DNA of 64,000 nt from Sanguibacter keddieii DSM 10542 (lineage in GTDB: Bacteria > Actinomycetota > Actinomycetes > Actinomycetales > Cellulomonadaceae): the NCBI RefSeq assembly GCF_000024925.1, contig NC_013521.1, positions 1,736,001 to 1,800,000 on the forward strand, in the 5' to 3' direction. Both the position numbers and the translations under genes were made by a program. Position 1 is the stretch's first letter, and each line of letters opens with the position of its first letter. Below are positions 1-64,000 of this stretch, piece by piece. The notes under the pieces were generated by a model. The model was not told where the DNA came from and searched no databases. It saw nothing but the letters and a program-made list of their open reading frames with translations.

Positions 1-239
1 TCGAGGCGCTGCTCCTGGTGCAGACGGTCGTCGCGGCCGTGCTGCTCGCGACCGGAGACCACCCCGGTGTGCCGGTCGGCGAGCTGTGGGGCTACCTGGT
101 GACGGTGCTCCTCATCCTGCCGTTCGCGGCCGCGTGGGCCTTCGCCGAGCGCAGCCGGTGGAGCTCGGTGGTCATGGTGCTCGCCGCCGTGACCGTGATC
201 TTCCTCGAGTACCGGCTCGTGCTGATCTGGGGCCGATGA
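1..239 (+). CDS. Membrane protein, C-terminal part (cut by window edge)
   Basis: The reading frame is open from base 3 and continues upstream of the window, so the true start is not visible; a GTG at 18 is only an internal option. The visible roughly 79 residues hold three hydrophobic segments, separated by a short loop rich in Gly/Pro and by a basic loop (ERSRW), which suggests a small polytopic membrane protein. It ends 98 bp before the next membrane-protein gene on the same strand. I do not recognise a family and propose no function. Confidence 0.55.
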   Translation, partial: EALLLVQTVVAAVLLATGDHPGVPVGELWGYLVTVLLILPFAAAWAFAERSRWSSVVMVLAAVTVIFLEYRLVLIWGR

Positions 240-336
240 CGCGCCGACAGGCGCCGGTGACCGTGTCCCGACGACACCGGGCGGACGCCTGCAGCACCCG
301 CGACACCCGCATCACCCGCACGAGAGAAGGAACGAC

Positions 337-831
337 GTGGACCTAGACAGGACGGGTGGCTCGACCGCCTCCCCGCACAGCACCAGCTCGGGCTTCGGGC
401 GGCTGCTCGTCGCCGTCTACGCGATCCTCGCCCTCGCGGCGACGGTCCGCGGCGCCTACCAGCTCGTCGCGCACGGCTCCGAGGCCCCGCTGGCGTACTC
501 GCTGTCCCTGGCGGCCGGCATCGTCTACGTGGTCGCGACGCTCGCCCTGGCCAAGGGCACCGGCCGGTGGCGCACGGTCGCCTGGGTGACGGTGTCGATC
601 GAGCTCGTGGGGGTGCTCACCGTCGGTCTGCTCACAATCGTCGACGCGGGCGACTTCCCCGAGGCGACCGTCTGGTCGTCCTTCGGCCAGGGCTACGGCT
701 ACGTCCCGCTGGTCCTGCCCCTCGTGGGCCTCTTCTGGCTGTGGCGCACCCGCCCGACCGCAGCAGCGTCTGCAGCAACGTCCGCAGCGCCTTCTGTGCC
801 GTCAGAGCCCCCCGCGAACCCCGCCGCCTGA
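337..831 (+). CDS. Small four-helix membrane protein
   Basis: A 164-residue protein of unknown function. The GTG start at 337 is supported by AGAAGG about 7 nt upstream. After a hydrophilic Ser/Thr-rich N-terminus there are four predicted membrane helices (about residues 25-45, 50-68, 80-103 and 115-135). The tail is rich in Ala, Pro and Ser and probably disordered. It lies 34 bp before pyrD on the same strand and may be co-transcribed with it. No catalytic motif is visible and the family is not recognised. Confidence 0.7.
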   Translation: MDLDRTGGSTASPHSTSSGFGRLLVAVYAILALAATVRGAYQLVAHGSEAPLAYSLSLAAGIVYVVATLALAKGTGRWRTVAWVTVSIELVGVLTVGLLTIVDAGDFPEATVWSSFGQGYGYVPLVLPLVGLFWLWRTRPTAAASAATSAAPSVPSEPPANPAA

Positions 832-865
832 GTCACGTCCCCGACCTCCGAGGAGCCCGCACGCC

Positions 866-1894
866 ATGGTGTACCCCTTCATCTTCCGCACCGTCTTCCG
901 CCGGATGGACCCCGAGCAGGCGCACCACCTGGCCTTCCGTGCGATCGCACTGGTGGGGCGGACGCCGGTGCTCGGCGGCGTGGTCCAGGGCGCGCTCGCC
1001 CCGTACCTGCGCGGTCCGGGGGTCGAGGTCTTCGGGCGCCGGGTCCCGGCTCCCTTCGGTGTGGCCGGCGGCTTCGACAAGAATGCCGAGGCGGTGCGAG
1101 GCCTGACGATGCTCGGGTTCGGTTTCGTCGAGATCGGGACCGTCACGGCTCACGCGCAGCCGGGCAACGAGCGTCCGCGCCTGTGGCGCGAGATCGACCT
1201 CGGCGGCGTGCGCAACCGCATGGGCTTCAACAACGAGGGCGCGGCGGCTGCCGCCGAGCGTCTCGAGCGTCTGCGCTCGACCCGCTCGGGGCGCGCGGTG
1301 TTCGTCGGCGCCAACATCGGCAAGACGAAGGTGACTCCGGCGGCCGAGGCGGCCGGCGACTACGCGACGAGCGCGAGCCTGCTCGCACCGTGGGCCGACT
1401 ACCTCGTGGTCAACGTGTCCTCGCCCAACACCCCGGGGCTGCGTGACCTCCAGTCGGTCGACGCGCTGCGGCCGATCCTCGTCGCCGTGCGCGAGGCCGC
1501 CGACACGGCGACCGAGGCGGCGGGCCGCCGTCGTGTGCCGCTCCTCGTGAAGATCGCCCCGGACCTCGCGGACGACGACGTCGACGCGGTCGCGGACCTC
1601 GCGCTCGAGCTCGGCCTCGACGGTGTGGTCGCGGTCAACACGACCATCTCGCACGACCTCGGCGAGGGCGGGCTCTCCGGTCGTCCGCTCCTGCCACGCG
1701 GGCTCGAGGTGGTCGCGCGCCTGCGCAGCCGGCTCGGGGCGCGGCCGGTGATCATCGGCGTCGGCGGGATCACCACCGCCGCAGACGCGCAGGCCTACCT
1801 GGACGCCGGAGCGGACCTCACGCAGGGCTACACGGCGTTCATCTACGAGGGTCCGTTCTGGGCCTGCCGGATCAACAAGGAGCTCGTGCGATGA
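866..1894 (+). CDS. pyrD: Dihydroorotate dehydrogenase (quinone), class 2
   Basis: PyrD oxidises dihydroorotate to orotate in pyrimidine synthesis and passes electrons to membrane quinone. The 342-residue length and the N-terminal segment with [13 protein letters not shown] match the membrane-associated class 2 family. The FMN barrel follows: [10 protein letters not shown] (about 68-77), NRMGFNN (about 117-123), and [12 protein letters not shown] (about 183-194) with the Ser base typical of class 2. KIAPDL supplies an FMN-contacting lysine, and [10 protein letters not shown] lies near the end. A GAGGAG stands about 10 nt before ATG. The next small gene starts inside its stop codon (ATGA overlap), so the two are translationally coupled. 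Confidence 0.95.
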
Positions 1895-2103
1895 CGACAC
1901 CCCAGTGGGCGTGGGCCTTCGAGGCCGCGGACGGCACGCCGGTCGAGGGCACCGTCAGCCCCGTGTTCACCAACCGGTTCGACGCCGAGCAGTGGCTCGG
2001 CCAGGGCTGGCGGGAGATGGCCGAGACCGGCATCGCGTCGGCTGTCCTGCTCGCCGAGGGCAAAGTCGCCGCGCCCGCGGTCCGGCTCTCGAGCGACGTC
2101 TGA
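1891..2103 (+). CDS. Small conserved protein coupled to pyrD
   Basis: A 70-residue soluble protein whose ATG overlaps the pyrD stop by 4 nt, so it is probably translated by termination-reinitiation. It is Trp-rich (QWAWAF, QWLGQGWREM), with no signal peptide and no membrane segment. The function is unknown and I do not recognise a named domain. A strong hairpin follows within 35 bp, making it the last gene of the pyrD operon. Confidence 0.75.
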   Translation: MTTPQWAWAFEAADGTPVEGTVSPVFTNRFDAEQWLGQGWREMAETGIASAVLLAEGKVAAPAVRLSSDV

Positions 2104-2136
2104 GCGACGCGCTGACACGAACGGACCAGCAGCGAC

Positions 2137-2180
2137 CGAGAGGCCCGGTGCGACGAGTGATCGTCGCACCGGGCCTCTCG
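2137..2180 (+). terminator. pyrD operon terminator
   Basis: Perfect 20-bp inverted repeat around a 4-nt loop (gtga at 2157-2160). It begins 33 bp after the last stop of the pyrD operon. There is no clear T-tract, as is common in GC-rich actinobacteria. It also lies downstream of the convergent aldo/keto reductase gene and may serve both. Confidence 0.85.
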
Positions 2181-2219
2181 TGGCTGTGCTGAGCTGTGCC
2201 GTCGGGCGAGACCCTACGG

Positions 2220-3233
2220 TCAGGCGACGCGGCCCTTGGGGGCGGTCTCTGCCGTCTTGCCCGGGTCGCGCTCGACGACGCCGCCGAGGATCGTGTCGAT
2301 CTTGGTCAGCAGCTCTTCGGGGATGACGACTCCCGAGGCCTTGACGTTCTCCGCCACCTGCTCGGGGCGCGAGGCACCGATGAGTGCGGCGGCGACGTTG
2401 TCGTTCTGGAGGACCCAGGCGACCGCGAGCTGGGCGAGCGAGAGGTCGAGCTCGTCGGCGACGGGCTTGAGCTCCTGCACGCGGCGCAGGACGTCGTCGT
2501 CGAGGAAGCGCTTGATCATGTTCGCGCCGCCCTTCTCGTCGGTGGCGCGCGACCCGGCGGGGAGCTCGGCCCCGGGGGCGTACTTGCCGGTGAGGACTCC
2601 CTGGGCCACGGGGGACCAGACGATCTGGGAGATGCCGAGCTCGGCCGAGGTCGGGACGACCTCTTCCTCGATGACGCGCCACAGCATCGAGTACTGCGGC
2701 TGCGAGGAGATGAGCTGGAAGCCGAGCTCCTTGGAGAGGGCGTGGCCGGCGCGGATCTGGTCGGCGGTCCACTCGCTCACGCCGATGTAGAGCGCCTTGC
2801 CCTGGCGGACGATGTCCGCGAAGGCCTGCATGGTCTCCTCGAGCGGCGTCTCGGTGTCGTAGCGGTGCGCCTGGTAGAGGTCGACGTAGTCGGTGCCGAG
2901 GCGGGTGAGGGACCCGTCGATCGACTCCATGATGTGCTTGCGCGAGAGCCCGGTGTCGTTGGGCCCGCCGGGGCCGGTGGGCCAGTAGACCTTGGTGAAG
3001 ATCTCGAGGGACTCGCGACGCTCGCCCTTGAGCGCGTCGCCGAGCACCTGCTCGGCCTTGGTGTTCGCGTAGACGTCCGCGGTGTCGAAGGTGGAGATGC
3101 CGGCGTCGAGCGCCGCGCGGACGCAGGCGGTCGCCGCGTCGTTCTCGACCTGCGAGCCGTGGGTGAGCCAGTTGCCGTAGGTGATCTCCGAGATCTTGAG
3201 GCCGGAGTTGCCGAGGTATCGATAGTTGACCAT
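2220..3233 (-). CDS. Aldo/keto reductase (Kv-beta / YghZ-like)
   Basis: A 337-residue NADPH-dependent aldo/keto reductase of the Kv-beta-like branch. The tetrad is visible: Asp50 and Tyr55 in FDTADVY, Lys81 in TKVYW and His123 in YQAHRYD. The cofactor-binding end is also present (WSPVAQGVLTGKY and IGASRPEQVAEN). Relatives reduce aldehydes such as methylglyoxal, but the substrate here cannot be told from sequence. The ATG at 3233 is preceded by TAGTCT with 6 nt between, so the mRNA is probably leaderless. It is monocistronic and convergent with the pyrD operon. Confidence 0.9.
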   Translation of the reverse strand: MVNYRYLGNSGLKISEITYGNWLTHGSQVENDAATACVRAALDAGISTFDTADVYANTKAEQVLGDALKGERRESLEIFTKVYWPTGPGGPNDTGLSRKHIMESIDGSLTRLGTDYVDLYQAHRYDTETPLEETMQAFADIVRQGKALYIGVSEWTADQIRAGHALSKELGFQLISSQPQYSMLWRVIEEEVVPTSAELGISQIVWSPVAQGVLTGKYAPGAELPAGSRATDEKGGANMIKRFLDDDVLRRVQELKPVADELDLSLAQLAVAWVLQNDNVAAALIGASRPEQVAENVKASGVVIPEELLTKIDTILGGVVERDPGKTAETAPKGRVA

Positions 3234-3239
3234 CTGGTC

Positions 3240-3245
3240 AGACTA
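3240..3245 (-). promoter_or_regulatory. -10 hexamer of aldo/keto reductase (leaderless)
   Basis: TAGTCT on the minus strand, 6 nt before the ATG at 3233; spacing and motif fit a leaderless transcript starting at or next to the start codon. Confidence 0.55.
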
Positions 3246-3254
3246 TCCGCGACG

Positions 3255-3293
3255 ACCGACACCGGCCGCCCGAGAGGGGCGACCGGTGTCGGT
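3255..3293 (-). terminator. Terminator of DUF3043 gene
   Basis: An 11-bp outer stem, one mismatch, then a 5-bp inner stem around gagag. It lies 33 bp beyond the stop of the DUF3043 gene and directly before the aldo/keto reductase promoter, so it insulates the two minus-strand genes. Confidence 0.75.
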
Positions 3294-3325
3294 TCGGTGC
3301 TGGCAGGCGCGGTGCGCCGTGGGGG

Positions 3326-3937
3326 TCAGCTGGTCGGGTACTGACCGTGCTTGACCATCGGCTTGGGCAGGCGTGCCCGGCGGATCTGGAAGGCGCGCAT
3401 CGCGGCGTAGCGACCGATCCCGCGCAGCTCGACGCCCTCGCCGAACTTGGCGACGAGACGCTTCTTGAGCGCGCGCCACATGATGAAGGTGTCGGCGATC
3501 GCGACGATGACCACGACGTAGACGGCGAGGATCGCGAAGACCGCGAGCTCGGGGATCTGGTTGCCGAAGAGCGTGACGACGAGGAAGGCGAGCGCGAGGA
3601 ACAGGAAGTACTCGGCGACGTTACGTCGGGCGTCGACCATGTCGCGCACGTAGCGCTTCACCGGTCCGCGGTCGCGGTAGGGGAGGTTCTTCTCGTCGCC
3701 GGTCTTCATCGCCTGGTACTCGACGTCGCGGGCGGCACGCTGCTTGGCGCGGGCGGCCTTGGCGGCGGCGCGGCGGTCGTCCGGGACCAGGGGACGCTTG
3801 TTGGCGGCCTGGGAGACCTTGCGCTTGGGCGTCGGTCGACCCTTGCCCGCCCGCTCGATGGCTTCCGCGGCCGCGACAGCGTCCTGGGTGCCGGTGGTCG
3901 GGACGGCGTCGTCTGAAGGCTTGCTACGTGAGAACAC
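3326..3937 (-). CDS. DUF3043 family membrane protein
   Basis: A 203-residue protein of the actinobacterial DUF3043 family, function unknown. The first ~100 residues are charged and rich in Lys, Arg and Ala (RRAAAKAARAKQRAARD), followed by the family's NLPYRDRGPVKRYVRD segment. Two membrane helices follow (about 107-127 and 131-150), then a basic cytoplasmic tail. The start is GTG at 3937, with TAAGAT 6 nt upstream, indicating a leaderless mRNA. It is divergent from the M20 dipeptidase gene, with only 84 bp between starts. Confidence 0.85.
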   Translation of the reverse strand: MFSRSKPSDDAVPTTGTQDAVAAAEAIERAGKGRPTPKRKVSQAANKRPLVPDDRRAAAKAARAKQRAARDVEYQAMKTGDEKNLPYRDRGPVKRYVRDMVDARRNVAEYFLFLALAFLVVTLFGNQIPELAVFAILAVYVVVIVAIADTFIMWRALKKRLVAKFGEGVELRGIGRYAAMRAFQIRRARLPKPMVKHGQYPTS

Positions 3938-3943
3938 GAGACG

Positions 3944-3949
3944 ATCTTA
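3944..3949 (-). promoter_or_regulatory. -10 hexamer of DUF3043 gene (leaderless)
   Basis: TAAGAT on the minus strand, 6 nt before the GTG at 3937. Confidence 0.55.
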
Positions 3950-4009
3950 GTCGACTCCTCGGCGGCCCAGACCGGCCCGTCAGGTGCGCCCCGTGACCCT
4001 CCCGCGCGA

Positions 4010-4015
4010 TACGGT
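4010..4015 (+). promoter_or_regulatory. -10 hexamer of M20 dipeptidase (leaderless)
   Basis: TACGGT, 6 nt before the GTG at 4022. This spacing is why the second of two consecutive GTG codons (4019, 4022) is preferred as the start. Confidence 0.5.
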
Positions 4016-4021
4016 GCGGTG

Positions 4022-5365
4022 GTGACTGATCTCAACGACCTCAGGTCCCGTGTCCACGACCTCTTCCCCGCCCTGCGTACCGACCTCGAGGCGCTCGTGC
4101 GTATCCCGAGCGTCTCCGCCCCGGCCTTCGACCAGGCGCACGTCGCGTCGAGCGCCGAGGCCGTCGCCGAGCTGCTCCGCGGCGCCGGCCTCGACGAGGT
4201 GCAGGTCCTCACCTCGGGCGAGAGCCGCCCCGCCGTCGTCGCCCGCCGGGCCGCGCCTGCCGGTGCCCCGACGGTGCTGCTCTACGCCCACCACGACGTC
4301 CAGCCTCCCGGCGACACCGCGTCCTGGGCGACCGACCCCTTCGTGCCCACCGAGCGGGACGGACGTCTCTACGGCCGCGGCGCGGCCGACGACAAGGCCG
4401 GCATCGTCGCTCACCTGGGTGCGCTCCGTGCGCTCGGCGACGACCTCGCCGTCGGCGTGACGGTGTTCGTCGAGGGCGAGGAGGAGATCGGCTCGCCGTT
4501 CTTCGGCGAGTTCCTCGCCGAGCACGCCGAGCTGCTCCGCGCCGACGTCATCGTCGTCGCGGACTCCTCCAACTGGAAGGTCGGCGTCCCCGGCCTCACC
4601 ACGTCGCTGCGCGGGCTGGTCGACTGCGAGGTCGAGCTGTCCGTCCTGTCGCACGCCGTGCACTCGGGCATGTTCGGCGGGCCCGTGCTCGACGCCATCA
4701 CGCTGCTGTCGCGCCTCATCGCGACCCTGCACGACGACGCCGGTGACGTCGCCGTCGCGGGCCTGGCCCACGCGCCCGACCCGACGGTCGACTACGACGA
4801 GGCGGACTTCCGCGCCGACTCGGGTCTGCTCGACGGCGTGCAGCTCGCGGGGACCGGGCCGATCTCCTCGCGCCTGTGGACCAAGCCGGCGCTGTCCGTG
4901 ATCGGCTTCGACGCGCCGACCGTCGCGCTGTCGTCCAACACCATCGCGCCGAAGGCCACCGCGAAGCTCTCGCTGCGTATCGCCGCCGGGCAGGACCCGG
5001 CCGCGGCTCTCGACGCGCTGCGGACGCACCTGCTCGACCACGCGCCGCTCGGCGCGAAGGTCGTCGTCCGTGACGGCGAGCTCGGCAAGCCCTTCCAGGC
5101 GCCCGCCGACTCCGCCGCGATGCGCGCCGCGCGCACGGCCTTCGAGCAGGCGTGGGATGTCCCGCCCGTCGACATCGGCATCGGCGGGTCCATCCCGTTC
5201 ATCGCCGACCTGCTCGAGGTCTTCCCCGACGCCGCGATCCTCGTGACCGGCGTCGAGGACCCGGACTCCCGCGCGCACGGCGCCGACGAGTCGGTCCACC
5301 TCGGCGAGCTCGAGAAGGTCGTCCTCGCCGAGGCGCTCCTGCTCGACGGGCTCGCCAAGGGCTGA
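4022..5365 (+). CDS. M20 family dipeptidase
   Basis: A 447-residue zinc metallopeptidase of the M20 family (CNDP/DapE-like), expected to cleave dipeptides in the cytoplasm. Metal ligands and catalytic residues are visible: HHD at about 90-92, the RGAADDK segment with the bridging Asp, the EEE of EGEEEIGS at about 153-155, and ADSSNW. The dimerisation domain carries HAVHSGMFGG. There is no signal peptide. Two GTG codons in a row could start it; I chose 4022 because TACGGT lies exactly 6 nt before it. A hairpin terminator follows within 20 bp. Confidence 0.88.
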   Translation: MTDLNDLRSRVHDLFPALRTDLEALVRIPSVSAPAFDQAHVASSAEAVAELLRGAGLDEVQVLTSGESRPAVVARRAAPAGAPTVLLYAHHDVQPPGDTASWATDPFVPTERDGRLYGRGAADDKAGIVAHLGALRALGDDLAVGVTVFVEGEEEIGSPFFGEFLAEHAELLRADVIVVADSSNWKVGVPGLTTSLRGLVDCEVELSVLSHAVHSGMFGGPVLDAITLLSRLIATLHDDAGDVAVAGLAHAPDPTVDYDEADFRADSGLLDGVQLAGTGPISSRLWTKPALSVIGFDAPTVALSSNTIAPKATAKLSLRIAAGQDPAAALDALRTHLLDHAPLGAKVVVRDGELGKPFQAPADSAAMRAARTAFEQAWDVPPVDIGIGGSIPFIADLLEVFPDAAILVTGVEDPDSRAHGADESVHLGELEKVVLAEALLLDGLAKG

Positions 5366-5383
5366 CAGCCCAGCAGTCAGCAC

Positions 5384-5418
5384 GAGAGCCGCCGTCCCGT
5401 TCAGGGGCGGCGGCTCTC
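5384..5418 (+). terminator. Terminator of M20 dipeptidase gene
   Basis: A 15-bp stem containing one G-T wobble, closing on gttca, 18 bp after the stop. Its last bases run into a 17-bp tandem repeat array. Confidence 0.75.
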
Positions 5419-5483
5419 TGCGTGCGCGGACCCTCTGCGTGCGCGGACCCTCTGCGTGCCCGGACTCTCCGCGTGCGCAGTGG
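5416..5483. repeat. 17-bp tandem repeat, four units
   Basis: Four head-to-tail 17-bp units. Units 1 and 2 (5416-5432, 5433-5449) are identical, ctctgcgtgcgcggacc. Unit 3 differs at two positions and unit 4 is more diverged. The array fills the space between the dipeptidase terminator and the end of the convergent thioesterase gene. Confidence 0.85.
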
Positions 5484-5507
5484 CTCGGTCGGTCAGCAGC
5501 GCAGGGC

Positions 5508-6035
5508 TCAGCCCCGGTGCGCGACGTCCATGGCGCGCGCCCAGGCGGCGACGTCCTCGGGCAGCTCGGGGCTGGTCTCCGGCCCGCCGAGCAGCGCGAC
5601 GACGTCAGGCGCCGGCACGCGGTCGCCGGTCTTGGACAGGAAGCGTCCGGCGACGATGCCGCGTGCGGCGAGCTGGCCGCCGGTGGTGATGACCTGCTCG
5701 AGGTAGGCGATGCGCGGGTCCCAGCCCATGACGCGGCTCGTGATCTCCACGCGTTGGCCGAGGGTCAGCGACCGGCGGTACTTGACGGTCGAGGCGGCCA
5801 CGACCGGGTACCAGCCCTTCTCGTTGAGCAGCGGCATCCCGCCGCAGTCGGCGAGGAGATTGCTGCGTCCGGTGTCCATCATGTTGAGATAGACCGCATT
5901 ATTCACATGGCGATAGATGTCCAGGTCTCCGGGACGGACGCGGGTGCGGGTCACCGAGGGATCGAGGACCGTCTGGCCGGGGATCGCCCGGCGGGGACGG
6001 AAGGTGGCGAGGGCGAGCTGGATCTGGCGGGTCAC
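5508..6035 (-). CDS. Acyl-CoA thioesterase, hotdog fold
   Basis: A 175-residue protein of the 4-hydroxybenzoyl-CoA thioesterase-like hotdog family, predicted to hydrolyse an acyl-CoA. The diagnostic N-terminal block is DLDIYRHVNNAVYL (about 37-50) with the Asp and HVNN motif. After it come a strand-rich region (VKYRRSLTLGQRVEI) and AYLEQVI. The preferred substrate is not predictable. The start is GTG at 6035, with TAGCGT 6 nt upstream (leaderless). It lies downstream of nadA on the same strand with a 97-bp gap, but its own promoter suggests separate transcription. Confidence 0.85.
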   Translation of the reverse strand: MTRQIQLALATFRPRRAIPGQTVLDPSVTRTRVRPGDLDIYRHVNNAVYLNMMDTGRSNLLADCGGMPLLNEKGWYPVVAASTVKYRRSLTLGQRVEITSRVMGWDPRIAYLEQVITTGGQLAARGIVAGRFLSKTGDRVPAPDVVALLGGPETSPELPEDVAAWARAMDVAHRG

Positions 6036-6041
6036 CCGGTC

Positions 6042-6047
6042 ACGCTA
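6042..6047 (-). promoter_or_regulatory. -10 hexamer of thioesterase (leaderless)
   Basis: TAGCGT on the minus strand, 6 nt before the GTG at 6035. Confidence 0.5.
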
Positions 6048-6132
6048 CTACGGCCCCCACCCGACGCAGACGTCAGGTGGAGGCCGTGAGGAGTGTCGCG
6101 GGCTGGATGCCGTCGGGGGAGACCTCCGCTGG

Positions 6133-7335
6133 TCAGAGCCCGGGCAGCGCGAGCATCTGGTCGAGCGCGACCCGTGCCCAGTGCGCGTCGTCGGCGTCGA
6201 CCACGATCGGGTTGACCACGCGCCCGGCGACGAGCGACTCCATGGTCCACACGAGGTGCGGCAGGTCGATGCGGTTCATGGTCGAGCAGAAGCACACCGT
6301 CGAGTCGAGGTAGTGCACGTTCTTGTCGGGGTGCGCCGCGGCGACGCGGCGGACGAGGTTGAGCTCGGTGCCGATGGCCCACGACGAGCCGGGCTCGGCG
6401 GCGTCGAGGGTCTTGATGATGAACTCGGTCGACCCGACGAGGTCGGCGGCGACGACCACCTCGTTCTTGCACTCGGGGTGGACCAGCACGTTGACGCCGG
6501 GCACCGCGGCGCGGATGTCCGTGACGTTCTTCTCGCTGAAGCGGCCGTGCACCGAGCAGTGCCCGCGCCACAGGATCATGCGGGCGTCGCTCAGCTGCTG
6601 CGTGGTGAGTCCGCCGCCGGGCTTGCGGGGGTCGTAGACCACGCAGTCCTCGGGGGACATGCCGAGCTTGAGCAGCGCGGTGTTGCGGCCCAGGTGCTGG
6701 TCGGGCATGAACAGCACCTTGCCGGTGCCGTCGACCCCGCCGACCTGGTCGAAGGCCCACCGCAGCGCGACCTCGGCGTTCGAGGACGTGCACACGGTGC
6801 CCGCGTGGCGGCCGGTGAAGGCCTTGATGGCCGCGGTCGAGTTCATGTAGGTGACGGGCAGCGTCTGGTCGGCGACGCCTGCGTCCTGCAGGACCTCCCA
6901 GCACTCCTCGACCTGGTCGATCGCGGCCATGTCGGCCATGGAGCAGCCGGCGGCGAGGTCCGGGAGGATCACCTGCTGGTCGTCGGAGGTGAGGATGTCC
7001 GCGCTCTCGGCCATGAAGTGCACGCCGCAGAAGATGATGAACTCGGCGTCGGGCCGTGCTGCTGCCTCGCGCGCGAGCTTGAAGGAGTCACCCGTGACGT
7101 CGGCGAAGTCGATGACCTCGTCGCGCTGGTAGTGGTGACCCAGGATGAACGCCCGGTCTCCCAGGGCGGCGCGGGCGGCACGGGCGCGCTCGACGAGGTC
7201 CGGGTCGCTCGCCGCGGGCAGCGCCCCGGCGCACTCGACGCCGCGCTCGGACGCGAGGTCCTTGCCCTGACCCAGCAGCAGCAGCGCGGGTGAGGGAGCC
7301 GGCTCGGAGAAGGTTGCGTTCAGCAGTGTGCTCAC
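6133..7335 (-). CDS. nadA: Quinolinate synthase
   Basis: NadA condenses iminoaspartate with dihydroxyacetone phosphate to quinolinate in de novo NAD synthesis, using a [4Fe-4S] cluster. The 400-residue protein shows ILGHHYQRDEVIDFADVTGDS, the first cluster cysteine in IFCGVHFMAE (Cys103), CTSSNAEVALRW, HPECKNEV and TVCFCSTMNRI. The start is GTG at 7335. NadA often lies with nadB and nadC in actinobacteria; neither is adjacent here. Its neighbours are a divergent glycerate-kinase-like gene and an Fe-S carrier, which fits its need for a cluster. A leaderless promoter is not clear. Confidence 0.95.
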   Translation of the reverse strand: MSTLLNATFSEPAPSPALLLLGQGKDLASERGVECAGALPAASDPDLVERARAARAALGDRAFILGHHYQRDEVIDFADVTGDSFKLAREAAARPDAEFIIFCGVHFMAESADILTSDDQQVILPDLAAGCSMADMAAIDQVEECWEVLQDAGVADQTLPVTYMNSTAAIKAFTGRHAGTVCTSSNAEVALRWAFDQVGGVDGTGKVLFMPDQHLGRNTALLKLGMSPEDCVVYDPRKPGGGLTTQQLSDARMILWRGHCSVHGRFSEKNVTDIRAAVPGVNVLVHPECKNEVVVAADLVGSTEFIIKTLDAAEPGSSWAIGTELNLVRRVAAAHPDKNVHYLDSTVCFCSTMNRIDLPHLVWTMESLVAGRVVNPIVVDADDAHWARVALDQMLALPGL

Positions 7336-7462
7336 GTCCCCATGTTCTCACAGGCGGCAGTCTCACCTGCGGGAGCGCACGGGGTGCCGGCGAGAGGTCA
7401 GGCGACGCTCGGGGAGGTGTCGGCGACGCGTCGCGCGGGCGTCGGCAGGGCAGGATGTGGGG

Positions 7463-8671
7463 ATGCGCGTGCTCCTGGCTCCCACACTCTCGGGCGACGA
7501 CGCCCACGGTCTGGCAGCGTCGTCAGCCCACCTCGTCGACGCCTGGTCCGGCGCGGCACCCCACGACACCGTGGATCTCTGCGCCCTCTCTGACGGTGGA
7601 CCGGGCTTCGCGACCCTCGTCGCAGCCCGGTCGGACGATCTCGCATCACGGGCTGACCTCGCCCCGGACCGCAGGGACTCCTGGGTCGCACCCGGGGTCC
7701 TGCTGGTCGGCGGCAGGGGTGGGACGGCCTACGTCGACGGCTCGGTCGGGCTGCGTGCCGGTGCCGGGACGGTCGGGCTCGGCGAGCAGCTGCTCGCCGC
7801 GCTCTCGGCGGACCCGTCGCGCGTCGTGCTGGGGATGCCCGGCCCGGACCAGGTGATGGTGGTCCCCGACGCCGGGTGGGGCCTGCTCGGTGCGCTCGGT
7901 CTCGAGGGTGCCTCAGGCCGTGGGCTGGCGGACGACGTCGCGGCCGAGGTCCTCGGGGGCCTCGGGGCAGCGCTCGCGTGCCTCGGTGAGGTCGACCTGG
8001 TCGGCGCGGCCGCCCGCGACCTGCCGCTGCTCGGCCTGCACGGGACGAGCGCGTCGGCGGGGGAGTTCGGCGCCCTGACGGCGGCCGACGCCCAACAGCT
8101 CGAGAGGACGGTCGGTCAGCTCGCCCACGCAGTCTGGGATTCCGCCGTCTCTGGGCAGGCTCCGCCGCCGACGGGTCACCCGAGCCTGCTCGCCCCGAGC
8201 CAGGCGGCCGACACCGCGACGCGCCGGCTCCGCGACGTCACCGGGCTCCCGGGTGCCGGTGCCGGGGCGGGGGTCGGGTGGCTGGTCGCGCTGGCCGGCG
8301 GTCGGCTCCTCCCGGGGGCGGCCGTCCACGCGGAGGCGGTCGCGCTCGCGCCGCGGGTCGCGGAGAGCGACCTCGTGGTCACGACCCTCGACCACCTCGA
8401 CGCCTCGACCTTCCACGGCTCGGGAGCCGAGCAGGCCGCGACCGCTGCCGCTGCCGTCGGTGTCCCGTGCGTGGTGGTCGCGGGCACGAGCATGATGAGC
8501 CGCAGGGAGTCCTCGGCGGCTGGTCTCAGCGCTGTCTACGTCGCGTCCGAGCAGCCGGACCCGCGCGGTGGCCGGGGAGGCGAGCAGGACGGAGACCTGC
8601 CGGAAGACGGGCTCGCCGACGTGCTCCGCCGCGTCGCGCGGTCGTGGTCACCAGCGCGCAGCGCACGGTGA
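7463..8671 (+). CDS. Degenerate glycerate-kinase-like protein
   Basis: A 402-residue protein whose layout follows the glycerate kinase family: an MRVLLAP start, a Gly-rich GAGAGAGVGW block at about 264-273, then LLPGAAVHAEAVAL. The catalytic signatures are eroded. The usual DSFKGxL near the N-terminus reads TLSGDDA, the GGSATND block is not recognisable, and GEGRxDxQ...GK reads TTLDHLDASTFHGSG (about 307-321). Kinase activity is therefore doubtful. I chose ATG 7463 because family homology begins there and the region upstream looks non-coding. It lies 226 bp before the Fe-S carrier gene on the same strand. Confidence 0.65.
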   Translation: MRVLLAPTLSGDDAHGLAASSAHLVDAWSGAAPHDTVDLCALSDGGPGFATLVAARSDDLASRADLAPDRRDSWVAPGVLLVGGRGGTAYVDGSVGLRAGAGTVGLGEQLLAALSADPSRVVLGMPGPDQVMVVPDAGWGLLGALGLEGASGRGLADDVAAEVLGGLGAALACLGEVDLVGAAARDLPLLGLHGTSASAGEFGALTAADAQQLERTVGQLAHAVWDSAVSGQAPPPTGHPSLLAPSQAADTATRRLRDVTGLPGAGAGAGVGWLVALAGGRLLPGAAVHAEAVALAPRVAESDLVVTTLDHLDASTFHGSGAEQAATAAAAVGVPCVVVAGTSMMSRRESSAAGLSAVYVASEQPDPRGGRGGEQDGDLPEDGLADVLRRVARSWSPARSAR

Positions 8672-8764
8672 CGGGGGCTGGCAGCGCGAGCGCCCTTCGT
8701 GCCTTCCAGGCAACTGCAGACCACCAGACGCGGTCCGCGTGCGGGCAGACGGTCGCACTGGGCT

Positions 8765-8770
8765 TAGTCT
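8765..8770 (+). promoter_or_regulatory. Candidate -10 upstream of Fe-S carrier gene
   Basis: TAGTCT in the 226-bp gap before the ErpA/IscA gene, giving an untranslated leader of about 120 nt. No convincing -35 box is visible, so this is tentative. Confidence 0.3.
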
Positions 8771-8897
8771 GGACGGGAATACATCCACGGGGCCGACGGT
8801 TGGCACCCATGCGGGTCGGCTCGCGACGCTCTGACGAGCGGGCGCAGCCCGGCACCGTCCGATCGTCACCAGACTTTCTTCATTGTGGGGAGACACC

Positions 8898-9248
8898 ATG
8901 AGCGAGACCACCGAGACAGCGACCCACGGCGTCCTGCTGAGCGACGTCGCGGCGCAGAAGGTCCGCACGCTCCTCGAGCAGGAGGGCCGCGACGACCTGC
9001 GTCTGCGCGTCGCCGTCCAGCCCGGCGGCTGCTCCGGCCTCATCTACCAGCTCTACTTCGACGAGCGCGTGCTCGACGGAGACGCGCTCAAGGACTACGA
9101 CGGGGTCGAGGTCGTCGTCGACAAGATGAGCGTCCCCTACCTCGAGGGCGCGACCATCGACTTCGCGGACACCATCGAGAAGCAGGGCTTCACGATCGAC
9201 AACCCGAACGCCGGCGAGGGCTGCGCGTGCGGCGGCTCCTTCAGCTGA
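8898..9248 (+). CDS. erpA: Iron-sulfur cluster carrier, ErpA/IscA (HesB) family
   Basis: A 116-residue A-type carrier that receives Fe-S clusters from the assembly machinery and hands them to apo-enzymes. The three family cysteines are present: Cys45 in QPGGCSGLIY and Cys109/Cys111 in GEGCACGGSF. GGGGAG lies about 6 nt before the ATG. Nearby genes use clusters (nadA; the Rieske subunit of the respiratory chain) or handle sulfur (TusA and NifS-like genes facing it). The gene ends in a strong hairpin shared with the convergent tusA-like gene. Confidence 0.92.
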   Translation: MSETTETATHGVLLSDVAAQKVRTLLEQEGRDDLRLRVAVQPGGCSGLIYQLYFDERVLDGDALKDYDGVEVVVDKMSVPYLEGATIDFADTIEKQGFTIDNPNAGEGCACGGSFS

Positions 9249-9299
9249 TCTGAGCCTCGCAGCCGTCGGCCCGTCCCGGGCCGCTGGCCAGCGCGAGCC

Positions 9300-9349
9300 A
9301 GCAGACGAGGGCCCGATCTGTCTCACGACAGGTCGGGCCCTCGTCTGCT
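9300..9349. terminator. Shared terminator between erpA and tusA-like gene
   Basis: A 22-bp stem with a single G-T wobble around a 6-nt loop, lying between two convergent genes. It should work in both directions. Confidence 0.85.
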
Positions 9350-9381
9350 TCGGCAGGCGGGTCCACCGGGGGAGAGGTGGC

Positions 9382-9714
9382 TCAGCCGCCCAGCCGAACC
9401 GTGATCGCGGTCGCCGGCTCCGCGGGGTCCTGGGCCTCGTCATCGAGGACGGTCGATCGCACCACCGCGTGGCCGCGCATCCGGGCCCAGGCGGGGACGT
9501 CGTGCACCGCAGCAGGGTCCGTCGACCAGACCGTCACCAGGTCACCGCCGACCAGCCCGGCCGCGGCGCGGGCCAGACGGATCACCGGCAGCGGGCAGCG
9601 CAGCCCGCGGGCATCGACCACGGTCGCTCCGCTGTCAGTCGCTGCGCCGTCCGTCGACGCCGCACCGTCCGTCGAGGTGTCGTCCCCCGGACCCGTGCTC
9701 GCGCCCGACGTCAC
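9382..9714 (-). CDS. TusA-family sulfur carrier
   Basis: A 110-residue protein. After a disordered Asp/Ser/Thr-rich first 30 residues comes the TusA domain with VDARGLRCPLPVIRLARA; Cys40 in CPLP is the expected persulfide carrier. TusA proteins relay sulfane sulfur from cysteine desulfurases to thiolation or cofactor pathways. The GTG start overlaps the stop of the upstream NifS-like gene (GTGA), so the two are translationally coupled. Its partner seems to lack a PLP lysine, so its sulfur donor is uncertain. Confidence 0.85.
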   Translation of the reverse strand: MTSGASTGPGDDTSTDGAASTDGAATDSGATVVDARGLRCPLPVIRLARAAAGLVGGDLVTVWSTDPAAVHDVPAWARMRGHAVVRSTVLDDEAQDPAEPATAITVRLGG

Positions 9715-10925
9715 AGCGACCCCACCCCGAGCGCGTCCCGGACCCGGGCGACGGCGGTCGGCAGCTCCGCGAGGAACCTCTCGACGTCGTCCTCGGAGGT
9801 GGACCGGTCCAGCGCGATGCGCACGTTCCCGTGAGTCAGGGACCCCATGGCCGCGAGGACGTGGCTCGGCTCGAGGGCGCTCGACGTGCACGCGGAGCCC
9901 GACCCGACGGCGAAGCCGGCACGGTCGAGCTCGGAGACGAGCGCCTCGCCGTCCACGTAGAGGCAGGAGAAGGTGAGGACGTGGGGGAGCCGCTCGTCCG
10001 GGTCGCCCACGATGTCCACGTCTGGGACCAGAGCCTGCACCCGGTCGCGGAGGCGGTCCACGAGACGGCGCCGACGGGTGTCCTGCGCCGCCCGGTCGGC
10101 GGTCGCGGCCTGGAGCGCGACCGCTGCGGCGAAGGCCGCGGGGACGTTCGTGCCCCCGGGGAACCAGCGGTCCTGGTCCTCGGGCCAGTCCGCGCGCTGC
10201 CGGACGCCCTGGCGGACCACGAGGACACCGGTGCCCCCGGGGCCGCCCCAGTCGGCGGGGTCGGCGACGAGGACGTCCCAGTCGGAGCCCACGTCGACGT
10301 GGCCGAGCGCCGCGCCGGCGTCGACGAGCAGCGGGACGCCCGCCGACCGCGCGGCGGCGTGGACGTCCCCGAGGGGCTGGAGCGTCCCGACCTCTCCGTT
10401 GGAGTGCTGCAGCGCCGCCAGGGAGACCCCCGGCGCCTGGACGGCCGCGGTCATCGCGTCGAGGTCGACGCGGCCGAGACGGTCGACGGGCACGCTCACG
10501 TGCTCCGCCTGCGAGCCGTCGACGGTGGCGCGGTGACGGTCCACGGAGAACGCCGAGGCCTCGAGCACGGCGGCACGCTCGACCGAGGAGGTCACGACCG
10601 ACCCGCCGGCCCGTCGACGGCCGAGGGACACGGCACGCACGCCGGCGTGCAGCGCGGCGGTGTGCGACGGGGCGAGGTGCACCTCCTCGGTCCGGGCACC
10701 GACCACCTCCGCGACGGCAGATCGCGCCCCGGCGAGCAGCGACGCCGCACGGCGACCCTCGGAGTGCAGACGACGCGGGTCGGCCCACCCCTCGGCGAGC
10801 GCCCGCGTGAAGGCCTCGTGCGCGTCGGGCAGCAGCCGGGCGCTCCCACCGGCGTCGAGGTGCACACGACCGGGCGCGGTCTCGGGGGTGGCTGCGGGGT
10901 GCGGGGGGAGTCTGTCGTGGGGCAC
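9711..10925 (-). CDS. NifS/IscS-like aminotransferase-fold protein lacking the PLP lysine
   Basis: A 404-residue homologue of cysteine desulfurases. Clear family blocks are RLHSEGRRAASLL, SNGEVGTLQPL (175-185), TNVPAA (259-264), the catalytic-cysteine loop GSGSACTSSALEPSHVL with Cys346, and HGNVRIAL. The PLP-lysine region, normally SxHKxxGPxG, reads ADPADWGGPGGTG (221-233) with no Lys. The usual His of the IEH motif is Arg117, and the Gln after VDAA is Ala. Normal desulfurase chemistry therefore looks unlikely. The start is GTG 10925, with TACCGT 6 nt upstream (leaderless); translated sequence further upstream is not family-like. Confidence 0.8.
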   Translation of the reverse strand: MPHDRLPPHPAATPETAPGRVHLDAGGSARLLPDAHEAFTRALAEGWADPRRLHSEGRRAASLLAGARSAVAEVVGARTEEVHLAPSHTAALHAGVRAVSLGRRRAGGSVVTSSVERAAVLEASAFSVDRHRATVDGSQAEHVSVPVDRLGRVDLDAMTAAVQAPGVSLAALQHSNGEVGTLQPLGDVHAAARSAGVPLLVDAGAALGHVDVGSDWDVLVADPADWGGPGGTGVLVVRQGVRQRADWPEDQDRWFPGGTNVPAAFAAAVALQAATADRAAQDTRRRRLVDRLRDRVQALVPDVDIVGDPDERLPHVLTFSCLYVDGEALVSELDRAGFAVGSGSACTSSALEPSHVLAAMGSLTHGNVRIALDRSTSEDDVERFLAELPTAVARVRDALGVGSL

Positions 10926-10931
10926 GGTGCC

Positions 10932-10937
10932 ACGGTA
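10932..10937 (-). promoter_or_regulatory. -10 hexamer of NifS-like gene (leaderless)
   Basis: TACCGT on the minus strand, 6 nt before the GTG at 10925. No Shine-Dalgarno sequence is visible, which supports the leaderless reading. Confidence 0.5.
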
Positions 10938-11217
10938 GTCGAGGCCTCGCGCCGGGCTCCCGGGCCGGTCCCGACGGACGTGGCGTGGTGGTGCGGCACG
11001 CGGGGGAAGTCCCAGAAGAGCCCTGGTGGACGCCCTGCGCGGGGCAGTTCGTGACAGTCGGTCGACCGGTGTTAGCAAAGCGGTGCCGGTGCCGTCTTTC
11101 TCACACCGGGACGGTGTGGTCGAGGCCCGTTCAGCCGCTCGTCCACGCTACGCTTCATGCTATCGAGGACGAAGGTCCTGTGTGCTGCCCGAACTCGGAC
11201 GGTGTGCAGGACGTGAA
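10938..11217. other. Divergent intergenic region before the oxidase operon
   Basis: About 280 bp between the NifS-like gene and ctaC. It must hold the ctaCDF promoter. Candidate -10 elements are TACGCT near 11150 and TATCGA near 11160, but neither has a good -35. The TACGCT candidate would give a leader of about 60 nt. No open frame with a convincing start is seen. Confidence 0.4.
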
Positions 11218-12132
11218 GTGAAAGGCCCCCCTTTGCGCTCGGAACGCCCCACCCGCAGTCGAAAGACGGTCGGCAGGCTGGTCACAGCTGCCGCGCTCGT
11301 CTCCCTCGCCGTGTCCGGATGCTCGGCAGAAGCCCAGCGCGGCTTCCTGCCGGGATACGCCGACGGCCCCACGACCAACCAGACCGACCGGATCACCGAC
11401 ATGTGGGTCGGTTCCTGGATCGCCGCGCTGATCGTCGGGATCATCACCTGGGCTCTCATGCTCTGGTGCGTCGTCGCCTACCGGAAGCGCAAGGACGACC
11501 ACACGCTCCCGATCCAGACCAGGTACCACCTGCCGCTCGAGATCATGTACACGCTCGTCCCGATCGTCATGGTCGGCGTGCTGTTCTTCTTCACGCAGCG
11601 TGACATGTCCGAGGTCCGCGCGACCGACGCAGAGCCCGACGTGACGATCCAGGTGATCGGCAAGCAGTGGAGCTGGGACTTCAACTACCTCGACGACGAG
11701 GTCTACGAGACCGGCCAGCACGCCGTGAACGTCGGCTCGCTCGAGAACGAGCTCGGAGGGGTCGGGACGAACTCGCAGTTCCCGACGCTCTACCTGCCCG
11801 TCAACGAGGTCGTCGAGTTCCAGCTCGAGTCCCGCGACGTCATCCACTCGTTCTGGATCCCCGCGTTCCTCGACAAGATGGACATGATCCCGTTCCGGAC
11901 CAACGTCTGGCAGGTGACCCCGACCCGCGAGGGTGTCTACGCCGGCAAGTGCGCCGAGCTCTGCGGTGAGTTCCACTCCGGGATGCTCTTCAACGTCGCC
12001 GTGGTCTCGCGCGAGGAGTACGACGCACACATGGAAGAGCTCGAGCAGCGCGGCCAGACCGGCCAGCTGGGGCTCGACCTCAACCGACAGCAGAGCGAGG
12101 CCGGCAACGCCGCCGCGGAGGGTGAGAACTGA
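11218..12132 (+). CDS. ctaC: Cytochrome c oxidase subunit II
   Basis: A 304-residue subunit II of the aa3-type oxidase, which takes electrons from cytochrome c at its CuA centre. It starts with a lipoprotein-type signal peptide (lipobox AVSGC, Cys about 40). Two membrane helices follow ([37 protein letters not shown]). The C-terminal cupredoxin domain carries the CuA site [12 protein letters not shown] and [12 protein letters not shown] 11218 was chosen because AGGA lies about 7 nt upstream and the signal peptide begins soon after. The stop overlaps the ctaD start by one base (TGATG). Confidence 0.95.
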
Positions 12133-13919
12133 TGGCTGCGGCCGACGACGCGCACGTCGAGAAGATCCCCGGCCTGGCGCCGGGTCGACAGACTCTCGGA
12201 CGCACGGTGATCAAGTGGATCACCTCGACCGACCACAAGACGATCGGGTACATGTACCTGATCACGTCCTTCGTGTTCTTCTGCATCGGTGGCCTCATGG
12301 CCCTCGTGATCCGGGCCGAGCTCTTCGAGCCCGGCATCCAGATCGTGCAGAGCAACGAGCAGTACAACCAGCTCTTCACCATGCACGGCACGATCATGCT
12401 GCTGCTGTTCGCGACCCCGCTGTTCGCCGGCTTCGCCAACATCATCATGCCGCTGCAGATCGGTGCGCCCGACGTCGCCTTCCCGCGGCTCAACATGTTC
12501 GCGTACTGGCTCTACCTCTTCGGCGGGCTCATCGCCTCGGCCGGGTTCTTCACCCCGCAGGGTGCGGCTTCCTTCGGATGGTTCGCCTACGCACCGCTGT
12601 CGAACACCACCTTCAGCCCGGGGCTCGGCGGTGACCTCTGGGTCTTCGGCCTCGCGATGACCGGTTTCGGCACGATCCTCGGTGGCGTCAACTTCATCAC
12701 GACCATCATCACGATGCGTGCGCCCGGCATGACCATGTTCCGCATGCCGATCTTCACGTGGAACACCCTCGTGACCAGCATCCTCGTGCTCATGGCCTTC
12801 CCGCCGCTGGCCGCCGCGCTCTTCGCCCTCGGTGCGGACCGCCGCCTCGGCGCGCAGATCTTCAACCCGGAGAACGGCGGTGCCATCCTCTGGCAGCACC
12901 TGTTCTGGTTCTTCGGGCACCCCGAGGTGTACATCATCGCCCTGCCGTTCTTCGGCATCGTGAGCGAGATCTTCCCGGTCTTCAGCCGCAAGCCGATCTT
13001 CGGCTACAAGGGCCTGGTCTACGCGACCATCGCGATCGCCGCCCTCTCCGTGACGGTCTGGGCGCACCACATGTACGTCACCGGCGCGGTCCTGCTGCCG
13101 TTCTTCTCCTTCATGACGATGTTGATCGCCGTCCCGACAGGTGTGAAGTTCTTCAACTGGATCGGCACGATGTGGCGAGGGAAGCTCACCTTCGAGACCC
13201 CGATGCTCTGGTCGATCGGGTTCCTCGTCACCTTCCTCTTCGGTGGTCTCACGGGAGTCATCCTGTCGAGCCCGGTCCTCGACTTCCACGTCTCGGACAC
13301 GTACTTCGTGGTCGCCCACTTCCACTACGTGGTCTTCGGCACCGTGGTGTTCGCCATGTTCGCCGGCTTCTACTTCTGGTGGCCGAAGTTCACCGGGCGC
13401 ATGCTCAACGAGCGCCTCGGCAAGGTCCACTTCTGGCTGCTGTTCGTCGGCTTCCACGCGACCTTCCTCGTCCAGCACTGGCTGGGTGTCGCGGGCATGC
13501 CGCGTCGCTACGCGGACTACATGCCCGAAGAGGGCTTCACCTGGATGAACCAGGTGTCGACCGTCGGGTCCTTCATCCTCGCGGCGTCCACCCTGCCGTT
13601 CCTCTGGAACGTCTACGTCACCTGGCGCAGCGCGCCGCTCGTCACGGTCGACGACCCGTGGGGCTTCGGCTCGTCGCTCGAGTGGGCCACCTCGTGCCCG
13701 CCCCCGCGTCACAACTTCACGTCGCTGCCGCGCATCCGGTCCGAGCGCCCCGCGTTCGACCTGCACCACCCCGAGGTCGCCGCGATGGACCACCACGCGG
13801 TGGATCCCGGACCGCTCGACAAGCTGTACGGCGAGGGTGACCGACGCGGTCAGCAGACCCTGGCGAAGGACCGTGTCATCAACGGTCCCGGAGACGAGAA
13901 CGCAGGAGAGCCCCGATGA
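12132..13919 (+). CDS. ctaD: Cytochrome c oxidase subunit I
   Basis: The 595-residue catalytic subunit, with heme a and the heme a3-CuB centre, reducing oxygen to water. Twelve membrane helices are visible. The ligands include the MHGTIM histidine, the Tyr-His cross-link region [15 protein letters not shown] and the [11 protein letters not shown] block with heme ligands. A C-terminal cytoplasmic tail of about 70 residues is typical of actinobacteria. It is coupled to ctaC upstream and to ctaF downstream (ATGA overlap), so the three subunits are made in proportion. Confidence 0.97.
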
Positions 13920-14314
13920 AGATCGAGAGCAAGCTGTTCATCTACCTCGCGCCCTTCTTCCTCCTCGTCGCCGTCGTCTACGGCTTCTGGAGCGAGTGGG
14001 AGCCGGTCGGCACCACCGGGCTGTTCCTGTCGGTCGGTCTCGCCGGAATGATCGGCTGGTACCTCGCGGCCACCGCCAAGCGGATGGACCCGCGCCCCGA
14101 GGACGACGCCTTCGGCGAGATCGAGCAGGGTGCTGGCGAGCAGGGCGTCTACGCCCCGTGGAGCTGGTGGCCCCTGGCGATCGCCGCCGGAGCCGGGGTC
14201 TGCTTCCTCGGCCTCGCGGTCGGCTGGTGGGTCTTCGGCATCGGCGTGGTCCTCTCGATGCTGGCCCTCGTGGGCTGGGTCTTCGAGTTCTCCCGCGGCC
14301 AGCACGCGCACTGA
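13916..14314 (+). CDS. ctaF: Cytochrome c oxidase subunit IV
   Basis: A 132-residue accessory subunit of the actinobacterial aa3 oxidase. It has four hydrophobic helices: two at the N-terminus (about 8-25 and 31-50) and two near the C-terminus (about 81-100 and 102-123), joined by an acidic loop. The ATG overlaps the ctaD stop (ATGA). Its position directly after ctaD is the conserved place for this family. A perfect 17-bp terminator lies 62 bp downstream. Confidence 0.9.
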
Positions 14315-14376
14315 TCCACCGCGCACGCTGACCCACAGCACCACACCGCACGGCTGAACCAGCCAGCACCAAGTGA

Positions 14377-14414
14377 AGGCGAGGCCCCGGACCACACGGT
14401 CCGGGGCCTCGCCT
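14377..14414 (+). terminator. ctaCDF operon terminator
   Basis: Perfect 17-bp stem with loop acac (14394-14397), 62 bp after the ctaF stop. Confidence 0.85.
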
Positions 14415-14524
14415 GTGCCATGCCCGCTGCACCTTGCACCGTGGAGCGTCTCGGTCGGGTACCGGTCGCGCCACAGTCTCGTATCGGTCTCGACCAGACC
14501 GGCCACAAGGCCTGCGGGGCTGCC

Positions 14525-14530
14525 TACTGT
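14525..14530 (+). promoter_or_regulatory. -10 hexamer of DUF4349 lipoprotein (leaderless)
   Basis: TACTGT, 7 nt before the ATG at 14538. Confidence 0.5.
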
Positions 14531-14537
14531 GGGCCGC

Positions 14538-15527
14538 ATGACGACACGACGTGGTGCACAGGCAGGCATTCTCAGGTGGGCAGCCGTCGGCGTCCTCGCG
14601 GCCGCGACAGGGCTGGCGGGCTGCTCCTCAGACGCCGGGAGCCAGGCGACGAGCGCCGACGCCGCACTCCCGGAGAGCGTAGACAGTGACAGCCAGCCCG
14701 GGGACGCGGCGGACGAGAGTGCCGCCCTCCCGGAGGACCTCGCCGCGTCCGTCGGCGGAGCCGACGTCGACCGCTCGGTGATCGTCAGCGGGACCGTGGT
14801 GCTCACGGCCGACGAGCCGATCACCGTGGCCGGGTCGATCGTCACCGCCGTCGAGGGCGCCGGGGGCTACGTCGACGGGCGCAGCGAGTCCCAGGGGTCC
14901 GGGGTCGACGGAGACGCGTCAGAGCCCGAGCGCGCCTGGCTCACGGTCCGTGTGCCGCCGGGTGAGGTGCAGCCGATGATCGACGCGCTGCGGGAGATCG
15001 GCGAGGTGACCTCCGTCGACCTCACCTCCTCCGACGTGACGAAGCAGGTCGCCGACCTCGAGACGCGGATCTCGGCGAAGCGGGTGGCGATCACCCGCCT
15101 GGAAGAGCTGTTGACGAGCGCGGGCACCGTCGCGGACCTGCTGGCCGTGGAGGGAGAGCTCACCACGCGCCAGAGCGAGCTCGAGCAGCTCCTCACCGAG
15201 CAGGCCGGCATCGACGACCTCACGGCGATGGCGACGCTCGAGATCTCCGTCTACGCCACGGACCAGGCACCGGAGCAGGAGACCGAGGTGACCGGCTTCG
15301 TCGGTGGCCTCTCCGCAGGCTGGGACGGCCTCCTCACCGCACTCGGAGCGACCGTCACGGTCATCGGGGTGCTGCTGCCCTGGGCGGTCCTCGTAGGCGC
15401 TGTGGGCGCCGTCGTGCTGTGGACGCTCCGTCGACGCCGCCGGTCCTCCGGTGCCGTCCCCGCAGAGCGCGGCACCGCCTCGGAGGGTGACGCAGCCGCG
15501 GAGCAGCAGGCGTCCGAGAAGGACTGA
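14538..15527 (+). CDS. DUF4349 family lipoprotein
   Basis: A 329-residue predicted lipoprotein with signal peptide and lipobox (GLAGCSS). A DUF4349 domain follows: a beta-rich region with VSGTVVLTADEP and LTVRVPPGEVQPMIDALREI, then a long helical coiled-coil stretch with DLETRISAKRVAITRLEELL. A membrane helix lies near the C-terminus (about 270-300), before a basic and polar tail. The role of the family is not established. ATG 14538 is supported by the signal peptide right after it and by TACTGT 7 nt upstream. Confidence 0.85.
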   Translation: MTTRRGAQAGILRWAAVGVLAAATGLAGCSSDAGSQATSADAALPESVDSDSQPGDAADESAALPEDLAASVGGADVDRSVIVSGTVVLTADEPITVAGSIVTAVEGAGGYVDGRSESQGSGVDGDASEPERAWLTVRVPPGEVQPMIDALREIGEVTSVDLTSSDVTKQVADLETRISAKRVAITRLEELLTSAGTVADLLAVEGELTTRQSELEQLLTEQAGIDDLTAMATLEISVYATDQAPEQETEVTGFVGGLSAGWDGLLTALGATVTVIGVLLPWAVLVGAVGAVVLWTLRRRRRSSGAVPAERGTASEGDAAAEQQASEKD

Positions 15528-15536
15528 GCAGACGTG

Positions 15537-15607
15537 AGAAGGCCCCGCCGGCCTCCTGCGCCCCCACCGCGTGCGCGGGGGAGCGGAGGGCGCCAGCGGG
15601 GCCTTCT
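15537..15607. terminator. Compound stem-loop between DUF4349 gene and sodA
   Basis: Outer 12-bp perfect stem (15537-15548 with 15596-15607) enclosing further GC-rich foldback. It sits between convergent genes and probably ends transcription from both sides. Confidence 0.65.
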
Positions 15608-15642
15608 GCGCGTGCTCAGCGCCCTGGGGGCGCGTCAGGTGC

Positions 15643-16266
15643 TCAGGGGACGATGAGACCCGAGGTCTGCGTCTTGGCGCGCGCGAGGCGTGCCGCGGCG
15701 TCGTCCCAGCTCACCAGGTTCCACCAGGCCGTGACGTAGTCGGCACGGACGTTCTGGTAGTCGAGGTAGTAGGCGTGCTCCCAGACGTCCAGGAGGACGA
15801 TCGGGGTGAGGCCCATGGGGATGTTGCCCTGCTGGTCGTACAGCTGGACGATGATGAGCTTCTGGCCGATGGAGTCCCAGGCGAGGATGGCCCAGCCGGA
15901 GCCCTGCACGCCGGCGGCGACGGCCGCGAAGTGCTTCTTGAAGGCCTCGAAGGACCCGAAGTCGGTGCCGATGGTCTCGGCCAGGTCGCCGGTGGGCTCG
16001 CCGCCGCCCTCGGGGGAGAGGTTGGTCCAGAACGCCGAGTGGTTGATGTGGCCACCGAGGTTGAACGCGAGGTTCTTCTCGTGGAGGTTGACCGCGGCGA
16101 GGTCGCCGCTCTCGCGAGCGTCGGCGAGCTTCTCGAGCGCGGTGTTGGCGCCGGTCACGTAGGCCTGGTGGTGCTTGGAGTGGTGGAGCTCCATGATGCG
16201 ACCAGAGATGTGCGGCTCGAGCGCACCGTAGTCGTAGCCGAGCTCGGGAAGGGTGTAGACAGCCAT
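15643..16266 (-). CDS. sodA: Superoxide dismutase, Mn/Fe family
   Basis: A 207-residue cytoplasmic superoxide dismutase. Metal ligands are visible: His28 (MELHHSKHHQAYV), a second His in GGHINHSAFW, and Asp and His in LDVWEHAYYLDY. The block GSGWAILAWD...QLYDQQGN with Gln in DQQGN favours manganese over iron, which is an inference from family patterns. A good ribosome site (GGAGG, about 7 nt before ATG) is present. It follows the qcr operon on the same strand but is separated from it by a terminator, so it should have its own promoter in the ~60 bp between. Confidence 0.95.
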   Translation of the reverse strand: MAVYTLPELGYDYGALEPHISGRIMELHHSKHHQAYVTGANTALEKLADARESGDLAAVNLHEKNLAFNLGGHINHSAFWTNLSPEGGGEPTGDLAETIGTDFGSFEAFKKHFAAVAAGVQGSGWAILAWDSIGQKLIIVQLYDQQGNIPMGLTPIVLLDVWEHAYYLDYQNVRADYVTAWWNLVSWDDAAARLARAKTQTSGLIVP

Positions 16267-16328
16267 TCCGATGTCCTCCTAGACGTCGTCCGCAGCCGAG
16301 GGGCTGCGTCTCACTGCATAACGCGGAA

Positions 16329-16371
16329 GGCCCGCGAACATGTTCCCACCAGGGATTTCAGTTCGCGGGCC
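16329..16371 (-). terminator. qcrCAB operon terminator
   Basis: Perfect 11-bp stem (16329-16339 with 16361-16371), with an inner TCCC/GGGA pairing in the loop, 23 bp past the qcrB stop on the minus strand. Confidence 0.75.
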
Positions 16372-16393
16372 ATCCACCTACTGTGCCGTACGT

Positions 16394-18094
16394 TCAGCTC
16401 TTGCGCTCGTCCGTGACCACTCCGTGGCCGGTGCCGTCGCGCACGGGGTCCAGCTGACCGTGGGCGTCGCCCGAGTCGAGCTGGTCGTGCTCGCCGTGCG
16501 AGTGCGCGGCGGCGAGCTCGGCCGGCGTGACGGGCTCGACACGGTCCTCGAAGAAGAAGCCCGAGAGCTTCTGCAGCTGGCGGTCCCACGCGTAGCCCTT
16601 GCGGCGCACACCGCGTGCGTCCTCGCGAGGAGCGATCTCGAGCGGACGGTTCGCCTCGTACCCGACGCGCAGCCACCGCTCCTGCTCGTCGAGAGGCTTG
16701 TGGACCTCGATGTACTCACCGTTCGCGAAGCGGACGATGCGTCCGGTCTCGTGACCGTGGAGGACGAGCTCGCGGTCCTTGCGCTGCAGCCCCAGGCAGA
16801 TGCGCTTGGTGATCCAGAACGCGGCGACCGGTGCGAGGAAGAACGCGATGCGGAACACCCACGTGATCGAGTTGATCGACAGGTGGAAGTGCGTCGCGAT
16901 GAGGTCGTTCGACCCGGCGAGAGCCAGGATGATGAACGCCGTGAGGAAGCCGACGCCCAGGCCGGTGCGGACCGGGACGTTGCGCGGACGGTCGAGCACG
17001 TGGTGCTCGCGCTTGTCCTTCGTGACCGCAGCCTCGAGGAAGGGGTAGACCGCGAGGAAGGTGAAGAGCAGCCCGGGGATGACCACGGCCGGGATGAGGA
17101 CGTTGAGCGACAGCGTCCATCCGGCGATGACGTACTCGGTCTGCCCCGGCATGAGTCGTAGGGACCCCTCGAGGAACAGCATGTACCAGTCGGGCTGTGC
17201 GCCGGCGCCGACGGGGGAGGGGTCGTAGGGACCGTAGTTCCACACGTTGTTGATCGCCATGGTCGCGCCCATGAGGGCGATGACACCGAAGACGATGAAG
17301 AAGAACCCACCGGCCTTCGCGACGTAGACGGGGAACAGCGGGAAGCCGACGACGTTCTTGTCGGTCCGGCCGCCTCCGGGGTACTGCGTGTGCTTGTGCA
17401 GCACCACGAACAGCAGGTGGAGACCGATGAGCGCGAGGATCAACGCCGGCACCACGAGGATGTGCATGGTGAACAGGCGCGGGATGATGTCCTCGCCCGG
17501 GAACTCGCCGCCGAAGATCATGTACGACAGGTACGAGCCGATCACGGGGATCGACTTCACGACGCCGTCGGTGATGCGCAGGCCGTTGCCCGAGAGCACG
17601 TCGTCGGGGAGCGAGTAGCCGGTGAAGCCGGCGAGGAGACCGAGGATCATCAGCACGAAGCCGACCATCCAGTTGAGCTCACGCGGCTTGCGGAACGCAC
17701 CGGTGAAGAACACGCGCATCATGTGGACGACGATCGCCGCCATGAAGAGCAGCGCTGCCCAGTGGTGGATCTGGCGCATGAGCAGCCCGCCGCGGACCTC
17801 GAAGGACAGCTTGAGCGTCGAGGCGAAGGCCTCGGACATCAGCTGGCCGTTCATGGAGGACAGCGGGCCGTGGTACTCGATGAGCCCCATCGACGGCACG
17901 AAGAACATCGTCAGGAAGACACCCGAGATGAGGAGCACCACGAAGGAGTAGAGAGCGACCTCACCGAGGAGGAAGGACCAGTGGTCAGGGAAGACCTTGC
18001 GGGCGAAGCCCTTCACGGCGTTCGAGATGCCGGTGCGCTGGTCCAGGTAGTCGGTGCCTGCGGCGACCGGCTTCGGAACGTTGGTAGTTGTCAT
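16394..18094 (-). CDS. qcrB: Cytochrome bc1 complex cytochrome b subunit
   Basis: A 566-residue cytochrome b of the actinobacterial menaquinol:cytochrome c reductase. It has eight or more membrane helices. Heme-ligand regions are seen as MRQIHHWAALLFMAAIVVH and HILVVPALILALIGLHLL, and the quinol-site PEW equivalent reads QPDWYMLF. An extended hydrophilic C-terminus of more than 100 residues is typical for the phylum. The ATG overlaps the qcrA stop (ATGA). Together with qcrC, qcrA and the aa3 oxidase it should form the bcc-aa3 supercomplex. Confidence 0.97.
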   Translation of the reverse strand: MTTTNVPKPVAAGTDYLDQRTGISNAVKGFARKVFPDHWSFLLGEVALYSFVVLLISGVFLTMFFVPSMGLIEYHGPLSSMNGQLMSEAFASTLKLSFEVRGGLLMRQIHHWAALLFMAAIVVHMMRVFFTGAFRKPRELNWMVGFVLMILGLLAGFTGYSLPDDVLSGNGLRITDGVVKSIPVIGSYLSYMIFGGEFPGEDIIPRLFTMHILVVPALILALIGLHLLFVVLHKHTQYPGGGRTDKNVVGFPLFPVYVAKAGGFFFIVFGVIALMGATMAINNVWNYGPYDPSPVGAGAQPDWYMLFLEGSLRLMPGQTEYVIAGWTLSLNVLIPAVVIPGLLFTFLAVYPFLEAAVTKDKREHHVLDRPRNVPVRTGLGVGFLTAFIILALAGSNDLIATHFHLSINSITWVFRIAFFLAPVAAFWITKRICLGLQRKDRELVLHGHETGRIVRFANGEYIEVHKPLDEQERWLRVGYEANRPLEIAPREDARGVRRKGYAWDRQLQKLSGFFFEDRVEPVTPAELAAAHSHGEHDQLDSGDAHGQLDPVRDGTGHGVVTDERKS

Positions 18095-19128
18095 TTGAGG
18101 CGTCCCCAGTAGCTCGGGCCCACGGGCTCGTCGAAGTCGTCCTGCGCGATGAGGTACCCCTCGTCGTCGACCGCGATCGGCAGCTGGGGGAGAGGACGCT
18201 TCGCAGGACCGAAGACGACCTTGGCACCGTCAGCGACGTCGAACGTCGACTGGTGGCACGGGCAGAGGAGGTGGTGCGTCTGCTGCTCGTACAGAGCGAC
18301 GGGGCAGCCGACGTGCGTGCAGATCTTCGAGTAGGCGACGATGCCGTCGTGGGACCACGACTTGCGCTCTTCGCTCTCCTTGAGGTCTGCAGGGTCGAGA
18401 CGGACGATGAGGACGACGGCCTTGGCCTTCTCCGTGATCCACTCGTGGGAGCGACGCTCCTCCTCGGGCACGTCAGGGATGACGTGGACGACAGAACCGA
18501 TGGTGACGTCAGCGGCCTTGATGAGACGGCCGTTGGGGTCGATGGCGAGGCGGGTGCCCTTGCGCCAGATCGTGTGCTTGAACTTGCTGATGTCCCAGTC
18601 GCCGCCGACCGAGCTGATGAGCGGCACGGCGATGGTGAGCGGGAAGAGGGCGAGGGCGGTGACGACAGCGCCCTTGAGCACCGGGCGACGGGCGATGCCC
18701 GAGTCCTCGGCGCCGGCCTTGAGCTCGGCGATGGCCGCTGCGCGGACCTCGTCGGTGCCGCGGACGTCGTGACGCTCGTCGACGTGCTCGTGGTCGGACA
18801 TGAGCGTCTTGGCCCAGTGCACGGCGGCGAGGCCGATGCCCATGAGCGCGAAGAAGAGACCGAGGCCGAGCGCGAGGTTCGCGTTGCGCGTGCCGACGGT
18901 CGTGCCGTCCGGACGGATCGCGAAGTAGGCCACCATCATGCCGATGGTGCCGATGATCGAGATGACGAAGAGGACCACGGTCTGTCGCTCGGCGCGCTTG
19001 GCGGCCTTCGGGTCCTTGTCGGCCATCCGGAGCTTGTGCTCGGGGACGCCCGGGTCCGGGAAGGTCTCCAGCTGCTGGCCGCCCGACGTCGTGCTGACGT
19101 CGGTCGAGGGGTTGTGCTGCTCGGTCAT
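18091..19128 (-). CDS. qcrA: Cytochrome bc1 complex Rieske iron-sulfur subunit
   Basis: A 345-residue Rieske protein. The N-terminal part carries three membrane helices, as in other actinobacteria (VVLFVISIIGTIGMMVAYF; ALGLGLFFALMGIGLAAVHW; ALALFPLTIAVPLI). The C-terminal Rieske domain has the [2Fe-2S] ligands in CTHVGCP and CPCHQSTF. The start ATG 19128 overlaps the qcrC stop by 4 nt, and its own stop overlaps the qcrB start by 4 nt, so the three genes are chained by coupling. Confidence 0.96.
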   Translation of the reverse strand: MTEQHNPSTDVSTTSGGQQLETFPDPGVPEHKLRMADKDPKAAKRAERQTVVLFVISIIGTIGMMVAYFAIRPDGTTVGTRNANLALGLGLFFALMGIGLAAVHWAKTLMSDHEHVDERHDVRGTDEVRAAAIAELKAGAEDSGIARRPVLKGAVVTALALFPLTIAVPLISSVGGDWDISKFKHTIWRKGTRLAIDPNGRLIKAADVTIGSVVHVIPDVPEEERRSHEWITEKAKAVVLIVRLDPADLKESEERKSWSHDGIVAYSKICTHVGCPVALYEQQTHHLLCPCHQSTFDVADGAKVVFGPAKRPLPQLPIAVDDEGYLIAQDDFDEPVGPSYWGRLK

Positions 19129-19904
19129 GAGGACTTGGCTCCGATCCACACTGCGCACCCGATGAGTGCTCCGATGCCGACGATCCAGACCCACAGGCCC
19201 TCGCTGACGGGGCCGAGGTTGCCGAGGTCGGCTCCGCCGGCGGAGCCCTCGCGCTGCTCGACGAGGTACGCGATCACGTCGCGCTTCTCCTCGGGGGTGA
19301 TGGTGGCGTCGTTGAAGACGGGCATCGACTGCGGGCCGGTGAGCATGGCCTCGTAGATGTGCGTCGGCGTCGTGCCGGAGAGGGCAGGCGCGTACTTGCC
19401 CTCGGAGAGGGCGCCGCCGGCGCCGACCGCGTTGTGGCACATGGCGCAGTTGGTGCGGAAGATGGCGGAGCCGTTCGACGCGTCGCCGAGCGCAGGGTCG
19501 ACCTGCTCGGCCGTCGGGGTCGACGGGCCGGGGCCCAGGGAGGCGACGTAGGCGGCGAGCTGGTTGGTCTGCTCGGCGTCGAACTGCGTCGGCTTGGCCG
19601 GGGCCTGCGGGCTGTTCATCTGCATGGGCATACGGCCGGTGCCGACCTGGAAGTTCACCGAGGCCGCACCGACACCGATGAGCGAGGGGACCTCGTCGCG
19701 ACCTTCGGCGTTCACGCCGTGGCAGGTGGCGCAGTTCGCCTGGAAGAGTTTTTCACCGGCTTCGATGTCGTTGGTCGCAGCGGTGTCGGCGCTGGCCGAC
19801 GTGGGTGACAGGACGGCGTACAGGCCGCCCGTCACCAGCAGCGCCAGCAGCATCAGCACGACCGGCGTGAGCCGGTGGTGTCGGCGGGCGGCGAGTGCCT
19901 TCAC
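19125..19904 (-). CDS. qcrC: Cytochrome bc1 complex diheme cytochrome c subunit
   Basis: A 259-residue diheme cytochrome c that passes electrons from the Rieske centre to CuA, replacing a soluble cytochrome c. It has an N-terminal membrane/signal helix (about 13-31), the first heme motif CATCH (58-62), the second CAMCH (153-157), and a C-terminal membrane anchor (about 238-256). The start is GTG 19904, with AGGA about 7 nt upstream. It is the first gene of qcrCAB and lies 103 bp after ctaE, probably on the same transcript. Confidence 0.96.
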   Translation of the reverse strand: MKALAARRHHRLTPVVLMLLALLVTGGLYAVLSPTSASADTAATNDIEAGEKLFQANCATCHGVNAEGRDEVPSLIGVGAASVNFQVGTGRMPMQMNSPQAPAKPTQFDAEQTNQLAAYVASLGPGPSTPTAEQVDPALGDASNGSAIFRTNCAMCHNAVGAGGALSEGKYAPALSGTTPTHIYEAMLTGPQSMPVFNDATITPEEKRDVIAYLVEQREGSAGGADLGNLGPVSEGLWVWIVGIGALIGCAVWIGAKSS

Positions 19905-20007
19905 GGATGGATCCTCGTCTCACAAGATGGGTGTTCGGGGGCTGTGTGCGGCTCAGAGGGCGAGCCGTGGTTCTCGGGGTGGGGCTGGGTGGTCTGGCGG
20001 CTGCGGG

Positions 20008-20649
20008 TCACTGCAGGAAGTAGATGACGCCGAAGAGCGCGATCCAGACCACGTCGACGAAGTGCCAGTAGTACGACACGACGATCGCGGTGGTGGCCTC
20101 GTGGTGCCCGAAGTTCTTCGCGGTGAAGGACCGTCCGAGCAGGAAGAGGAAGGCGATGAGACCGCCCACGACGTGCAGGCCGTGGAAGCCGGTCGCGAGG
20201 TAGAAGACCGAGCCGTACGGGCTCGAGGAGATCGTGAGGCCGGCCTCGACGAGCTCGGCGTACTCGAACACCTGACCGGCGACGAAGAACGAGCCCATGA
20301 GGTAGGTGAGCGTCATCCACTCGTTCATGCCCCAACGGTTGATCGCGAAGATCGAGCCGGTGCGGCGGGGCTGCATCCGCTCTGCGGCCCACACGCCCAT
20401 CTGGCAGGTCACCGATGACAGGACCAGGACGGACGTGTTGATGGCGGCGAACGTGAGGTTGAGGTGACCCGTGCCCTCCGCCCACTGCTCCGGAGAGATG
20501 GTCGCGCGGATGGTGAAGTACATCGCGAAGAGGCCCGCGAAGAACATGAGTTCGCTCGCGAGCCAGACGATGGTTCCGACCGACACGGGGTTCGGGCGGT
20601 TCACGCTGACGTGGGTGTGGGTGCTGGGGGCAGCCGTTGCAGTCGACAC
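20008..20649 (-). CDS. ctaE: Cytochrome c oxidase subunit III
   Basis: A 213-residue subunit III with five or six membrane helices. Family blocks are [16 protein letters not shown] (about 30-45), [37 protein letters not shown] and [19 protein letters not shown] at the C-terminus. The GTG at 20649 was chosen because homology begins a few residues later and a CATAAT hexamer lies exactly 6 nt upstream (leaderless). The order ctaE-qcrCAB, away from ctaCDF, is the usual actinobacterial arrangement. Confidence 0.95.
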
Positions 20650-20655
20650 CCCATC

Positions 20656-20661
20656 ATTATG
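20656..20661 (-). promoter_or_regulatory. -10 hexamer of ctaE-qcrCAB (leaderless)
   Basis: CATAAT on the minus strand, 6 nt before the GTG at 20649; five of six bases match TATAAT. Confidence 0.55.
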
Positions 20662-20945
20662 GCCGATGATCAGCGGACTGTGGGCCCTAGGACCCACCGA
20701 TCTGGGCCGCTGAATCTCACAATGCTGCAACGGCGGGCGGTTGTGTGCCCTTCTCGTGACGGAGCGTTCACAACTGTCACCAAAACGCTGCCGCATGGCG
20801 GGTCGGATCCGTGCCAAGATGCTCAGGAGACCTGGCATCACCCCACATCATCCAGCACGACGGTCGCCCCTGTCTCGTGAGCACGGTGCACGGCACCTCG
20901 CGCGCGAGGGGTACGGCCGCCCGGCGAGAGCGAGGACCGAGACCC
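20662..20945. other. Divergent intergenic region ctaE / receiver protein
   Basis: About 284 bp with lower GC in its middle (around 20710-20800). The ctaE promoter is at its left edge. A plus-strand promoter for the receiver-trpD pair should lie here, but no hexamer pair is convincing. No gene is seen in it. Confidence 0.35.
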
Positions 20946-21386
20946 ATGTCAGACGCAGGCAGCGCAGCGAGCACCGAGACCACCCCCGTCCGCACGGTCC
21001 TGCTCTACTCGGACGACTCGACGGTGCGCGACGCGGTGCGTGGGGCTGTGGGCTCGGTCGCCGACGCGGGTGGCACCAGGATCCGGTGGGTCGACGTCGC
21101 CACCCACGCGGAGGTCGTCCGGCTGGCGGACCTCGGCGGGGTCGACCTGATGATCCTCGACGGCGAGGCGGACAAGGCCGGCGGCATGGGCGTGTGCCGG
21201 CAGCTGAAGAACGAGATCTTCGAGTGCCCGCCGGTCGTGCTGCTCACCGGTCGCCCGCAGGACGCCTGGCTCGCCTCGTGGTCGCTCGCCGACGTCGCCG
21301 TGCCGCGCCCCCTCGACCCGATCGAGCTGCAGCGCGTGGTGCGTCGTGTGCTCGCCGGGGACGTCGTCGCCGGGGCCGCGCTGTGA
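20946..21386 (+). CDS. Atypical stand-alone receiver-domain protein
   Basis: A 146-residue response-regulator receiver domain with no output domain. The acidic pair Asp23/Asp24, the phospho-acceptor candidate Asp72 in LMILDGEAD and Thr101 in LLTGRPQ are in the expected places. The conserved switch Lys before Pro is replaced by Arg121 (VPRPLDP), so phosphorylation may be altered. There is no histidine kinase nearby. The stop overlaps the trpD GTG (GTGA), which ties its synthesis to a tryptophan pathway enzyme. An unusual control role over a metabolic enzyme is possible but unproven. Confidence 0.75.
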
Positions 21387-22441
21387 CCGCTGGTCTGCCG
21401 ACCGTGGCCTCGTGGCCAGACCTCACCTCCGTGCTCGTGGGCGGTGGCGACCTCAGCGCCGACCAGACGGCGTGGGCGATGGGCTCGGTGATGTCGGGCG
21501 GAGCCACCCCCGTGCAGCTGGCCGGGTTCCTCGTCGCGCTGCGCGCCAAGGGCGAGACGGTCGCCGAGCTGACCGGGCTGGCCGACGCGATGATCTCGCA
21601 CGCGGTCCCGTGCCGGGTCGAGGGTCGCACCCTCGACATCGTGGGGACCGGCGGCGACCGCGCCCACACCGTCAACATCTCGACCATGGCGGCGATCGTC
21701 CTGGCCGGGACCGGCATCACGGTCGTCAAGCACGGCAACCGGGCCTCGTCGTCGTCCTCGGGCTCGGCCGACGTGCTCGAGGCGCTCGGCATCCGGCTGG
21801 ACCAGCCGGCCGACCGCGTCGCCGAGATCGCGTCCGAGGTCGGCATCACGTTCTGCTTCGCCCAGGTGTTCCACCCGTCGATGAAGCACGCTGCTGCCGC
21901 GCGCCGTGACCTCGGGATACCCACGGCCTTCAACTTCCTCGGCCCGCTGACCAACCCGTCGCGGCCCCGGGCCACCGCGGTCGGCGTGGCCGACGCGCGC
22001 ATGGCCCCGATCGTCGCGGGCGTGTTCGGCGCACGCGGCACCCAGGCCCTCGTGTTCCGCGGTCAGGACGGGCTGGACGAGCTGGCCGCCACCTCGGTCG
22101 CCGACGTGTGGGAGGTGCGCGACGGCCAGGTCACGACCTCGACGCTCGACGCGGTGGCGGAGCTCGGGCTCACGCCAACCACGGTGGAGGACCTGCGAGG
22201 CGCAGACGCGGCCTACAACGCCGGTGTCGCCCGGAGCCTGCTCGACGGTGCCGGGGGACCGGTGCGCGAGACGGTGCTGCTCAACGCGGCGGCCGCGCTC
22301 GTGGCCGACGGGAGCCTGGACGGCACCGCCGAGGGGACCCTGCCCGAGCGTCTGCTGGCCGGCGTGCGTCACGCGGCCGGGTCGATCGACTCGGGTCGGG
22401 CAGCCTCCGTCCTCGAGCGCTGGGCAGCGGCGGCGGCCTGA
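21383..22441 (+). CDS. trpD: Anthranilate phosphoribosyltransferase
   Basis: TrpD transfers phosphoribose from PRPP to anthranilate, the second tryptophan-specific step. The 352-residue protein shows the PRPP-binding [56 protein letters not shown], and [16 protein letters not shown]. It is separate from the other trp genes in this window. The GTG start overlaps the stop of the receiver-domain gene, so the pair is translationally coupled. Confidence 0.95.
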
Positions 22442-22462
22442 CGCTCTGCTGGTGCGGCGTCC

Positions 22463-22744
22463 TCAGTCTTCGAGGCCGAGGGCGAACGCCGCGTCCAGGT
22501 CGCTGCTGGAGAACTCGCGGAAGGCGAGGTACGTCCGGGTGCGTCGCACGCCGGGGACCTTGCTGATCCGGTCGGCGATGACGTCGGCGAACTGGTTGTG
22601 GTCCTGGACGTGGACCATGGCGATGAGGTCGACCTCGCCGGTGACCGAGTAGACGGCCGAGACGCCCTCGACCTCGGCGATCTTCGTCGCGGCCTCGGGG
22701 ATGAGTGCCTGGTCGGTGTCGATCATGACGATGGCGGTAGGCAC
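22463..22744 (-). CDS. Lrp/AsnC ligand-binding (RAM) domain protein without HTH
   Basis: A 93-residue protein holding only the effector/oligomerisation (RAM) domain of Lrp/AsnC regulators: IVMIDTDQALIPEAATKIAEVEGV then VTGEVDLIAMVHV. There is no DNA-binding helix-turn-helix. Such stand-alone RAM proteins may bind amino acids and join larger Lrp complexes; a direct role is unknown. The GTG start at 22744 is preceded by GGAG about 7 nt upstream. It converges on trpD with a 21-bp gap. Confidence 0.85.
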   Translation of the reverse strand: MPTAIVMIDTDQALIPEAATKIAEVEGVSAVYSVTGEVDLIAMVHVQDHNQFADVIADRISKVPGVRRTRTYLAFREFSSSDLDAAFALGLED

Positions 22745-22799
22745 GGTCTGTCTCCTCGTGGACGGCGGTCGCTCGGTGCGTCGTCCCAGTATGCCGCGC

Positions 22800-24650
22800 T
22801 CAGGACACCGCGGACACGACGTCGGCGGTGGTCCGGCCGACCACGTACCGCTCGGCGCCGGCCACGGGGCAGGTGAGCCCGAGGTCGCTCTCGACGAGCC
22901 GCACGCCCTCGGACCGCAGCCACGCGACCACGAGGTCGGTCTCCTCCGGGTGGCAGGCAGGGCCGGCCGAGGTCGGGGCCGGGACGTGCTCGGCGGCTGC
23001 GACGGCCGCCTCGACCGCGGCCAGCGGGTCCTCGCCGTGCCGGCACACCGCCGTCGTGGCGAGGCGCCCGTAGCGCACCACGACGATCTCCCACCCGGCG
23101 GCCGACGTCGGCCGGGCCGCGACGATCTGGGCGCTCGCCACGACCGGCGCGAGCCGCTGGGCGCGCGCAGCACCGGCGAGGAAGGCCTCCAGCCGGTCAC
23201 GGTCCGTCCCGGCGTCCTCGAAGCGCTGCTGCTCCACGTGCTCGGCGATCCTCCGGGCCAGGGCGGCGACCACAGGGCTCGGGTCGTGCTCCATGGACCG
23301 GACCAGCCCGGCGACCACGTCGGCGTAGTCGTCGTCCGGAGCCGTCGTGGGGCGCGAGGACGGGCGCACGCACGGGGCGGAGCAGCGTCCCATCTCGGCC
23401 AGCACGCACGCCGACGCCGTCGCCGACGGCAGGGCGGGCAGCTTCTTGGTGCACTGGCGCACCTGGTGCGCCGACTGGAGCGCCTCGACGGCCTCGGTGG
23501 CCCGGGCGCGGGAGACGAAGGGGCCGACGACGGGCTCGCCGAGCGCGGCGGTGCCGTCGCGCACGACCGTCAGCCGGGGGTACGCCTCTGACGACACCCG
23601 GACCCAGTGCATCCGCTCGGGGTGCTTGGACCGACGGTTGTACCGCGGGGCGTGCTCGGTGATGAGCCGCAGCTCGCGCACCCGTGCCTCGAGCGCGGTC
23701 GCGCACGGGACGGCCCTGACGGTGACGGCGAGGCGGATCATCTCCGTCATGCGGCCGCGCTTCTCGGCGGCCGTGAAGTAGCTCCGCACGCGGGTGCGCA
23801 CGTCCGTCGAGGTCCCGACGTAGAGGACCTCGTCCTGCGGGCCGACGAACATGTACACCCCAGGACCGCTCGGCATGCCGTCGGCGAGGTGCCGACGCCG
23901 TCGGACGTCGGCGGGGACCGGGTCGGTGGCGGTCGCGAGGTCTTCGAGGTGCGTGATGCCCAGCGGCGCCATGCGGTCGAAGAGCGCGTGCATCACGTCG
24001 ACTGTCGCCCGGGCGTCGGACAGTGCCCGGTGGTCCGGGGTGATGGTCGCCCGGAAGAGCGCCGCGAGGGTCCCGAGCTTGTGGTTCGGCGCCTCGTCGC
24101 GGGTGACGACCCGCCGGGCGAGGGGGACCGTGTCCAGGACCTGGTTCCCCGGCCAGGCGAGGTCCATGCTCCGCGCCGCGGCCTTGAGGAACGAGATGTC
24201 GAAGGGGGCGTTGTGCGCGACGAGGACGGTCCCGCGGGCGAACTCGAGGAACGACGGCAGGACGAGCTCGATCGAGGGGGCGCTCGAGACCATGAGCGTG
24301 GTGATGCCGGTGAGGCGGGCGATGAAGGCCGGCACCGGGTGCCCAGGGTTGACCAGGGACTGGAACTCGCCGATCACCTCGCCGCCGCGGACCTTGACCG
24401 CACCGATCTCGGTGATGCCCGCGTCCTTCGACGATCCGCCGGTCGTCTCGAGGTCGACCACCACGAAGGTCACCTCGCTCAGGGGCGTTCCGAGCTCGTC
24501 GAGGCCGAGCTGGACCGGGGTGCCGGTCGTCTCGACCTCGGCAGGCCCCCGCAGGAGACCGGTGGCAGGGCGCAGGGCGCCCGAGAGGCGCTTCCCCGCC
24601 GCCCGGGCTCCGGGTGCCGGTCTCAGGTCGCTGGAGGGCTGCGCGTGCAT
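22800..24650 (-). CDS. DnaQ-like 3'-5' exonuclease fused to UvrC-like GIY-YIG nuclease
   Basis: A 616-residue fusion known in actinobacteria. The N-terminal DEDDh exonuclease has FVVVDLETTGGSSKD, APFDISFLKAA and HRALSDARATVDV. The second half is UvrC-like: GPGVYMFVGPQDEVLYVGTS begins the GIY-YIG domain, followed by the RSYFTAAEKRGRM segment and a Cys-containing stretch (CTKKLPAL, CVLAEMGRCSAPC). A DNA repair or proofreading role is inferred. ATG 24650 is preferred over an ATG at 24680 because TAGTCT lies exactly 7 nt before it and because 24680 lies inside a terminator stem. Confidence 0.88.
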   Translation of the reverse strand: MHAQPSSDLRPAPGARAAGKRLSGALRPATGLLRGPAEVETTGTPVQLGLDELGTPLSEVTFVVVDLETTGGSSKDAGITEIGAVKVRGGEVIGEFQSLVNPGHPVPAFIARLTGITTLMVSSAPSIELVLPSFLEFARGTVLVAHNAPFDISFLKAAARSMDLAWPGNQVLDTVPLARRVVTRDEAPNHKLGTLAALFRATITPDHRALSDARATVDVMHALFDRMAPLGITHLEDLATATDPVPADVRRRRHLADGMPSGPGVYMFVGPQDEVLYVGTSTDVRTRVRSYFTAAEKRGRMTEMIRLAVTVRAVPCATALEARVRELRLITEHAPRYNRRSKHPERMHWVRVSSEAYPRLTVVRDGTAALGEPVVGPFVSRARATEAVEALQSAHQVRQCTKKLPALPSATASACVLAEMGRCSAPCVRPSSRPTTAPDDDYADVVAGLVRSMEHDPSPVVAALARRIAEHVEQQRFEDAGTDRDRLEAFLAGAARAQRLAPVVASAQIVAARPTSAAGWEIVVVRYGRLATTAVCRHGEDPLAAVEAAVAAAEHVPAPTSAGPACHPEETDLVVAWLRSEGVRLVESDLGLTCPVAGAERYVVGRTTADVVSAVS

Positions 24651-24657
24651 GCCGGTG

Positions 24658-24663
24658 AGACTA
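24658..24663 (-). promoter_or_regulatory. -10 hexamer of exonuclease fusion (leaderless)
   Basis: TAGTCT on the minus strand, 7 nt before the ATG at 24650 and only 4 bp from the upstream gene's terminator hairpin. Confidence 0.5.
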
Positions 24664-24667
24664 CGGT

Positions 24668-24707
24668 GCCCCACCGACACGCAGCGTCAGCAGCGTGTCG
24701 GTGGGGC
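24668..24707 (-). terminator. Terminator of acyl-CoA synthetase gene
   Basis: Perfect 15-bp stem with a 10-nt loop, 51 bp past the synthetase stop on the minus strand. Confidence 0.8.
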
Positions 24708-24758
24708 AGCGTCCCAGCCCGGGCCTCCGACGGCAGCGGTGCCCGGCAGCGGTGCCCG

Positions 24759-26579
24759 TCAGTGGTGCTCGGCGTGCGCGGCCTCCGCGTAGAGCGCCTC
24801 GACGGTGTCGCCGAAGTCCGCGAGGACGAGCGAGCGCTTCACCTTGAGCGAGGGTGTGAGGTACCCGTTCGCGACCGTGAAGTCCGACGGCAGGAGCGTG
24901 AACTTGCGGATCGACTCCGCCCGGGACACCGTGCGGTTGGCGCGCTGCACGCCCGCGTCGATCGACGTGAGGACGTCCGTGTCGTCGAGCGCCTGCTCGA
25001 GCGACATCGCCGGCTTGCCGTGCGCGCTGAGCCAGCCCGGCAGGCTCTCGACGTCGAGGGTGACGAGCGCGGCGATGAACGGCTTGGCGTCGCCGACCAC
25101 CACGACCTGGCTGACGAGGGGGTGCGACCGGAGCCGGTCCTCGAGCACGGCGGGTGCGACGTTCTTGCCGCCGGCCGTCACGATGATCTCCTTCTTGCGG
25201 CCGGTGATCCGCAGGTAGCCGTCGTCGTCGAGCGTGCCGATGTCGCCCGACCGGAACCACCCGTCGTCGGTGAAGGCCGCCGCGGTCGCCTCGGGGTTGT
25301 TGCGGTACCCGCGGAACACGTGGGGCCCGGTGAGGAGGATCTCGCCGTCGGGGTCGAGACGCACGCCGTGCCCGGGGAGCGGCGGGCCGACGGTGCCGAT
25401 CTTGCTCAGGCCCGGCAGGTTGACGCTGGTGGGGGCTGTCGTCTCGGTGAGGCCGTAGCCCTCGAGCACCACGAGGCCGACCCCGCGGTAGAAGTGGCCG
25501 AGCCGCTCGCCGAGGGCCGCGCCGCCCGAGACCGCGTGCTTGACGTCGCCGCCGAGGGCAGCCCGGATCTTGGAGAGCACGAGCGTGTCGGCCACCTTGT
25601 GGCGTGCGCGGAGCACGAACCCGGGGCCGGCCGGGTTGTCGAGCGCCCGGGAGTACGAGATGGCCGTCGCGGCGGCCCAGCGGAAGATCTTCCCCTTGCC
25701 CCCGGCGACGGCCTTCTGCTCGGAGGAGTTGTAGACCTTCTCGAAGACCCGGGGGACCGACAGGATGTACGACGGCTTGAAGCTCGCGAGGTCCTCCAGC
25801 AGGGTCGTGGTGTCGGGCGTGTGCCCGAGGACCGAGCCGGCGGGGACGACGAGGACGTGGATGAACCGCGCGAACACGTGCGCCAGCGGCATGAACAGCA
25901 GCGTCCTGCGGGTGCCGTGGTGGAGCACCTCCCGGAGCTCCTGCGTGGCGTTGACCGTGAGGGCGTAGAAGTTCCCGTGCGTCAGCTCGGCACCCTTGGG
26001 CCGACCGGTGGTGCCCGAGGTGTAGATGACGGTCGCGACGTCGTCGAGGACGGCGAGGGCGCGGCGCCGCGCGATCTCGGCGTCGGGGACCTCGGCGCCC
26101 GCGGCGACGAGCTCGTCGACCGCTCCGTCGTCGAGGACGTGCACCGAGCGCAGGCCCGGCGCGGACCCGCGGACCTCGGCGACGGTCGCGGCGTGCTCGG
26201 CGGTCTCGGTCACGAGGAGGCGGACGTCCGCGTCGGTGAGGATCCACTCGACCTGGTCGGCGCTCGAGGTCTCGTAGAGCGGCACCGTGACCGCGCCAGC
26301 AGCCCAGATCGCCCAGTCGAGCAGCGACCACTCGTAGCGCGTGCGCGACATGATGCCCACGTGGTCGCCGGGCTCGACGCCCAGGGCGACGAAGCCCTTG
26401 GCGACCGCGACGACCTGGGCGTCGAACTCCCGTGCCGAGACCGAGGTCCAGGACCCGGTCGTCTCCTTGCGTTCCATGAGCGGTTCGTCCCCCGAGACCG
26501 CGATCCTGCTGGCCAGCAGATCGTTGAGGTTCTCTCCCGGATCGACGGTGATCAGGGCGGGTGTGCGGAACTCGTCCAT
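24759..26579 (-). CDS. Long-chain fatty-acid CoA ligase (AMP-forming)
   Basis: A 606-residue ligase of the FadD15-like type that activates fatty acids with ATP and CoA. Motifs in order: VIYTSGTTGRPKGAELTHGN (AMP/phosphate loop), GYGLTETTAP, WFRSGDIGTLDDDGYLRITG with the adenylate-binding Asp, and the RKKEIIVTAGGKNVAP hinge. ATG 26579 was chosen because family homology starts there and GGAG lies about 7 nt upstream. It is divergent from the glucokinase gene. Phospholipid supply is a plausible role, given the plsC-type gene close by, but exact chain length is unknown. Confidence 0.93.
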   Translation of the reverse strand: MDEFRTPALITVDPGENLNDLLASRIAVSGDEPLMERKETTGSWTSVSAREFDAQVVAVAKGFVALGVEPGDHVGIMSRTRYEWSLLDWAIWAAGAVTVPLYETSSADQVEWILTDADVRLLVTETAEHAATVAEVRGSAPGLRSVHVLDDGAVDELVAAGAEVPDAEIARRRALAVLDDVATVIYTSGTTGRPKGAELTHGNFYALTVNATQELREVLHHGTRRTLLFMPLAHVFARFIHVLVVPAGSVLGHTPDTTTLLEDLASFKPSYILSVPRVFEKVYNSSEQKAVAGGKGKIFRWAAATAISYSRALDNPAGPGFVLRARHKVADTLVLSKIRAALGGDVKHAVSGGAALGERLGHFYRGVGLVVLEGYGLTETTAPTSVNLPGLSKIGTVGPPLPGHGVRLDPDGEILLTGPHVFRGYRNNPEATAAAFTDDGWFRSGDIGTLDDDGYLRITGRKKEIIVTAGGKNVAPAVLEDRLRSHPLVSQVVVVGDAKPFIAALVTLDVESLPGWLSAHGKPAMSLEQALDDTDVLTSIDAGVQRANRTVSRAESIRKFTLLPSDFTVANGYLTPSLKVKRSLVLADFGDTVEALYAEAAHAEHH

Positions 26580-26718
26580 GCTGACTCCAGTGGCAGTGGT
26601 CGACGGGGCTTCGAGACTAGCCGGTCGACGGGTGTGCGGCGACACGCCAGACCTGAGTACGCTGCTGTGCGGGTCGCACAGGGATGCGGCATTCGTCGAG
26701 CTGAGTGAGGAACTGTTC

Positions 26719-27663
26719 ATGCACGCCATCGGGGTCGACATCGGCGGGACGAAGATCGCGGCCGGGGTGGTGGACGAGAAGGGTCAGATCCTCGCCCAGA
26801 CCCGTGTCAGCACGGAGCCCGACGATGCCTCGAGCATCGACCGCGCGATCGCCGAGGTCTACCGCGAGCTCTCCAAGGACCACGAGATCGGCGCCGTCGG
26901 CCTCGCCGCCGCCGGGTTCGTGAGCGCCGACCGGACGTCGGTGAACTTCGCCCCCAACATCGCGTGGCGCGACTACCCGATCGCCGACCGGGTCGGGGCT
27001 CTCATCGGGACCGACGTGCCGATCGTCGTCGAGAACGACGCCAACGCCGCCGGGTGGGCGGAGTTCCGCTTCGGCGTGGGCCAGGACGCGAGCGACATGC
27101 TCATGCTCACCGTCGGCACCGGGCTCGGGGGAGCGGTCATCGTCGACAACCAGCTCGTCCGCGGCCGCTGGGGCGTCGCCGCCGAGGTCGGCCACATGCG
27201 CGTGGTCCCGAGCGGCCACTACTGCGGCTGCGGCCACGAGGGCTGCTGGGAGCAGTACGCCTCCGGCTCCGCCCTGGTCCGTGACGCCCGTGCTGCGGCG
27301 ATCGCCCGCCCGCGCGACGCAGCGCACCTGCTCGACCTCGTCGACGGCAAGGCCGACGAGATCAACGGCCCGCTGGTCACCATGGCGGCCCAGTCCGGCG
27401 ACCCGCTGTCGATCGAGCTCCTCGCCGAGCTCGGACGGTGGATCGGTGAGGGGGCGGCCTCGGTCGCCGCCCTGCTCGACCCGGAGATCATCGTCATCGG
27501 CGGGGGCGTCGGCGCAGCGGGCGACCTGCTCGTCAAGCCGGCCCGCGAGGCCTACGGCCAGGCGCTGCCCGCCCGGGGCCACCGCCCCGAGGCCCGCATC
27601 GACCTCGCGGCCCTCGGGAACGAGGCCGGGATCGTCGGCGCCGCCGACCTCGCGCGCCGCTGA
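26719..27663 (+). CDS. glk: ROK family glucokinase
   Basis: A 314-residue sugar kinase. The ATP site is DIGGTKIAAGVVD at the N-terminus. VVENDANAAGWAEF carries the catalytic Asp region. The ROK zinc motif is seen in EVGHMRVVPSGHYCGCGHEG followed by CWEQYASG (three or more Cys plus His). Actinobacterial ROK enzymes of this kind are ATP- or polyphosphate-dependent glucokinases; nothing here decides the donor. GAGG lies about 8 nt before ATG 26719. A strong hairpin ends the gene. Confidence 0.92.
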   Translation: MHAIGVDIGGTKIAAGVVDEKGQILAQTRVSTEPDDASSIDRAIAEVYRELSKDHEIGAVGLAAAGFVSADRTSVNFAPNIAWRDYPIADRVGALIGTDVPIVVENDANAAGWAEFRFGVGQDASDMLMLTVGTGLGGAVIVDNQLVRGRWGVAAEVGHMRVVPSGHYCGCGHEGCWEQYASGSALVRDARAAAIARPRDAAHLLDLVDGKADEINGPLVTMAAQSGDPLSIELLAELGRWIGEGAASVAALLDPEIIVIGGGVGAAGDLLVKPAREAYGQALPARGHRPEARIDLAALGNEAGIVGAADLARR

Positions 27664-27700
27664 GGGTCGTCGAGACCGACCCGAGGTCCGCAGACCTCTG

Positions 27701-27739
27701 CGACGAGCCGCTCACCCCTGAGGGGTGAGCGGCTCGTCG
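27701..27739. terminator. Terminator between glk and convergent membrane-protein gene
   Basis: Near-perfect 19-bp inverted repeat with a minimal loop, 38 bp after glk and 2 bp from the stop of the convergent gene; probably bidirectional. Confidence 0.8.
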
Positions 27740-27741
27740 TG

Positions 27742-28389
27742 TCAGACGACCGCGCCGCCGTTCCCGGAGTCGTCGTCCCGGTGCGTCGGCAGGCGCCAGG
27801 CGAGCACGCCGGCCCCGGCGAGGAAGACGGCGACGAGGGCGACGTAGAACGTGGTCGGCGCGCTGCGCCAGAGCACCAGCGCGAGGACCGCGAGCACGGG
27901 GGCCACGACCACGGCGAACCAGCCGAGGTTCCGCATCCGGTCGGCGCTCAGCTCGAAGTCCGGGTCGGGCGGGACGAAGTGGTCCTCGGCCTCCTGGAGC
28001 GCCTGCGCCTCCTCGCCGATCACCCAGTCGCGGTGCCCCGAGGCCTGCGGGCGGGGCGCGGGCTCCGGGGTCGCGTCGGCGGGCGGGTCGACCCACGGGG
28101 CCACCGGGAAGTCGAAGGCGTGAGACTCCGCCGCAGGTGGCGCGGTTAGATCGCTGCCCGAATCCGTGGAAAGATCGGAGAGTTCTGCGACGATCTCCTC
28201 CCAGGCCGCGTCGGTCTGGTGCTGGTCCATCGGGCTGCGGTCCTGAGCACGGTAGCCTCGGGGCTGCTCGTCCGCAGGGCTCAGGGGGTCGTCGTCAGCA
28301 GGCTCGGCGGCGGGTTCGCCGTCGGGTCGCTCGGACGGGTCTGGCTGCTCGCCCGACGGGTTCGCGGGATCATCGGTGGTTCCTGACAT
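27742..28389 (-). CDS. Acidic-tailed two-helix membrane protein
   Basis: A 215-residue protein of unknown function. The first ~140 residues are rich in Asp, Glu, Pro and Ser with no predicted fold. Two membrane helices follow (about 157-173 and 178-196) before a short polar tail. ATG 28389 is supported by TAGAGT exactly 7 nt upstream (leaderless). It is divergent from the plsC-type gene with 59 bp between starts. No motif suggests a catalytic role. Confidence 0.7.
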   Translation of the reverse strand: MSGTTDDPANPSGEQPDPSERPDGEPAAEPADDDPLSPADEQPRGYRAQDRSPMDQHQTDAAWEEIVAELSDLSTDSGSDLTAPPAAESHAFDFPVAPWVDPPADATPEPAPRPQASGHRDWVIGEEAQALQEAEDHFVPPDPDFELSADRMRNLGWFAVVVAPVLAVLALVLWRSAPTTFYVALVAVFLAGAGVLAWRLPTHRDDDSGNGGAVV

Positions 28390-28396
28390 GGGGATC

Positions 28397-28402
28397 ACTC
28401 TA
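28397..28402 (-). promoter_or_regulatory. -10 hexamer of membrane-protein gene (leaderless)
   Basis: TAGAGT on the minus strand, 7 nt before the ATG at 28389. Confidence 0.5.
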
Positions 28403-28448
28403 GAGTCGGTTGCGAGTCCCGCAGAGGCGAGGCGCACGAGGAGGCGGG

Positions 28449-29243
28449 TTGTTCTACTGGCTGATGAAGCGAGTCCTGGTCGGACCGCTTCTGAGACTCA
28501 TGTTCCGACCCTGGGTGCGCGGGCTCGAGAACATCCCCGGCGACGGCCCCGCGATCATCGCGAGCAACCACCTCGCCGTCATCGACTCCTTCGTCCTCCC
28601 GCTCGTCCTCGACCGCGAGATCGTGTTCATCGGCAAGGCGGAGTACTTCTCCGGGACCGGCCTCAAAGGCCGCATCACCGCGGGCTTCATGCGCGGGGTC
28701 GGCACCATCCCGGTCGACCGCTCCGGCGGCAAGGCCAGCGAGGCCGCCCTGCGGACGGGCCTCAACCGTCTGAACGACGGCGGGCTGTTCGGCATCTACC
28801 CCGAGGGCACCCGCAGCCCCGACGGGCGCCTCTACCGCGGCAAGACCGGCGTCGCCCGCCTGGCGCTCGAGTCCGGCGCACCCGTGATCCCCGTCGCGAT
28901 GATCGGCACCGACAAGGCCCAGCCGATCGGCAAGCGCCTGCCCAAGCCGATGCGCATCGGCATCGTCATCGGCGAGCCTCTCGACTTCTCCCGGTACTCC
29001 GGGATGGAGAACGACCGCTTCATCCTGCGCTCGGTGACCGACGAGATCCTGTACTCGCTCATGAGCATCTCGGGCCAGGAGTACGTCGACATCTACGCCG
29101 CCACGCAGAAGGCCCGGATCGCGGCCGGGGTCAAGGCGACCCAGGCCGGCCCCGCCACCCCCAGCGCGCCCGGCGGGCGCCAGGCACCCGACGTCCAGGT
29201 GCCGGAACCGCCCCAGGAGACCCCCGGTCCGTCAGTAGACTGA
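28449..29243 (+). CDS. plsC: 1-acyl-sn-glycerol-3-phosphate acyltransferase
   Basis: A 264-residue membrane-associated acyltransferase that makes phosphatidic acid from lysophosphatidic acid. The HX4D motif is in SNHLAVIDS (acyltransferase catalysis) and the substrate-binding motif in YPEGTRSPDG. Later blocks are PVIPVAMIGT and VIGEPLDFSRY. Homologues begin MFYW-like, so I chose TTG 28449 (reads LFYWLMK), with AGGAGG 4 nt upstream. An in-frame ATG at 28464 or a start at 28410 is also possible. The C-terminal ~40 residues are Pro-rich and disordered. Confidence 0.88.
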   Translation: MFYWLMKRVLVGPLLRLMFRPWVRGLENIPGDGPAIIASNHLAVIDSFVLPLVLDREIVFIGKAEYFSGTGLKGRITAGFMRGVGTIPVDRSGGKASEAALRTGLNRLNDGGLFGIYPEGTRSPDGRLYRGKTGVARLALESGAPVIPVAMIGTDKAQPIGKRLPKPMRIGIVIGEPLDFSRYSGMENDRFILRSVTDEILYSLMSISGQEYVDIYAATQKARIAAGVKATQAGPATPSAPGGRQAPDVQVPEPPQETPGPSVD

Positions 29244-29246
29244 CGG
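29229..29246. promoter_or_regulatory. 18-bp palindrome over the plsC stop, candidate pfp promoter
   Basis: CCGTCAG and CTGACGG are perfect 7-bp arms around taga. The centre contains TAGACT (29236-29241), a possible -10 for the downstream phosphofructokinase gene. It may be an operator, or simply a short terminator hairpin for plsC. Confidence 0.35.
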
Positions 29247-29325
29247 CCGGTTGTACGAACGATTCCAGCGCCCGCCCTGCGCGCACCTGCGCGCTCACGG
29301 CCGGGCACGATGAGAGGTTGATCCC

Positions 29326-30549
29326 ATGACGGTCCGTCGCGTTGCGCTCCTCACGGCAGGCGGCTTCGCCCCGTGTCTTTCCTCCGCTGTAGGTGGCCTC
29401 ATCGAGCGCTACACGGAGCTGGCGCCCGAGGTCGAGATCATCGCCTACCAGCACGGCTACCACGGCCTGCTGACCGGGAACACGATCGTCATCGACGAGG
29501 AGACCCGCAAGAACGCCGGTGTCCTGCACCGCTTCGGCGGCTCGCCGATCGGCAACAGCCGCGTCAAGCTCACCAACGCCGCCGACTGCGTCAAGCGCGG
29601 GCTCGTCCAGGAGGGCGAGAACCCGCTGACCGTCGCGGCCGAGCGCCTCAAGGCCGACGGCGTCGACGTCCTCCACACCATCGGCGGCGACGACACCAAC
29701 ACGACGGCTGCCGACCTCGCCGCGTACCTCGAGGAGAACGGCTACCACCTCACGGTCGTCGGCCTGCCCAAGACGATCGACAACGACGTCGTGCCGATCA
29801 AGCAGTCGCTCGGTGCCTGGACCGCTGCCGAGGAGGCTGCGCACTTCGCGGAGAACGTCATCGGCGAGCACCGCTCGGGCCCGCGCATGCTCATCGTGCA
29901 CGAGGTCATGGGGCGTCACTGCGGCTGGCTCACGGCGGCGTCCGCCGCGTCCTACCGCAAGAACCTCGACACCAAGGAGTGGGTCCCGGGCATCGGCCTC
30001 ACCAAGGAGCGGTGGGACATCCACGCGGTGTTCCTCCCCGAGCTCGCGCTCGACATCGAGGCTGAGGCGAAGCGCCTGCGCACCGTGATGGACGAGGTCG
30101 GCAACGTCAACATCTTCCTCTCCGAGGGTGCGGGCATGAACGAGATCGTGGCCCAGCTCGAGGCGTCGGGCGAGACCGTCGAGCGCGACCCCTTCGGTCA
30201 CGTCAAGCTCGACACCATCAACCCGGGTGCCTGGTTCGCCAAGCAGTTCGCCGAGCTCCTCGGTGCCGAGAAGACCATGGTGCAGAAGTCCGGCTACTAC
30301 TCGCGCGCCGCGGCCGCGAACGCCGAGGACCTGCGCCTCATCAAGTCGATGACGGACCTCGCCGTCGACTGCGCCTTCCGCGGCGAGTCCGGCGTCATCG
30401 GGCACGACGAGGAGGACGGCGACCGTCTCAAGGCGATCGCGTTCCCGCGGATCGCCGGCGGCAAGGCCTTCGACGTGCAGCAGCAGTGGTTCGGCGAGCT
30501 GCTCGGCGAGATCGGCCAGGACCTGGTGCCCGCCCCCGCCCACTCATGA
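29326..30549 (+). CDS. pfp: Pyrophosphate-dependent 6-phosphofructokinase
   Basis: A 407-residue phosphofructokinase. The donor is predicted to be PPi, not ATP: the nucleotide loop reads TIGGDDTNTTA (Asp in place of the second Gly of GGDGT) and the catalytic block reads PKTIDNDV with Lys, both marks of the PPi group. Substrate-binding blocks include EVMGRHCGWLTAASA. The reaction is reversible, so it can serve glycolysis and gluconeogenesis. GAGAGG lies about 8 nt before ATG. The stop overlaps the DAHP synthase start (ATGA). Confidence 0.92.
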   Translation: MTVRRVALLTAGGFAPCLSSAVGGLIERYTELAPEVEIIAYQHGYHGLLTGNTIVIDEETRKNAGVLHRFGGSPIGNSRVKLTNAADCVKRGLVQEGENPLTVAAERLKADGVDVLHTIGGDDTNTTAADLAAYLEENGYHLTVVGLPKTIDNDVVPIKQSLGAWTAAEEAAHFAENVIGEHRSGPRMLIVHEVMGRHCGWLTAASAASYRKNLDTKEWVPGIGLTKERWDIHAVFLPELALDIEAEAKRLRTVMDEVGNVNIFLSEGAGMNEIVAQLEASGETVERDPFGHVKLDTINPGAWFAKQFAELLGAEKTMVQKSGYYSRAAAANAEDLRLIKSMTDLAVDCAFRGESGVIGHDEEDGDRLKAIAFPRIAGGKAFDVQQQWFGELLGEIGQDLVPAPAHS

Positions 30550-31898
30550 GCGTGACCGTCGATCCCGAGATCGCCGCGGGGCTCGACCACTTCCGCACGC
30601 TCGTCGCCGGGCAGCAGCCCGTGTGGCCTGACGCAGAGCACCTGGGGTCGGTCAGCGAGCGTCTCGCGGCCGTCCCGCCGCTCGTCGTGCCCGCGCAGCT
30701 CGAGACGCTCACCGAGCGTCTCGCGGCTGCCGGGCGCGGCGAGGCGTTCCTGCTGCAGGGCGGCGACTGCGCCGAGACCTTCGCCGAGGCGAACGCGGAC
30801 CGCGTCCGCAACAAGGTCCGGACGATCCTGCAGATGGCCGTCGTGCTGACCCACGGCGCGAGCATGCCCGTGGTGAAGATGGGGCGCATGGCGGGGCAGT
30901 ACGCCAAGCCGCGCAGCTCGAACGACGAGACGCGCGACGGCGTGACGCTGCCCGCGTACCGCGGCGACATGGTGAACGGGCACGCTTTCACCGAGGACGC
31001 CCGGGTCCCCGACCCGGAGCGGCTGCTGCAGGGGTACACGATCTCGGCGGCGACGCTCAACGTGGTCCGTGCGCTGACGACGGGCGGCTTCGCCGACCTG
31101 CGCCAGGTGCACGAGTGGAACCGCGGCTTCATGACGAACCCGGCCTACGCGCGCTACGAGCGGACGGCGGCCGAGATCGACCGGGCGATCCGCTTCATGG
31201 CGGCCTGCGGGGCAGACTTCGAGGCGCTGCGGACGGTCGAGTTCTTCGTCAGCCACGAGGCGCTGCTGCTCGACTACGAGCGTGCTCTCACGCGCGTGTC
31301 GTCGCAGACCGGTCTGCCCTACGACTCGTCCGGCCACTTCCTGTGGATCGGCGAGCGCACCCGGCAGCTCGACGGGGCGCACGTGGACTTCCTGTCGCGG
31401 ATCTCGAACCCGATCGGCGTCAAGCTCGGCCCGACCACCACCGGGGACGACGCGCTGCGCCTGCAGGAGCGGCTCAACCCTGACGGCGTCCCGGGCCGGC
31501 TGACCTTCATCACCCGGATGGGTGCGTCGAAGATCCGTGAGGCGCTGCCGCCGATCGTCGAGAAGGTCACCCGGGAGGGCGGCCCGGTCACCTGGGTCAC
31601 CGACCCGATGCACGGCAACACGATCACCTCTGACTCGGGCTACAAGACGCGCCGCCTCGAGGACGTCCTCGACGAGGTGCGCGGGTTCTTCGAGGTGCAC
31701 CGTGGCCAGGGCTCCGTCCCCGGTGGGCTGCACGTCGAGCTGACCGGCGACGACGTCACCGAGGTGCTGGGCGGGAGCGAGGAGATCGACGACGCCGGGC
31801 TCGCGCTCCGGTACGAGACCCTCGTCGACCCGCGCCTCAACCACCAGCAGTCGCTGGAGATGGCGTTCCAGGTCGCCGAGATGCTCCAGGCCCGCTGA
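30546..31898 (+). CDS. aroG: 3-deoxy-7-phosphoheptulonate synthase, class II
   Basis: A 450-residue class II DAHP synthase, condensing phosphoenolpyruvate with erythrose 4-phosphate as the first shikimate step. Recognisable blocks are LLQGGDCAETFAE with the metal-binding Cys, RMAGQYAKPRS, VEFFVSHEALLLDYE, SSGHFLWIGERTRQLDGAHV, GVKLGPTTT and WVTDPMHGNT. The ATG overlaps the pfp stop by 4 nt. In M. tuberculosis the homologue is AroG (Rv2178c), next to pknL, matching the arrangement here. A terminator hairpin follows. Confidence 0.95.
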   Translation: MSVTVDPEIAAGLDHFRTLVAGQQPVWPDAEHLGSVSERLAAVPPLVVPAQLETLTERLAAAGRGEAFLLQGGDCAETFAEANADRVRNKVRTILQMAVVLTHGASMPVVKMGRMAGQYAKPRSSNDETRDGVTLPAYRGDMVNGHAFTEDARVPDPERLLQGYTISAATLNVVRALTTGGFADLRQVHEWNRGFMTNPAYARYERTAAEIDRAIRFMAACGADFEALRTVEFFVSHEALLLDYERALTRVSSQTGLPYDSSGHFLWIGERTRQLDGAHVDFLSRISNPIGVKLGPTTTGDDALRLQERLNPDGVPGRLTFITRMGASKIREALPPIVEKVTREGGPVTWVTDPMHGNTITSDSGYKTRRLEDVLDEVRGFFEVHRGQGSVPGGLHVELTGDDVTEVLGGSEEIDDAGLALRYETLVDPRLNHQQSLEMAFQVAEMLQAR

Positions 31899-31932
31899 GC
31901 GCGACACAGCGGAGGACGACGCAGCACGACGT

Positions 31933-31962
31933 AGGCCCGCTCACCGTCCGGCGAGCGGGCCT
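31933..31962. terminator. Terminator between aroG and PASTA kinase gene
   Basis: 10-bp stem extended by inner CCG pairing after one mismatch, 35 bp after aroG and 54 bp from the end of the convergent kinase gene. Confidence 0.7.
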
Positions 31963-32015
31963 TCGTGCGTCTGGGAGACCGTGCGTCTGGCAGGGTGCGA
32001 GGGGGGTGCGAGGCG

Positions 32016-34193
32016 TCAGAGCCGCAGCGTGATCGTCGAGCCCTGGCGCAGCTGGGTGCCCGGGTCGCTGCTCTGCGAACGGACCTCGTTGCCGAAGACG
32101 CCCAGCCAGTAGACGACGTCGACGGTGAAGCCCGCGTCCTCGAGCTCGGCCTTGGCCTCTGCCACCGGCTTGGCGATGACGTCGGGGACCGTGACGAAAG
32201 GCAGCCCGAGGGAGACGGTGAGGGTGATCTCGGCGCCGCGCTGCGACTCGGCACCGTCCTCGATGCTCTGCGAGACGACGGCACCTTCGGGGACGTTCTC
32301 GTCGTACGCCTCCTCGGTGACGACCGAGATGTCGAGGGCCGCGAGCTGCTCGGTGGCCTCGTCCAGCGTCAGGGAGACCACGGAGGGCACGGTGACGGGC
32401 TCGGGGCCCTTGGAGATGGTGAGGACGACAGGCTCGTTGTGGGGGAGCGTGGCGCCCTCCGCGACGGACAGGCTGAGCACGACGCCGACCGGGACGTCCG
32501 TGCTCCACTGCTCCTCGCCGGTGATCTGCGTGAAGCCGGTCGAGCGCAGCGCTGCCTCGGCATCGGCCGACGGGATGTTCGTCAGGCCTTCGGGGACGAC
32601 GAAGGTCTCGATGCCCTGGGAGACGACGAGCTCGACGGAGCCGTCCTTGGGGATCCTGTCGCCCTCGGCAGGGCGTGCGTCGACGACGGTCCCTTCGGGG
32701 ACGGTGTCGCTGAAGGCCTCGGTGGTGCTCGACCCGAGGCCCGCGGTGGTGAGGGCGGTGACGGCGTCGTCGGCCGGGACCGCGACGAGACCCGCCGGGA
32801 CCTCGGTGTAGTGGCCAGGGCCAGAAGAGAACCACCACGAGGTCGCGGCCGCGCCGCCGCCGCCGAGGAGCAGCACGACCAGCAGCGTCCACAGCAGCGC
32901 GCGTCGGCGGCGGCGGACGCGCGGGCGGTCGTCCTCGGGGCTCTCCTGGTCGAGCTCGCCGGCACCGATGGTCAGGGCGATGGTCGAGCCGTGCCCGACG
33001 TGGGACAGCGACTGGGTGAGGTTCTCGGCCTGCTGGGTGTGGCTCTCGGCGCGCGGCGGTCGGACGGTCGCAGTCTCTGCGCTGCCGGTCCTGTCGCTGC
33101 CGCGACCGGTGAGGTGGGCGGTGCTGACCGTGCCGACGACGCTGCCGACGGTCGGCGGCTCCGAGGGCTCCGGTGACGGGGCGCGCGCCGGGCCGGTCGC
33201 ACCGGTCGCGGTGAGCAGTGCTGACAGGTCGGCGGAGTCGTGGTCGTCGGAGTCAGGACCGTCATCTGCGCCAGAGGCTGCAGGTGTCTCTGCCGCTGGG
33301 CTGGCCGGCCGGTCGGCGCGGCGTCCGAGCATGTCGCCGTCCAGCTCTGCGCGGACCCGCCGGAGGTAGGCGAGCGCTGCGGTCGCGTCGACGGGGCGGT
33401 CGTCGGGAGTCCTCGCTGCGAGGGCGCACGTGAGCTCGTCGACCTCGACCGGGAGCCAGGGCACCATGGTCGACGGAGCCGGGACGGAGCTGTTGACGTG
33501 CTGGAAGGCCACCTGGATGGGGGTCGCCCCGGTGAAGGGCGGGGCCCCGGTGAGCATCTCGAAGAGCATCACGCCGACGGCGTACACGTCGGTCCGGGTG
33601 TCGCACTGCCCGGTCGCGATGAGCTCGGGGCCCAGGTACGCGACGGTGCCCAGGATGGTGCCCGTGGCGGTCGAGGTCACCTCGGTGACGGCGCGGGCCA
33701 GCCCGAAGTCTGCGACCTTGATCCGCCCGTCGGTGGCCAGCAGGATGTTCTCGGGCTTGATGTCGCGGTGCACCAGGTCGTGGCGGTGGGCAGCGGCGAG
33801 CGCGTCGAGGACGTGCTCGACGACGTCGAGGGCCTCGCCGACGGTGAAGGGCCCCTCGTCCTGCAGGCGGTGCCGCAGGTTCGTCCCGTCGATGTACTCC
33901 ATCGTGAGGTAGCTGGTCTCGCCGTCGACACCCTGGTCGTAGACGGCCACCAGACCGGGGTGGGTCAGCCGGGCGGCGGCGCGTGCCTCGCGGCGGAACC
34001 GGGACACGAAGTCGGCCCCGGAGGCTCCGTCGGCCAGGTGCGGGTGCATGACCTTGACCGCCACCTCGCGGTCGAGGCGACGGTCGGTCGCGAGGTACAC
34101 GGTCGCCATCCCGCCGCGCGCGATGCGTTCGAGCACCTCGTAGCGCCCGTCGACCAGCCGGCCGACGAGTCCATCAGTCACAGTGCTTCCCAC
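32016..34193 (-). CDS. PASTA-domain Ser/Thr protein kinase
   Basis: A 725-residue transmembrane kinase. The kinase domain (about 15-285) has GGMATVYLA, Lys48 in VAVKV, HRDIKPEN (142-149) and DFGLAR (162-167); the usual APE reads GPE. A long disordered linker leads to one membrane helix, then four extracellular PASTA repeats (about 465-725), which bind peptidoglycan fragments in relatives. Its position between aroG and an Rv2175c-like gene matches mycobacterial PknL, although the PASTA tail is PknB-like. GTG 34193 is supported by TAGGAT 7 nt upstream. Confidence 0.92.
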   Translation of the reverse strand: MGSTVTDGLVGRLVDGRYEVLERIARGGMATVYLATDRRLDREVAVKVMHPHLADGASGADFVSRFRREARAAARLTHPGLVAVYDQGVDGETSYLTMEYIDGTNLRHRLQDEGPFTVGEALDVVEHVLDALAAAHRHDLVHRDIKPENILLATDGRIKVADFGLARAVTEVTSTATGTILGTVAYLGPELIATGQCDTRTDVYAVGVMLFEMLTGAPPFTGATPIQVAFQHVNSSVPAPSTMVPWLPVEVDELTCALAARTPDDRPVDATAALAYLRRVRAELDGDMLGRRADRPASPAAETPAASGADDGPDSDDHDSADLSALLTATGATGPARAPSPEPSEPPTVGSVVGTVSTAHLTGRGSDRTGSAETATVRPPRAESHTQQAENLTQSLSHVGHGSTIALTIGAGELDQESPEDDRPRVRRRRRALLWTLLVVLLLGGGGAAATSWWFSSGPGHYTEVPAGLVAVPADDAVTALTTAGLGSSTTEAFSDTVPEGTVVDARPAEGDRIPKDGSVELVVSQGIETFVVPEGLTNIPSADAEAALRSTGFTQITGEEQWSTDVPVGVVLSLSVAEGATLPHNEPVVLTISKGPEPVTVPSVVSLTLDEATEQLAALDISVVTEEAYDENVPEGAVVSQSIEDGAESQRGAEITLTVSLGLPFVTVPDVIAKPVAEAKAELEDAGFTVDVVYWLGVFGNEVRSQSSDPGTQLRQGSTITLRL

Positions 34194-34200
34194 GGCGAAG

Positions 34201-34206
34201 ATCCTA
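34201..34206 (-). promoter_or_regulatory. -10 hexamer of PASTA kinase (leaderless)
   Basis: TAGGAT on the minus strand, 7 nt before the GTG at 34193. Confidence 0.55.
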
Positions 34207-34260
34207 CGGTGGCGGGGGGTCGTGCGCAGGGATGCGCGCACTCTGGACGCAGGTTCTGCA

Positions 34261-34294
34261 CACGCGCACGGGCCTGGAGGCGCCCGTGCGCGTG
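34261..34294 (-). terminator. Terminator of LysM-SLT gene
   Basis: Perfect 13-bp GC-rich stem with an 8-nt loop, 9 bp past the LysM-SLT stop and upstream of the kinase promoter. Confidence 0.75.
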
Positions 34295-34303
34295 CTTGTC
34301 AGG

Positions 34304-35548
34304 TCACCTGTACTGGTTTGCGAGGGTCTGCACGTTGGCGACGTAGCGGCGGGTGTCGTCGAACATGCCGTTGTTCCGGACCGAGGTCTGGCCCTGGTAG
34401 TAGCCGGCGATCGCGGTGTCGACCGACGGGCTCGTCGCGAGCAGGCGCGCGAGGATCGCGACGCCCGCCGTGACGTTGTCCTGCGGGTCGAGGAGGTTGA
34501 GGTCGTGCCCGACCATGTCCGAGGCCCAGTCGCCCGAGCTCGGGATGACCTGCATCGTGCCGATGGCGTTGGCGGGGGAGACGGCCCGCTGGTCGAAGCC
34601 GGACTCCTGGGTGGCGATCGCCAGCGCGAGCGCCGGGTCGACGCCGTGCGCGCGGGCGGTGCTGCGGACCATCGACTGCATGTCGGCCTTGGAGGGGACG
34701 GACATGGCGTTGAGGGTGGCCTTGTTGTCGTTGGCCGCGGAGACCACGTCGCGCGAGTAGGTGCGACCGAGGAAGGTGTCTCCGACGAGGGGCTTGTCCG
34801 AGGTCACCTGGACCGGCGGCGAGGCGGACGAGACGGTCGTGACCGTCGGTGCGGCCGCGCCGGTGGCGGGGATGGTGAGGGTCTGGCCGATGCGGATGAA
34901 CCCGCGGGCGTCGAGGCCGTTGGCGGAGACGATGGCCGAGGTGGACGTCCCGGTGGCGCGGGCGATCGCCGAGACCGTGTCTCCGGCGGCGACGGTGTGC
35001 GTCCCGGCGGGTGCGGCGGTCTGCGTCGCCGGCGCGGCCTGGGCCGTGCTGCCGGCGCCGGGGATGGTGAGCGTCTGGCCGATGCGGATGAACCCGCGGG
35101 CGTCGAGGCCGTTGGCGGAGACGATCGCGGAGGTGGACGAGCCGGTGGCGCGGGCGATCGCGGAGACGGTGTCCCCGGCGACGACGGTGTGGCTGCCGGC
35201 AGGTGCGGCGGTCGGGGTCGCGGCAGGTGCCGAGGTCGCCGAGGTGCCGGACGGGATGGTGAGCGTCTGCCCGGCGCGGATGCGGTACTGGGCGTCGAGG
35301 CTGTTGGCGGAGCGGATGGCCTGCGCGCTCGTCCCGGTGTCACGGGCGATCTGGCTCACGGTGTCGCCGTTGCGGACCTCGTAGCCCTCGTCGGCCGATG
35401 CTGCGGACGCCGAGGCCGCGATCGACGCGGCGGCGAGCGCCACGCCGGTGGTCCCGTAGCGGAGCGCGTAGCGCCCGATGGTGCGCTGCAGGCTCGGCGT
35501 GGTGGCGTCGGTGTCGGCTGCGAGCGTGGCGCTGCTGCGAGCTGGCAT
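34304..35548 (-). CDS. Secreted LysM lytic transglycosylase (SLT-like)
   Basis: A 414-residue predicted cell-wall enzyme. A signal sequence (about 25-52, rich in Ala) is followed by three LysM peptidoglycan-binding modules (56-98, 119-162, 183-227) and a C-terminal SLT-type domain (about 288-414). The catalytic Glu is likely Glu315 in ATQESGFD; later blocks are NAIGTMQVIP and AGYYQG. LysM 2 and 3 are nearly identical at DNA level (34871-35000 and 35063-35192), a recent duplication. ATG 35548 is preferred since it leads directly into the signal region; ATG 35656 in frame is an alternative. Confidence 0.87.
   Translation of the reverse strand: MPARSSATLAADTDATTPSLQRTIGRYALRYGTTGVALAAASIAASASAASADEGYEVRNGDTVSQIARDTGTSAQAIRSANSLDAQYRIRAGQTLTIPSGTSATSAPAATPTAAPAGSHTVVAGDTVSAIARATGSSTSAIVSANGLDARGFIRIGQTLTIPGAGSTAQAAPATQTAAPAGTHTVAAGDTVSAIARATGTSTSAIVSANGLDARGFIRIGQTLTIPATGAAAPTVTTVSSASPPVQVTSDKPLVGDTFLGRTYSRDVVSAANDNKATLNAMSVPSKADMQSMVRSTARAHGVDPALALAIATQESGFDQRAVSPANAIGTMQVIPSSGDWASDMVGHDLNLLDPQDNVTAGVAILARLLATSPSVDTAIAGYYQGQTSVRNNGMFDDTRRYVANVQTLANQYR
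34871..35192 (-). repeat. Duplicated LysM module (192-bp period)
   Basis: Two 130-bp segments (34871-35000 and 35063-35192) of equal length and very high identity, 192 bp apart, a whole number of codons. They encode LysM modules 3 and 2 of the lytic transglycosylase. Confidence 0.85.
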
Positions 35549-35795
35549 GAGTGTTTCCGATCTGTCGTCCGGTGCCTGTCGCGCGGGGCGAGGGCGGGCA
35601 CGGGTGTGGCTCGGGTCTGGCGCGGGAGTGGCACGTCGGCGGGCACTGGTGCTCATGTGACACGTGGTTCATGTGGTGATCGTGTGACTGATGGTACTGG
35701 AGTGATCTTTGTCGCGCTCGGCGCATGCGTCAAGGCGGCGTCCAGCGGGCTCCGGGCGAGCGCCCAGCACGGCGCACCGTGGTGCCGGCTCCCCG
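35549..35795 (-). other. Upstream region of the LysM-SLT gene
   Basis: About 250 bp between the divergent LysM-SLT and Rv2175c-like genes, with an AT-richer patch at 35650-35715. TACCAT at about 35690 (minus strand) is a candidate -10 and would give a leader of over 100 nt. A degenerate CACATGARCAC direct repeat lies near 35640-35675. No riboswitch signature was recognised. Confidence 0.35.
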
Positions 35796-35801
35796 TAGGC
35801 T
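35796..35801 (+). promoter_or_regulatory. -10 hexamer of Rv2175c-like gene (leaderless)
   Basis: TAGGCT, 6 nt before the GTG at 35808. Confidence 0.55.
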
Positions 35802-35807
35802 GTACGG

Positions 35808-36284
35808 GTGAACACGACCGAGCAGAACCCTCTCGACCCCACCGACGCGCCGTCCGCGCACGACCTGGAGACCGCGCGCATCGACGCGCTGGTCGGGGAG
35901 TGGCTGAGCCTGCCCGTGGTCGCCGAGAAGCTCGGGACCTCGACCTCGTCGGTCCGCAACGCGCTCGGCGAGCGCCGCATCGTCGGGATGCGTCGCGGCG
36001 AGCGCAACGTCTTCGGCATCCCCGCCGCGTTCCTCGTGCCCTCGCACCTGTCGAACCCGGCCGACGTCAAGCAGGTCCGTCTCACCGCAGACGGCACGGA
36101 GAAGATCATCATCCTCCCGGCGCTCAAGGGCACGGTGATCCTGCTCGGGGACCTCGGTCTGAGCGACGAGGAGATCGTCTCGTGGCTCTTCAGCGACGAC
36201 GCCATGCTCGGCGAGTCGCCGATGGCTGCGCTGCGCGCCGGCCGCAAGAGCGCCGTCCGCCGTGCGGGTCAGGCGCTCGGCTAG
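35808..36284 (+). CDS. Rv2175c-family DNA-binding protein
   Basis: A 158-residue protein with an N-terminal winged-helix-like region (LPVVAEKLGTSTSSVRNALG) and a C-terminal domain with VPSHLSNPADVKQVR and LLGDLGLSDEEIVSWLF. This arrangement matches Rv2175c of M. tuberculosis, a DNA-binding protein phosphorylated by PknL. The Thr-rich N-terminus here (NTTEQ) could be a phosphosite, by analogy only. It is divergent from the LysM-SLT gene, near the PASTA kinase. GTG 35808 is supported by TAGGCT 6 nt upstream. Confidence 0.85.
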   Translation: MNTTEQNPLDPTDAPSAHDLETARIDALVGEWLSLPVVAEKLGTSTSSVRNALGERRIVGMRRGERNVFGIPAAFLVPSHLSNPADVKQVRLTADGTEKIIILPALKGTVILLGDLGLSDEEIVSWLFSDDAMLGESPMAALRAGRKSAVRRAGQALG

Positions 36285-36319
36285 CAGGCAGCAGCCCGTA
36301 GCGGCCCGGGTCAGCCGGG

Positions 36320-36350
36320 GCGCCGCCTGCTCTCGTGGCTCAGGCGGCGC
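36320..36350 (-). terminator. Hairpin across the polyprenyl synthase stop
   Basis: Perfect 10-bp stem with an 11-nt loop; one arm is inside the last codons of the polyprenyl synthase gene. It also lies just after the convergent Rv2175c-like gene. Confidence 0.5.
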
Positions 36351-37449
36351 GCTGGACCGCCGCCCGGGCGAGGTCGCCGAGGGTCTCGACCGCGGGGCCC
36401 GAGAGGCCTGACGACTCGAGGGTCGCCAGGGCGCTGCCGCTGAGCGTCTCGATGAGCTGCTCGACCTCGTCGACGGCGCCGGTCTCGCGGATCGTGCGCT
36501 GCATCTTCTCCACGTCCGAGGCGGTGAGGTCGGGGGCGCCGAGCCTCGACGCGAGCTCTGCGCGCTCGACGGGGCCGAGGGCACGCATCGCTCGGACGAC
36601 GAGGAGCGTGCGCTTGCCCTCTCGCAGGTCGTCGCCCGCGGGCTTGCCGGTCGCCTCCGGGTCTCCGAAGGCGCCGAGCAGGTCGTCGCGGAGCTGGAAG
36701 GCCTCGCCGAGAGGGAGGCCGAAGGCGCTGCAGGTCGCGAGCTGCTCCGCGTCGGCTCCGGCGAGCGCGGCGCCGATCGCGATCGGGCTCTCGACGCTGT
36801 AGCGCGCGGACTTGGACCGGACGACCTCGCGAGCCCGCCGCTCGTCCGCGTCGAAGTCGTCGGTCCACGGGAGCATCTGTGCGTGCATGTCGAGGTACTG
36901 CCCGACGGTCACCTCGGTACGCATCTGGGTGAACAGCGACCTGGCCGGCGCGACGGCTGCCGCGGGGACGTCCCTGACCGCCCGGAGGAACTCGTCCTCG
37001 CTGGCCACCAGGCTGAGGTCGCCCAGCAGGATCGCGGCCGAGAGGCCGAACTGGTCGGCGTCGCCGGACCACCCGGCGTCGCGGTGCCGGGCCGCGAAGG
37101 TGCGGTGCGCGGTCGGGACGCCACGGCGGGTGTCCGACCGGTCCATGACGTCGTCGTGGAACAGCGCGGCCGCCTGGAAGAGCTCGAGCGCGGCGCCCAC
37201 GCCGACGATGCTCGCCGCCTCGGCGCCGCCGGGCGCCCCGCCGTGCGCGCGCCACGACCAGTACGCGAAGGCGGCGCGCAGCCGCTTGCCGCCGCGCAGC
37301 ATCTGGGACCAGGCGTCGGCGAGAGGGTCGGCGTCGCCGCTGATGCCGGCGAGGACGGTGCGCTGCTCGGCGAGCACCGCGCGCAGCCGGGTGTCCACCT
37401 GCTCTCGGAGGTCTTCACGGTCGACGAGAGGCTGGGCGAGGGATGACAT
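36340..37449 (-). CDS. Polyprenyl (geranylgeranyl-type) diphosphate synthase
   Basis: A 369-residue trans-prenyltransferase that chains isopentenyl diphosphate onto allylic primers. The first Asp-rich motif DDVMD (99-103, in LFHDDVMDRSDTRRG) and the second RDDLLGAFGD are intact, and GGKRLRAA marks the IPP-binding start. Product length is not certain. The closest positional counterpart is Rv2173 (idsA2) of M. tuberculosis, which neighbours the Rv2175c/pknL genes. ATG 37449 has TAGGCT exactly 6 nt upstream (leaderless). A role in menaquinone or wall lipid-carrier supply is inferred. Confidence 0.92.
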   Translation of the reverse strand: MSSLAQPLVDREDLREQVDTRLRAVLAEQRTVLAGISGDADPLADAWSQMLRGGKRLRAAFAYWSWRAHGGAPGGAEAASIVGVGAALELFQAAALFHDDVMDRSDTRRGVPTAHRTFAARHRDAGWSGDADQFGLSAAILLGDLSLVASEDEFLRAVRDVPAAAVAPARSLFTQMRTEVTVGQYLDMHAQMLPWTDDFDADERRAREVVRSKSARYSVESPIAIGAALAGADAEQLATCSAFGLPLGEAFQLRDDLLGAFGDPEATGKPAGDDLREGKRTLLVVRAMRALGPVERAELASRLGAPDLTASDVEKMQRTIRETGAVDEVEQLIETLSGSALATLESSGLSGPAVETLGDLARAAVQRAA

Positions 37450-37455
37450 GCCCTG

Positions 37456-37461
37456 AGCCTA
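37456..37461 (-). promoter_or_regulatory. -10 hexamer of polyprenyl synthase (leaderless)
   Basis: TAGGCT on the minus strand, 6 nt before the ATG at 37449. Confidence 0.55.
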
Positions 37462-37637
37462 GAGGTGGACGGCCGGTGCGGGCGTACGTGCGGTGGTCGT
37501 GTCGGCAGCTCCTCGTCGCGGTGTGGGGCGGAGTGCTGCGGGAACGTCCCGTCCACAGCAGGTGTGCGCGGACCTCCTGTCCACAGTCGGCGGGCCGACG
37601 GCTGCCGAGCCCTCCGACGGAGAGCGAGGCTGCCGTC

Positions 37638-38792
37638 ATGTCCTTCACACTTCGGGTCGACGAGCCCCGCGAGCTGCTCGCCCTCGTCCCCTTCCAGCTC
37701 GGCTTCCACCCCACCGAGAGCGTCGTCCTGGTGAGCCTGCGGCACCCGCACGGGCAGGTCGGGCTCGTGGCGCGGGCCGACCTCGCAGACCTCGCCGACC
37801 GCGACGTCGGTCGCGCCGTGGCCGACCGGCTGGTGGGTCACCTGCTGTCCGACGGAGCATCCGCCACGGTCATGGTCGTCTACACCGGCGAGACCGTCGC
37901 CCGGCGACCAGACCCGCTCTGCGACGTGTGGCGCGTCCGCCGCACGGTCCAGGAGGCGGCCGGTGCTCTTCGGCTCTCCGGGACCTGGGTTGTCCAGCCC
38001 ACCGGGTACCGCCGGCTCGGCTGCCTCGACCTCGGGTGCTGCCCGCCCGAGGGGCGGTCTCTCGACGAGCTCGGTTCCACCCAGGTAGGAGCGCACATGG
38101 TCCTCGCGGGCGCCTCGGTCAGCGCGTCGCGGGACACGCTCGCGCACGTCCCGTCGGCGGACGAGGCAGACCTGCGCCGGTCGCGGGCGGCGGGGGTGGC
38201 GTGGACACGCGCCCGGGCCGCCGACGGCCTGCGAGGACCGGCGCACGTCGACTGGCTCGAGCGCAGCCTGGCCCTCTGGCGGCTCGCTGTCGAGGGGCGA
38301 GCGACCGCTGCCGAGCTGGGGCAGCTCGGTGCGGCGCTCGAGGACGTGGTGCTCCGGGACGCCGTGCTCCTCTCCTTCGTGCCCGGGGCGGACAGCCTCC
38401 CCGAGGACCTGGTGCGGTCCGTGGGTGCTGGCGGTCCGTCCAGCAACCAGAGCGCCGGGAGTGCCGACGGTGCTGGTGGTGCCGACAGCACGGGCGTGGC
38501 CGTCGGCGACGCGGTCGCGTCGATCATCGACCCGGGGGTGGGCGTGCGACCTGGAGACGACGCCGAGCGTGCGAGACGCGCCCTCGAGCGGGTCGTCGCC
38601 CACCGGGACGACCCGAGCGCCCCCGCGAGGACGCTGCTCGCGCTCATCGCCTGGTGGGGTGGCGACTCGGCGCTGGCCCGGGCGCACCTCGAGCGGGGGG
38701 ACGCCCGTGCCCGCTACAGGCTCGCGCAGCTGCTGCGCCGCGCCGTCGACGCAGGCCTGCCTCCGGGCTGGGCCGCGGCCGGGGCGGCATGA
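37638..38792 (+). CDS. DUF4192 family protein
   Basis: A 384-residue protein of the actinobacterial DUF4192 family, function unknown. The family opening is clear: LLALVPFQLGFHPTESVVLVSL, then RADLADLAD and VVYTGETV. A Cys-rich spot follows (LGCLDLGCCPPEG), and a low-complexity Gly/Ala/Ser linker near 270-290 precedes a TPR-like helical C-terminus (LLALIAWWGGDSALARAHLE). The ATG has GAGG about 9 nt upstream. It precedes the universal stress protein gene by 105 bp on the same strand. Confidence 0.85.
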   Translation: MSFTLRVDEPRELLALVPFQLGFHPTESVVLVSLRHPHGQVGLVARADLADLADRDVGRAVADRLVGHLLSDGASATVMVVYTGETVARRPDPLCDVWRVRRTVQEAAGALRLSGTWVVQPTGYRRLGCLDLGCCPPEGRSLDELGSTQVGAHMVLAGASVSASRDTLAHVPSADEADLRRSRAAGVAWTRARAADGLRGPAHVDWLERSLALWRLAVEGRATAAELGQLGAALEDVVLRDAVLLSFVPGADSLPEDLVRSVGAGGPSSNQSAGSADGAGGADSTGVAVGDAVASIIDPGVGVRPGDDAERARRALERVVAHRDDPSAPARTLLALIAWWGGDSALARAHLERGDARARYRLAQLLRRAVDAGLPPGWAAAGAA

Positions 38793-38840
38793 CGCGCACC
38801 GTCGCGTGCCTACCAGGTGCCACCGGGCCGGTCGTTCGGG

Positions 38841-38846
38841 TAGTTT
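38841..38846 (+). promoter_or_regulatory. Candidate -10 of universal stress protein gene
   Basis: TAGTTT, 51 nt before the ATG at 38898, which has its own GGAGG site, so this would be a leadered mRNA. Confidence 0.4.
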
Positions 38847-38897
38847 CAGACGGGCCGACGCCGACCAGGCGGTGGCAACGAGTCTTCGGAGGGCTGC

Positions 38898-39308
38898 ATG
38901 AGCGTCGTCGTCGGGTATCTCGCAACGGTCGAGGGGCGTCAGGGCCTCGATGCCGCGGTCGTCGAGGCGGGGCGTCGCGGGACGGGGCTCGTGGTGGTCG
39001 TCACGGAGAAGGGCGGCACGCCGGCGCCGGACGCGGTCGAGCAGCGCGACCTCGAGCTCGAGGTCCTCCGCCGCACCGCGGAGGCCGCCGGGGTCGCTGT
39101 CGACGTCCGGGTCCTGGGCGAGAAGCGCGACGTGGCCGAAGACCTCATCGCCGTCGCCGAGGAGGTGGACGCCGAGGTGATCGTCATCGGCCTGCGCCGC
39201 AGGAGCCCGGTGGGCAAGCTGATCCTCGGGTCCAACGCGCAGAAGATCCTGCTGGGCAGCCCGTGCCCCGTCCTCGCCGTCAAGCCGGCGCGGAGCACGC
39301 CCGCCTGA
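38898..39308 (+). CDS. Universal stress protein (UspA family)
   Basis: A 136-residue single-domain Usp. The ATP-binding signature is at the C-terminal side: GLRRRSPVGKLILGSNAQKI, fitting G-2X-G-9X-G(S/N), then PCPVLAVKPA. GGAGG lies 5 nt before ATG 38898. The last codons and the stop lie in the first unit of a 25-26 bp tandem repeat, so the C-terminal residues may vary between strains. Confidence 0.9.
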   Translation: MSVVVGYLATVEGRQGLDAAVVEAGRRGTGLVVVVTEKGGTPAPDAVEQRDLELEVLRRTAEAAGVAVDVRVLGEKRDVAEDLIAVAEEVDAEVIVIGLRRRSPVGKLILGSNAQKILLGSPCPVLAVKPARSTPA

Positions 39309-39363
39309 GCCGGGCGCGGAGCACACCGCCTGAACCTGGCGCGGAGCGCACTGCCTGCCTCGG
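39288..39363. repeat. 25-26 bp tandem repeat, three units, over the usp stop
   Basis: Units begin at 39288, 39314 and 39339, each starting gcgcggagc and containing a cgcctga-like core. The first includes the stop codon of the usp gene; the third is the most diverged. Confidence 0.8.
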
Positions 39364-39544
39364 GAATCATCCGGGCTGGCCGGACGTTGTCCGGGCAGTG
39401 CGCGGCGCCCGCCGTGCACCACGCGCACCGCCGGCGGCGACCCTGCCGGGCGGCCGCGCGAGACGCCTACGAGTCGAGTCGGCCAGAGGTCGTCCGGCAC
39501 GTCCTGACGTGCCCGGGCGCGCACCGGCCGGACGGTCCGCCGAG
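39364..39544. other. Region between repeats and sigma-factor promoter
   Basis: About 180 bp of GC-rich sequence with no credible gene. It lies upstream of the TATAAT element of the primary sigma factor gene; upstream activator sites could lie here but none is recognised. Confidence 0.35.
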
Positions 39545-39550
39545 TATAAT
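39545..39550 (+). promoter_or_regulatory. Perfect TATAAT -10 of the primary sigma factor gene
   Basis: TATAAT in a very GC-rich context, giving a leader of about 80 nt before GTG 39638. The -35 position, 17 bp upstream, shows no consensus hexamer. Confidence 0.65.
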
Positions 39551-39637
39551 GGTGGTTCTCCGGCGGCTTCGATGAGTCCCCCAGACCATCGTCCGAGCCC
39601 GCCGACCCTGACTCCCTGAGATGCCGAAAGGTCGTTT

Positions 39638-41188
<1,551 letters not shown>

Positions 41189-41233
41189 TTGTCCGGGCTG
41201 GCCTCGAGAAGGCCAGGCTGTGGGTACGAGCCG

Positions 41234-41283
41234 ACGAGAAGAGCCCGCCCACGTCCGAGAGGACGTGGGCGGGCTCTTCTCGT
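41234..41283. terminator. sigA terminator
   Basis: Perfect 23-bp stem capped by a GAGA tetraloop, 45 bp after the sigA stop; the strongest hairpin in the window. The convergent lipoprotein gene ends 18 bp beyond. Confidence 0.9.
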
Positions 41284-41301
41284 GCGTCAGACGGAGGGGG
41301 C

Positions 41302-41757
41302 TCAGCCGGTGGCGAGGTCGCAGAGCAGGGGGCTCTGGACGCTCCCGACGATGTCGCCCTGCCACACGGACGCGAACTCGGTGCTCGACCCGAAGTCGTC
41401 GAACACGAGGCCGACGCCACGCGCCGTCGGGTCGTCCGGCAGGCCGAGGGATGGGAGCGCGGCGTCCTGGCAGCTCAGGTCCATCGGAGCGACATCGTAG
41501 CCAATGTCCGCGAGCTGCTGGACGGTGAGGTCGAAGGCCTCGTCGCCGTCGGCGGCCGGGGCCACCGCGAGCCACGTCACGACGACGGTCTCCCCGGGGC
41601 TCGGGCTGTACTCGGGCGGAGCGGTGGGCGGTGCTGCGGAGGTCGTCGGGGAGGTGGTCGAGGAGGGCGTGGTCGGAGTGTCGCTGTCACCGGTGCACCC
41701 GGTCAGGACGCTCACGACGAGGGCGGCGGCGAGACCGCAGGCAGGTCGGTAGAGCAT
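41302..41757 (-). CDS. Small secreted lipoprotein
   Basis: A 151-residue predicted lipoprotein: signal peptide with lipobox VLTGC, then a Thr/Ser/Pro-rich linker of about 30 residues, then a compact domain with two Cys (LSCQDAAL and LLCDLATG) that could form a disulfide. No family is recognised. The ATG at 41757 has only a weak GGGG upstream. It converges on sigA. Confidence 0.7.
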   Translation of the reverse strand: MLYRPACGLAAALVVSVLTGCTGDSDTPTTPSSTTSPTTSAAPPTAPPEYSPSPGETVVVTWLAVAPAADGDEAFDLTVQQLADIGYDVAPMDLSCQDAALPSLGLPDDPTARGVGLVFDDFGSSTEFASVWQGDIVGSVQSPLLCDLATG

Positions 41758-42060
41758 GCCCCGACGATCTCACGCGAAGACCGCTCCGGCCGGTCGAGGA
41801 CGCGTTCTGGCGCAGTGGCGTCGCTCACCCGCCGCAGGGTGTCCACCGCCCTCGGCCGGGCGAGTCGTGCATCGATGGAGAAAAGTCCCGCGAGACGGGT
41901 CTCTGCGCAGGTGGGGGCGCCTCGGACGCCGGGTGCGGGTGGCTCCGGTCGGGCTCGTCGGCGCACCGGTCCGCCGACGACTCCCCAGACGACGAGAGCG
42001 CCGGTCCTGACCCGCGGTGGCGGGTGAGGACCGGCGCTCTGCCGGTGCGGGGAGGGAGGG
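41758..42060. other. 303-bp intergenic region
   Basis: Between two minus-strand genes. It contains the terminator of the right-hand gene (41995-42040) and should hold the promoter of the lipoprotein gene, which I could not locate. Otherwise no gene or repeat is seen. Confidence 0.4.
41995..42040 (-). terminator. Terminator of DUF7455-like gene
   Basis: 14-bp outer stem, one mismatch, then a 6-bp inner stem around ggtg, 20 bp past the stop on the minus strand. Confidence 0.8.
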
Positions 42061-42282
42061 TCAGCCGCGTGCGGCCGAACCAGCGCCGTGCTCGGCGAGC
42101 AGGCGGTCGGTCTCGTCCTGGACGTGGGTCGCGACCGAGGAGAAGGCCTCAGAGTGGGCTCGCGCGTGGTGCGCGCAGAAGAACAGCTCTCCCGAGGGGA
42201 GCTGCACGCGTACGTAGGCCTGAGCGCCGCAGCGGTCGCAGCGGTCGGCCACGGTCAGGGTCTCCGTCGTTTCTGTAGTCAC
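42061..42282 (-). CDS. DUF7455-like zinc-ribbon small protein
   Basis: A 73-residue protein with a zinc-ribbon-like arrangement: CDRCGAQAYVRV followed by FFCAHHARAH (CxxC...CxxH). Such proteins are common next to hrdB/parE in actinobacteria; the function is unknown. The start is GTG 42282. It is divergent from the topoisomerase subunit B gene with 202 bp between starts. Confidence 0.8.
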   Translation of the reverse strand: MTTETTETLTVADRCDRCGAQAYVRVQLPSGELFFCAHHARAHSEAFSSVATHVQDETDRLLAEHGAGSAARG

Positions 42283-42471
42283 ACCAGTATGTAACCACCT
42301 CGGGGCCAGATCATTCCCCTCAGGATCGGGTGGTTCGCTCCCCGCGTATTCGTCCGGGCCCGGGAGGTCGTCGTCCCGGCAACGCCACGTGACGCCAGCG
42401 GGAGCACCGGCGCGGCTGCGGCAGGTCGGCGACGCGCTGCCTGCGCTACCGGTCGTGTCAGCGTCACCTAC

Positions 42472-42477
42472 TAGGCT
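42472..42477 (+). promoter_or_regulatory. -10 hexamer of topoisomerase subunit B gene (leaderless)
   Basis: TAGGCT, 7 nt before the GTG at 42485. Confidence 0.55.
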
Positions 42478-42484
42478 CAGGGTC

Positions 42485-44614
42485 GTGACGACCGCATCCG
42501 CTGAATCCAGCTACACCTCTCGGCACCTCTCCGTCCTCGAAGGGCTCGAGGCGGTGCGCAAGCGACCGGGCATGTACATCGGGTCGACCGACTCGCGCGG
42601 GCTCATGCACTGCCTCTGGGAGATCATCGACAACTCCGTCGACGAGGCGCTCGCCGGGCACTGCACCCGTATCGGCATCGTGCTGCACGCTGACACCTCC
42701 GTGACCGTCACCGACGACGGTCGAGGCATCCCCGTCGACATCGAGTCGAAGACCGGGCTCACCGGCGTCGAGGTCGTCTTCACCAAGCTGCACGCCGGCG
42801 GCAAGTTCGGCGGCGGGTCCTACACGGCGTCGGGTGGTCTCCACGGTGTGGGCGCCTCCGTCGTCAACGCGCTCTCCGCACGCCTGGACGTCGAGGTCGA
42901 CCGGGCGAGCAAGGTCCACAAGATGACCTTCCGGCGGGGCGAGCCCGGGCTGTTCGACGACCCCAAGACCGGGCCGAGCCCCGACTCTGCGTTCACGCCC
43001 TTCGTCAGCAACTCCGAGCTCGCGATCGTCGGCAAGGCCAAGCGGGGGACCACGGGCACCCGGGTCCGCTACTGGGCGGACCGCCAGGTGTTCCCCAAGA
43101 CCGCGGTGTTCGCCTACGACGAGCTGGTGACGCGCGTGCGCCAGACCACGTTCCTCGTCCCGGGCCTGACCATCACGGTGCGCGACGAGCGCGGCCTCGA
43201 GGGGACCCCGGGCGCCGACGGCCCGCACGAGGAGACCTTCGTGCACCACGGCGGGACGGTCGACTTCGTCGAGTTCCTCGCGCCCGACACACCGGTGACC
43301 GCCACGTGGCACCTCACCGGTGAGGGCAGCTTCAAGGAGACCGTCCCGGTCCTCGACGACCGCGGTCACATGGTGGCCCAGGAGGTGTCGCGCGACTGCG
43401 AGGTCGACCTCGCCCTGCGCTGGGGGACCGGCTACGACACCGAGGTCCGGACCTTCGTCAACATCATCTCGACGCCCAAGGGCGGCTCGCACCTCTCCGG
43501 CTTCGAGGCTGGCCTCCTCAAGGTGATGCGCAAGGCCGTCGAGACCAACGCGCGCAAGCTCAAGGTGTCGACCAAGGACAACGCCGAGCGCATCGAGAAG
43601 GACGACGTCCTCGCAGGGCTGACGGCCGTGCTGACGGTGCGCCTGGCCGAGCCGCAGTTCGAGGGGCAGACCAAGGAGGTCCTCGGGACCGCCCCGGTCC
43701 GCGCGATCGTCGCCCGGGTCGTCGAGCAGCAGATCGGCGCCATGCTCACCTCGGCCAAGCGGGACGAGAAGACGCAGGCGGCCCTCCTCATGGACAAGGT
43801 CGTCGCCGAGATGCGCGCGCGCCTGTCCGCCCGCAAGCAGAAGGAGATCTCGCGGCGCAAGAACGCCCTCGAGACGAGCTCGCTGCCCACCAAGCTGGCC
43901 GACTGCCGCAGCGATGACGTCGCGCGCTCCGAGCTGTTCATCGTCGAGGGTGACAGCGCGCTCGGCACCGCGAAGCTCGCGCGGTCCTCCGACTTCCAGG
44001 CGCTGCTGCCGATCCGCGGGAAGATCCTCAACGTGCAGAAGGCCTCGGTGAGCGACATGCTCCGCAACGCCGAGTGCGCGGCCATCATCCAGGTGCTCGG
44101 CGCAGGCTCGGGCCGGTCCTTCGACCTCGAGGCGGCGCGCTACGGCAAGGTGGTCCTCATGACCGACGCCGACGTCGACGGTGCGCACATCCGCACCCTC
44201 CTGCTGACGCTGTTCTTCCGGTACATGCGCCCCCTGGTCGACTCCGGCAGGGTGTACGCGGCCGTCCCGCCGCTGCACCGGGTCGAGGTCATCGGTGCCG
44301 GGTCGCGCAAGAACGAGTACATCTACACGTACTCCGAGGCCGAGCTCGCGGCCGTCCTCAAGAAGCTCGACCGCTCCGGCAAGCGCTACAAGGACGACAT
44401 CCAGCGGTACAAGGGCCTGGGCGAGATGGACGCCGACCAGCTGGCCGAGACCACCATGGACCCGCGCCACCGCACGCTCCGTCGTGTGACGGCGGAGCAC
44501 GCGGAGAACGCCGAGCGCGTCTTCGAGCTGCTCATGGGCTCCGACGTCGCGCCCCGCAAGGACTTCATCGTGGCGGGCGCGAGCGATCTCGACCGGGCTC
44601 GCATCGACGCCTGA
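42485..44614 (+). CDS. parE: Type IIA DNA topoisomerase subunit B (topo IV type)
   Basis: A 709-residue ATPase subunit. The GHKL ATPase motifs are EIIDNSVDEALAGH, TDDGRGIPVD and GGLHGVGASVVNALS. The TOPRIM motifs are VEGDSALGTAKLAR and LMTDADVDGAHIRTLLL, and the C-terminus has YKGLGEMDADQL. It pairs with the A subunit at 59738-62212. I call it ParE, not GyrB, from its position near the primary sigma factor as in Streptomyces and because no gyrA is adjacent; GyrB2-like annotation is equivalent. GTG 42485 is supported by TAGGCT 7 nt upstream. Confidence 0.92.
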   Translation: MTTASAESSYTSRHLSVLEGLEAVRKRPGMYIGSTDSRGLMHCLWEIIDNSVDEALAGHCTRIGIVLHADTSVTVTDDGRGIPVDIESKTGLTGVEVVFTKLHAGGKFGGGSYTASGGLHGVGASVVNALSARLDVEVDRASKVHKMTFRRGEPGLFDDPKTGPSPDSAFTPFVSNSELAIVGKAKRGTTGTRVRYWADRQVFPKTAVFAYDELVTRVRQTTFLVPGLTITVRDERGLEGTPGADGPHEETFVHHGGTVDFVEFLAPDTPVTATWHLTGEGSFKETVPVLDDRGHMVAQEVSRDCEVDLALRWGTGYDTEVRTFVNIISTPKGGSHLSGFEAGLLKVMRKAVETNARKLKVSTKDNAERIEKDDVLAGLTAVLTVRLAEPQFEGQTKEVLGTAPVRAIVARVVEQQIGAMLTSAKRDEKTQAALLMDKVVAEMRARLSARKQKEISRRKNALETSSLPTKLADCRSDDVARSELFIVEGDSALGTAKLARSSDFQALLPIRGKILNVQKASVSDMLRNAECAAIIQVLGAGSGRSFDLEAARYGKVVLMTDADVDGAHIRTLLLTLFFRYMRPLVDSGRVYAAVPPLHRVEVIGAGSRKNEYIYTYSEAELAAVLKKLDRSGKRYKDDIQRYKGLGEMDADQLAETTMDPRHRTLRRVTAEHAENAERVFELLMGSDVAPRKDFIVAGASDLDRARIDA

Positions 44615-44621
44615 GGTCGTG

Positions 44622-44710
44622 TCGACGCACGACGACGCGAGGCTCGACGCACCACGACACACGTCTCGACACACATCTCGACGCACGACGACGCACGTCT
44701 CAACGCGCCG
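44622..44710. repeat. Degenerate tcgacgca-type repeat cluster after parE
   Basis: A 17-bp direct repeat, tcgacgcacgacgacgc, at 44622-44638 and 44678-44694, with several shorter cgtctcgac/tcgacgca pieces between. It starts 8 bp after the parE stop. Confidence 0.7.
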
Positions 44711-44750
44711 ACAGCGCGGCAATAGCCGTGCCTGCGGGCCAGAGTGTCCT

Positions 44751-44756
44751 TAGGCT
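44751..44756 (+). promoter_or_regulatory. -10 hexamer of tandem GNAT gene (leaderless)
   Basis: TAGGCT, 6 nt before the ATG at 44763. Confidence 0.55.
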
Positions 44757-44762
44757 GACCTC

Positions 44763-45818
44763 ATGACAGTCGAGAAGCCCGGCGGTACCCCCGGTGCGAC
44801 ACGTGCCAGCGTCGCGATGCTGCCCGGCGACCTCGGCCTCACCTGGCGCCCCCTCACCACCGCAGACGTCGATGCCCTCTACGAGCTCGTCCTGTCGATG
44901 GAGGTCGCCGACAAGCAGCCGTACCGGACCTCCCACGAGGAGGTCGAGGAGATCTTCGAGGGGGACTGGAAGGACGTCTCGGCCGACACCGTGGCCGGCT
45001 TCGACACCGACGGCGTCCTGCGTGCCTACGCCTGCCTCGAGGCCCGGCCCGGTGACGAGACCACCCAGCGCGTCTTCGTCATGGGCGGCGTGCACCCGCT
45101 GTCCCGCGGTGCGGGCGTCGGCCGTGCGCTGGTCGCCTGGATGACACGGCGCGCCAAGGACATCCTCGAGGCCTCGGACAAGCAGGTGCCCGGGCGCATT
45201 GCCGCCTACCTCGAGGACACCTCGCCCGACCACTGGCACCTCTACGAGGCTGCAGGCTTCCAGGCGAACCGCTTCTACTCCAACCTCCGGCGCGACCTCC
45301 GGGAGCCGGTGCGCCACCCTGAGCTCGAGCCCGGCCTGCGGATCGTGCCCTGGACCGAGGAGCTCGACGACGAGGTACGCCTCGCCCACAACGACGCCTT
45401 CCGCGACCACTGGGGCAGCGAGCCCGCGACCCCCGAGTCCTGGGCGCAGGGGCGGTCGATGTTCGCACCCGGCTGGAGCTTCGTCGCGCTCGACGAGAGC
45501 GAGGGGATGCCCACGGTGGCCGCCTACCTGCTCTCGGGACGGTACGAGCAGGACTGGCCCATCGCGGGGTACTCGAGCGGCTACATCGAGACGCTCGGGG
45601 TCCGGCGCCAGCACCGCGGGCGCAAGCTCGCCGTCGCGCTGCTCGGTGCGGCGATGGAGGCCTACAAGGAGTCCGGGATGGAGTTCGCCGAGCTCGACGT
45701 CGACACCGACAACCCGTCGGGGGCCTTCGGCCTGTACTCCACCCTCGGTTTCACCAAGGCGCAGGGGTCGCGGATGTACTCGATCGAGATCGACCGCGTC
45801 GGCGTCCCGCTCGCCTGA
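44763..45818 (+). CDS. Tandem GNAT-domain acetyltransferase
   Basis: A 351-residue protein with two GNAT folds. The first (about 25-190) has the acetyl-CoA loop in SRGAGVGRALVAWM and HWHLYEAAGF. The second (about 192-345) has YIETLGVRRQHRGRKLAVAL with the QxxGxG/A-type loop, then LDVDTDNPSGAFGLYSTLGF. Two-domain GNATs include mycothiol synthase MshD, but typical MshD signatures were not recognised, so I keep the general call. The C-terminal domain looks the more intact catalytic unit. TAGGCT 6 nt upstream of ATG indicates a leaderless mRNA. Confidence 0.85.
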   Translation: MTVEKPGGTPGATRASVAMLPGDLGLTWRPLTTADVDALYELVLSMEVADKQPYRTSHEEVEEIFEGDWKDVSADTVAGFDTDGVLRAYACLEARPGDETTQRVFVMGGVHPLSRGAGVGRALVAWMTRRAKDILEASDKQVPGRIAAYLEDTSPDHWHLYEAAGFQANRFYSNLRRDLREPVRHPELEPGLRIVPWTEELDDEVRLAHNDAFRDHWGSEPATPESWAQGRSMFAPGWSFVALDESEGMPTVAAYLLSGRYEQDWPIAGYSSGYIETLGVRRQHRGRKLAVALLGAAMEAYKESGMEFAELDVDTDNPSGAFGLYSTLGFTKAQGSRMYSIEIDRVGVPLA

Positions 45819-45957
45819 CGGTCAGCCCCGCAGCGCTGGGACGTGCCGACCTAGACTGCACCCCACCAGGCCCGCGTCGCCGCCTGCTCCACCGACGGCG
45901 CACGGCTGCCTCGTCCACCCGTCGTACGACCGAGCCACACCACCGAAGAGGACCCCA

Positions 45958-47022
45958 GTGAACCGTCGCCCCCACCTGCTGCTCGCCACCTCCGTGACAC
46001 TGGCTCTCGGGCTGCTCGCTGGCTGCTCCTCGGACGACGGCGACACCACCGCGACCTCTGCGCCTGCCACGACGGACGCGACGACCGACGCGCCCTCCGG
46101 GGAGACGAGCGCCCCGGCGGCCGGCGACGGCGATCCCGCGGCGACGGCTGCGGCGACGTGGCTGCAGTCGCAGGCGGCGTCCGGCACGGTCTTCCAGACG
46201 GAGTTCGACGGTGTCGCGTACGACGACTACGGCCTGACCGGCGACGTCGTGCTCGCGCTGCTGGCAGCCGACCAGGACGACGCGGCGCAGCAGTACGCGA
46301 CCGCGCTGACCACGGACGAGGCCGTCGCCGCCTATGTCGGCGACGGGACCACGGCGCAGTACGCGGGCGCGACCGGCAAGCTGCTCGCCGTCGTCGACGC
46401 GGCCGACCTGCCGACCACCAGCATCGGCGGACGCGACCTCGTCGCCGAGCTGCTCGCTCTCCAGACGGACGAGGGCCGGTTCTCCGACCTCGGCGCCGAC
46501 GACTACTCGCAGACCATCTCGCAGTCGTGGGCCGTCGCTGCGCTGGCCACCCAGGACGCCGCACCGCAGGCGGCCGTCGACTACCTCGCGGCGCAGCAGT
46601 GCGAGGGGTCGGGCTTCCCCGCCCAGCTGTCGAGCACCGCGCCCGCCGACTGCACGCCCGACGTGGACGCGACCGCCTTCGCGGTGTCCGCCCTCGTCGT
46701 CGCGGGGACCGACGACGACGCGCCGGTCGTCGTGCAGGCCCTCGCCTGGCTCGACTCGGTCGGTGCCACGGACGACGCCGGTACCTCGTGGGCCTCGGCC
46801 GACAGCGACGGGCCGAGCATCAACAGCACCGCGGTGGCCGTCTCCGCGCTCGAGGACGGCGACGCCGACGCGAGCGCCGCGATCTCATGGCTCGTGGCCC
46901 AGCAGGTCACGGAGGGCGACGACGCCGGAGCGTTCCTCCTCGCGGACGAGCCGGACGTGCGCACCACCGCCCAGGCCGCCGTCGCCCTCGCGGGCGAGGG
47001 CCTCGACGACCTGCTCGGCTAG
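45958..47022 (+). CDS. Lipoprotein with alpha/alpha-toroid repeats, ECF-linked
   Basis: A 354-residue predicted lipoprotein (lipobox LLAGC, Cys23). After an acidic Thr/Ser linker come five repeats, near 61-105, 158-199, 203-250, 259-301 and 306-346. Each has a WLxxQ- or YLAAQ-type helix, a Gly/Phe turn and a T(A/I)xAVxAL-type helix. This is the pattern of terpene-cyclase-like and transcobalamin/intrinsic-factor N-terminal folds. Cys215 and Cys232 may pair. The catalytic Asp-rich motif of cyclases is not seen, so ligand capture is more likely than catalysis. AGAGGA lies about 6 nt before GTG 45958. It leads an operon with ECF transporter genes. Confidence 0.82.
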   Translation: MNRRPHLLLATSVTLALGLLAGCSSDDGDTTATSAPATTDATTDAPSGETSAPAAGDGDPAATAAATWLQSQAASGTVFQTEFDGVAYDDYGLTGDVVLALLAADQDDAAQQYATALTTDEAVAAYVGDGTTAQYAGATGKLLAVVDAADLPTTSIGGRDLVAELLALQTDEGRFSDLGADDYSQTISQSWAVAALATQDAAPQAAVDYLAAQQCEGSGFPAQLSSTAPADCTPDVDATAFAVSALVVAGTDDDAPVVVQALAWLDSVGATDDAGTSWASADSDGPSINSTAVAVSALEDGDADASAAISWLVAQQVTEGDDAGAFLLADEPDVRTTAQAAVALAGEGLDDLLG

Positions 47023-47031
47023 CCCGGACCG

Positions 47032-47808
47032 GTGGACGTGCTCGCCCTCGCGGCCGCGGTCGGCACGGCTCTCCTGGTGAGCGCCGCAGCGCCGGCGACG
47101 CCCGGGGCCGTCCCGACCCCGTGCGACGGCGTGGCCGTGGTCGTCGACGGCGGTGCGCTGGACGCAGGTGCGCTCGACGGCGGTGCCCCAGGCAGTGTCT
47201 CGCCCGGCGTGCTGAGTGCTCTCGGCTGCGCGGACGTCGACGTCTCGGTCACCGCCCACGACGCCGCGACGGTGGCCGGGGTCGAGCTGGAGGGCACGCA
47301 GCAGTGGGGTGCGGCGTTCGTGTGCCGCGTGGACGGCCGCCCGGCGGTCGACGAGGGGCTGCGGCGCGCCGACGGGAGCGTCGGTACGGAGCCGTGCCTC
47401 CGTACCCCGTCACAGGGGGCGTACTGGGCGCTGTGGACCTCCTCCGGGGGATCGGCGTGGGTCTATGCGGACCAGGGAGCGACGACGCTGGAGGTCGGCC
47501 CAGGCGACGCGGTCGGTCTCGTCTTCGTGACCTCTGACAGGCCCGAGCCGCCGCGTGTCGCGCCTGCCGAGTCGCTCGCCGGCCTTGCCCCGACGGGCTG
47601 GAGGGCCGACGGCGCGTCGACGGCCACCGGTACGGTCCACGGCGAGGCATCGGAGCCCGTCGATGGGGCGACTGGTGGGACCGACGCTGACGGCCCCGGT
47701 GGCCCCGGCGGCCCCGGCGGCCCGGGTGGGGTGGCGCTCGTCGGTCTCGGTCTGGCGGCCGCCCTGCTCGCCCTCGCCGTCCTGCGGTCACGGGCGCGAC
47801 GACTGTGA
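47032..47808 (+). CDS. Cys-rich secreted, membrane-anchored protein, ECF-linked
   Basis: A 258-residue protein with a signal peptide (about 3-25) and an extracellular domain with four Cys (31, 66, 98, 122). An aromatic block YWALWTSSGGSAW (131-143) leads to a beta-rich end (VYADQGATTLEVGPGDAVGL). A flexible GPGG repeat (221-233), one membrane helix (234-250) and a basic tail follow. The aromatic block resembles the C-terminal domain found with bacterial transcobalamin-like (DUF4430-type) proteins; that is inference from memory of the pattern. GTG 47032 comes 9 bp after the lipoprotein stop. Its stop overlaps the next start (GTGA). Confidence 0.72.
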   Translation: MDVLALAAAVGTALLVSAAAPATPGAVPTPCDGVAVVVDGGALDAGALDGGAPGSVSPGVLSALGCADVDVSVTAHDAATVAGVELEGTQQWGAAFVCRVDGRPAVDEGLRRADGSVGTEPCLRTPSQGAYWALWTSSGGSAWVYADQGATTLEVGPGDAVGLVFVTSDRPEPPRVAPAESLAGLAPTGWRADGASTATGTVHGEASEPVDGATGGTDADGPGGPGGPGGPGGVALVGLGLAAALLALAVLRSRARRL

Positions 47809-48911
47809 CCGGCGCTGGTCAGGTCCACCCGGTCGCCTGGTGGGTGTGGGGACTGTGCGTCGCGGCCGCTGCCACGACCACCACCCACCCGGTGGTCCTC
47901 GCGGTCCTGGGGAGCGCGCTGCTCGCCGTCGTGGCGTCGTGCGCCGACCCGGCCCGACGGCGCTCGACCTTCCGCACCTACCTGTGGGTCGCCGCCTGGA
48001 CGGTCGCGGTCCGTCTGGCGTTCCGGGTGGTCTTCCCGACGGGCTCGGGGCAGGGTGTCCTCACCCTGCCCGAGCTGAGCGTGGGACCGGTCGTGCTCTT
48101 CGGGGTCGTGAGCCGAGAGGCTCTGCTCAGCGGTCTGACGGGTGGGCTCCAGCTGGCCGTCGTCATCCTGGCGGTCGGGGCCGCCCACACCCTCGCCGAC
48201 GCCCTGGGGCTCCTGCGGCACGCTCCGTCCTCGCTCGCCGGGATCACGACGGCCCTGGTGGTCGCGGTCTCGGTGCTGCCGGCCCTCGGGCGCGCGGTCC
48301 TCGACGTCCGTCGGGCGGCCCGCCTGCGGGGTCGGCGCCCGGGCCTGCGCCGGACGGTCGTGCCGGTCCTCGAGGCGACGATGGAGCGCTCTCTCACGCT
48401 CGCGGCGGCGATGGAGTCCCGCGGGTACGGGGCGACCCCGGCCGCCGACCAGCCGCTGGTCGCGTCGGCGCGCCCTCGGCTGGTCCAGCCGCTCGCGTTG
48501 CTCGGCGCGGTGGCGGCGGTCGCCCTCGCGACCTACGCGCTCTTCGACGCGTCCTGGCCCGGCTGGGGCGCGCCCGTGCTCGCGGGCCTGGCGGTGCTGC
48601 TCTGCGTCGTCGCCCTGAGGACCGGGACGACGCTGCGCCGGACCGTCTACCGTGCAGAGCGGTGGACACCACGGTCGGTGGTGGTCGCCGCCTCCGGGGC
48701 CGGCAGCCTCCTGCTGCTCGCGACGGCCGTGTCGCCGCGTGTCGCGCACCCCGGGCCCGCCCTGGTGCCCGACCTCTCCGTGACGGCCCTCGTGGCCGCG
48801 CTGCTCGTCGCGGTCCCGCTCGTGGCAGCAGGTGCGGTGGGAGCACGAGCCGACGGAGGACAGCGGGCCCGCGGGACGGACCACGACGAGCCCGCGGAGG
48901 CCCACGCATGA
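47805..48911 (+). CDS. ECF transporter T component (EcfT/CbiQ-like)
   Basis: A 368-residue membrane protein that links the substrate-binding S component to the ATPases. It has about seven or eight hydrophobic helices. The two short coupling motifs are in the cytoplasmic helices: ARLRG (172-176) and ESRGYG (204-209), the A-R-G pattern typical of EcfT. GTG 47805 overlaps the preceding stop, and its own stop overlaps the ATPase start (ATGA). Confidence 0.88.
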   Translation: MTGAGQVHPVAWWVWGLCVAAAATTTTHPVVLAVLGSALLAVVASCADPARRRSTFRTYLWVAAWTVAVRLAFRVVFPTGSGQGVLTLPELSVGPVVLFGVVSREALLSGLTGGLQLAVVILAVGAAHTLADALGLLRHAPSSLAGITTALVVAVSVLPALGRAVLDVRRAARLRGRRPGLRRTVVPVLEATMERSLTLAAAMESRGYGATPAADQPLVASARPRLVQPLALLGAVAAVALATYALFDASWPGWGAPVLAGLAVLLCVVALRTGTTLRRTVYRAERWTPRSVVVAASGAGSLLLLATAVSPRVAHPGPALVPDLSVTALVAALLVAVPLVAAGAVGARADGGQRARGTDHDEPAEAHA

Positions 48912-50551
48912 TCACCTTCGACGACGTCACCCTCGTGCACGACGACGGCCGGGTCGTCCTCGACCACGTGACCACCTCGGTCCGGGCGGGTGAGCTCACG
49001 CTGGTCGCGGGCGGCACCGGCTCCGGCAAGTCGACGCTGCTGGCCATGGTCGACGGGCTCGTGCCGCACTTCTCGCCCGGGCGCATGACCGGCGAGGTCA
49101 CGGTCGACGGGCGCTCGACCCGCCTGGTCCGGCCGCGCGACCTCGCCGACGTCGTCGGGTACGTCGCCCAGAACCCCGCGCACGGGTTCGTGACGTCGCA
49201 GGTCGAGTCCGAGCTCGCCTTCTCGATGGAGCAGCGCGGGGTGTCGCCGGCAGCCATGCGGCGCCGCGTGGAGGAGACCCTCGACCTCGTCGGTCTCGCC
49301 GAGCTGCGCGACCGTCCGCTGCGCTCGCTCTCCCTCGGCCAGCAGCAGCGCGTCGCCATCGGCGCGGTCCTCACCGCGACCCCTCAGGTCCTCGTGCTCG
49401 ACGAGCCGACCTCGGCCCTCGACCCGGTCGGGGCGGAGGAGGTGCTGGCCATCGTCCGTCGGCTCGTCGAGGACCTCGGTCTCACGGTGGTGCTCGCCGA
49501 GCACCGTCTCGAGCGGGTCCTGCACGCCGCGGACCGTGTCCTCTACCTGCCGGGCGACGGATCGGTCCGCTCCGGCGGCGCCACCGACCTGCTGCGCGGG
49601 ACCTCCAGCGCCCCGCCCATCCTGCGCCTCGCCGACGCCCTCGGCTGGGACCCGGCACCGCTCACGGTCCGCGCGGCACGCCCCTTCGCCCGCGAGCTGG
49701 TGCGCGTGACGGCGGAGCCAGTCGCCGCCGGGCCCTCCGGCCACGTCTCCGGTCCGGTCCGATCACCAGCCCCGAAGTCGCCGCCTTCTCCGCAGCCCCG
49801 CCTCTCGGCCCGCCGCCTGGACGTCTCCCACGGCGACGTCCAGGCCGTGCGCCGTGCCTCGCTCGACCTGGCGCAGGGCGAGGTGGTCGCCCTCATGGGC
49901 CGCAACGGCTCGGGCAAGTCCTCCCTGCTGTGGGCGCTCCAGGGCAGCGGGCCACGGGAGCGGGGCGACGTCCGCGTCGACGGGACCGATCCGGCCCGGA
50001 TGGGGGCACGGCGAGCCCGCGAGCTCGTCGCCCTCGTCCCGCAGGACGTGTCCGACCTGTTCTTCTGCGAGACCGTCGACGACGAGTGCCGTACGGCCGA
50101 CGCCGACGCCGGGGCCCCGGAGGGCACGACGCGGACGCTCCTCGGCGCCATGGTCGAGGGCGTCGAGGGCGGGACCCACCCCCGAGACCTCTCCGAGGGC
50201 CAGCGGCTCGCCCTCGCCCTGGCCGTCGTCCTCGCCGTGCCTGCGCAGGTCCTCCTGCTCGACGAGCCGACCCGCGGTCTCGACTACGCCGCCAAGGGGC
50301 GGCTCGTGGAGACCCTGCACCGCATGGCCGCGGACGGCACCGCCGTGCTCGTCGCCACGCACGACGTCGAGCTCGCGGCCGACCTCGCCGACCGGGTCGT
50401 CCTCATGGCCCAGGGCGAGGTGGTCGCGGACGGCCCGGCCCGCGAGATGCTCACCGCGTCGACCGGCTTCGCGCCCCAGGTGGCCAAGGTCTTCGCGCCT
50501 CGCCCCTGGGTCCGGCTGTCGGACGTCCCCGGGCTCGAGGAGCGATCGTGA
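48908..50551 (+). CDS. ECF transporter fused double ATPase (A-A')
   Basis: A 547-residue protein carrying two complete ABC ATPase domains, so the energising pair is made as one chain. Domain 1: Walker A GGTGSGKST, signature LSLGQQQRVAIG, Walker B VLVLDEPTSALD, His switch LAEHRLERV. Domain 2: GRNGSGKSS, LSEGQRLALALA, VLLLDEPTRGLD, VATHDVELA. A Pro/Ser-rich linker (around residues 275-295) joins them. All motifs look functional. The ATG overlaps the EcfT stop, and the stop overlaps the S-component GTG. Confidence 0.93.
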   Translation: MITFDDVTLVHDDGRVVLDHVTTSVRAGELTLVAGGTGSGKSTLLAMVDGLVPHFSPGRMTGEVTVDGRSTRLVRPRDLADVVGYVAQNPAHGFVTSQVESELAFSMEQRGVSPAAMRRRVEETLDLVGLAELRDRPLRSLSLGQQQRVAIGAVLTATPQVLVLDEPTSALDPVGAEEVLAIVRRLVEDLGLTVVLAEHRLERVLHAADRVLYLPGDGSVRSGGATDLLRGTSSAPPILRLADALGWDPAPLTVRAARPFARELVRVTAEPVAAGPSGHVSGPVRSPAPKSPPSPQPRLSARRLDVSHGDVQAVRRASLDLAQGEVVALMGRNGSGKSSLLWALQGSGPRERGDVRVDGTDPARMGARRARELVALVPQDVSDLFFCETVDDECRTADADAGAPEGTTRTLLGAMVEGVEGGTHPRDLSEGQRLALALAVVLAVPAQVLLLDEPTRGLDYAAKGRLVETLHRMAADGTAVLVATHDVELAADLADRVVLMAQGEVVADGPAREMLTASTGFAPQVAKVFAPRPWVRLSDVPGLEERS

Positions 50552-51399
50552 CCCGCAGCGGGGCGACGCACGGACGCGTCGGCGCGGACCCGCTGGTCCA
50601 CCCCGGCGCAGGCCCGCTGGTGGCGCGCTGGGCCTCCGGCGCGCTGCTCGTCGTGACGAGCCTGCTCGGCCTGGCGATGTTCTCCTGGCCTCTCGTGGCC
50701 AGCGTCCTGCCGAGGTCCTCCGAGCAGGGTGCCCCGTGGCTGCTCGTCGTGCTGCTGCCGGTCCTCCTGGTCCTGCTGCTGGTCCAGCTGACCGGTGGAG
50801 AGCTCGACCCCAGGACCCTCGCGCTGCTCGGCGTGCTGTCGGCGGTGAACGCCGCCCTGCGCCTGCTCAGCGCCGGGACCGGGGGCATCGAGCTGGTCTT
50901 CTTCCTGCTGGTCCTCTCGGGCTACGTCCTCGGCCCGACCTTCGGGTTCCTGCTCGGGACGGTGTCGCTGGCCGCGTCGGCGCTGGTGACCGCCGGCGTC
51001 GGCCCCTGGCTGCCCTTCCAGATGATGGCCGCCGGGTGGATCGGGCTCGGCGCGGGTCTGCTCGGACGTGCGCTCGCCGGCAGGGTCCGGCCCCGGGGGT
51101 GGGCGGAGATCGGCGCGCTCGCGGTCTACGCGGCACTGGTCGCCTATCTCTTCGGCGCCCTGATGAACCTGTGGTTCTGGCCCTTCGCGATCGGCGGCGA
51201 CACCTCGGTGTCGTACGTCCCCGGCGGGGACCTCGGCGAGAACCTGCGGCGCTTCGCCGTCTTCACGCTCACGACGTCGACCCCGACGTGGGACACGGTG
51301 CGGGCCGTCACCAACGTCGTCGCCGTGCTCCTGCTCGGGCGCCCCGTACTCGGGACGCTGCGCCGCGCGCAGCGCCGCGGTGTGCTCGCGCGTAGCTGA
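50548..51399 (+). CDS. ECF transporter S component (vitamin-binding)
   Basis: A 283-residue membrane protein with about six helices, the substrate-specific subunit. Family blocks are LGVLSAVNAALRLL, GTGGIELVFFLLVLSGYVLG, FGFLLGTVSLAASALVTAG and GPWLPFQMMAAGWIG. The substrate is not proven; I suggest cobalamin from the operon context (see findings), though another vitamin is possible. GTG 50548 overlaps the ATPase stop (GTGA). It is the last gene of the five-gene operon; a convergent TetR gene ends 22 bp away. Confidence 0.85.
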   Translation: MTRSGATHGRVGADPLVHPGAGPLVARWASGALLVVTSLLGLAMFSWPLVASVLPRSSEQGAPWLLVVLLPVLLVLLLVQLTGGELDPRTLALLGVLSAVNAALRLLSAGTGGIELVFFLLVLSGYVLGPTFGFLLGTVSLAASALVTAGVGPWLPFQMMAAGWIGLGAGLLGRALAGRVRPRGWAEIGALAVYAALVAYLFGALMNLWFWPFAIGGDTSVSYVPGGDLGENLRRFAVFTLTTSTPTWDTVRAVTNVVAVLLLGRPVLGTLRRAQRRGVLARS

Positions 51400-51421
51400 C
51401 GTAGTCCGGGCGACCGGGCCC

Positions 51422-51961
51422 TCAGGTGAGCAGGTCGAGGATCCGGTCGACGTTGGCGATCGCGCCCTCCTCCGTCAGGACGCCGAGCAGCAGGTCAGAC
51501 CCGGTGCCGTAGACGGCTGAGAGCAGCAGCGCGGCGTCAGGCTCACCGCCGGGCAGGTCGACGCTGAAGATGTCGACCAGCCGCTGGTAGCGAGTGCGGA
51601 ACTCCTCGGCGAGGGTCGGGTCGTCGGTGGCCCCCCGCTCGAAGGCTGTCACGACCCGGGTCTCCCGCGTGCGCTCGTCGTCGAGCGGGAGCAGCTCGAG
51701 CAGCAGGGCGCGCAGCCGGGGTGTGCCGCCTGCGGGGTGCGCGACGCTCGCGGCCTCGAGGCGCTCGGCCAGGCGCCCGACCTGGTGGTCGACGGCGGCG
51801 ACGAGCAAGCCGTGCCGGTTGCCGAAGTGGTGCTGGATGGCGCCGGTGGTGACCCCGGCGGCCTGTGCGACCTCGCGCAGCGGCATCGCCGGGGGGTGCG
51901 GTGTACCGAGGATCGTCACCGCTGCGGCGACGAGCGCAGCGCGCGCCTGGTCGTCTGACAT
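51422..51961 (-). CDS. TetR-family transcriptional regulator
   Basis: A 179-residue repressor with an N-terminal helix-turn-helix (MPLREVAQAAGVTTGAIQHH, then FGNRHGLL) and a variable ligand-binding C-terminus. GGAGGG lies 7 nt before ATG 51961. It is divergent from a DUF418 membrane-protein gene, and an 18-bp palindrome sits in the 93-bp gap at the DUF418 promoter (52026-52043). It probably represses that gene and may control itself. The inducer is unknown. Confidence 0.9.
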   Translation of the reverse strand: MSDDQARAALVAAAVTILGTPHPPAMPLREVAQAAGVTTGAIQHHFGNRHGLLVAAVDHQVGRLAERLEAASVAHPAGGTPRLRALLLELLPLDDERTRETRVVTAFERGATDDPTLAEEFRTRYQRLVDIFSVDLPGGEPDAALLLSAVYGTGSDLLLGVLTEEGAIANVDRILDLLT

Positions 51962-52025
51962 CCTCTGTCCCTCCGTCGTGCCGTCATGCCGTCGTGGCGT
52001 CGGGGGAGACTCTACCGACGCACCC

Positions 52026-52043
52026 ACATAACACTTGTAATGT
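52026..52043. promoter_or_regulatory. Candidate TetR operator
   Basis: ACATAACACTTGTAATGT, arms ACATnACA / TGTnATGT around a 2-bp centre. It overlaps the DUF418 promoter, ending on the first base of its -10 hexamer, and lies 65 bp from the tetR start codon. Confidence 0.65.
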
Positions 52044-52048
52044 AGCGT
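52043..52048 (+). promoter_or_regulatory. -10 hexamer of DUF418 gene (leaderless)
   Basis: TAGCGT, 6 nt before the ATG at 52055 and directly adjoining the operator-like palindrome. Confidence 0.55.
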
Positions 52049-52054
52049 GGTGTC

Positions 52055-53299
52055 ATGGCAACCACCGCACAGCCCGCACGCCCACCAGCAGCAGGCCGCG
52101 TCCTGGCTCCCGACCTGGCCCGGGGCCTCATGCTGCTCCTCATCGCCCTGGCGAACGTGCCCTGGCACACCGCCGGCTCCGGCTCCTCGGGCCGGACCAC
52201 CTACGACCCGGACGGCAGCCTCCCGGACCGCGTCTGGCAGGCCGTCGCGACCGCCACGGTCGACGGCCGCAGCTACCCGCTCTTCGCCTTCCTCTTCGGC
52301 TACGGCATCTGGCAGCTCTACTCCCGCCAGGTCCGGTCGGGGACCCCACCACGCGAGGCCCACCGGCTGCTGCGCCGCCGCCACACCTGGATGCTGGTGT
52401 TCGGCGCGGTCCACGCCGCACTCCTGTGGGGCGGCGACATCCTCGGCGCCTACGGGCTCGTCGGACTGCTCGTCTGCTGGCTCCTGCTCGACCGTCGTGA
52501 CCGGACCCTCGCCGTCTGGGCGGGCACCCTCGGCGGCCTGCTCGTGGTGGCAGCGACCGTGACAGTGGTCGCCGGGGTCCTCGTCGGCGCCCCCGGGGGA
52601 CCAGGCGACCCCGCCGACCTGCCGGACCCGGCCGCGGCCGAGGGCTACGCCGCGTCTGTCGCCCTCCGGTCGGGCATGTGGCTCGTCGTCACCGTCGGCC
52701 AAGGGGTCCTCACGCTCGCCGTCCCCGCGGCTGTGCTCCTTGGGATCCTCGCCGCCCGTCACGGCGTCCTCGAGCACCCTGACGCGCACCGCAGGCTGCT
52801 CCTGGCCACGGCCGCGACGGGCATCCCGCTCGCCTGGGGTGCCGGTGCCCTCGCCGTCGCCCAGGCCGCAGGGGCCCTGCCCGGCATCGCCCCCTGGACC
52901 TTCGACGTGCTGGTCGTCGCGACCGGTCTCGCCGGCGGGCTGGGGTACGCCGCAGCCTTCGCCCTCGTCGCGGCCGCCTGGCAGCGCCGAGGCCTGGGCC
53001 GTGCTGGTGACGCCCTCGTGGCTGTCGGCAGGCGGTCCATGACCTGCTACCTGCTGCAGTCGCTGCTCTTCGCCCCGGTCCTGGCCGCCTGGGGCCTCGG
53101 CCTCGGGACGGGCCTCACCGACTGGCAGGTCGCCCTCTACGCCGTCGCCGTCTGGCTCGTCACCGTCGCGGTCGCCGTCTGGCTCGACCGGACGGGGCGC
53201 CGCGGGCCCTTCGAGCGGCTCCTGCGCCACCTGGCGTACCCGCGGCCGACGCTCAGCCCAGAGACCACCCGCGACGCCTCGACAACCAGGACCGGCTAG
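52055..53299 (+). CDS. DUF418 family membrane protein
   Basis: A 414-residue polytopic membrane protein with about ten helices. The family opening RVLAPDLARGLMLLLIALAN and the internal YPLFAFLFGYGIWQLYSRQ are typical, as is the DUF418 C-terminal half with RRSMTCYLLQSLLFA. The function of the family is not settled; acyl transfer or export has been suggested for relatives. It is likely repressed by the divergent TetR protein. Its last 47 bp overlap the end of the convergent phosphotransferase gene. Confidence 0.87.
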   Translation: MATTAQPARPPAAGRVLAPDLARGLMLLLIALANVPWHTAGSGSSGRTTYDPDGSLPDRVWQAVATATVDGRSYPLFAFLFGYGIWQLYSRQVRSGTPPREAHRLLRRRHTWMLVFGAVHAALLWGGDILGAYGLVGLLVCWLLLDRRDRTLAVWAGTLGGLLVVAATVTVVAGVLVGAPGGPGDPADLPDPAAAEGYAASVALRSGMWLVVTVGQGVLTLAVPAAVLLGILAARHGVLEHPDAHRRLLLATAATGIPLAWGAGALAVAQAAGALPGIAPWTFDVLVVATGLAGGLGYAAAFALVAAAWQRRGLGRAGDALVAVGRRSMTCYLLQSLLFAPVLAAWGLGLGTGLTDWQVALYAVAVWLVTVAVAVWLDRTGRRGPFERLLRHLAYPRPTLSPETTRDASTTRTG

Positions 53300-54212
53300 C
53301 GTCCCGGTACCAGGCCTGGTGGGCGCGCAGGTACGGCGAGGTCTCGACGTGGTCCTGCGCGGCCGCCCAGGTGAGGTACCCGAGCAGCAACGCCAGCACG
53401 CCGTCCACGAGGTCCGGGTCGACGTCCCGGGTGAGCGGCTCCCGGGCGAGCAGCGCGTCCGCGTCGACGCCGTCGCCGTGCGCCTGGACGAGCAGCGAGA
53501 CCATGTCGAACCAGGCAGGACCCGCCGCGACGAAGTTCCAGTCGACGGCCACCGCGCCGCTGTCCGTCAGGAGCACGTTGTCGTCGCGGACGTCCGTGTG
53601 GACGACGGTGGTCGCGGGGGAGGCAAGCATCCGCTCGGCGAGCCCGACGCAGGTGTCGCGCCAGGGCGGCTCGAGCCTGCGGACCAGGTCGAGCTCCGTG
53701 GCGAGCTCGTCGGCGAGCAGCGGGACGACCAGCCCCGGGGGCGGGGGCGTGAGCAGCCGGGCGTTCTCGGTGAGCATCGCCAGCACGAGGTCGAGCTCGT
53801 CCTCCTGCCAGGGCCGCCGCGGGTGCTGCCCCTCGACGTCCTCCATCACAGCGACGAACCACGGGCCGTGCTCGAGGGTCCAGAGCGCTCGCGGGGCGTG
53901 CACACCGGCGGGCAGGCCCGCCGTGACCTCGCACTCACGCCGGTAGGCGTCGACCACCCAGGACGCGGTCTCGGACGACGCGGCCTTGACGAACACCCGG
54001 CGCCCGTCGGCGAGGAGCAGGCGCGACGCCAGACCCGGCGTGAAGCCGGAGTCCTGCGACCGGGCCTCGACCACCAGGGCGCCGAGCCGGGACTCGACGG
54101 CCTCGCGCACGCCGACCGGCAGCGAGGACCACCGGGGCCGCAGCGCGGTCGCCCCGGTCGGCACCGCGCCCCCGCGCACGGGAGGCGCGGACGCCGTGTC
54201 GCCGCTGCTCAT
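53253..54212 (-). CDS. Aminoglycoside/choline-kinase-like phosphotransferase
   Basis: A 319-residue APH-fold protein. The catalytic loop is VVHTDVRDDNVLL (HxDxxxxN) and the metal-binding Asp is in VDWNFVAAG. The N-terminal ATP-binding lobe has RRVFVKAA with the likely Lys. Substrate is unknown: APH-fold enzymes act on antibiotics, choline, fructosamine and others, and nothing here points to drug resistance. ATG 54212 stands 1 bp after a 17-bp tandem repeat array that fills the gap to metH. The C-terminus overlaps the convergent DUF418 gene by 47 bp. Confidence 0.85.
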   Translation of the reverse strand: MSSGDTASAPPVRGGAVPTGATALRPRWSSLPVGVREAVESRLGALVVEARSQDSGFTPGLASRLLLADGRRVFVKAASSETASWVVDAYRRECEVTAGLPAGVHAPRALWTLEHGPWFVAVMEDVEGQHPRRPWQEDELDLVLAMLTENARLLTPPPPGLVVPLLADELATELDLVRRLEPPWRDTCVGLAERMLASPATTVVHTDVRDDNVLLTDSGAVAVDWNFVAAGPAWFDMVSLLVQAHGDGVDADALLAREPLTRDVDPDLVDGVLALLLGYLTWAAAQDHVETSPYLRAHQAWYRDASRSWLSRRRGWSLG

Positions 54213-54213
54213 G

Positions 54214-54298
54214 GCTCCGTCACAGACAACGCTCCGTCACAGACATCGCCCCGTGACAGACATCGCCCCGTCACACTCATCGCCCCGTCACACCGAGA
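54214..54298. repeat. 17-bp tandem repeat, five units, between metH and the phosphotransferase
   Basis: Five 17-bp units starting at 54214, 54231, 54248, 54265 and 54282, with consensus gccccgtcacagacatc. They fill the intergenic gap. The last unit contains the metH stop codon (minus strand), and the first ends next to the phosphotransferase start. Confidence 0.88.
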
Positions 54299-57200
54299 AG
54301 TACTTCGCGGCCGGGTGGTGGAACACGATCGCGTCGGTCGACTGCTCAGGGTGCAGCTGGAGCTCGTCGGAGAGCACGACGCCGACGCGCTCGGCGCGCA
54401 GCAGCTCCATCACCTTGCGGCGGTCCTCCATGTCGGGGCATGCCGGGTAGCCGAGGGAGAACCGGGCGCCGCGGTAGTCGACCTTGAACATGCCGTCGAG
54501 GTCTGCGGGGTCCTCGGCGGCGAAGCCGAGCTCTTCGCGGACGCGGGAGTGCCAGAACTCCGCGAGGGACTCGGTGAGCTGCACCGAGAGGCCGTGCAGC
54601 TCCATGTACTCGCGGTACCGGTTCTCGGCGAACAGCCGGGCGGTGTGCGGGTCGACGGAGGCGCCCACCGTCACCAGCTGGAAGGCGACGACGTCGACCT
54701 CGCCTGAGTCCTTCGGCCGGACGAAGTCGGCGAGGCACAGGTGCCGGTCGCGGCGCTGCCGGGGGAAGGTGAAGCGCATGCGCTCCGTGCCCGGCTCGCC
54801 GCCCGAGCCGCCGTCCGGGCCCTCGTGGTGCAGGATCACCATGTCGTCGCCGTCGGCCACGGCGGGGAAGTAGCCGTAGACCACCGACGGGTCGAACATG
54901 TCCTCGGTCTTGATGCGGTCGAGCCAGTCGCGCAGCCGCGGGCGCCCCTCGACCTCGACGAGCTCTTCGTAGCTGGCGGAGTCGTCGGCACGGGAGGGCT
55001 TGAGGCCCCACTGGCCCATGAAGGTCGCGCGCTCGTCGAGGAACGCGGCGTAGTCGGCGAGCTGGATGCCCTTGACGATGCGCGACCCCCAGAACGGCGG
55101 CGTCGGCACGGGGTTGTCGGAGGCGATGTCCGAGCGCGGGGGGAGGTCCTCGTCGGCGGTCTGCGTGACGGTGACCGTCGCGTGGCGGCGCTTCTTGAGC
55201 GCGGGCAGCCCGACGGCGGCGACGTCCTCCCCTCGGGCGACCCGGACGAGCGGCTCCATGAGGCGCAGCCCCTCGAAGGCGTCGCGGGCGTACCGGACCT
55301 GGCCGTCGTAGACGGCGTCGAGGTCGTCCTCGACGTAGGTGCGGGTCAGCGCCGCGCCGCCGAGCAGCACGGGGTACTTCTGCGCCAGGCCGCGCGCGTT
55401 GAGCTCTTCGAGGTTCTCGCGCATGACGACGGTCGACTTCACGAGCAGCCCGCTCATGCCGATGACGTCGGCGTGGTGCTCCTCGGCGGCCTCGATCATC
55501 GCGGCGATGGTCTGCTTGATGCCGATGTTGACGACCGTGTAGCCGTTGTTGGTGAGGATGATGTCGACGAGGTTCTTGCCGATGTCGTGCACGTCGCCGC
55601 GCACCGTCGCGAGCACGATGGTGCCCTTGCCGGCCTCGTCGGTCTTCTCCATGTGCGGCTCGAGGTACGCCACGGCCGTCTTCATGGCCTCGGCGGACTG
55701 CAGCACGAAGGGCAGCTGCATCTCGCCCTTCCCGAACAGCTCTCCGACCACCTTCATGCCCTCGAGCAGGTGGTCGTTGATGATCGCGAGGGCCGTCATG
55801 CCCTCGCCGAGCGCGAGGTCGAGGTCGGTGTCGAGGCCCTTGAGGTCGCCGTCGAGGATGCGCCGCTCGAGCCGCTCCCCGAGGGGGAGCGCGGCGAGCT
55901 CGGCGGCCCGCTGGTCCTTGAGCGCCGCGGTGTCGACGCCGGCGAAGAGGTCGAGGAGGCGTGCGAGCGGGTCGAAGGTCATCGCGCCGTCGGCGTCGTA
56001 CTCGCGGCGGTCCCACACGAGGTCGAGGGCCGCCTTGCGCTGCTCGTCGGGGATCTTGGCGAGGGGCAGGATCTTCGCGGCGTGCACGATCGCCGAGTCG
56101 AGCCCGGCCTGGACCGCCTCGTGCAGGAACACCGAGTTGAGCACGACGCGCGCGGCGGGGTTGAGCCCGAAGGACACGTTCGAGACACCGAGGGTCGTGT
56201 GCACCCCTGGGTACTTCGCCTTGAGCGCACGGATCGCCTCGATGGTCTCGATGGCGTCGCGTCGGGTCTCCTCCTGGCCGGTGGCGATCGGGAAGGTCAG
56301 GGTGTCGACGATGATGTCGGCGACGTCCATGCCCCACCGGCCGGTGAGGTCGTCGACGAGCCGGCTCGCGATCGCGAGCTTGGTCTTGGCGGTGCGTGCC
56401 TGGCCCTCCTCGTCGATGGTGAGGGCGATGACGGCCGCGCCGTGCTCCTTGACCAGCGGCATGATGCGCCCGTAGCGCGAGGTCTCGCCGTCGCCGTCCT
56501 CGAAGTTCACCGAGTTGACCACGCCGCGTCCGCCGACGAGCTCGAGGCCGGCCTGGATGACGGGCGGCTCGGTCGAGTCGATGACGAGGGGCAGCGTCGA
56601 GGCCGACGCGAGGCGCGACACCACGGAGCGCACGTCGGCCACGCCGTCGCGGCCCACGTAGTCCACGCACACGTCGAGCAGGTGCGCGCCGTCGCGGGTC
56701 TGCGCGCGGGCGATCTGCACGCACTCGTCCCAGTCCTCGGCGAGCATCGCCTCGCGGAAGGCCTTGGAGCCGTTGGCGTTGGTGCGCTCGCCGATGGCCA
56801 GGAACGAGGCGTCCTGGTCGAAGTCCACGTGCGTGTAGAGGCTCGCGACGCCCTTCTCGGGCTCGGGGGTGCGCTCGACGACGGGCGCCCCACCCACGGC
56901 GTCGACCACGGCCCGCAGGTGCTCGGGCGTCGTGCCGCAGCACCCGCCGACGAGGCCGAGGCCGAACTCGCGGACGAACTGCTGGTGCGCCACCGCGAGC
57001 TCGGCCGGGCTCAGCGGGTAGTGCGCGCCGTTCGCGCCCAGCACCGGGAGCCCGGCGTTGGGCATGCAGGTGACCGGGACGGCCGAGTGCTTGGCGAGGT
57101 GGCGCAGGTGCTCGCTCATCTCCGCGGGACCCGTCGCGCAGTTGAGGCCGATCGAGTCGATGCCGAGCGCGGCGAGCGTGGTGAGCGCCGCACCGATCTC

Positions 57201-57818
57201 GGAGCCCATGAGCATGGTGCCCGTCGCCTCGACGGTCACCTGGACGAAGATCGGCACCTCGACGCCGGACTCGGCCATGGCCTTCTTCGACCCGTTGACC
57301 GCCGCCTTCGTCTGGAGGAGGTCCTGGCTGGTCTCGACGAGGATCGCGTCGGCACCGCCCGCGACGAGACCGGCGGCCTGCTGCGCGAAGGTGTCGCGCA
57401 GGTGCGCGTAGCTCGTGTGCCCGAGGCTCGGCAGCTTGGTGCCCGGCCCCATCGAGCCGAGGACCCAGCGTGGCTTGTCGGGCGTGGCGTGCTTGTCGGC
57501 GCTGCGCCGCGCGACCCGTGCACCCGCCTCGGCGAGCTCGAAGATGCGGTCGTCGATCCCGTAGTCGCCGAGGTTCGACCAGTTGGCCCCGAAGGTGTTG
57601 GTCTCCACGCAGTCGACGCCGACCGCGAAGTACGCGTCGTGGACCGACTCGACGACGTCGGGCCGGGTGACGTTGAGGATCTCGTTGCAGCCCTCGAGCC
57701 CCTGGAAGTCGTCGAGGCTGAGGTCGGCCGCCTGCAGCATTGTGCCCATCGCGCCGTCGGCGACGACGACCCGGGTGGCGATGGCGGACTTCAGGGCAGC
57801 AGCGCGCGCGGTGAGCAT
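54288..57818 (-). CDS. metH: Cobalamin-dependent methionine synthase
   Basis: A 1176-residue four-module enzyme that methylates homocysteine using methyltetrahydrofolate and B12. The homocysteine module has VVADGAMGTMLQ and zinc Cys in GLNCATGP and GGCCGTTPEH. The pterin module has AIGERTNANGSKAF. The B12 module has DVHDIGKNLVDIILTNNGYT with the Co-binding His. The C-terminal module is the AdoMet-dependent reactivation domain. Length matches the family. TAGACT 6 nt before the ATG implies a leaderless mRNA, leaving no room for a riboswitch. Confidence 0.97.
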   Translation of the reverse strand: MLTARAAALKSAIATRVVVADGAMGTMLQAADLSLDDFQGLEGCNEILNVTRPDVVESVHDAYFAVGVDCVETNTFGANWSNLGDYGIDDRIFELAEAGARVARRSADKHATPDKPRWVLGSMGPGTKLPSLGHTSYAHLRDTFAQQAAGLVAGGADAILVETSQDLLQTKAAVNGSKKAMAESGVEVPIFVQVTVEATGTMLMGSEIGAALTTLAALGIDSIGLNCATGPAEMSEHLRHLAKHSAVPVTCMPNAGLPVLGANGAHYPLSPAELAVAHQQFVREFGLGLVGGCCGTTPEHLRAVVDAVGGAPVVERTPEPEKGVASLYTHVDFDQDASFLAIGERTNANGSKAFREAMLAEDWDECVQIARAQTRDGAHLLDVCVDYVGRDGVADVRSVVSRLASASTLPLVIDSTEPPVIQAGLELVGGRGVVNSVNFEDGDGETSRYGRIMPLVKEHGAAVIALTIDEEGQARTAKTKLAIASRLVDDLTGRWGMDVADIIVDTLTFPIATGQEETRRDAIETIEAIRALKAKYPGVHTTLGVSNVSFGLNPAARVVLNSVFLHEAVQAGLDSAIVHAAKILPLAKIPDEQRKAALDLVWDRREYDADGAMTFDPLARLLDLFAGVDTAALKDQRAAELAALPLGERLERRILDGDLKGLDTDLDLALGEGMTALAIINDHLLEGMKVVGELFGKGEMQLPFVLQSAEAMKTAVAYLEPHMEKTDEAGKGTIVLATVRGDVHDIGKNLVDIILTNNGYTVVNIGIKQTIAAMIEAAEEHHADVIGMSGLLVKSTVVMRENLEELNARGLAQKYPVLLGGAALTRTYVEDDLDAVYDGQVRYARDAFEGLRLMEPLVRVARGEDVAAVGLPALKKRRHATVTVTQTADEDLPPRSDIASDNPVPTPPFWGSRIVKGIQLADYAAFLDERATFMGQWGLKPSRADDSASYEELVEVEGRPRLRDWLDRIKTEDMFDPSVVYGYFPAVADGDDMVILHHEGPDGGSGGEPGTERMRFTFPRQRRDRHLCLADFVRPKDSGEVDVVAFQLVTVGASVDPHTARLFAENRYREYMELHGLSVQLTESLAEFWHSRVREELGFAAEDPADLDGMFKVDYRGARFSLGYPACPDMEDRRKVMELLRAERVGVVLSDELQLHPEQSTDAIVFHHPAAKYFSV

Positions 57819-57824
57819 GGAGCC

Positions 57825-57830
57825 AGTCTA
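57825..57830 (-). promoter_or_regulatory. -10 hexamer of metH (leaderless)
   Basis: TAGACT on the minus strand, 6 nt before the ATG at 57818. Confidence 0.55.
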
Positions 57831-57907
57831 GGGACGACGCCCGACAGCCAGGCGGGCGCCCGCCAGGTGGTCGGCTGCCGGGCGGGTGCCCTCGGGGTGC
57901 GGGCTGC

Positions 57908-58786
57908 TCAGACCTGGTCCCGCCACGAGTGCTGCGGCTCGAAGCCGAGCACGCGCCGCGCCTTGTCGATCGACAGCAGCGTCTCGTGCGTGCCCAGGGT
58001 CCCGCGCACCGGGACGCCGGGGAACTCGGCCGCCGCGAGCTCGGCGCTGCTGCGGCTCATCACGGTGTCGGCGTTGGCGACGACGAACACCTCGAAGCCG
58101 GGCCGGCCGTGCTCGAGCGACCGTCGGACCGCCTGCGCCCCGTCCCGGGCGTCGATGTAGCCCCAGGCGTTCCAGCGGCGCAGCGAGGGGTCGGCGTCGA
58201 ACCCGGGGAAGGCCGCGTAGTCGTGGGGCTCCATGACGTTCGAGAACCGCAGGGCGTGGATCATCAGCGACGGGTCCTGGCGGCACATCTGCTCGGCGGT
58301 GTGCTCGCCGAGCAGCTTGGACAGCGAGTACGAGCTCTCGGGGCGGCCCGGGTACTCCTCGTCCACCGGGAGGTATGGCGGGGGAGTCTCGAAGGGCAGG
58401 CCGAGGACCGTCTCGCTCGACGCCCACACGACGGTGCGGATCCCCGCGGTGCGCGCCGCGGAGAAGACGTTGTACGTCGAGACCGTGTTCGTCTCGAAGA
58501 TCACGTGGTCGGGGAACCCGCCAGGGGCGGGGATCGCCGCGAGGTGCACGACGGCGTCGACGCCGCGGTACCGGTCGTCGACCGCGGTGAGCACCGCGAC
58601 GGTCTGACCCAGGTCGGTGAGGTCGGCCCGCACGTACGCGCAGCCCTGGTCGGCGGGCGGCGGTGCGACGTCGACGTTGACCACCTCGTAGCCGTGCTCG
58701 AGCAGGTCGGCGACGCAGGCGCGCCCGAGCTTGCCGCTGCCGCCGGTGACGACGACGCGTCGTGCCTGGTCCGTGGTCCTGTCCAT
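57908..58786 (-). CDS. NAD-dependent epimerase/dehydratase family protein
   Basis: A 292-residue extended-SDR protein. The Rossmann glycine motif is VVVTGGSGKLGRACV (about 11-25), followed by VVHLAAIPAPG, SSETVLG and the catalytic YSLSK (YxxxK). It should oxidise, epimerise or dehydrate a sugar nucleotide or related substrate; which one cannot be told. AGGAG is close to ATG 58786. It lies upstream of metH on the same strand but metH has its own promoter. Confidence 0.88.
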   Translation of the reverse strand: MDRTTDQARRVVVTGGSGKLGRACVADLLEHGYEVVNVDVAPPPADQGCAYVRADLTDLGQTVAVLTAVDDRYRGVDAVVHLAAIPAPGGFPDHVIFETNTVSTYNVFSAARTAGIRTVVWASSETVLGLPFETPPPYLPVDEEYPGRPESSYSLSKLLGEHTAEQMCRQDPSLMIHALRFSNVMEPHDYAAFPGFDADPSLRRWNAWGYIDARDGAQAVRRSLEHGRPGFEVFVVANADTVMSRSSAELAAAEFPGVPVRGTLGTHETLLSIDKARRVLGFEPQHSWRDQV

Positions 58787-58896
58787 GAGACTCCTGTCGT
58801 GGGTGCAGAGGGTGACGCGCGAGCCGGGTACCGGCCGTGGCGGGGGTGAGGTGGTGAGACCAGGCAGCAGAGGGTGTCCTGAGCCTGCAGAGCACC

Positions 58897-59616
58897 TCAG
58901 TCGATCGTCGCGCCCTCGAGGATCGCGCTCAGCGCGTCACGGCCCTCGGTGTCGTCGGCGTGCGTGGTGAGCGCGAGCGCCAGGACGACACCTGTGCCGT
59001 CGTCGCCCTCGACGATCACGACCGTCGAGCTCTGGGCGAGCTGCTCCCCGGACGGGCCCTCGAGCAGCCCGGAGACCACGTGGGACGGGTACCCGTCCGT
59101 CGTGCCGTCGGTCCCCTCGGGGATCTCCGACTCGTAGCCCAGTCCCGCCGCGTCGTGGGTCGCGAAGACGTCCTCTGCCGTGAGCCCCGAGGGCAGCGGC
59201 TCGACGGTGACCACGACGTTCGACGCGAAGGCCTCGTAGGGCTCGGGGTCCACCGCGACGAGCACGATCGACGGGACGTCCGCGGCGGCGTCCGACGGCT
59301 GCCAGCCCTCGGGGATCTCGAGGGTGAGCTCGGTGCCGGTGCCCGTGAGGTCGACGACCTGGGTGCCGTCGACCGAGGTGCTGCCGGACGTGTCGTCCGC
59401 GTCGTCGGTGGCGGTCGAGTCGTCGGTGGGCTCCTCAGAAGGCTCGCTGGTCGGCTCGTCGGTCGTGTCGTCGGTGGGGTCCGTCGTCGGCTCGGCGCTC
59501 GCGGTGCTCGTGACCTCGGAGGTGACCTTCTCGGTCTCGCCGCCCGAGCACCCGGCCAGCCCCAGTCCTGCCACGGCGAGCAGTGCGGTCGACCGGACGA
59601 GCAGGGGGGTGCGCAT
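58897..59616 (-). CDS. LpqN-like secreted lipoprotein
   Basis: A 239-residue predicted lipoprotein: signal peptide with lipobox GLAGCSG, then a ~50-residue linker of Thr/Asp/Glu/Ser, then a beta-rich domain starting LTLEIPEGWQPSD with later VVVTVEPLPSGLTAEDVF. The domain resembles the actinobacterial LpqN family, whose role is not established. ATG 59616 has GGAG about 7 nt upstream. It follows the topoisomerase A gene on the same strand with a 121-bp gap. Confidence 0.78.
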   Translation of the reverse strand: MRTPLLVRSTALLAVAGLGLAGCSGGETEKVTSEVTSTASAEPTTDPTDDTTDEPTSEPSEEPTDDSTATDDADDTSGSTSVDGTQVVDLTGTGTELTLEIPEGWQPSDAAADVPSIVLVAVDPEPYEAFASNVVVTVEPLPSGLTAEDVFATHDAAGLGYESEIPEGTDGTTDGYPSHVVSGLLEGPSGEQLAQSSTVVIVEGDDGTGVVLALALTTHADDTEGRDALSAILEGATID

Positions 59617-59737
59617 GGGGAGTCTCCAGGGGGTCGCGGGTGTCACCACGCAGATCGTGGCGACGCTGCGATTCTCTCCGCACATCGCCGCGACCGCACG
59701 GCGAGAGGGCCCTGCACCCCCGGCACGGCTCCCGGTG

Positions 59738-62212
59738 CTACCCGACCGCGTGCACCGGCGCGTCGAGCATGGTGCCCGAGCCGTCGCGCCGCGGGTCCGC
59801 CTCGGGGAGCTCGAGCGGCTGCCCTGCTGCTCCCGTGGCGTGCGGGGGAGCGGTGCCGACCCAGGCGAGGAGCAGCGTGTCCTCGCCCTTGAGGAACCGG
59901 TGGGCCCGGACGCCGCCGGTCGCCCGCCCCTTGCCGGGGTAGGCGGCGAAGGCCGTCGTCTTGACGCTCCCCGTCTGGGTGCCGGGCAGGGCGTCGGAGG
60001 CGCCCGCCACGGTGACCACGGCGCACTCCTCGGACTGCCCCGCGCGGACCGCACCGAAGAACACGACCCGCTGGTCGCCCGCGAGCTTGATGCCGGCCAT
60101 GCCGCCCGCGGTCCGCCCCTGCGGCCGCACCGCGGTGGCCGGGAAGTGCAGCAGGCTGGCCTCGGAGCTGACGAACACGAGCTCGTCGTCGTCGGTCACC
60201 GGGACCGCGCCGACCACGGCGTCGCCCGGCTTGAGGGCGACGACCTCCCAGCTGTCGCGGTTCGGGACGTCACCCTGGGCGACGCGCTTGACCACGCCGG
60301 CGGCCGTGCCGAGCGCGAGGGTCGGCGCGTCCTCGGCGAGGGAGACGACGGTGACGAGCCGCTCGCCCGGCTCGAGGGCGCACACCTCGGCGACGGGCAC
60401 GCCTCCGGACAGGCTCGGCGCGCCCTGCGTGGGAGGCAGCGCCGGCAGGTCGAGCACCGAGAGGCGCACCACCCGTCCGGCGGACGTCAGCGCACCGACC
60501 TCGGCGCGTACGGACGCGAGCACGCCCGACGCGAGGACGTCGTGCGCGTGGCGGTGGTCGTCGCGCACGGGCTCGGTCTCGTCGCTCGTGCGGGCGAGCA
60601 GCCCGGTCGACGACAGCAGCACCCAGCACGGGGTGTCCTCGATCTCGAGCGAGACGGGGGCGCCGCGCGGGCTCGAGGGCCCGGGCAGGCCGGTCACGCC
60701 GCCACCGGCCGAGTCGAGCAGGATGGTGCGGCGCGGCGTGCCGTAGACCTTGGCCACCTCGGCCATCTCGTCGCTCACCACGCGGCGCAGGAGCGCGTCG
60801 TCGCCGAGGATCGCGCGGAGCTGCTCGATCTCCTCGACGAGCGCCGACTGCTCCTTCTCGAGCTCGATGCGCGAGAACTTGGTGAGCCGTCGCAGCCGCA
60901 GCTCGAGGATGTACTCGGACTGCGCCTCGGACAGGTCGAACACCTCGCGCAGGCGACCGCGCGCGGTGTCCGCGTCGTCCGAGCTGCGGATCACCTGGAT
61001 GACCTCGTCGATGTCGACGATCGCCAGCAGCAGGCCCTCGACGAGGTGCAGACGGTCGAGGCGCTTGGTGAGGCGGAACTGCGAGCGGCGGCGCACCACG
61101 TCGATGCGGTGGTCGACCCACACGGAGAGCATCTCGCGCAGCCCGAGGGTGCGCGGCTGACCGTCGACGAGCGCGACGTTGTTCATGCCGAAGGAGTCCT
61201 CCATCGGCGTGTACCGGTAGAGCTGCTCGAGCACGGCCTCAGGGTTGAACCCCGTCTTGATCTCGATGACCAGGCGCAGACCGTGCGACCGGTCGGTGAG
61301 GTCGGTGACCGCGGTGATGCCGGCGAGCTTCTTCGCCTGGACACCCTCCTTGATCTTCTCGATGACCTTCTCCGGGCCGACCAGGTACGGGAGCTCGGTG
61401 ACGACGAGCCCCTTGCGCTTGGGGGTGACGTTCTCGACCCGCACGGTCGCCCGGGTCTTGAACGACCCACGGCCCGTGCGGTACGCGTCGCGGATGCCCT
61501 CGAGCCCGACGATCTTCCCGCCCGTGGGCAGGTCCGGCCCCGGCACGAACCGCATGAGGTCTTCCAGGCTCGCCTTCGGGTTCGCCACGAGGAACCGTGC
61601 CGCCGCGACCACCTCGATGAGGTTGTGCGGGGCGAGGTTCGTCGCCATCCCCACCGCGATGCCCGACGCGCCGTTGACCAGCAGGTTCGGGATCGCCGCG
61701 GGCAGCACCTCGGGCTGGACCAGCTTGTTGTCGTAGTTCGGCACGAAGTCGACGACGTCCTCGTCGAGACCGGTCGTCATCACCAGCGCGGCCGGGGCGA
61801 GGCGTGCCTCGGTGTACCGGGGCGCCGCCGGGCCGTCGTCGAGCGAGCCGAAGTTGCCGTGCCCGTCCACCATCGGCAGGCGCAGCGAGAAGGGCTGCGC
61901 CATGCGGACGAGCGCGTCGTAGATCGCCGTGTCACCGTGCGGGTGGAGCTTGCCCATCACCTCGCCGACGACGCGTGCCGACTTCACGTGGCCGCGGTCC
62001 GGACGCAGCCCCATGTCGGACATCTGGAAGAGGATGCGTCGCTGCACCGGCTTGAGCCCGTCGCGGGCGTCGGGGAGGGCGCGCGCGTAGATGACGGAGT
62101 AGGCGTACTCGAGGAACGAGCCCTCCATCTCCTGGGCGACGTCGATGTCGACGATCTTCTCGGTGAAGTCGCCGAGGTCGGTCGTCGAGCCGGATCGCGT
62201 CTGACGTGCCAT
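59738..62212 (-). CDS. parC: Type IIA DNA topoisomerase subunit A (topo IV type)
   Basis: An 824-residue DNA-cleaving subunit. Early blocks are [20 protein letters not shown] and [14 protein letters not shown]. The catalytic Tyr is in [12 protein letters not shown], and [20 protein letters not shown] follows. The C-terminal beta-pinwheel has degenerate blades and lacks a clear GyrA box, fitting ParC over GyrA. ATG 62212 has AGGAG about 10 nt upstream. Its partner subunit B lies at 42485-44614. It is divergent from the GNAT/acyl-CoA synthetase gene. Confidence 0.93.
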
Positions 62213-62310
62213 CGGTTCAAGGCTCCTGGTCTGGTGCGGGTGCGGGCGTGCTGGCCCACAGTTTCGCACGAGTGCCGGTGCGCCAGGTCCCGTGCCGCGC
62301 CAGCGCCGCA

Positions 62311-62316
62311 TAGCCT
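62311..62316 (+). promoter_or_regulatory. -10 hexamer of GNAT/acyl-CoA synthetase fusion (leaderless)
   Basis: TAGCCT, 6 nt before the GTG at 62323. Confidence 0.55.
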
Positions 62317-62322
62317 GTACCT

Positions 62323-64000
62323 GTGACCAACCCCGAAGGCTCGCCCGCAGACGACGGCGTCGCGACAGAGACCGGCTACCCGCAGGAGTGGGAGGCCGAC
62401 GTCGTCCTCCAGGACGGCACGACGGCGCACCTCCGCCCGATCACCGCCGCCGACCGCGACGCGCTGCAGCGCTTCCACACCGGCCAGTCGGAGCGCTCCA
62501 CCTACATGCGGTTCTTCGCCGCGATGGAGCGCCTCTCCGCCCGCGACCTCACCCGCTTCACCGAGCTCGACCACCGCGACAGGGTCGCCCTGGTCGCCGT
62601 CTCGTGGACCTCCGACGGCTCCGAGGAGATCATCGGCGTCGCGCGCTTCGACACCATCGCGCCCGGTGAGGCCGAGGTCGCCTTCAACATCGCCGACTCC
62701 CACCAGGGCCGCGGCCTGGGCTCGGCGCTCCTCGAGCACATCGCGGCAGCCGCCCGCGAGGTCGGCATCACGCACTTCGCGGCCGAGGTCCTCCCGCAGA
62801 ACGGCAAGATGCTCGCCGTGTTCCGCGAGGCCGGCTACGAGACCACCCAGCACGTCGACGACGGCATCGTCACCGTGAGCATCGACCTGGACCCGACGGA
62901 GCGCTCGCGGCAGGTGATGATCGACCGGGAGCACCGCGCGGAGGCGCGCAGCATGCTCGGCCTGCTCACCCCGCGGTCGGTCCTCGTGGTCGCCCCGGAC
63001 GACGCCGACGCGACGAGCCTGCAGTCGCGGATGACGGTGCGTGCCGTCGGCGCGCACCTGCGCGACGGCGACGTGACCATGACCGTCGTGGGCGCCTCGG
63101 ACGCCCTCCGCGCGGCGATCGGCGACGCCACCGGGCTGCTGTTCGTCGGCACTCTCGACGAGGTGACGGCCCCGGTCGACCTCGCCCTGGTCGTGGTGCT
63201 GCCCGGCGACGTCCTCGCGACCGTGCGGGCCCTCGCCCGCCTCGGCACCCGCGGCGTGGTCGTGGCAGGCCCGGGGTACGCGGAGACCGGCCCCGAGGGC
63301 CTGGTGCTCCAGCGCGAGGTGGTCCGTGCCGCGCACGCCGCGGGCATGCGGGTCGTCGGGCCCGGGTCGTACGGGATGTTCGCGCGTCGTCCGGAGGGGG
63401 CCTTCAACGCCTCGCTCGCCCCCGTGCTGCCGCCCGACGGGCGCGTCGGGATCTTCTGCCAGTCCGCGCCGATGGCGGTGACGGTCCTCGCGACCGTGTG
63501 GCGCCGCGGCGTCGGCCTGTCGTCCTTCGTGTCGGCGGGCAACCGCGCGGACGTGTCCGGCAACGACCTCATGCAGTACTGGCAGGACGACGAGTCCACC
63601 GACGTCGCGGGCCTCTACCTCGAGTCCATCGGCAACCCGCGGAAGTTCTCGCGGATCGCCCGTCGGCTCTCGCTCGTCAAGCCCGTCGTCGTCGTGACGG
63701 CGGGGCGCTCCGGCCACGTGGTCCCGGCGGGCCACGCGGTGCGCACCACCCGTGCGCCGCGACGCACCCTCGAGGAGATGCTGCGCCAGTCGGGCGTGAT
63801 CCGCGCGGAGAACACCCACCAGATGCTCGACATCATCCAGCTGCTCGCCCACCAGCCGCTGCCGTCGGGCCGCCGTGTGGGCATCGTCGCCGGCTCCGCG
63901 CCGCTGTCCGCGATCGTCGCCGAGGCGGCGGGCGCGGCCGGGCTGGTCGTCACCGGGCACGTGGGCGTGGTCCGCGAGGACGCGACCGAGGAGGAGAACC
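62323..64000 (+). CDS. GNAT acetyltransferase fused to NDP-forming acyl-CoA synthetase (3' end cut)
   Basis: The frame stays open to the window edge; 559 codons are visible. Residues 25-190 form a GNAT domain with the acetyl-CoA loop [13 protein letters not shown] (about 127-139). From about 213 a CoA-binding and succinyl-CoA-ligase-like region follows ([53 protein letters not shown]). This is the build of Pat-type protein lysine acetyltransferases, with GNAT first as reported for actinobacterial members. A role in switching acyl-CoA synthetases is inferred. GTG 62323 is supported by TAGCCT 6 nt upstream. Confidence 0.88.

Follow-up and report, generated by a model that had tools for sequence, protein, structure and literature searches.

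The five-gene operon at positions 45958 to 51399 of the window (the whole 64,000-nucleotide stretch of Sanguibacter keddieii DSM 10542 that was analysed) probably codes for an ECF importer dedicated to cobalamin or a closely related corrinoid, with a predicted extracellular capture stage made up of a lipoprotein, LP, and a second surface protein, B. The gene set and the genomic ties to cobalamin are observed, and together with the predicted folds they form the established part of this reading. The components, and a nearby gene for a likely client of the importer, are the following.

45958 to 47022, forward strand: LP, a lipoprotein with a predicted alpha/alpha toroid (the alpha half); its lipobox cysteine, Cys23, is encoded at 46024-46026
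47032 to 47808, forward strand: B, an exported, C-terminally anchored four-cysteine protein with a predicted transcobalamin-like beta domain (AF2, Foldseek, profile-profile comparison)
about 47104 to 47560, forward strand, within B: the predicted beta domain
about 47677 to 47730, forward strand, within B: Gly/Pro stalk, recognized by eye
about 47731 to 47784, forward strand, within B: hydrophobic helix, recognized by eye
47805 to 48911, forward strand: EcfT, transmembrane component (PF02361 CbiQ)
48908 to 50551, forward strand: EcfA-EcfA', a fused double ATPase (two PF00005 ABC_tran stretches)
50548 to 51399, forward strand: EcfS, substrate-binding membrane component, predicted to be specific for cobalamin or corrinoids (PF12822, PF07155)
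54288 to 57818, reverse strand: MetH, cobalamin-dependent methionine synthase, outside the operon (PF02965)

According to the ORF calls, the five genes are chained by three 4-bp overlaps and one 9-bp gap; the gap lies between LP and B, and EcfT, EcfA-A' and EcfS each start 4 bp inside the preceding gene. This agrees with the linkage described in the initial annotation, and since the gene set is kept in relatives, the arrangement is not due to chance. The identities proposed for the three ECF components were each backed by Pfam, so that EcfT, two EcfA ATPase domains and EcfS, the parts of a dedicated ECF module, lie within one operon. EcfT scored 26.6 bits against the CbiQ family (cut-off 25), the fused ATPase stayed under the cut-offs of TIGR04520 and TIGR04521 and passed that of TIGR01166 cbiO, and EcfS was above the cut-off for both PF12822 and PF07155. 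The latter family is named after riboflavin in Pfam, which is a family name only. The EcfS profile matched the sequence of no PDB chain at E<=10, so no kinship with the cobalamin importer protein CbrT is detectable.

In transcobalamin and intrinsic factor, an alpha/alpha toroid and a beta domain hold B12 between them. B is predicted to have the transcobalamin beta-domain (beta-grasp) fold. Inspection by eye confirmed the earlier description of B as a membrane-anchored protein with four cysteines and a Gly/Pro stalk, and showed that its hydrophobic N-terminus does not begin with basic residues and that the protein ends in one hydrophobic helix and a basic tail; the four cysteines are conserved in the B family. 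When B and LP of the window were folded separately, each as its own chain, the AF2 model of B (47104-47640) reached a pLDDT of 82.3 and a pTM of 0.79, and its best 16 Foldseek matches in the PDB were 14 transcobalamin chains and chains A and B of a Ruminococcus protein, 3u7z. The probabilities of these 16 matches ranged from 0.57 to 0.98, against 0.07 at rank 17 and nothing higher among the remaining matches of the 50 listed; the E-values were weak (best 0.034, none <0.001). The B family profile also aligned with that of DUF4430 (hhalign, probability 79.6, E 1.5e-5); two unrelated pairs gave 0.1. At the level of single sequences, window B had no match in Pfam and did not reach the cut-off of PF14478 (DUF4430), which matched 0/27 B relatives and, in another set, 3/63 (best E 0.0012); L103 scored 17.1 bits and L123 14.0 bits for a cut-off of 23.8. 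Searches of PDB sequences with B profiles gave chance-level matches only (HLA chains at E of at least 0.053, a nanobody at E 5). B also matched the NCBIfam family SCO2322 under its cut-off (22.9 bits, cut-off 85 bits), and five permuted relatives of B scored above it; this family is best read as a circularly permuted form of B.

LP carries the lipobox LLAG-C ending in Cys23 (by eye), and its AF2 model (46123-47019; pLDDT 90.9, pTM 0.90) confidently predicts an alpha/alpha toroid, nearest to those of terpene cyclases. The lipoprotein and the toroid of the initial annotation thus stood, and its five repeats did not, the model having 14 listed helices. The expected resemblance to transcobalamin was recovered for B, and for LP as far as the toroid goes, but transcobalamin was absent from the best 50 of 614 fold matches of LP, headed by squalene-hopene and terpene cyclases at E 4e-6. 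Likewise, the LP family profile matched squalene-hopene cyclase among PDB sequences at E 7.1e-37, with transcobalamin absent from the best 60 of 61 matches. Toroid families of Pfam matched LP under cut-off only (PF00432, E 0.0054); for the PF01122 toroid there was no match in window LP and a weak one in 17/62 members of its family (best E 0.005). LP matched NCBIfam SCO2321_fam at E 7.8e-17 and 61.2 bits, under the cut-off of 300 bits. Both SCO families, which some relatives of LP and B also match under cut-off, are named without a function.

Strong relatives of EcfS were found in 41/149 genomes of the order; three weak matches of 44 (G053, G121, G126) were counted among the 108 EcfS-negative genomes. 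B occurred in 40 of the 41 EcfS-positive genomes against 3/108 EcfS-negative ones, and LP was found in 13 of the 41 and not found in the other 28. B is therefore a near-constant partner of EcfS and LP is not. All three EcfS-positive genomes sampled from the family of the window nevertheless have LP. The proposal that the two surface proteins are the halves of a split binder is supported by the predicted folds and by fusions in relatives, with the uneven occurrence of LP against it, and the pairing itself is what we infer. LP and B form one chain in L077 and L097, and B and LP do so in the reverse order in L057, L075, L082 and L106. The L077 fusion has the domain order of transcobalamin, with no hydrophobic segment between the halves, whereas in the window the toroid and the beta domain are on separate chains, unlike the one-chain, alpha-first transcobalamin.

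The genomic context of EcfS is that of cobalamin, through riboswitches in relatives and linkage to metH in its own branch. With a model of our own, R1, a cobalamin riboswitch was found just upstream of the homologous operons in 85/104 usable loci: 23/37 from the order, where the window is one of the 37, and 62/67 usable named loci. To be counted, it had to lie on the same strand as an LP, B or EcfT domain and 40-700 nt ahead of it. Thirteen of 80 named loci had been set aside as truncated or lacking EcfT or EcfS; L031 and L068-L070 were outside this count, and one 16.9-bit match of 110 was also left out. R1 was built from 25 sequences first found by Rfam, so its count is circular for those 25. 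Rfam alone gave 21 loci of the order with an upstream riboswitch, 8 of them above its cut-off, and at that cut-off 9/25 named loci tested (0/9 in one subset of these), so that the high count rests on R1. Units led by LP have a riboswitch of their own, with two riboswitches each in L100, L105, L111, L120, L122 and L130, and B-only operons are riboswitch-led as well. The window and its genome have no cobalamin riboswitch, by Rfam at gathering and at E<=5 and by a relatives-based model; the best candidate in the window (8.7 bits, filters off) lay within a coding region on the opposite strand and was rejected. In a tree of 71 rows (the window, 34/36 order loci of L032-L067, without L054 and L063, and 36/80 named loci), window EcfS sits within the riboswitch-less branch, and it is 62% identical to the riboswitch-led EcfS of Amycolatopsis azurea. 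A plasmid nucleotide search gave two partial Streptomyces matches, which were not used.

The metH gene lies 2.9 kb from EcfS, close to the 3 kb given in the initial annotation. Among riboswitch-less genomes of the order it was within 3 kb of ecfS in 12/14, the genome of the window included (G140 was scored riboswitch-less, yet its contig starts just upstream of B); among 26 other genomes checked this was so in 0, the two genes being on different contigs in 18/26. MetH was present in 40/41 EcfS-positive against 21/108 EcfS-negative genomes (Fisher 1e-19, kinship not corrected), so that the co-occurrence is not confined to B12-independent genomes. In the genome of the window MetH is the sole protein found with the PF02310 B12-binding domain, and the B12-independent MetE is also present. 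In L068, a distant relative, ecfS lies between the genes for a B12-dependent ribonucleotide reductase (nrdJ) and a cobalamin adenosyltransferase (pduO). These ties support B12 as the substrate, and no relative of EcfS with a proven non-cobalamin substrate turned up; the B12-importer reading of the initial annotation is thus supported and survives the tests run.

A less probable but serious alternative keeps the same importer and lets B alone capture the corrinoid for EcfS, LP being an accessory without a joint site. The contrasting occurrence of B (40/41) and LP (13/41), the riboswitches before B-only operons and the accessible part of a Lacticaseibacillus table, where a putative cobalamin ECF transporter has a single "additional lipoprotein component" (PMC9963975), favour it; the six loci with both proteins in one chain, L077 in transcobalamin order, and the presence of LP throughout the sampled EcfS-positive genomes of the window's family speak for a joint role. 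It is also conceivable, if rather unlikely, that what is imported is not finished cobalamin but a corrinoid precursor or a different cobamide, for example cobinamide. Riboswitch and metH context cannot separate these, and ECF-CbrT, the cobalamin importer of Lactobacillus delbrueckii, also takes cobinamide according to the portion of the source available (PMC5997447). CobQ, however, has no match in the genome of the window and none above cut-off in 34/41 EcfS-positive genomes (above cut-off in 7/41). Judged by CobQ alone, these organisms would gain little from early precursors.

The remaining readings appear far less probable. Import of cobalt (Co2+) would fit the match of EcfT to CbiQ, a "cobalt transport protein", and that of the ATPase to cbiO, and cobalt importers can also be under cobalamin riboswitches; it was rejected as highly improbable because EcfS belongs to vitamin-type S families and the genome of the window lacks CobQ. 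No CbiM family was listed, and there is no obvious role for a transcobalamin-type beta domain in handling free cobalt. Equally remote is another vitamin as substrate of EcfS, for instance riboflavin or folate, in spite of the score above the cut-off of PF07155 (ECF-type riboflavin transporter) and folate-family TIGR04518 matches far under cut-off (window EcfS E 0.58, L100 E 0.00086); the riboswitch, metH and nrdJ/pduO context and the co-occurrence with MetH point away from it, and cobalamin was the only riboswitch type listed by Rfam in the window and 25 named loci. That LP is a secreted terpene-cyclase-like enzyme outside transport is very improbable as well. Its closest folds and sequences are those of squalene-hopene and type II terpene cyclases, whose acid motif is DxDD(T), but DxDDT occurs in 0/62 members of the LP family (DxD[AGSC]T in 38/62), and the missing motif led to rejection of LP as a terpene cyclase; moreover, cobalamin riboswitches precede LP genes, and some relatives have LP joined to B in one chain.

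In the preferred reading of a cobalamin importer with two capture proteins, B, held by its C-terminal helix, would present a transcobalamin-type beta-grasp domain outside the cell, and the lipid-anchored LP would supply the toroid. LP and B probably close over one corrinoid, like the two domains of transcobalamin, and would release it to EcfS, with EcfT and the fused EcfA-A' powering the uptake; once inside, the cofactor may be used by MetH, encoded nearby.

The toroid, the beta-grasp domain and the alpha-then-beta chains of L077 and L097 recall transcobalamin and intrinsic factor; unlike these, the two chains of the window are separate, each anchored to the surface of a bacterium, and would feed an ECF importer, the B family has four conserved cysteines, and LP is closer to terpene cyclases in fold and sequence. 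Bacterial transcobalamin-like SLBB (DUF4430) domains, secreted and proposed to scavenge B12, were described in 2007, with beta domains fused to toroids on either side and operons with CbiO- and CbiQ-like genes, as a Gram-positive innovation (low-GC according to the abstract), in the part of the article available (Burroughs et al., 2007; PMC1796856). B shares with these proteins the beta domain, the toroid fusions in relatives and the operon with CbiO/CbiQ-type genes, but actinobacterial B is mostly a separate chain and window B escapes the DUF4430 model. The general idea has thus been known since 2007 for other bacteria, and the actinobacterial branch, in which the chains are split and a circularly permuted form occurs, appears to be a novel variation on it; in the available text of that article no word starts with riboswitch, permut, circular or Streptomyces. 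ECF-CbrT resembles the present system as an ECF cobalamin importer, and its nrdJ-cbrS-cbrT-pduO cluster resembles L068, but it uses a shared group II ECF module in place of a dedicated operon, as far as the available text goes (PMC5997447). In acI actinobacteria, ECF modules behind cobalamin riboswitches were proposed as cobalamin transporters on riboswitch evidence; the accessible portion says nothing of surface capture proteins (PMC5301498). The accessible parts of PMC4350170, PMC2667541, PMC9600381 and PMC8123684 contain nothing on LP/B-type surface proteins, and the one paper listed for SCO2320-SCO2325 is unrelated peptide work.

To our knowledge, ECF importers are generally held to bind their substrate only through the membrane S component. 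We consider it an evenly balanced question whether the proposed modular actinobacterial "transcobalamin kit", with its separate chains, both fusion orders and permuted beta domain, really binds substrate outside the cell on behalf of an ECF importer; if so, ECF importers would use dedicated surface binding proteins. A testable function is also provided for the nameless families SCO2321 and SCO2322, which have relatives in Streptomyces, Amycolatopsis, Micromonospora, Nocardioides, Janibacter, Kytococcus, and others. LP and B would be separable bacterial counterparts of both halves of an important animal carrier, and they suggest a route of corrinoid capture in actinobacteria that use B12 but do not make it.

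The five genes on the forward strand form one operon at the positions that the initial annotation gave: the first two are 9 bp apart, and each of the other three overlaps its predecessor by 4 bp. metH lies beyond the operon.

45958-47022 (+): LP, lipoprotein, proposed alpha half
47032-47808 (+): B, C-terminally anchored four-Cys protein, proposed beta half
47805-48911 (+): EcfT
48908-50551 (+): EcfA-A', double ATPase
50548-51399 (+): EcfS
54288-57818 (-): MetH, cobalamin-dependent methionine synthase

Between ecfS and metH (51422-54212) lie genes for a TetR regulator, a DUF418 membrane protein and an APH-family phosphotransferase. Upstream of the operon (42389-45818) are a gyrase-B-type gene and a GNAT protein gene, as also, judged by eye, in a genome of the same family (G102; L033:1245-4434).

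EcfT, the double ATPase and EcfS passed Pfam cut-offs, EcfS also that of PF07155, a family named after riboflavin. LP gave only marginal Pfam matches, to prenyltransferase/squalene-cyclase toroid families, and B had no Pfam match. Below threshold, NCBIfam linked LP to SCO2321_fam and B to SCO2322_fam, neither of which has an assigned function.

LP and B had been proposed as the two halves of a transcobalamin-like B12 binder, and the predicted fold of B agrees with this. Its model (residues 25-203, 63-row alignment; pLDDT 82.3, pTM 0.79) retrieved from the PDB with Foldseek, at ranks 1-16, 14 transcobalamin chains and the two chains of 3u7z, a Ruminococcus gnavus protein; the transcobalamin entries 5np4 and 5no0 hold the beta domain by itself. 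E-values were weak (0.034 to 0.53); the Foldseek probability was 0.57-0.98 for these ranks and 0.07 at rank 17 (50 of 99 matches listed). The B profile also matched a DUF4430 profile, built from 17 segments of the phylum (the plus-strand ones among 30 loci), with probability 79.6 and E 1.5e-5, against 0.1 for two unrelated control pairs. A search of 246 genomes sampled from the phylum found classical DUF4430 proteins in 42 (L151-L180).

The LP model (residues 56-354, 62 rows; pLDDT 90.9, pTM 0.90) is an alpha/alpha toroid. Its top fold matches were squalene-hopene and type II terpene cyclases, followed lower down by prenyltransferases and complement/macroglobulin proteins; transcobalamin was absent among the 50 listed of 614 matches. 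The sequence profile agrees, with cyclase-type proteins nearest, and the cyclase acid motif was found in none of the 62 LP family members. The Pfam eukaryotic cobalamin-binding family matched 17 of the 62 weakly (best E 0.005). Thus, on these models and profiles, only the predicted beta half is specifically transcobalamin-like, whereas the alpha half belongs to the expected class of fold without being especially close.

A search for EcfS relatives picked out 44 of 149 genomes from the order; counts use the 41 whose relatives are strong (EcfS+), and regions were taken from 40 places. With iterated profiles, B turned up ahead of EcfT in the window and in each of the 36 loci L032-L067 (35 genomes); LP was found to precede the B of the operon in the window and 10 of the 36. 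Genome-wide, B is present in 40/41 EcfS+ and 3/108 other genomes, LP in 13/41 and 3/108; B is therefore a near-constant and LP an optional partner of EcfS. A wider set of named loci comprised the best 80 of at least 520 actinobacterial relatives (among 596 pattern matches) from one genome scan. In some of these best 80, such as L107 and L149, profiles found no B near EcfT; there and in L116, where likewise no B was found upstream, a riboswitch precedes ecfT, and their surface partner may be encoded at another site, have escaped recognition or have been lost. Apparent single chains of EcfT and two ATPase domains (about 650-680 residues; L050:8103-10049, L044:8052-10004, L053:8029-10065) sit in the riboswitch-less branch near Microbacteriaceae.

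LP and B share one open frame, in transcobalamin order, in two metagenome-assembled loci; by eye, the linker lacks a hydrophobic segment in L077 and has two hydrophobic stretches in L097. The reverse order, B then LP, occurs in L057, L075, L082 and L106. In L059, L062, L064, L066 and L067 the two parts of the B profile appear in swapped order, and these five proteins passed the SCO2322_fam cut-off over the full family length, whereas the ordinary B proteins scanned match just about its first third. SCO2322 proteins are therefore best read, from sequence order, as putative circular permutants of B.

In 21 loci of the order, a match to the cobalamin riboswitch RF00174 (Rfam, E<=0.001) directly precedes LP or B in the same orientation; eight of the 21 pass the Rfam cut-off. 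At that cut-off, 9 of 25 scanned named loci had an upstream copy (7/8, 0/9 and 2/9 by batch, L097 being in two). A model built here from 25 Rfam-found copies recovered the riboswitch in 23/37 loci of the order and 62/67 usable named loci (from the best 80 of at least 520), and 94 of 109 examined matches are followed, 40-700 nt on, by an LP, B or EcfT domain. LP-led units frequently have their own copy. LP genes also lie 3' of ecfS in L103 (near 9000), L119 (near 9045), L080, L083, L101, L113 and L121, those of L103 and L119 with a riboswitch of their own, which ties LP itself to cobalamin.

No cobalamin riboswitch was found in the window or the S. keddieii genome (our model against the 64-kb window: no match at E<=0.01). 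In a 71-row EcfS tree, 15 of 16 riboswitch-less members, the window's included, fall in one branch (98/89), the remaining one being L094; the window EcfS shares 62% identity with that of Amycolatopsis azurea, which is riboswitch-led. The riboswitch-less genomes are tied to cobalamin by metH linkage instead: 12 of 14 in the order have metH and ecfS no more than 3 kb apart, the exceptions (G102 and G140) having metH on another contig, against 0 of 26 other genomes checked, 18 of which have the two genes on different contigs. MetH is encoded by 40/41 EcfS+ and 21/108 EcfS- genomes (Fisher 1e-19, uncorrected for kinship). CobQ exceeded its cut-off in 12 of the 21 MetH-bearing EcfS- genomes and in 7/41 EcfS+ genomes; S. 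keddieii had no CobQ match, and the single PF02310 protein found in it is the neighbouring MetH.

A distant EcfS relative (L068, E 1.9e-11) occurs in a 0.8-Mb genome, where the gene of a B12-dependent ribonucleotide reductase is followed by two genes judged by eye to be ECF-module-like, then by ecfS and a cobalamin adenosyltransferase gene (L068:5544-11499). Neither LP nor B was found in L068, which is a minimal version of the system. Its order is comparable to the Lactobacillus nrdJ-cbrS-cbrT-pduO arrangement (PMC5997447).

Burroughs et al. (2007; PMC1796856) describe bacterial transcobalamin-like SLBB domains, fused to toroids that stand before or after them, and place them in CbiO/CbiQ operons, mostly in bacteria that do not make B12; they propose B12 scavenging; the clade is termed a Gram-positive innovation, low-GC in the abstract. 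For Lacticaseibacillus rhamnosus, PMC9963975 lists a DUF4430 protein whose gene is close to rtpR, as well as an "additional lipoprotein component of putative cobalamin ECF transporter". In acI actinobacteria, ECF modules are noted to follow cobalamin riboswitches (PMC5301498), and PMC6593275 describes transporters of B12 and its precursors as an open identification problem in many gut genomes. A search of open-licence papers found none that deals with these surface proteins of actinobacteria. Some of these operons may reportedly be listed by Rodionov et al. in 2009. Given the 2007 precedent and that search, the general kind is known and the actinobacterial variant looks new.

A corrinoid would be captured between LP and B at the outer face of the membrane, passed to EcfS, imported by EcfT/EcfA-A' at the expense of ATP and then used by MetH; in LP-less genomes B would have to work alone or with another partner. 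S. keddieii also encodes MetE, so that B12 import would be useful, and not essential, for methionine.
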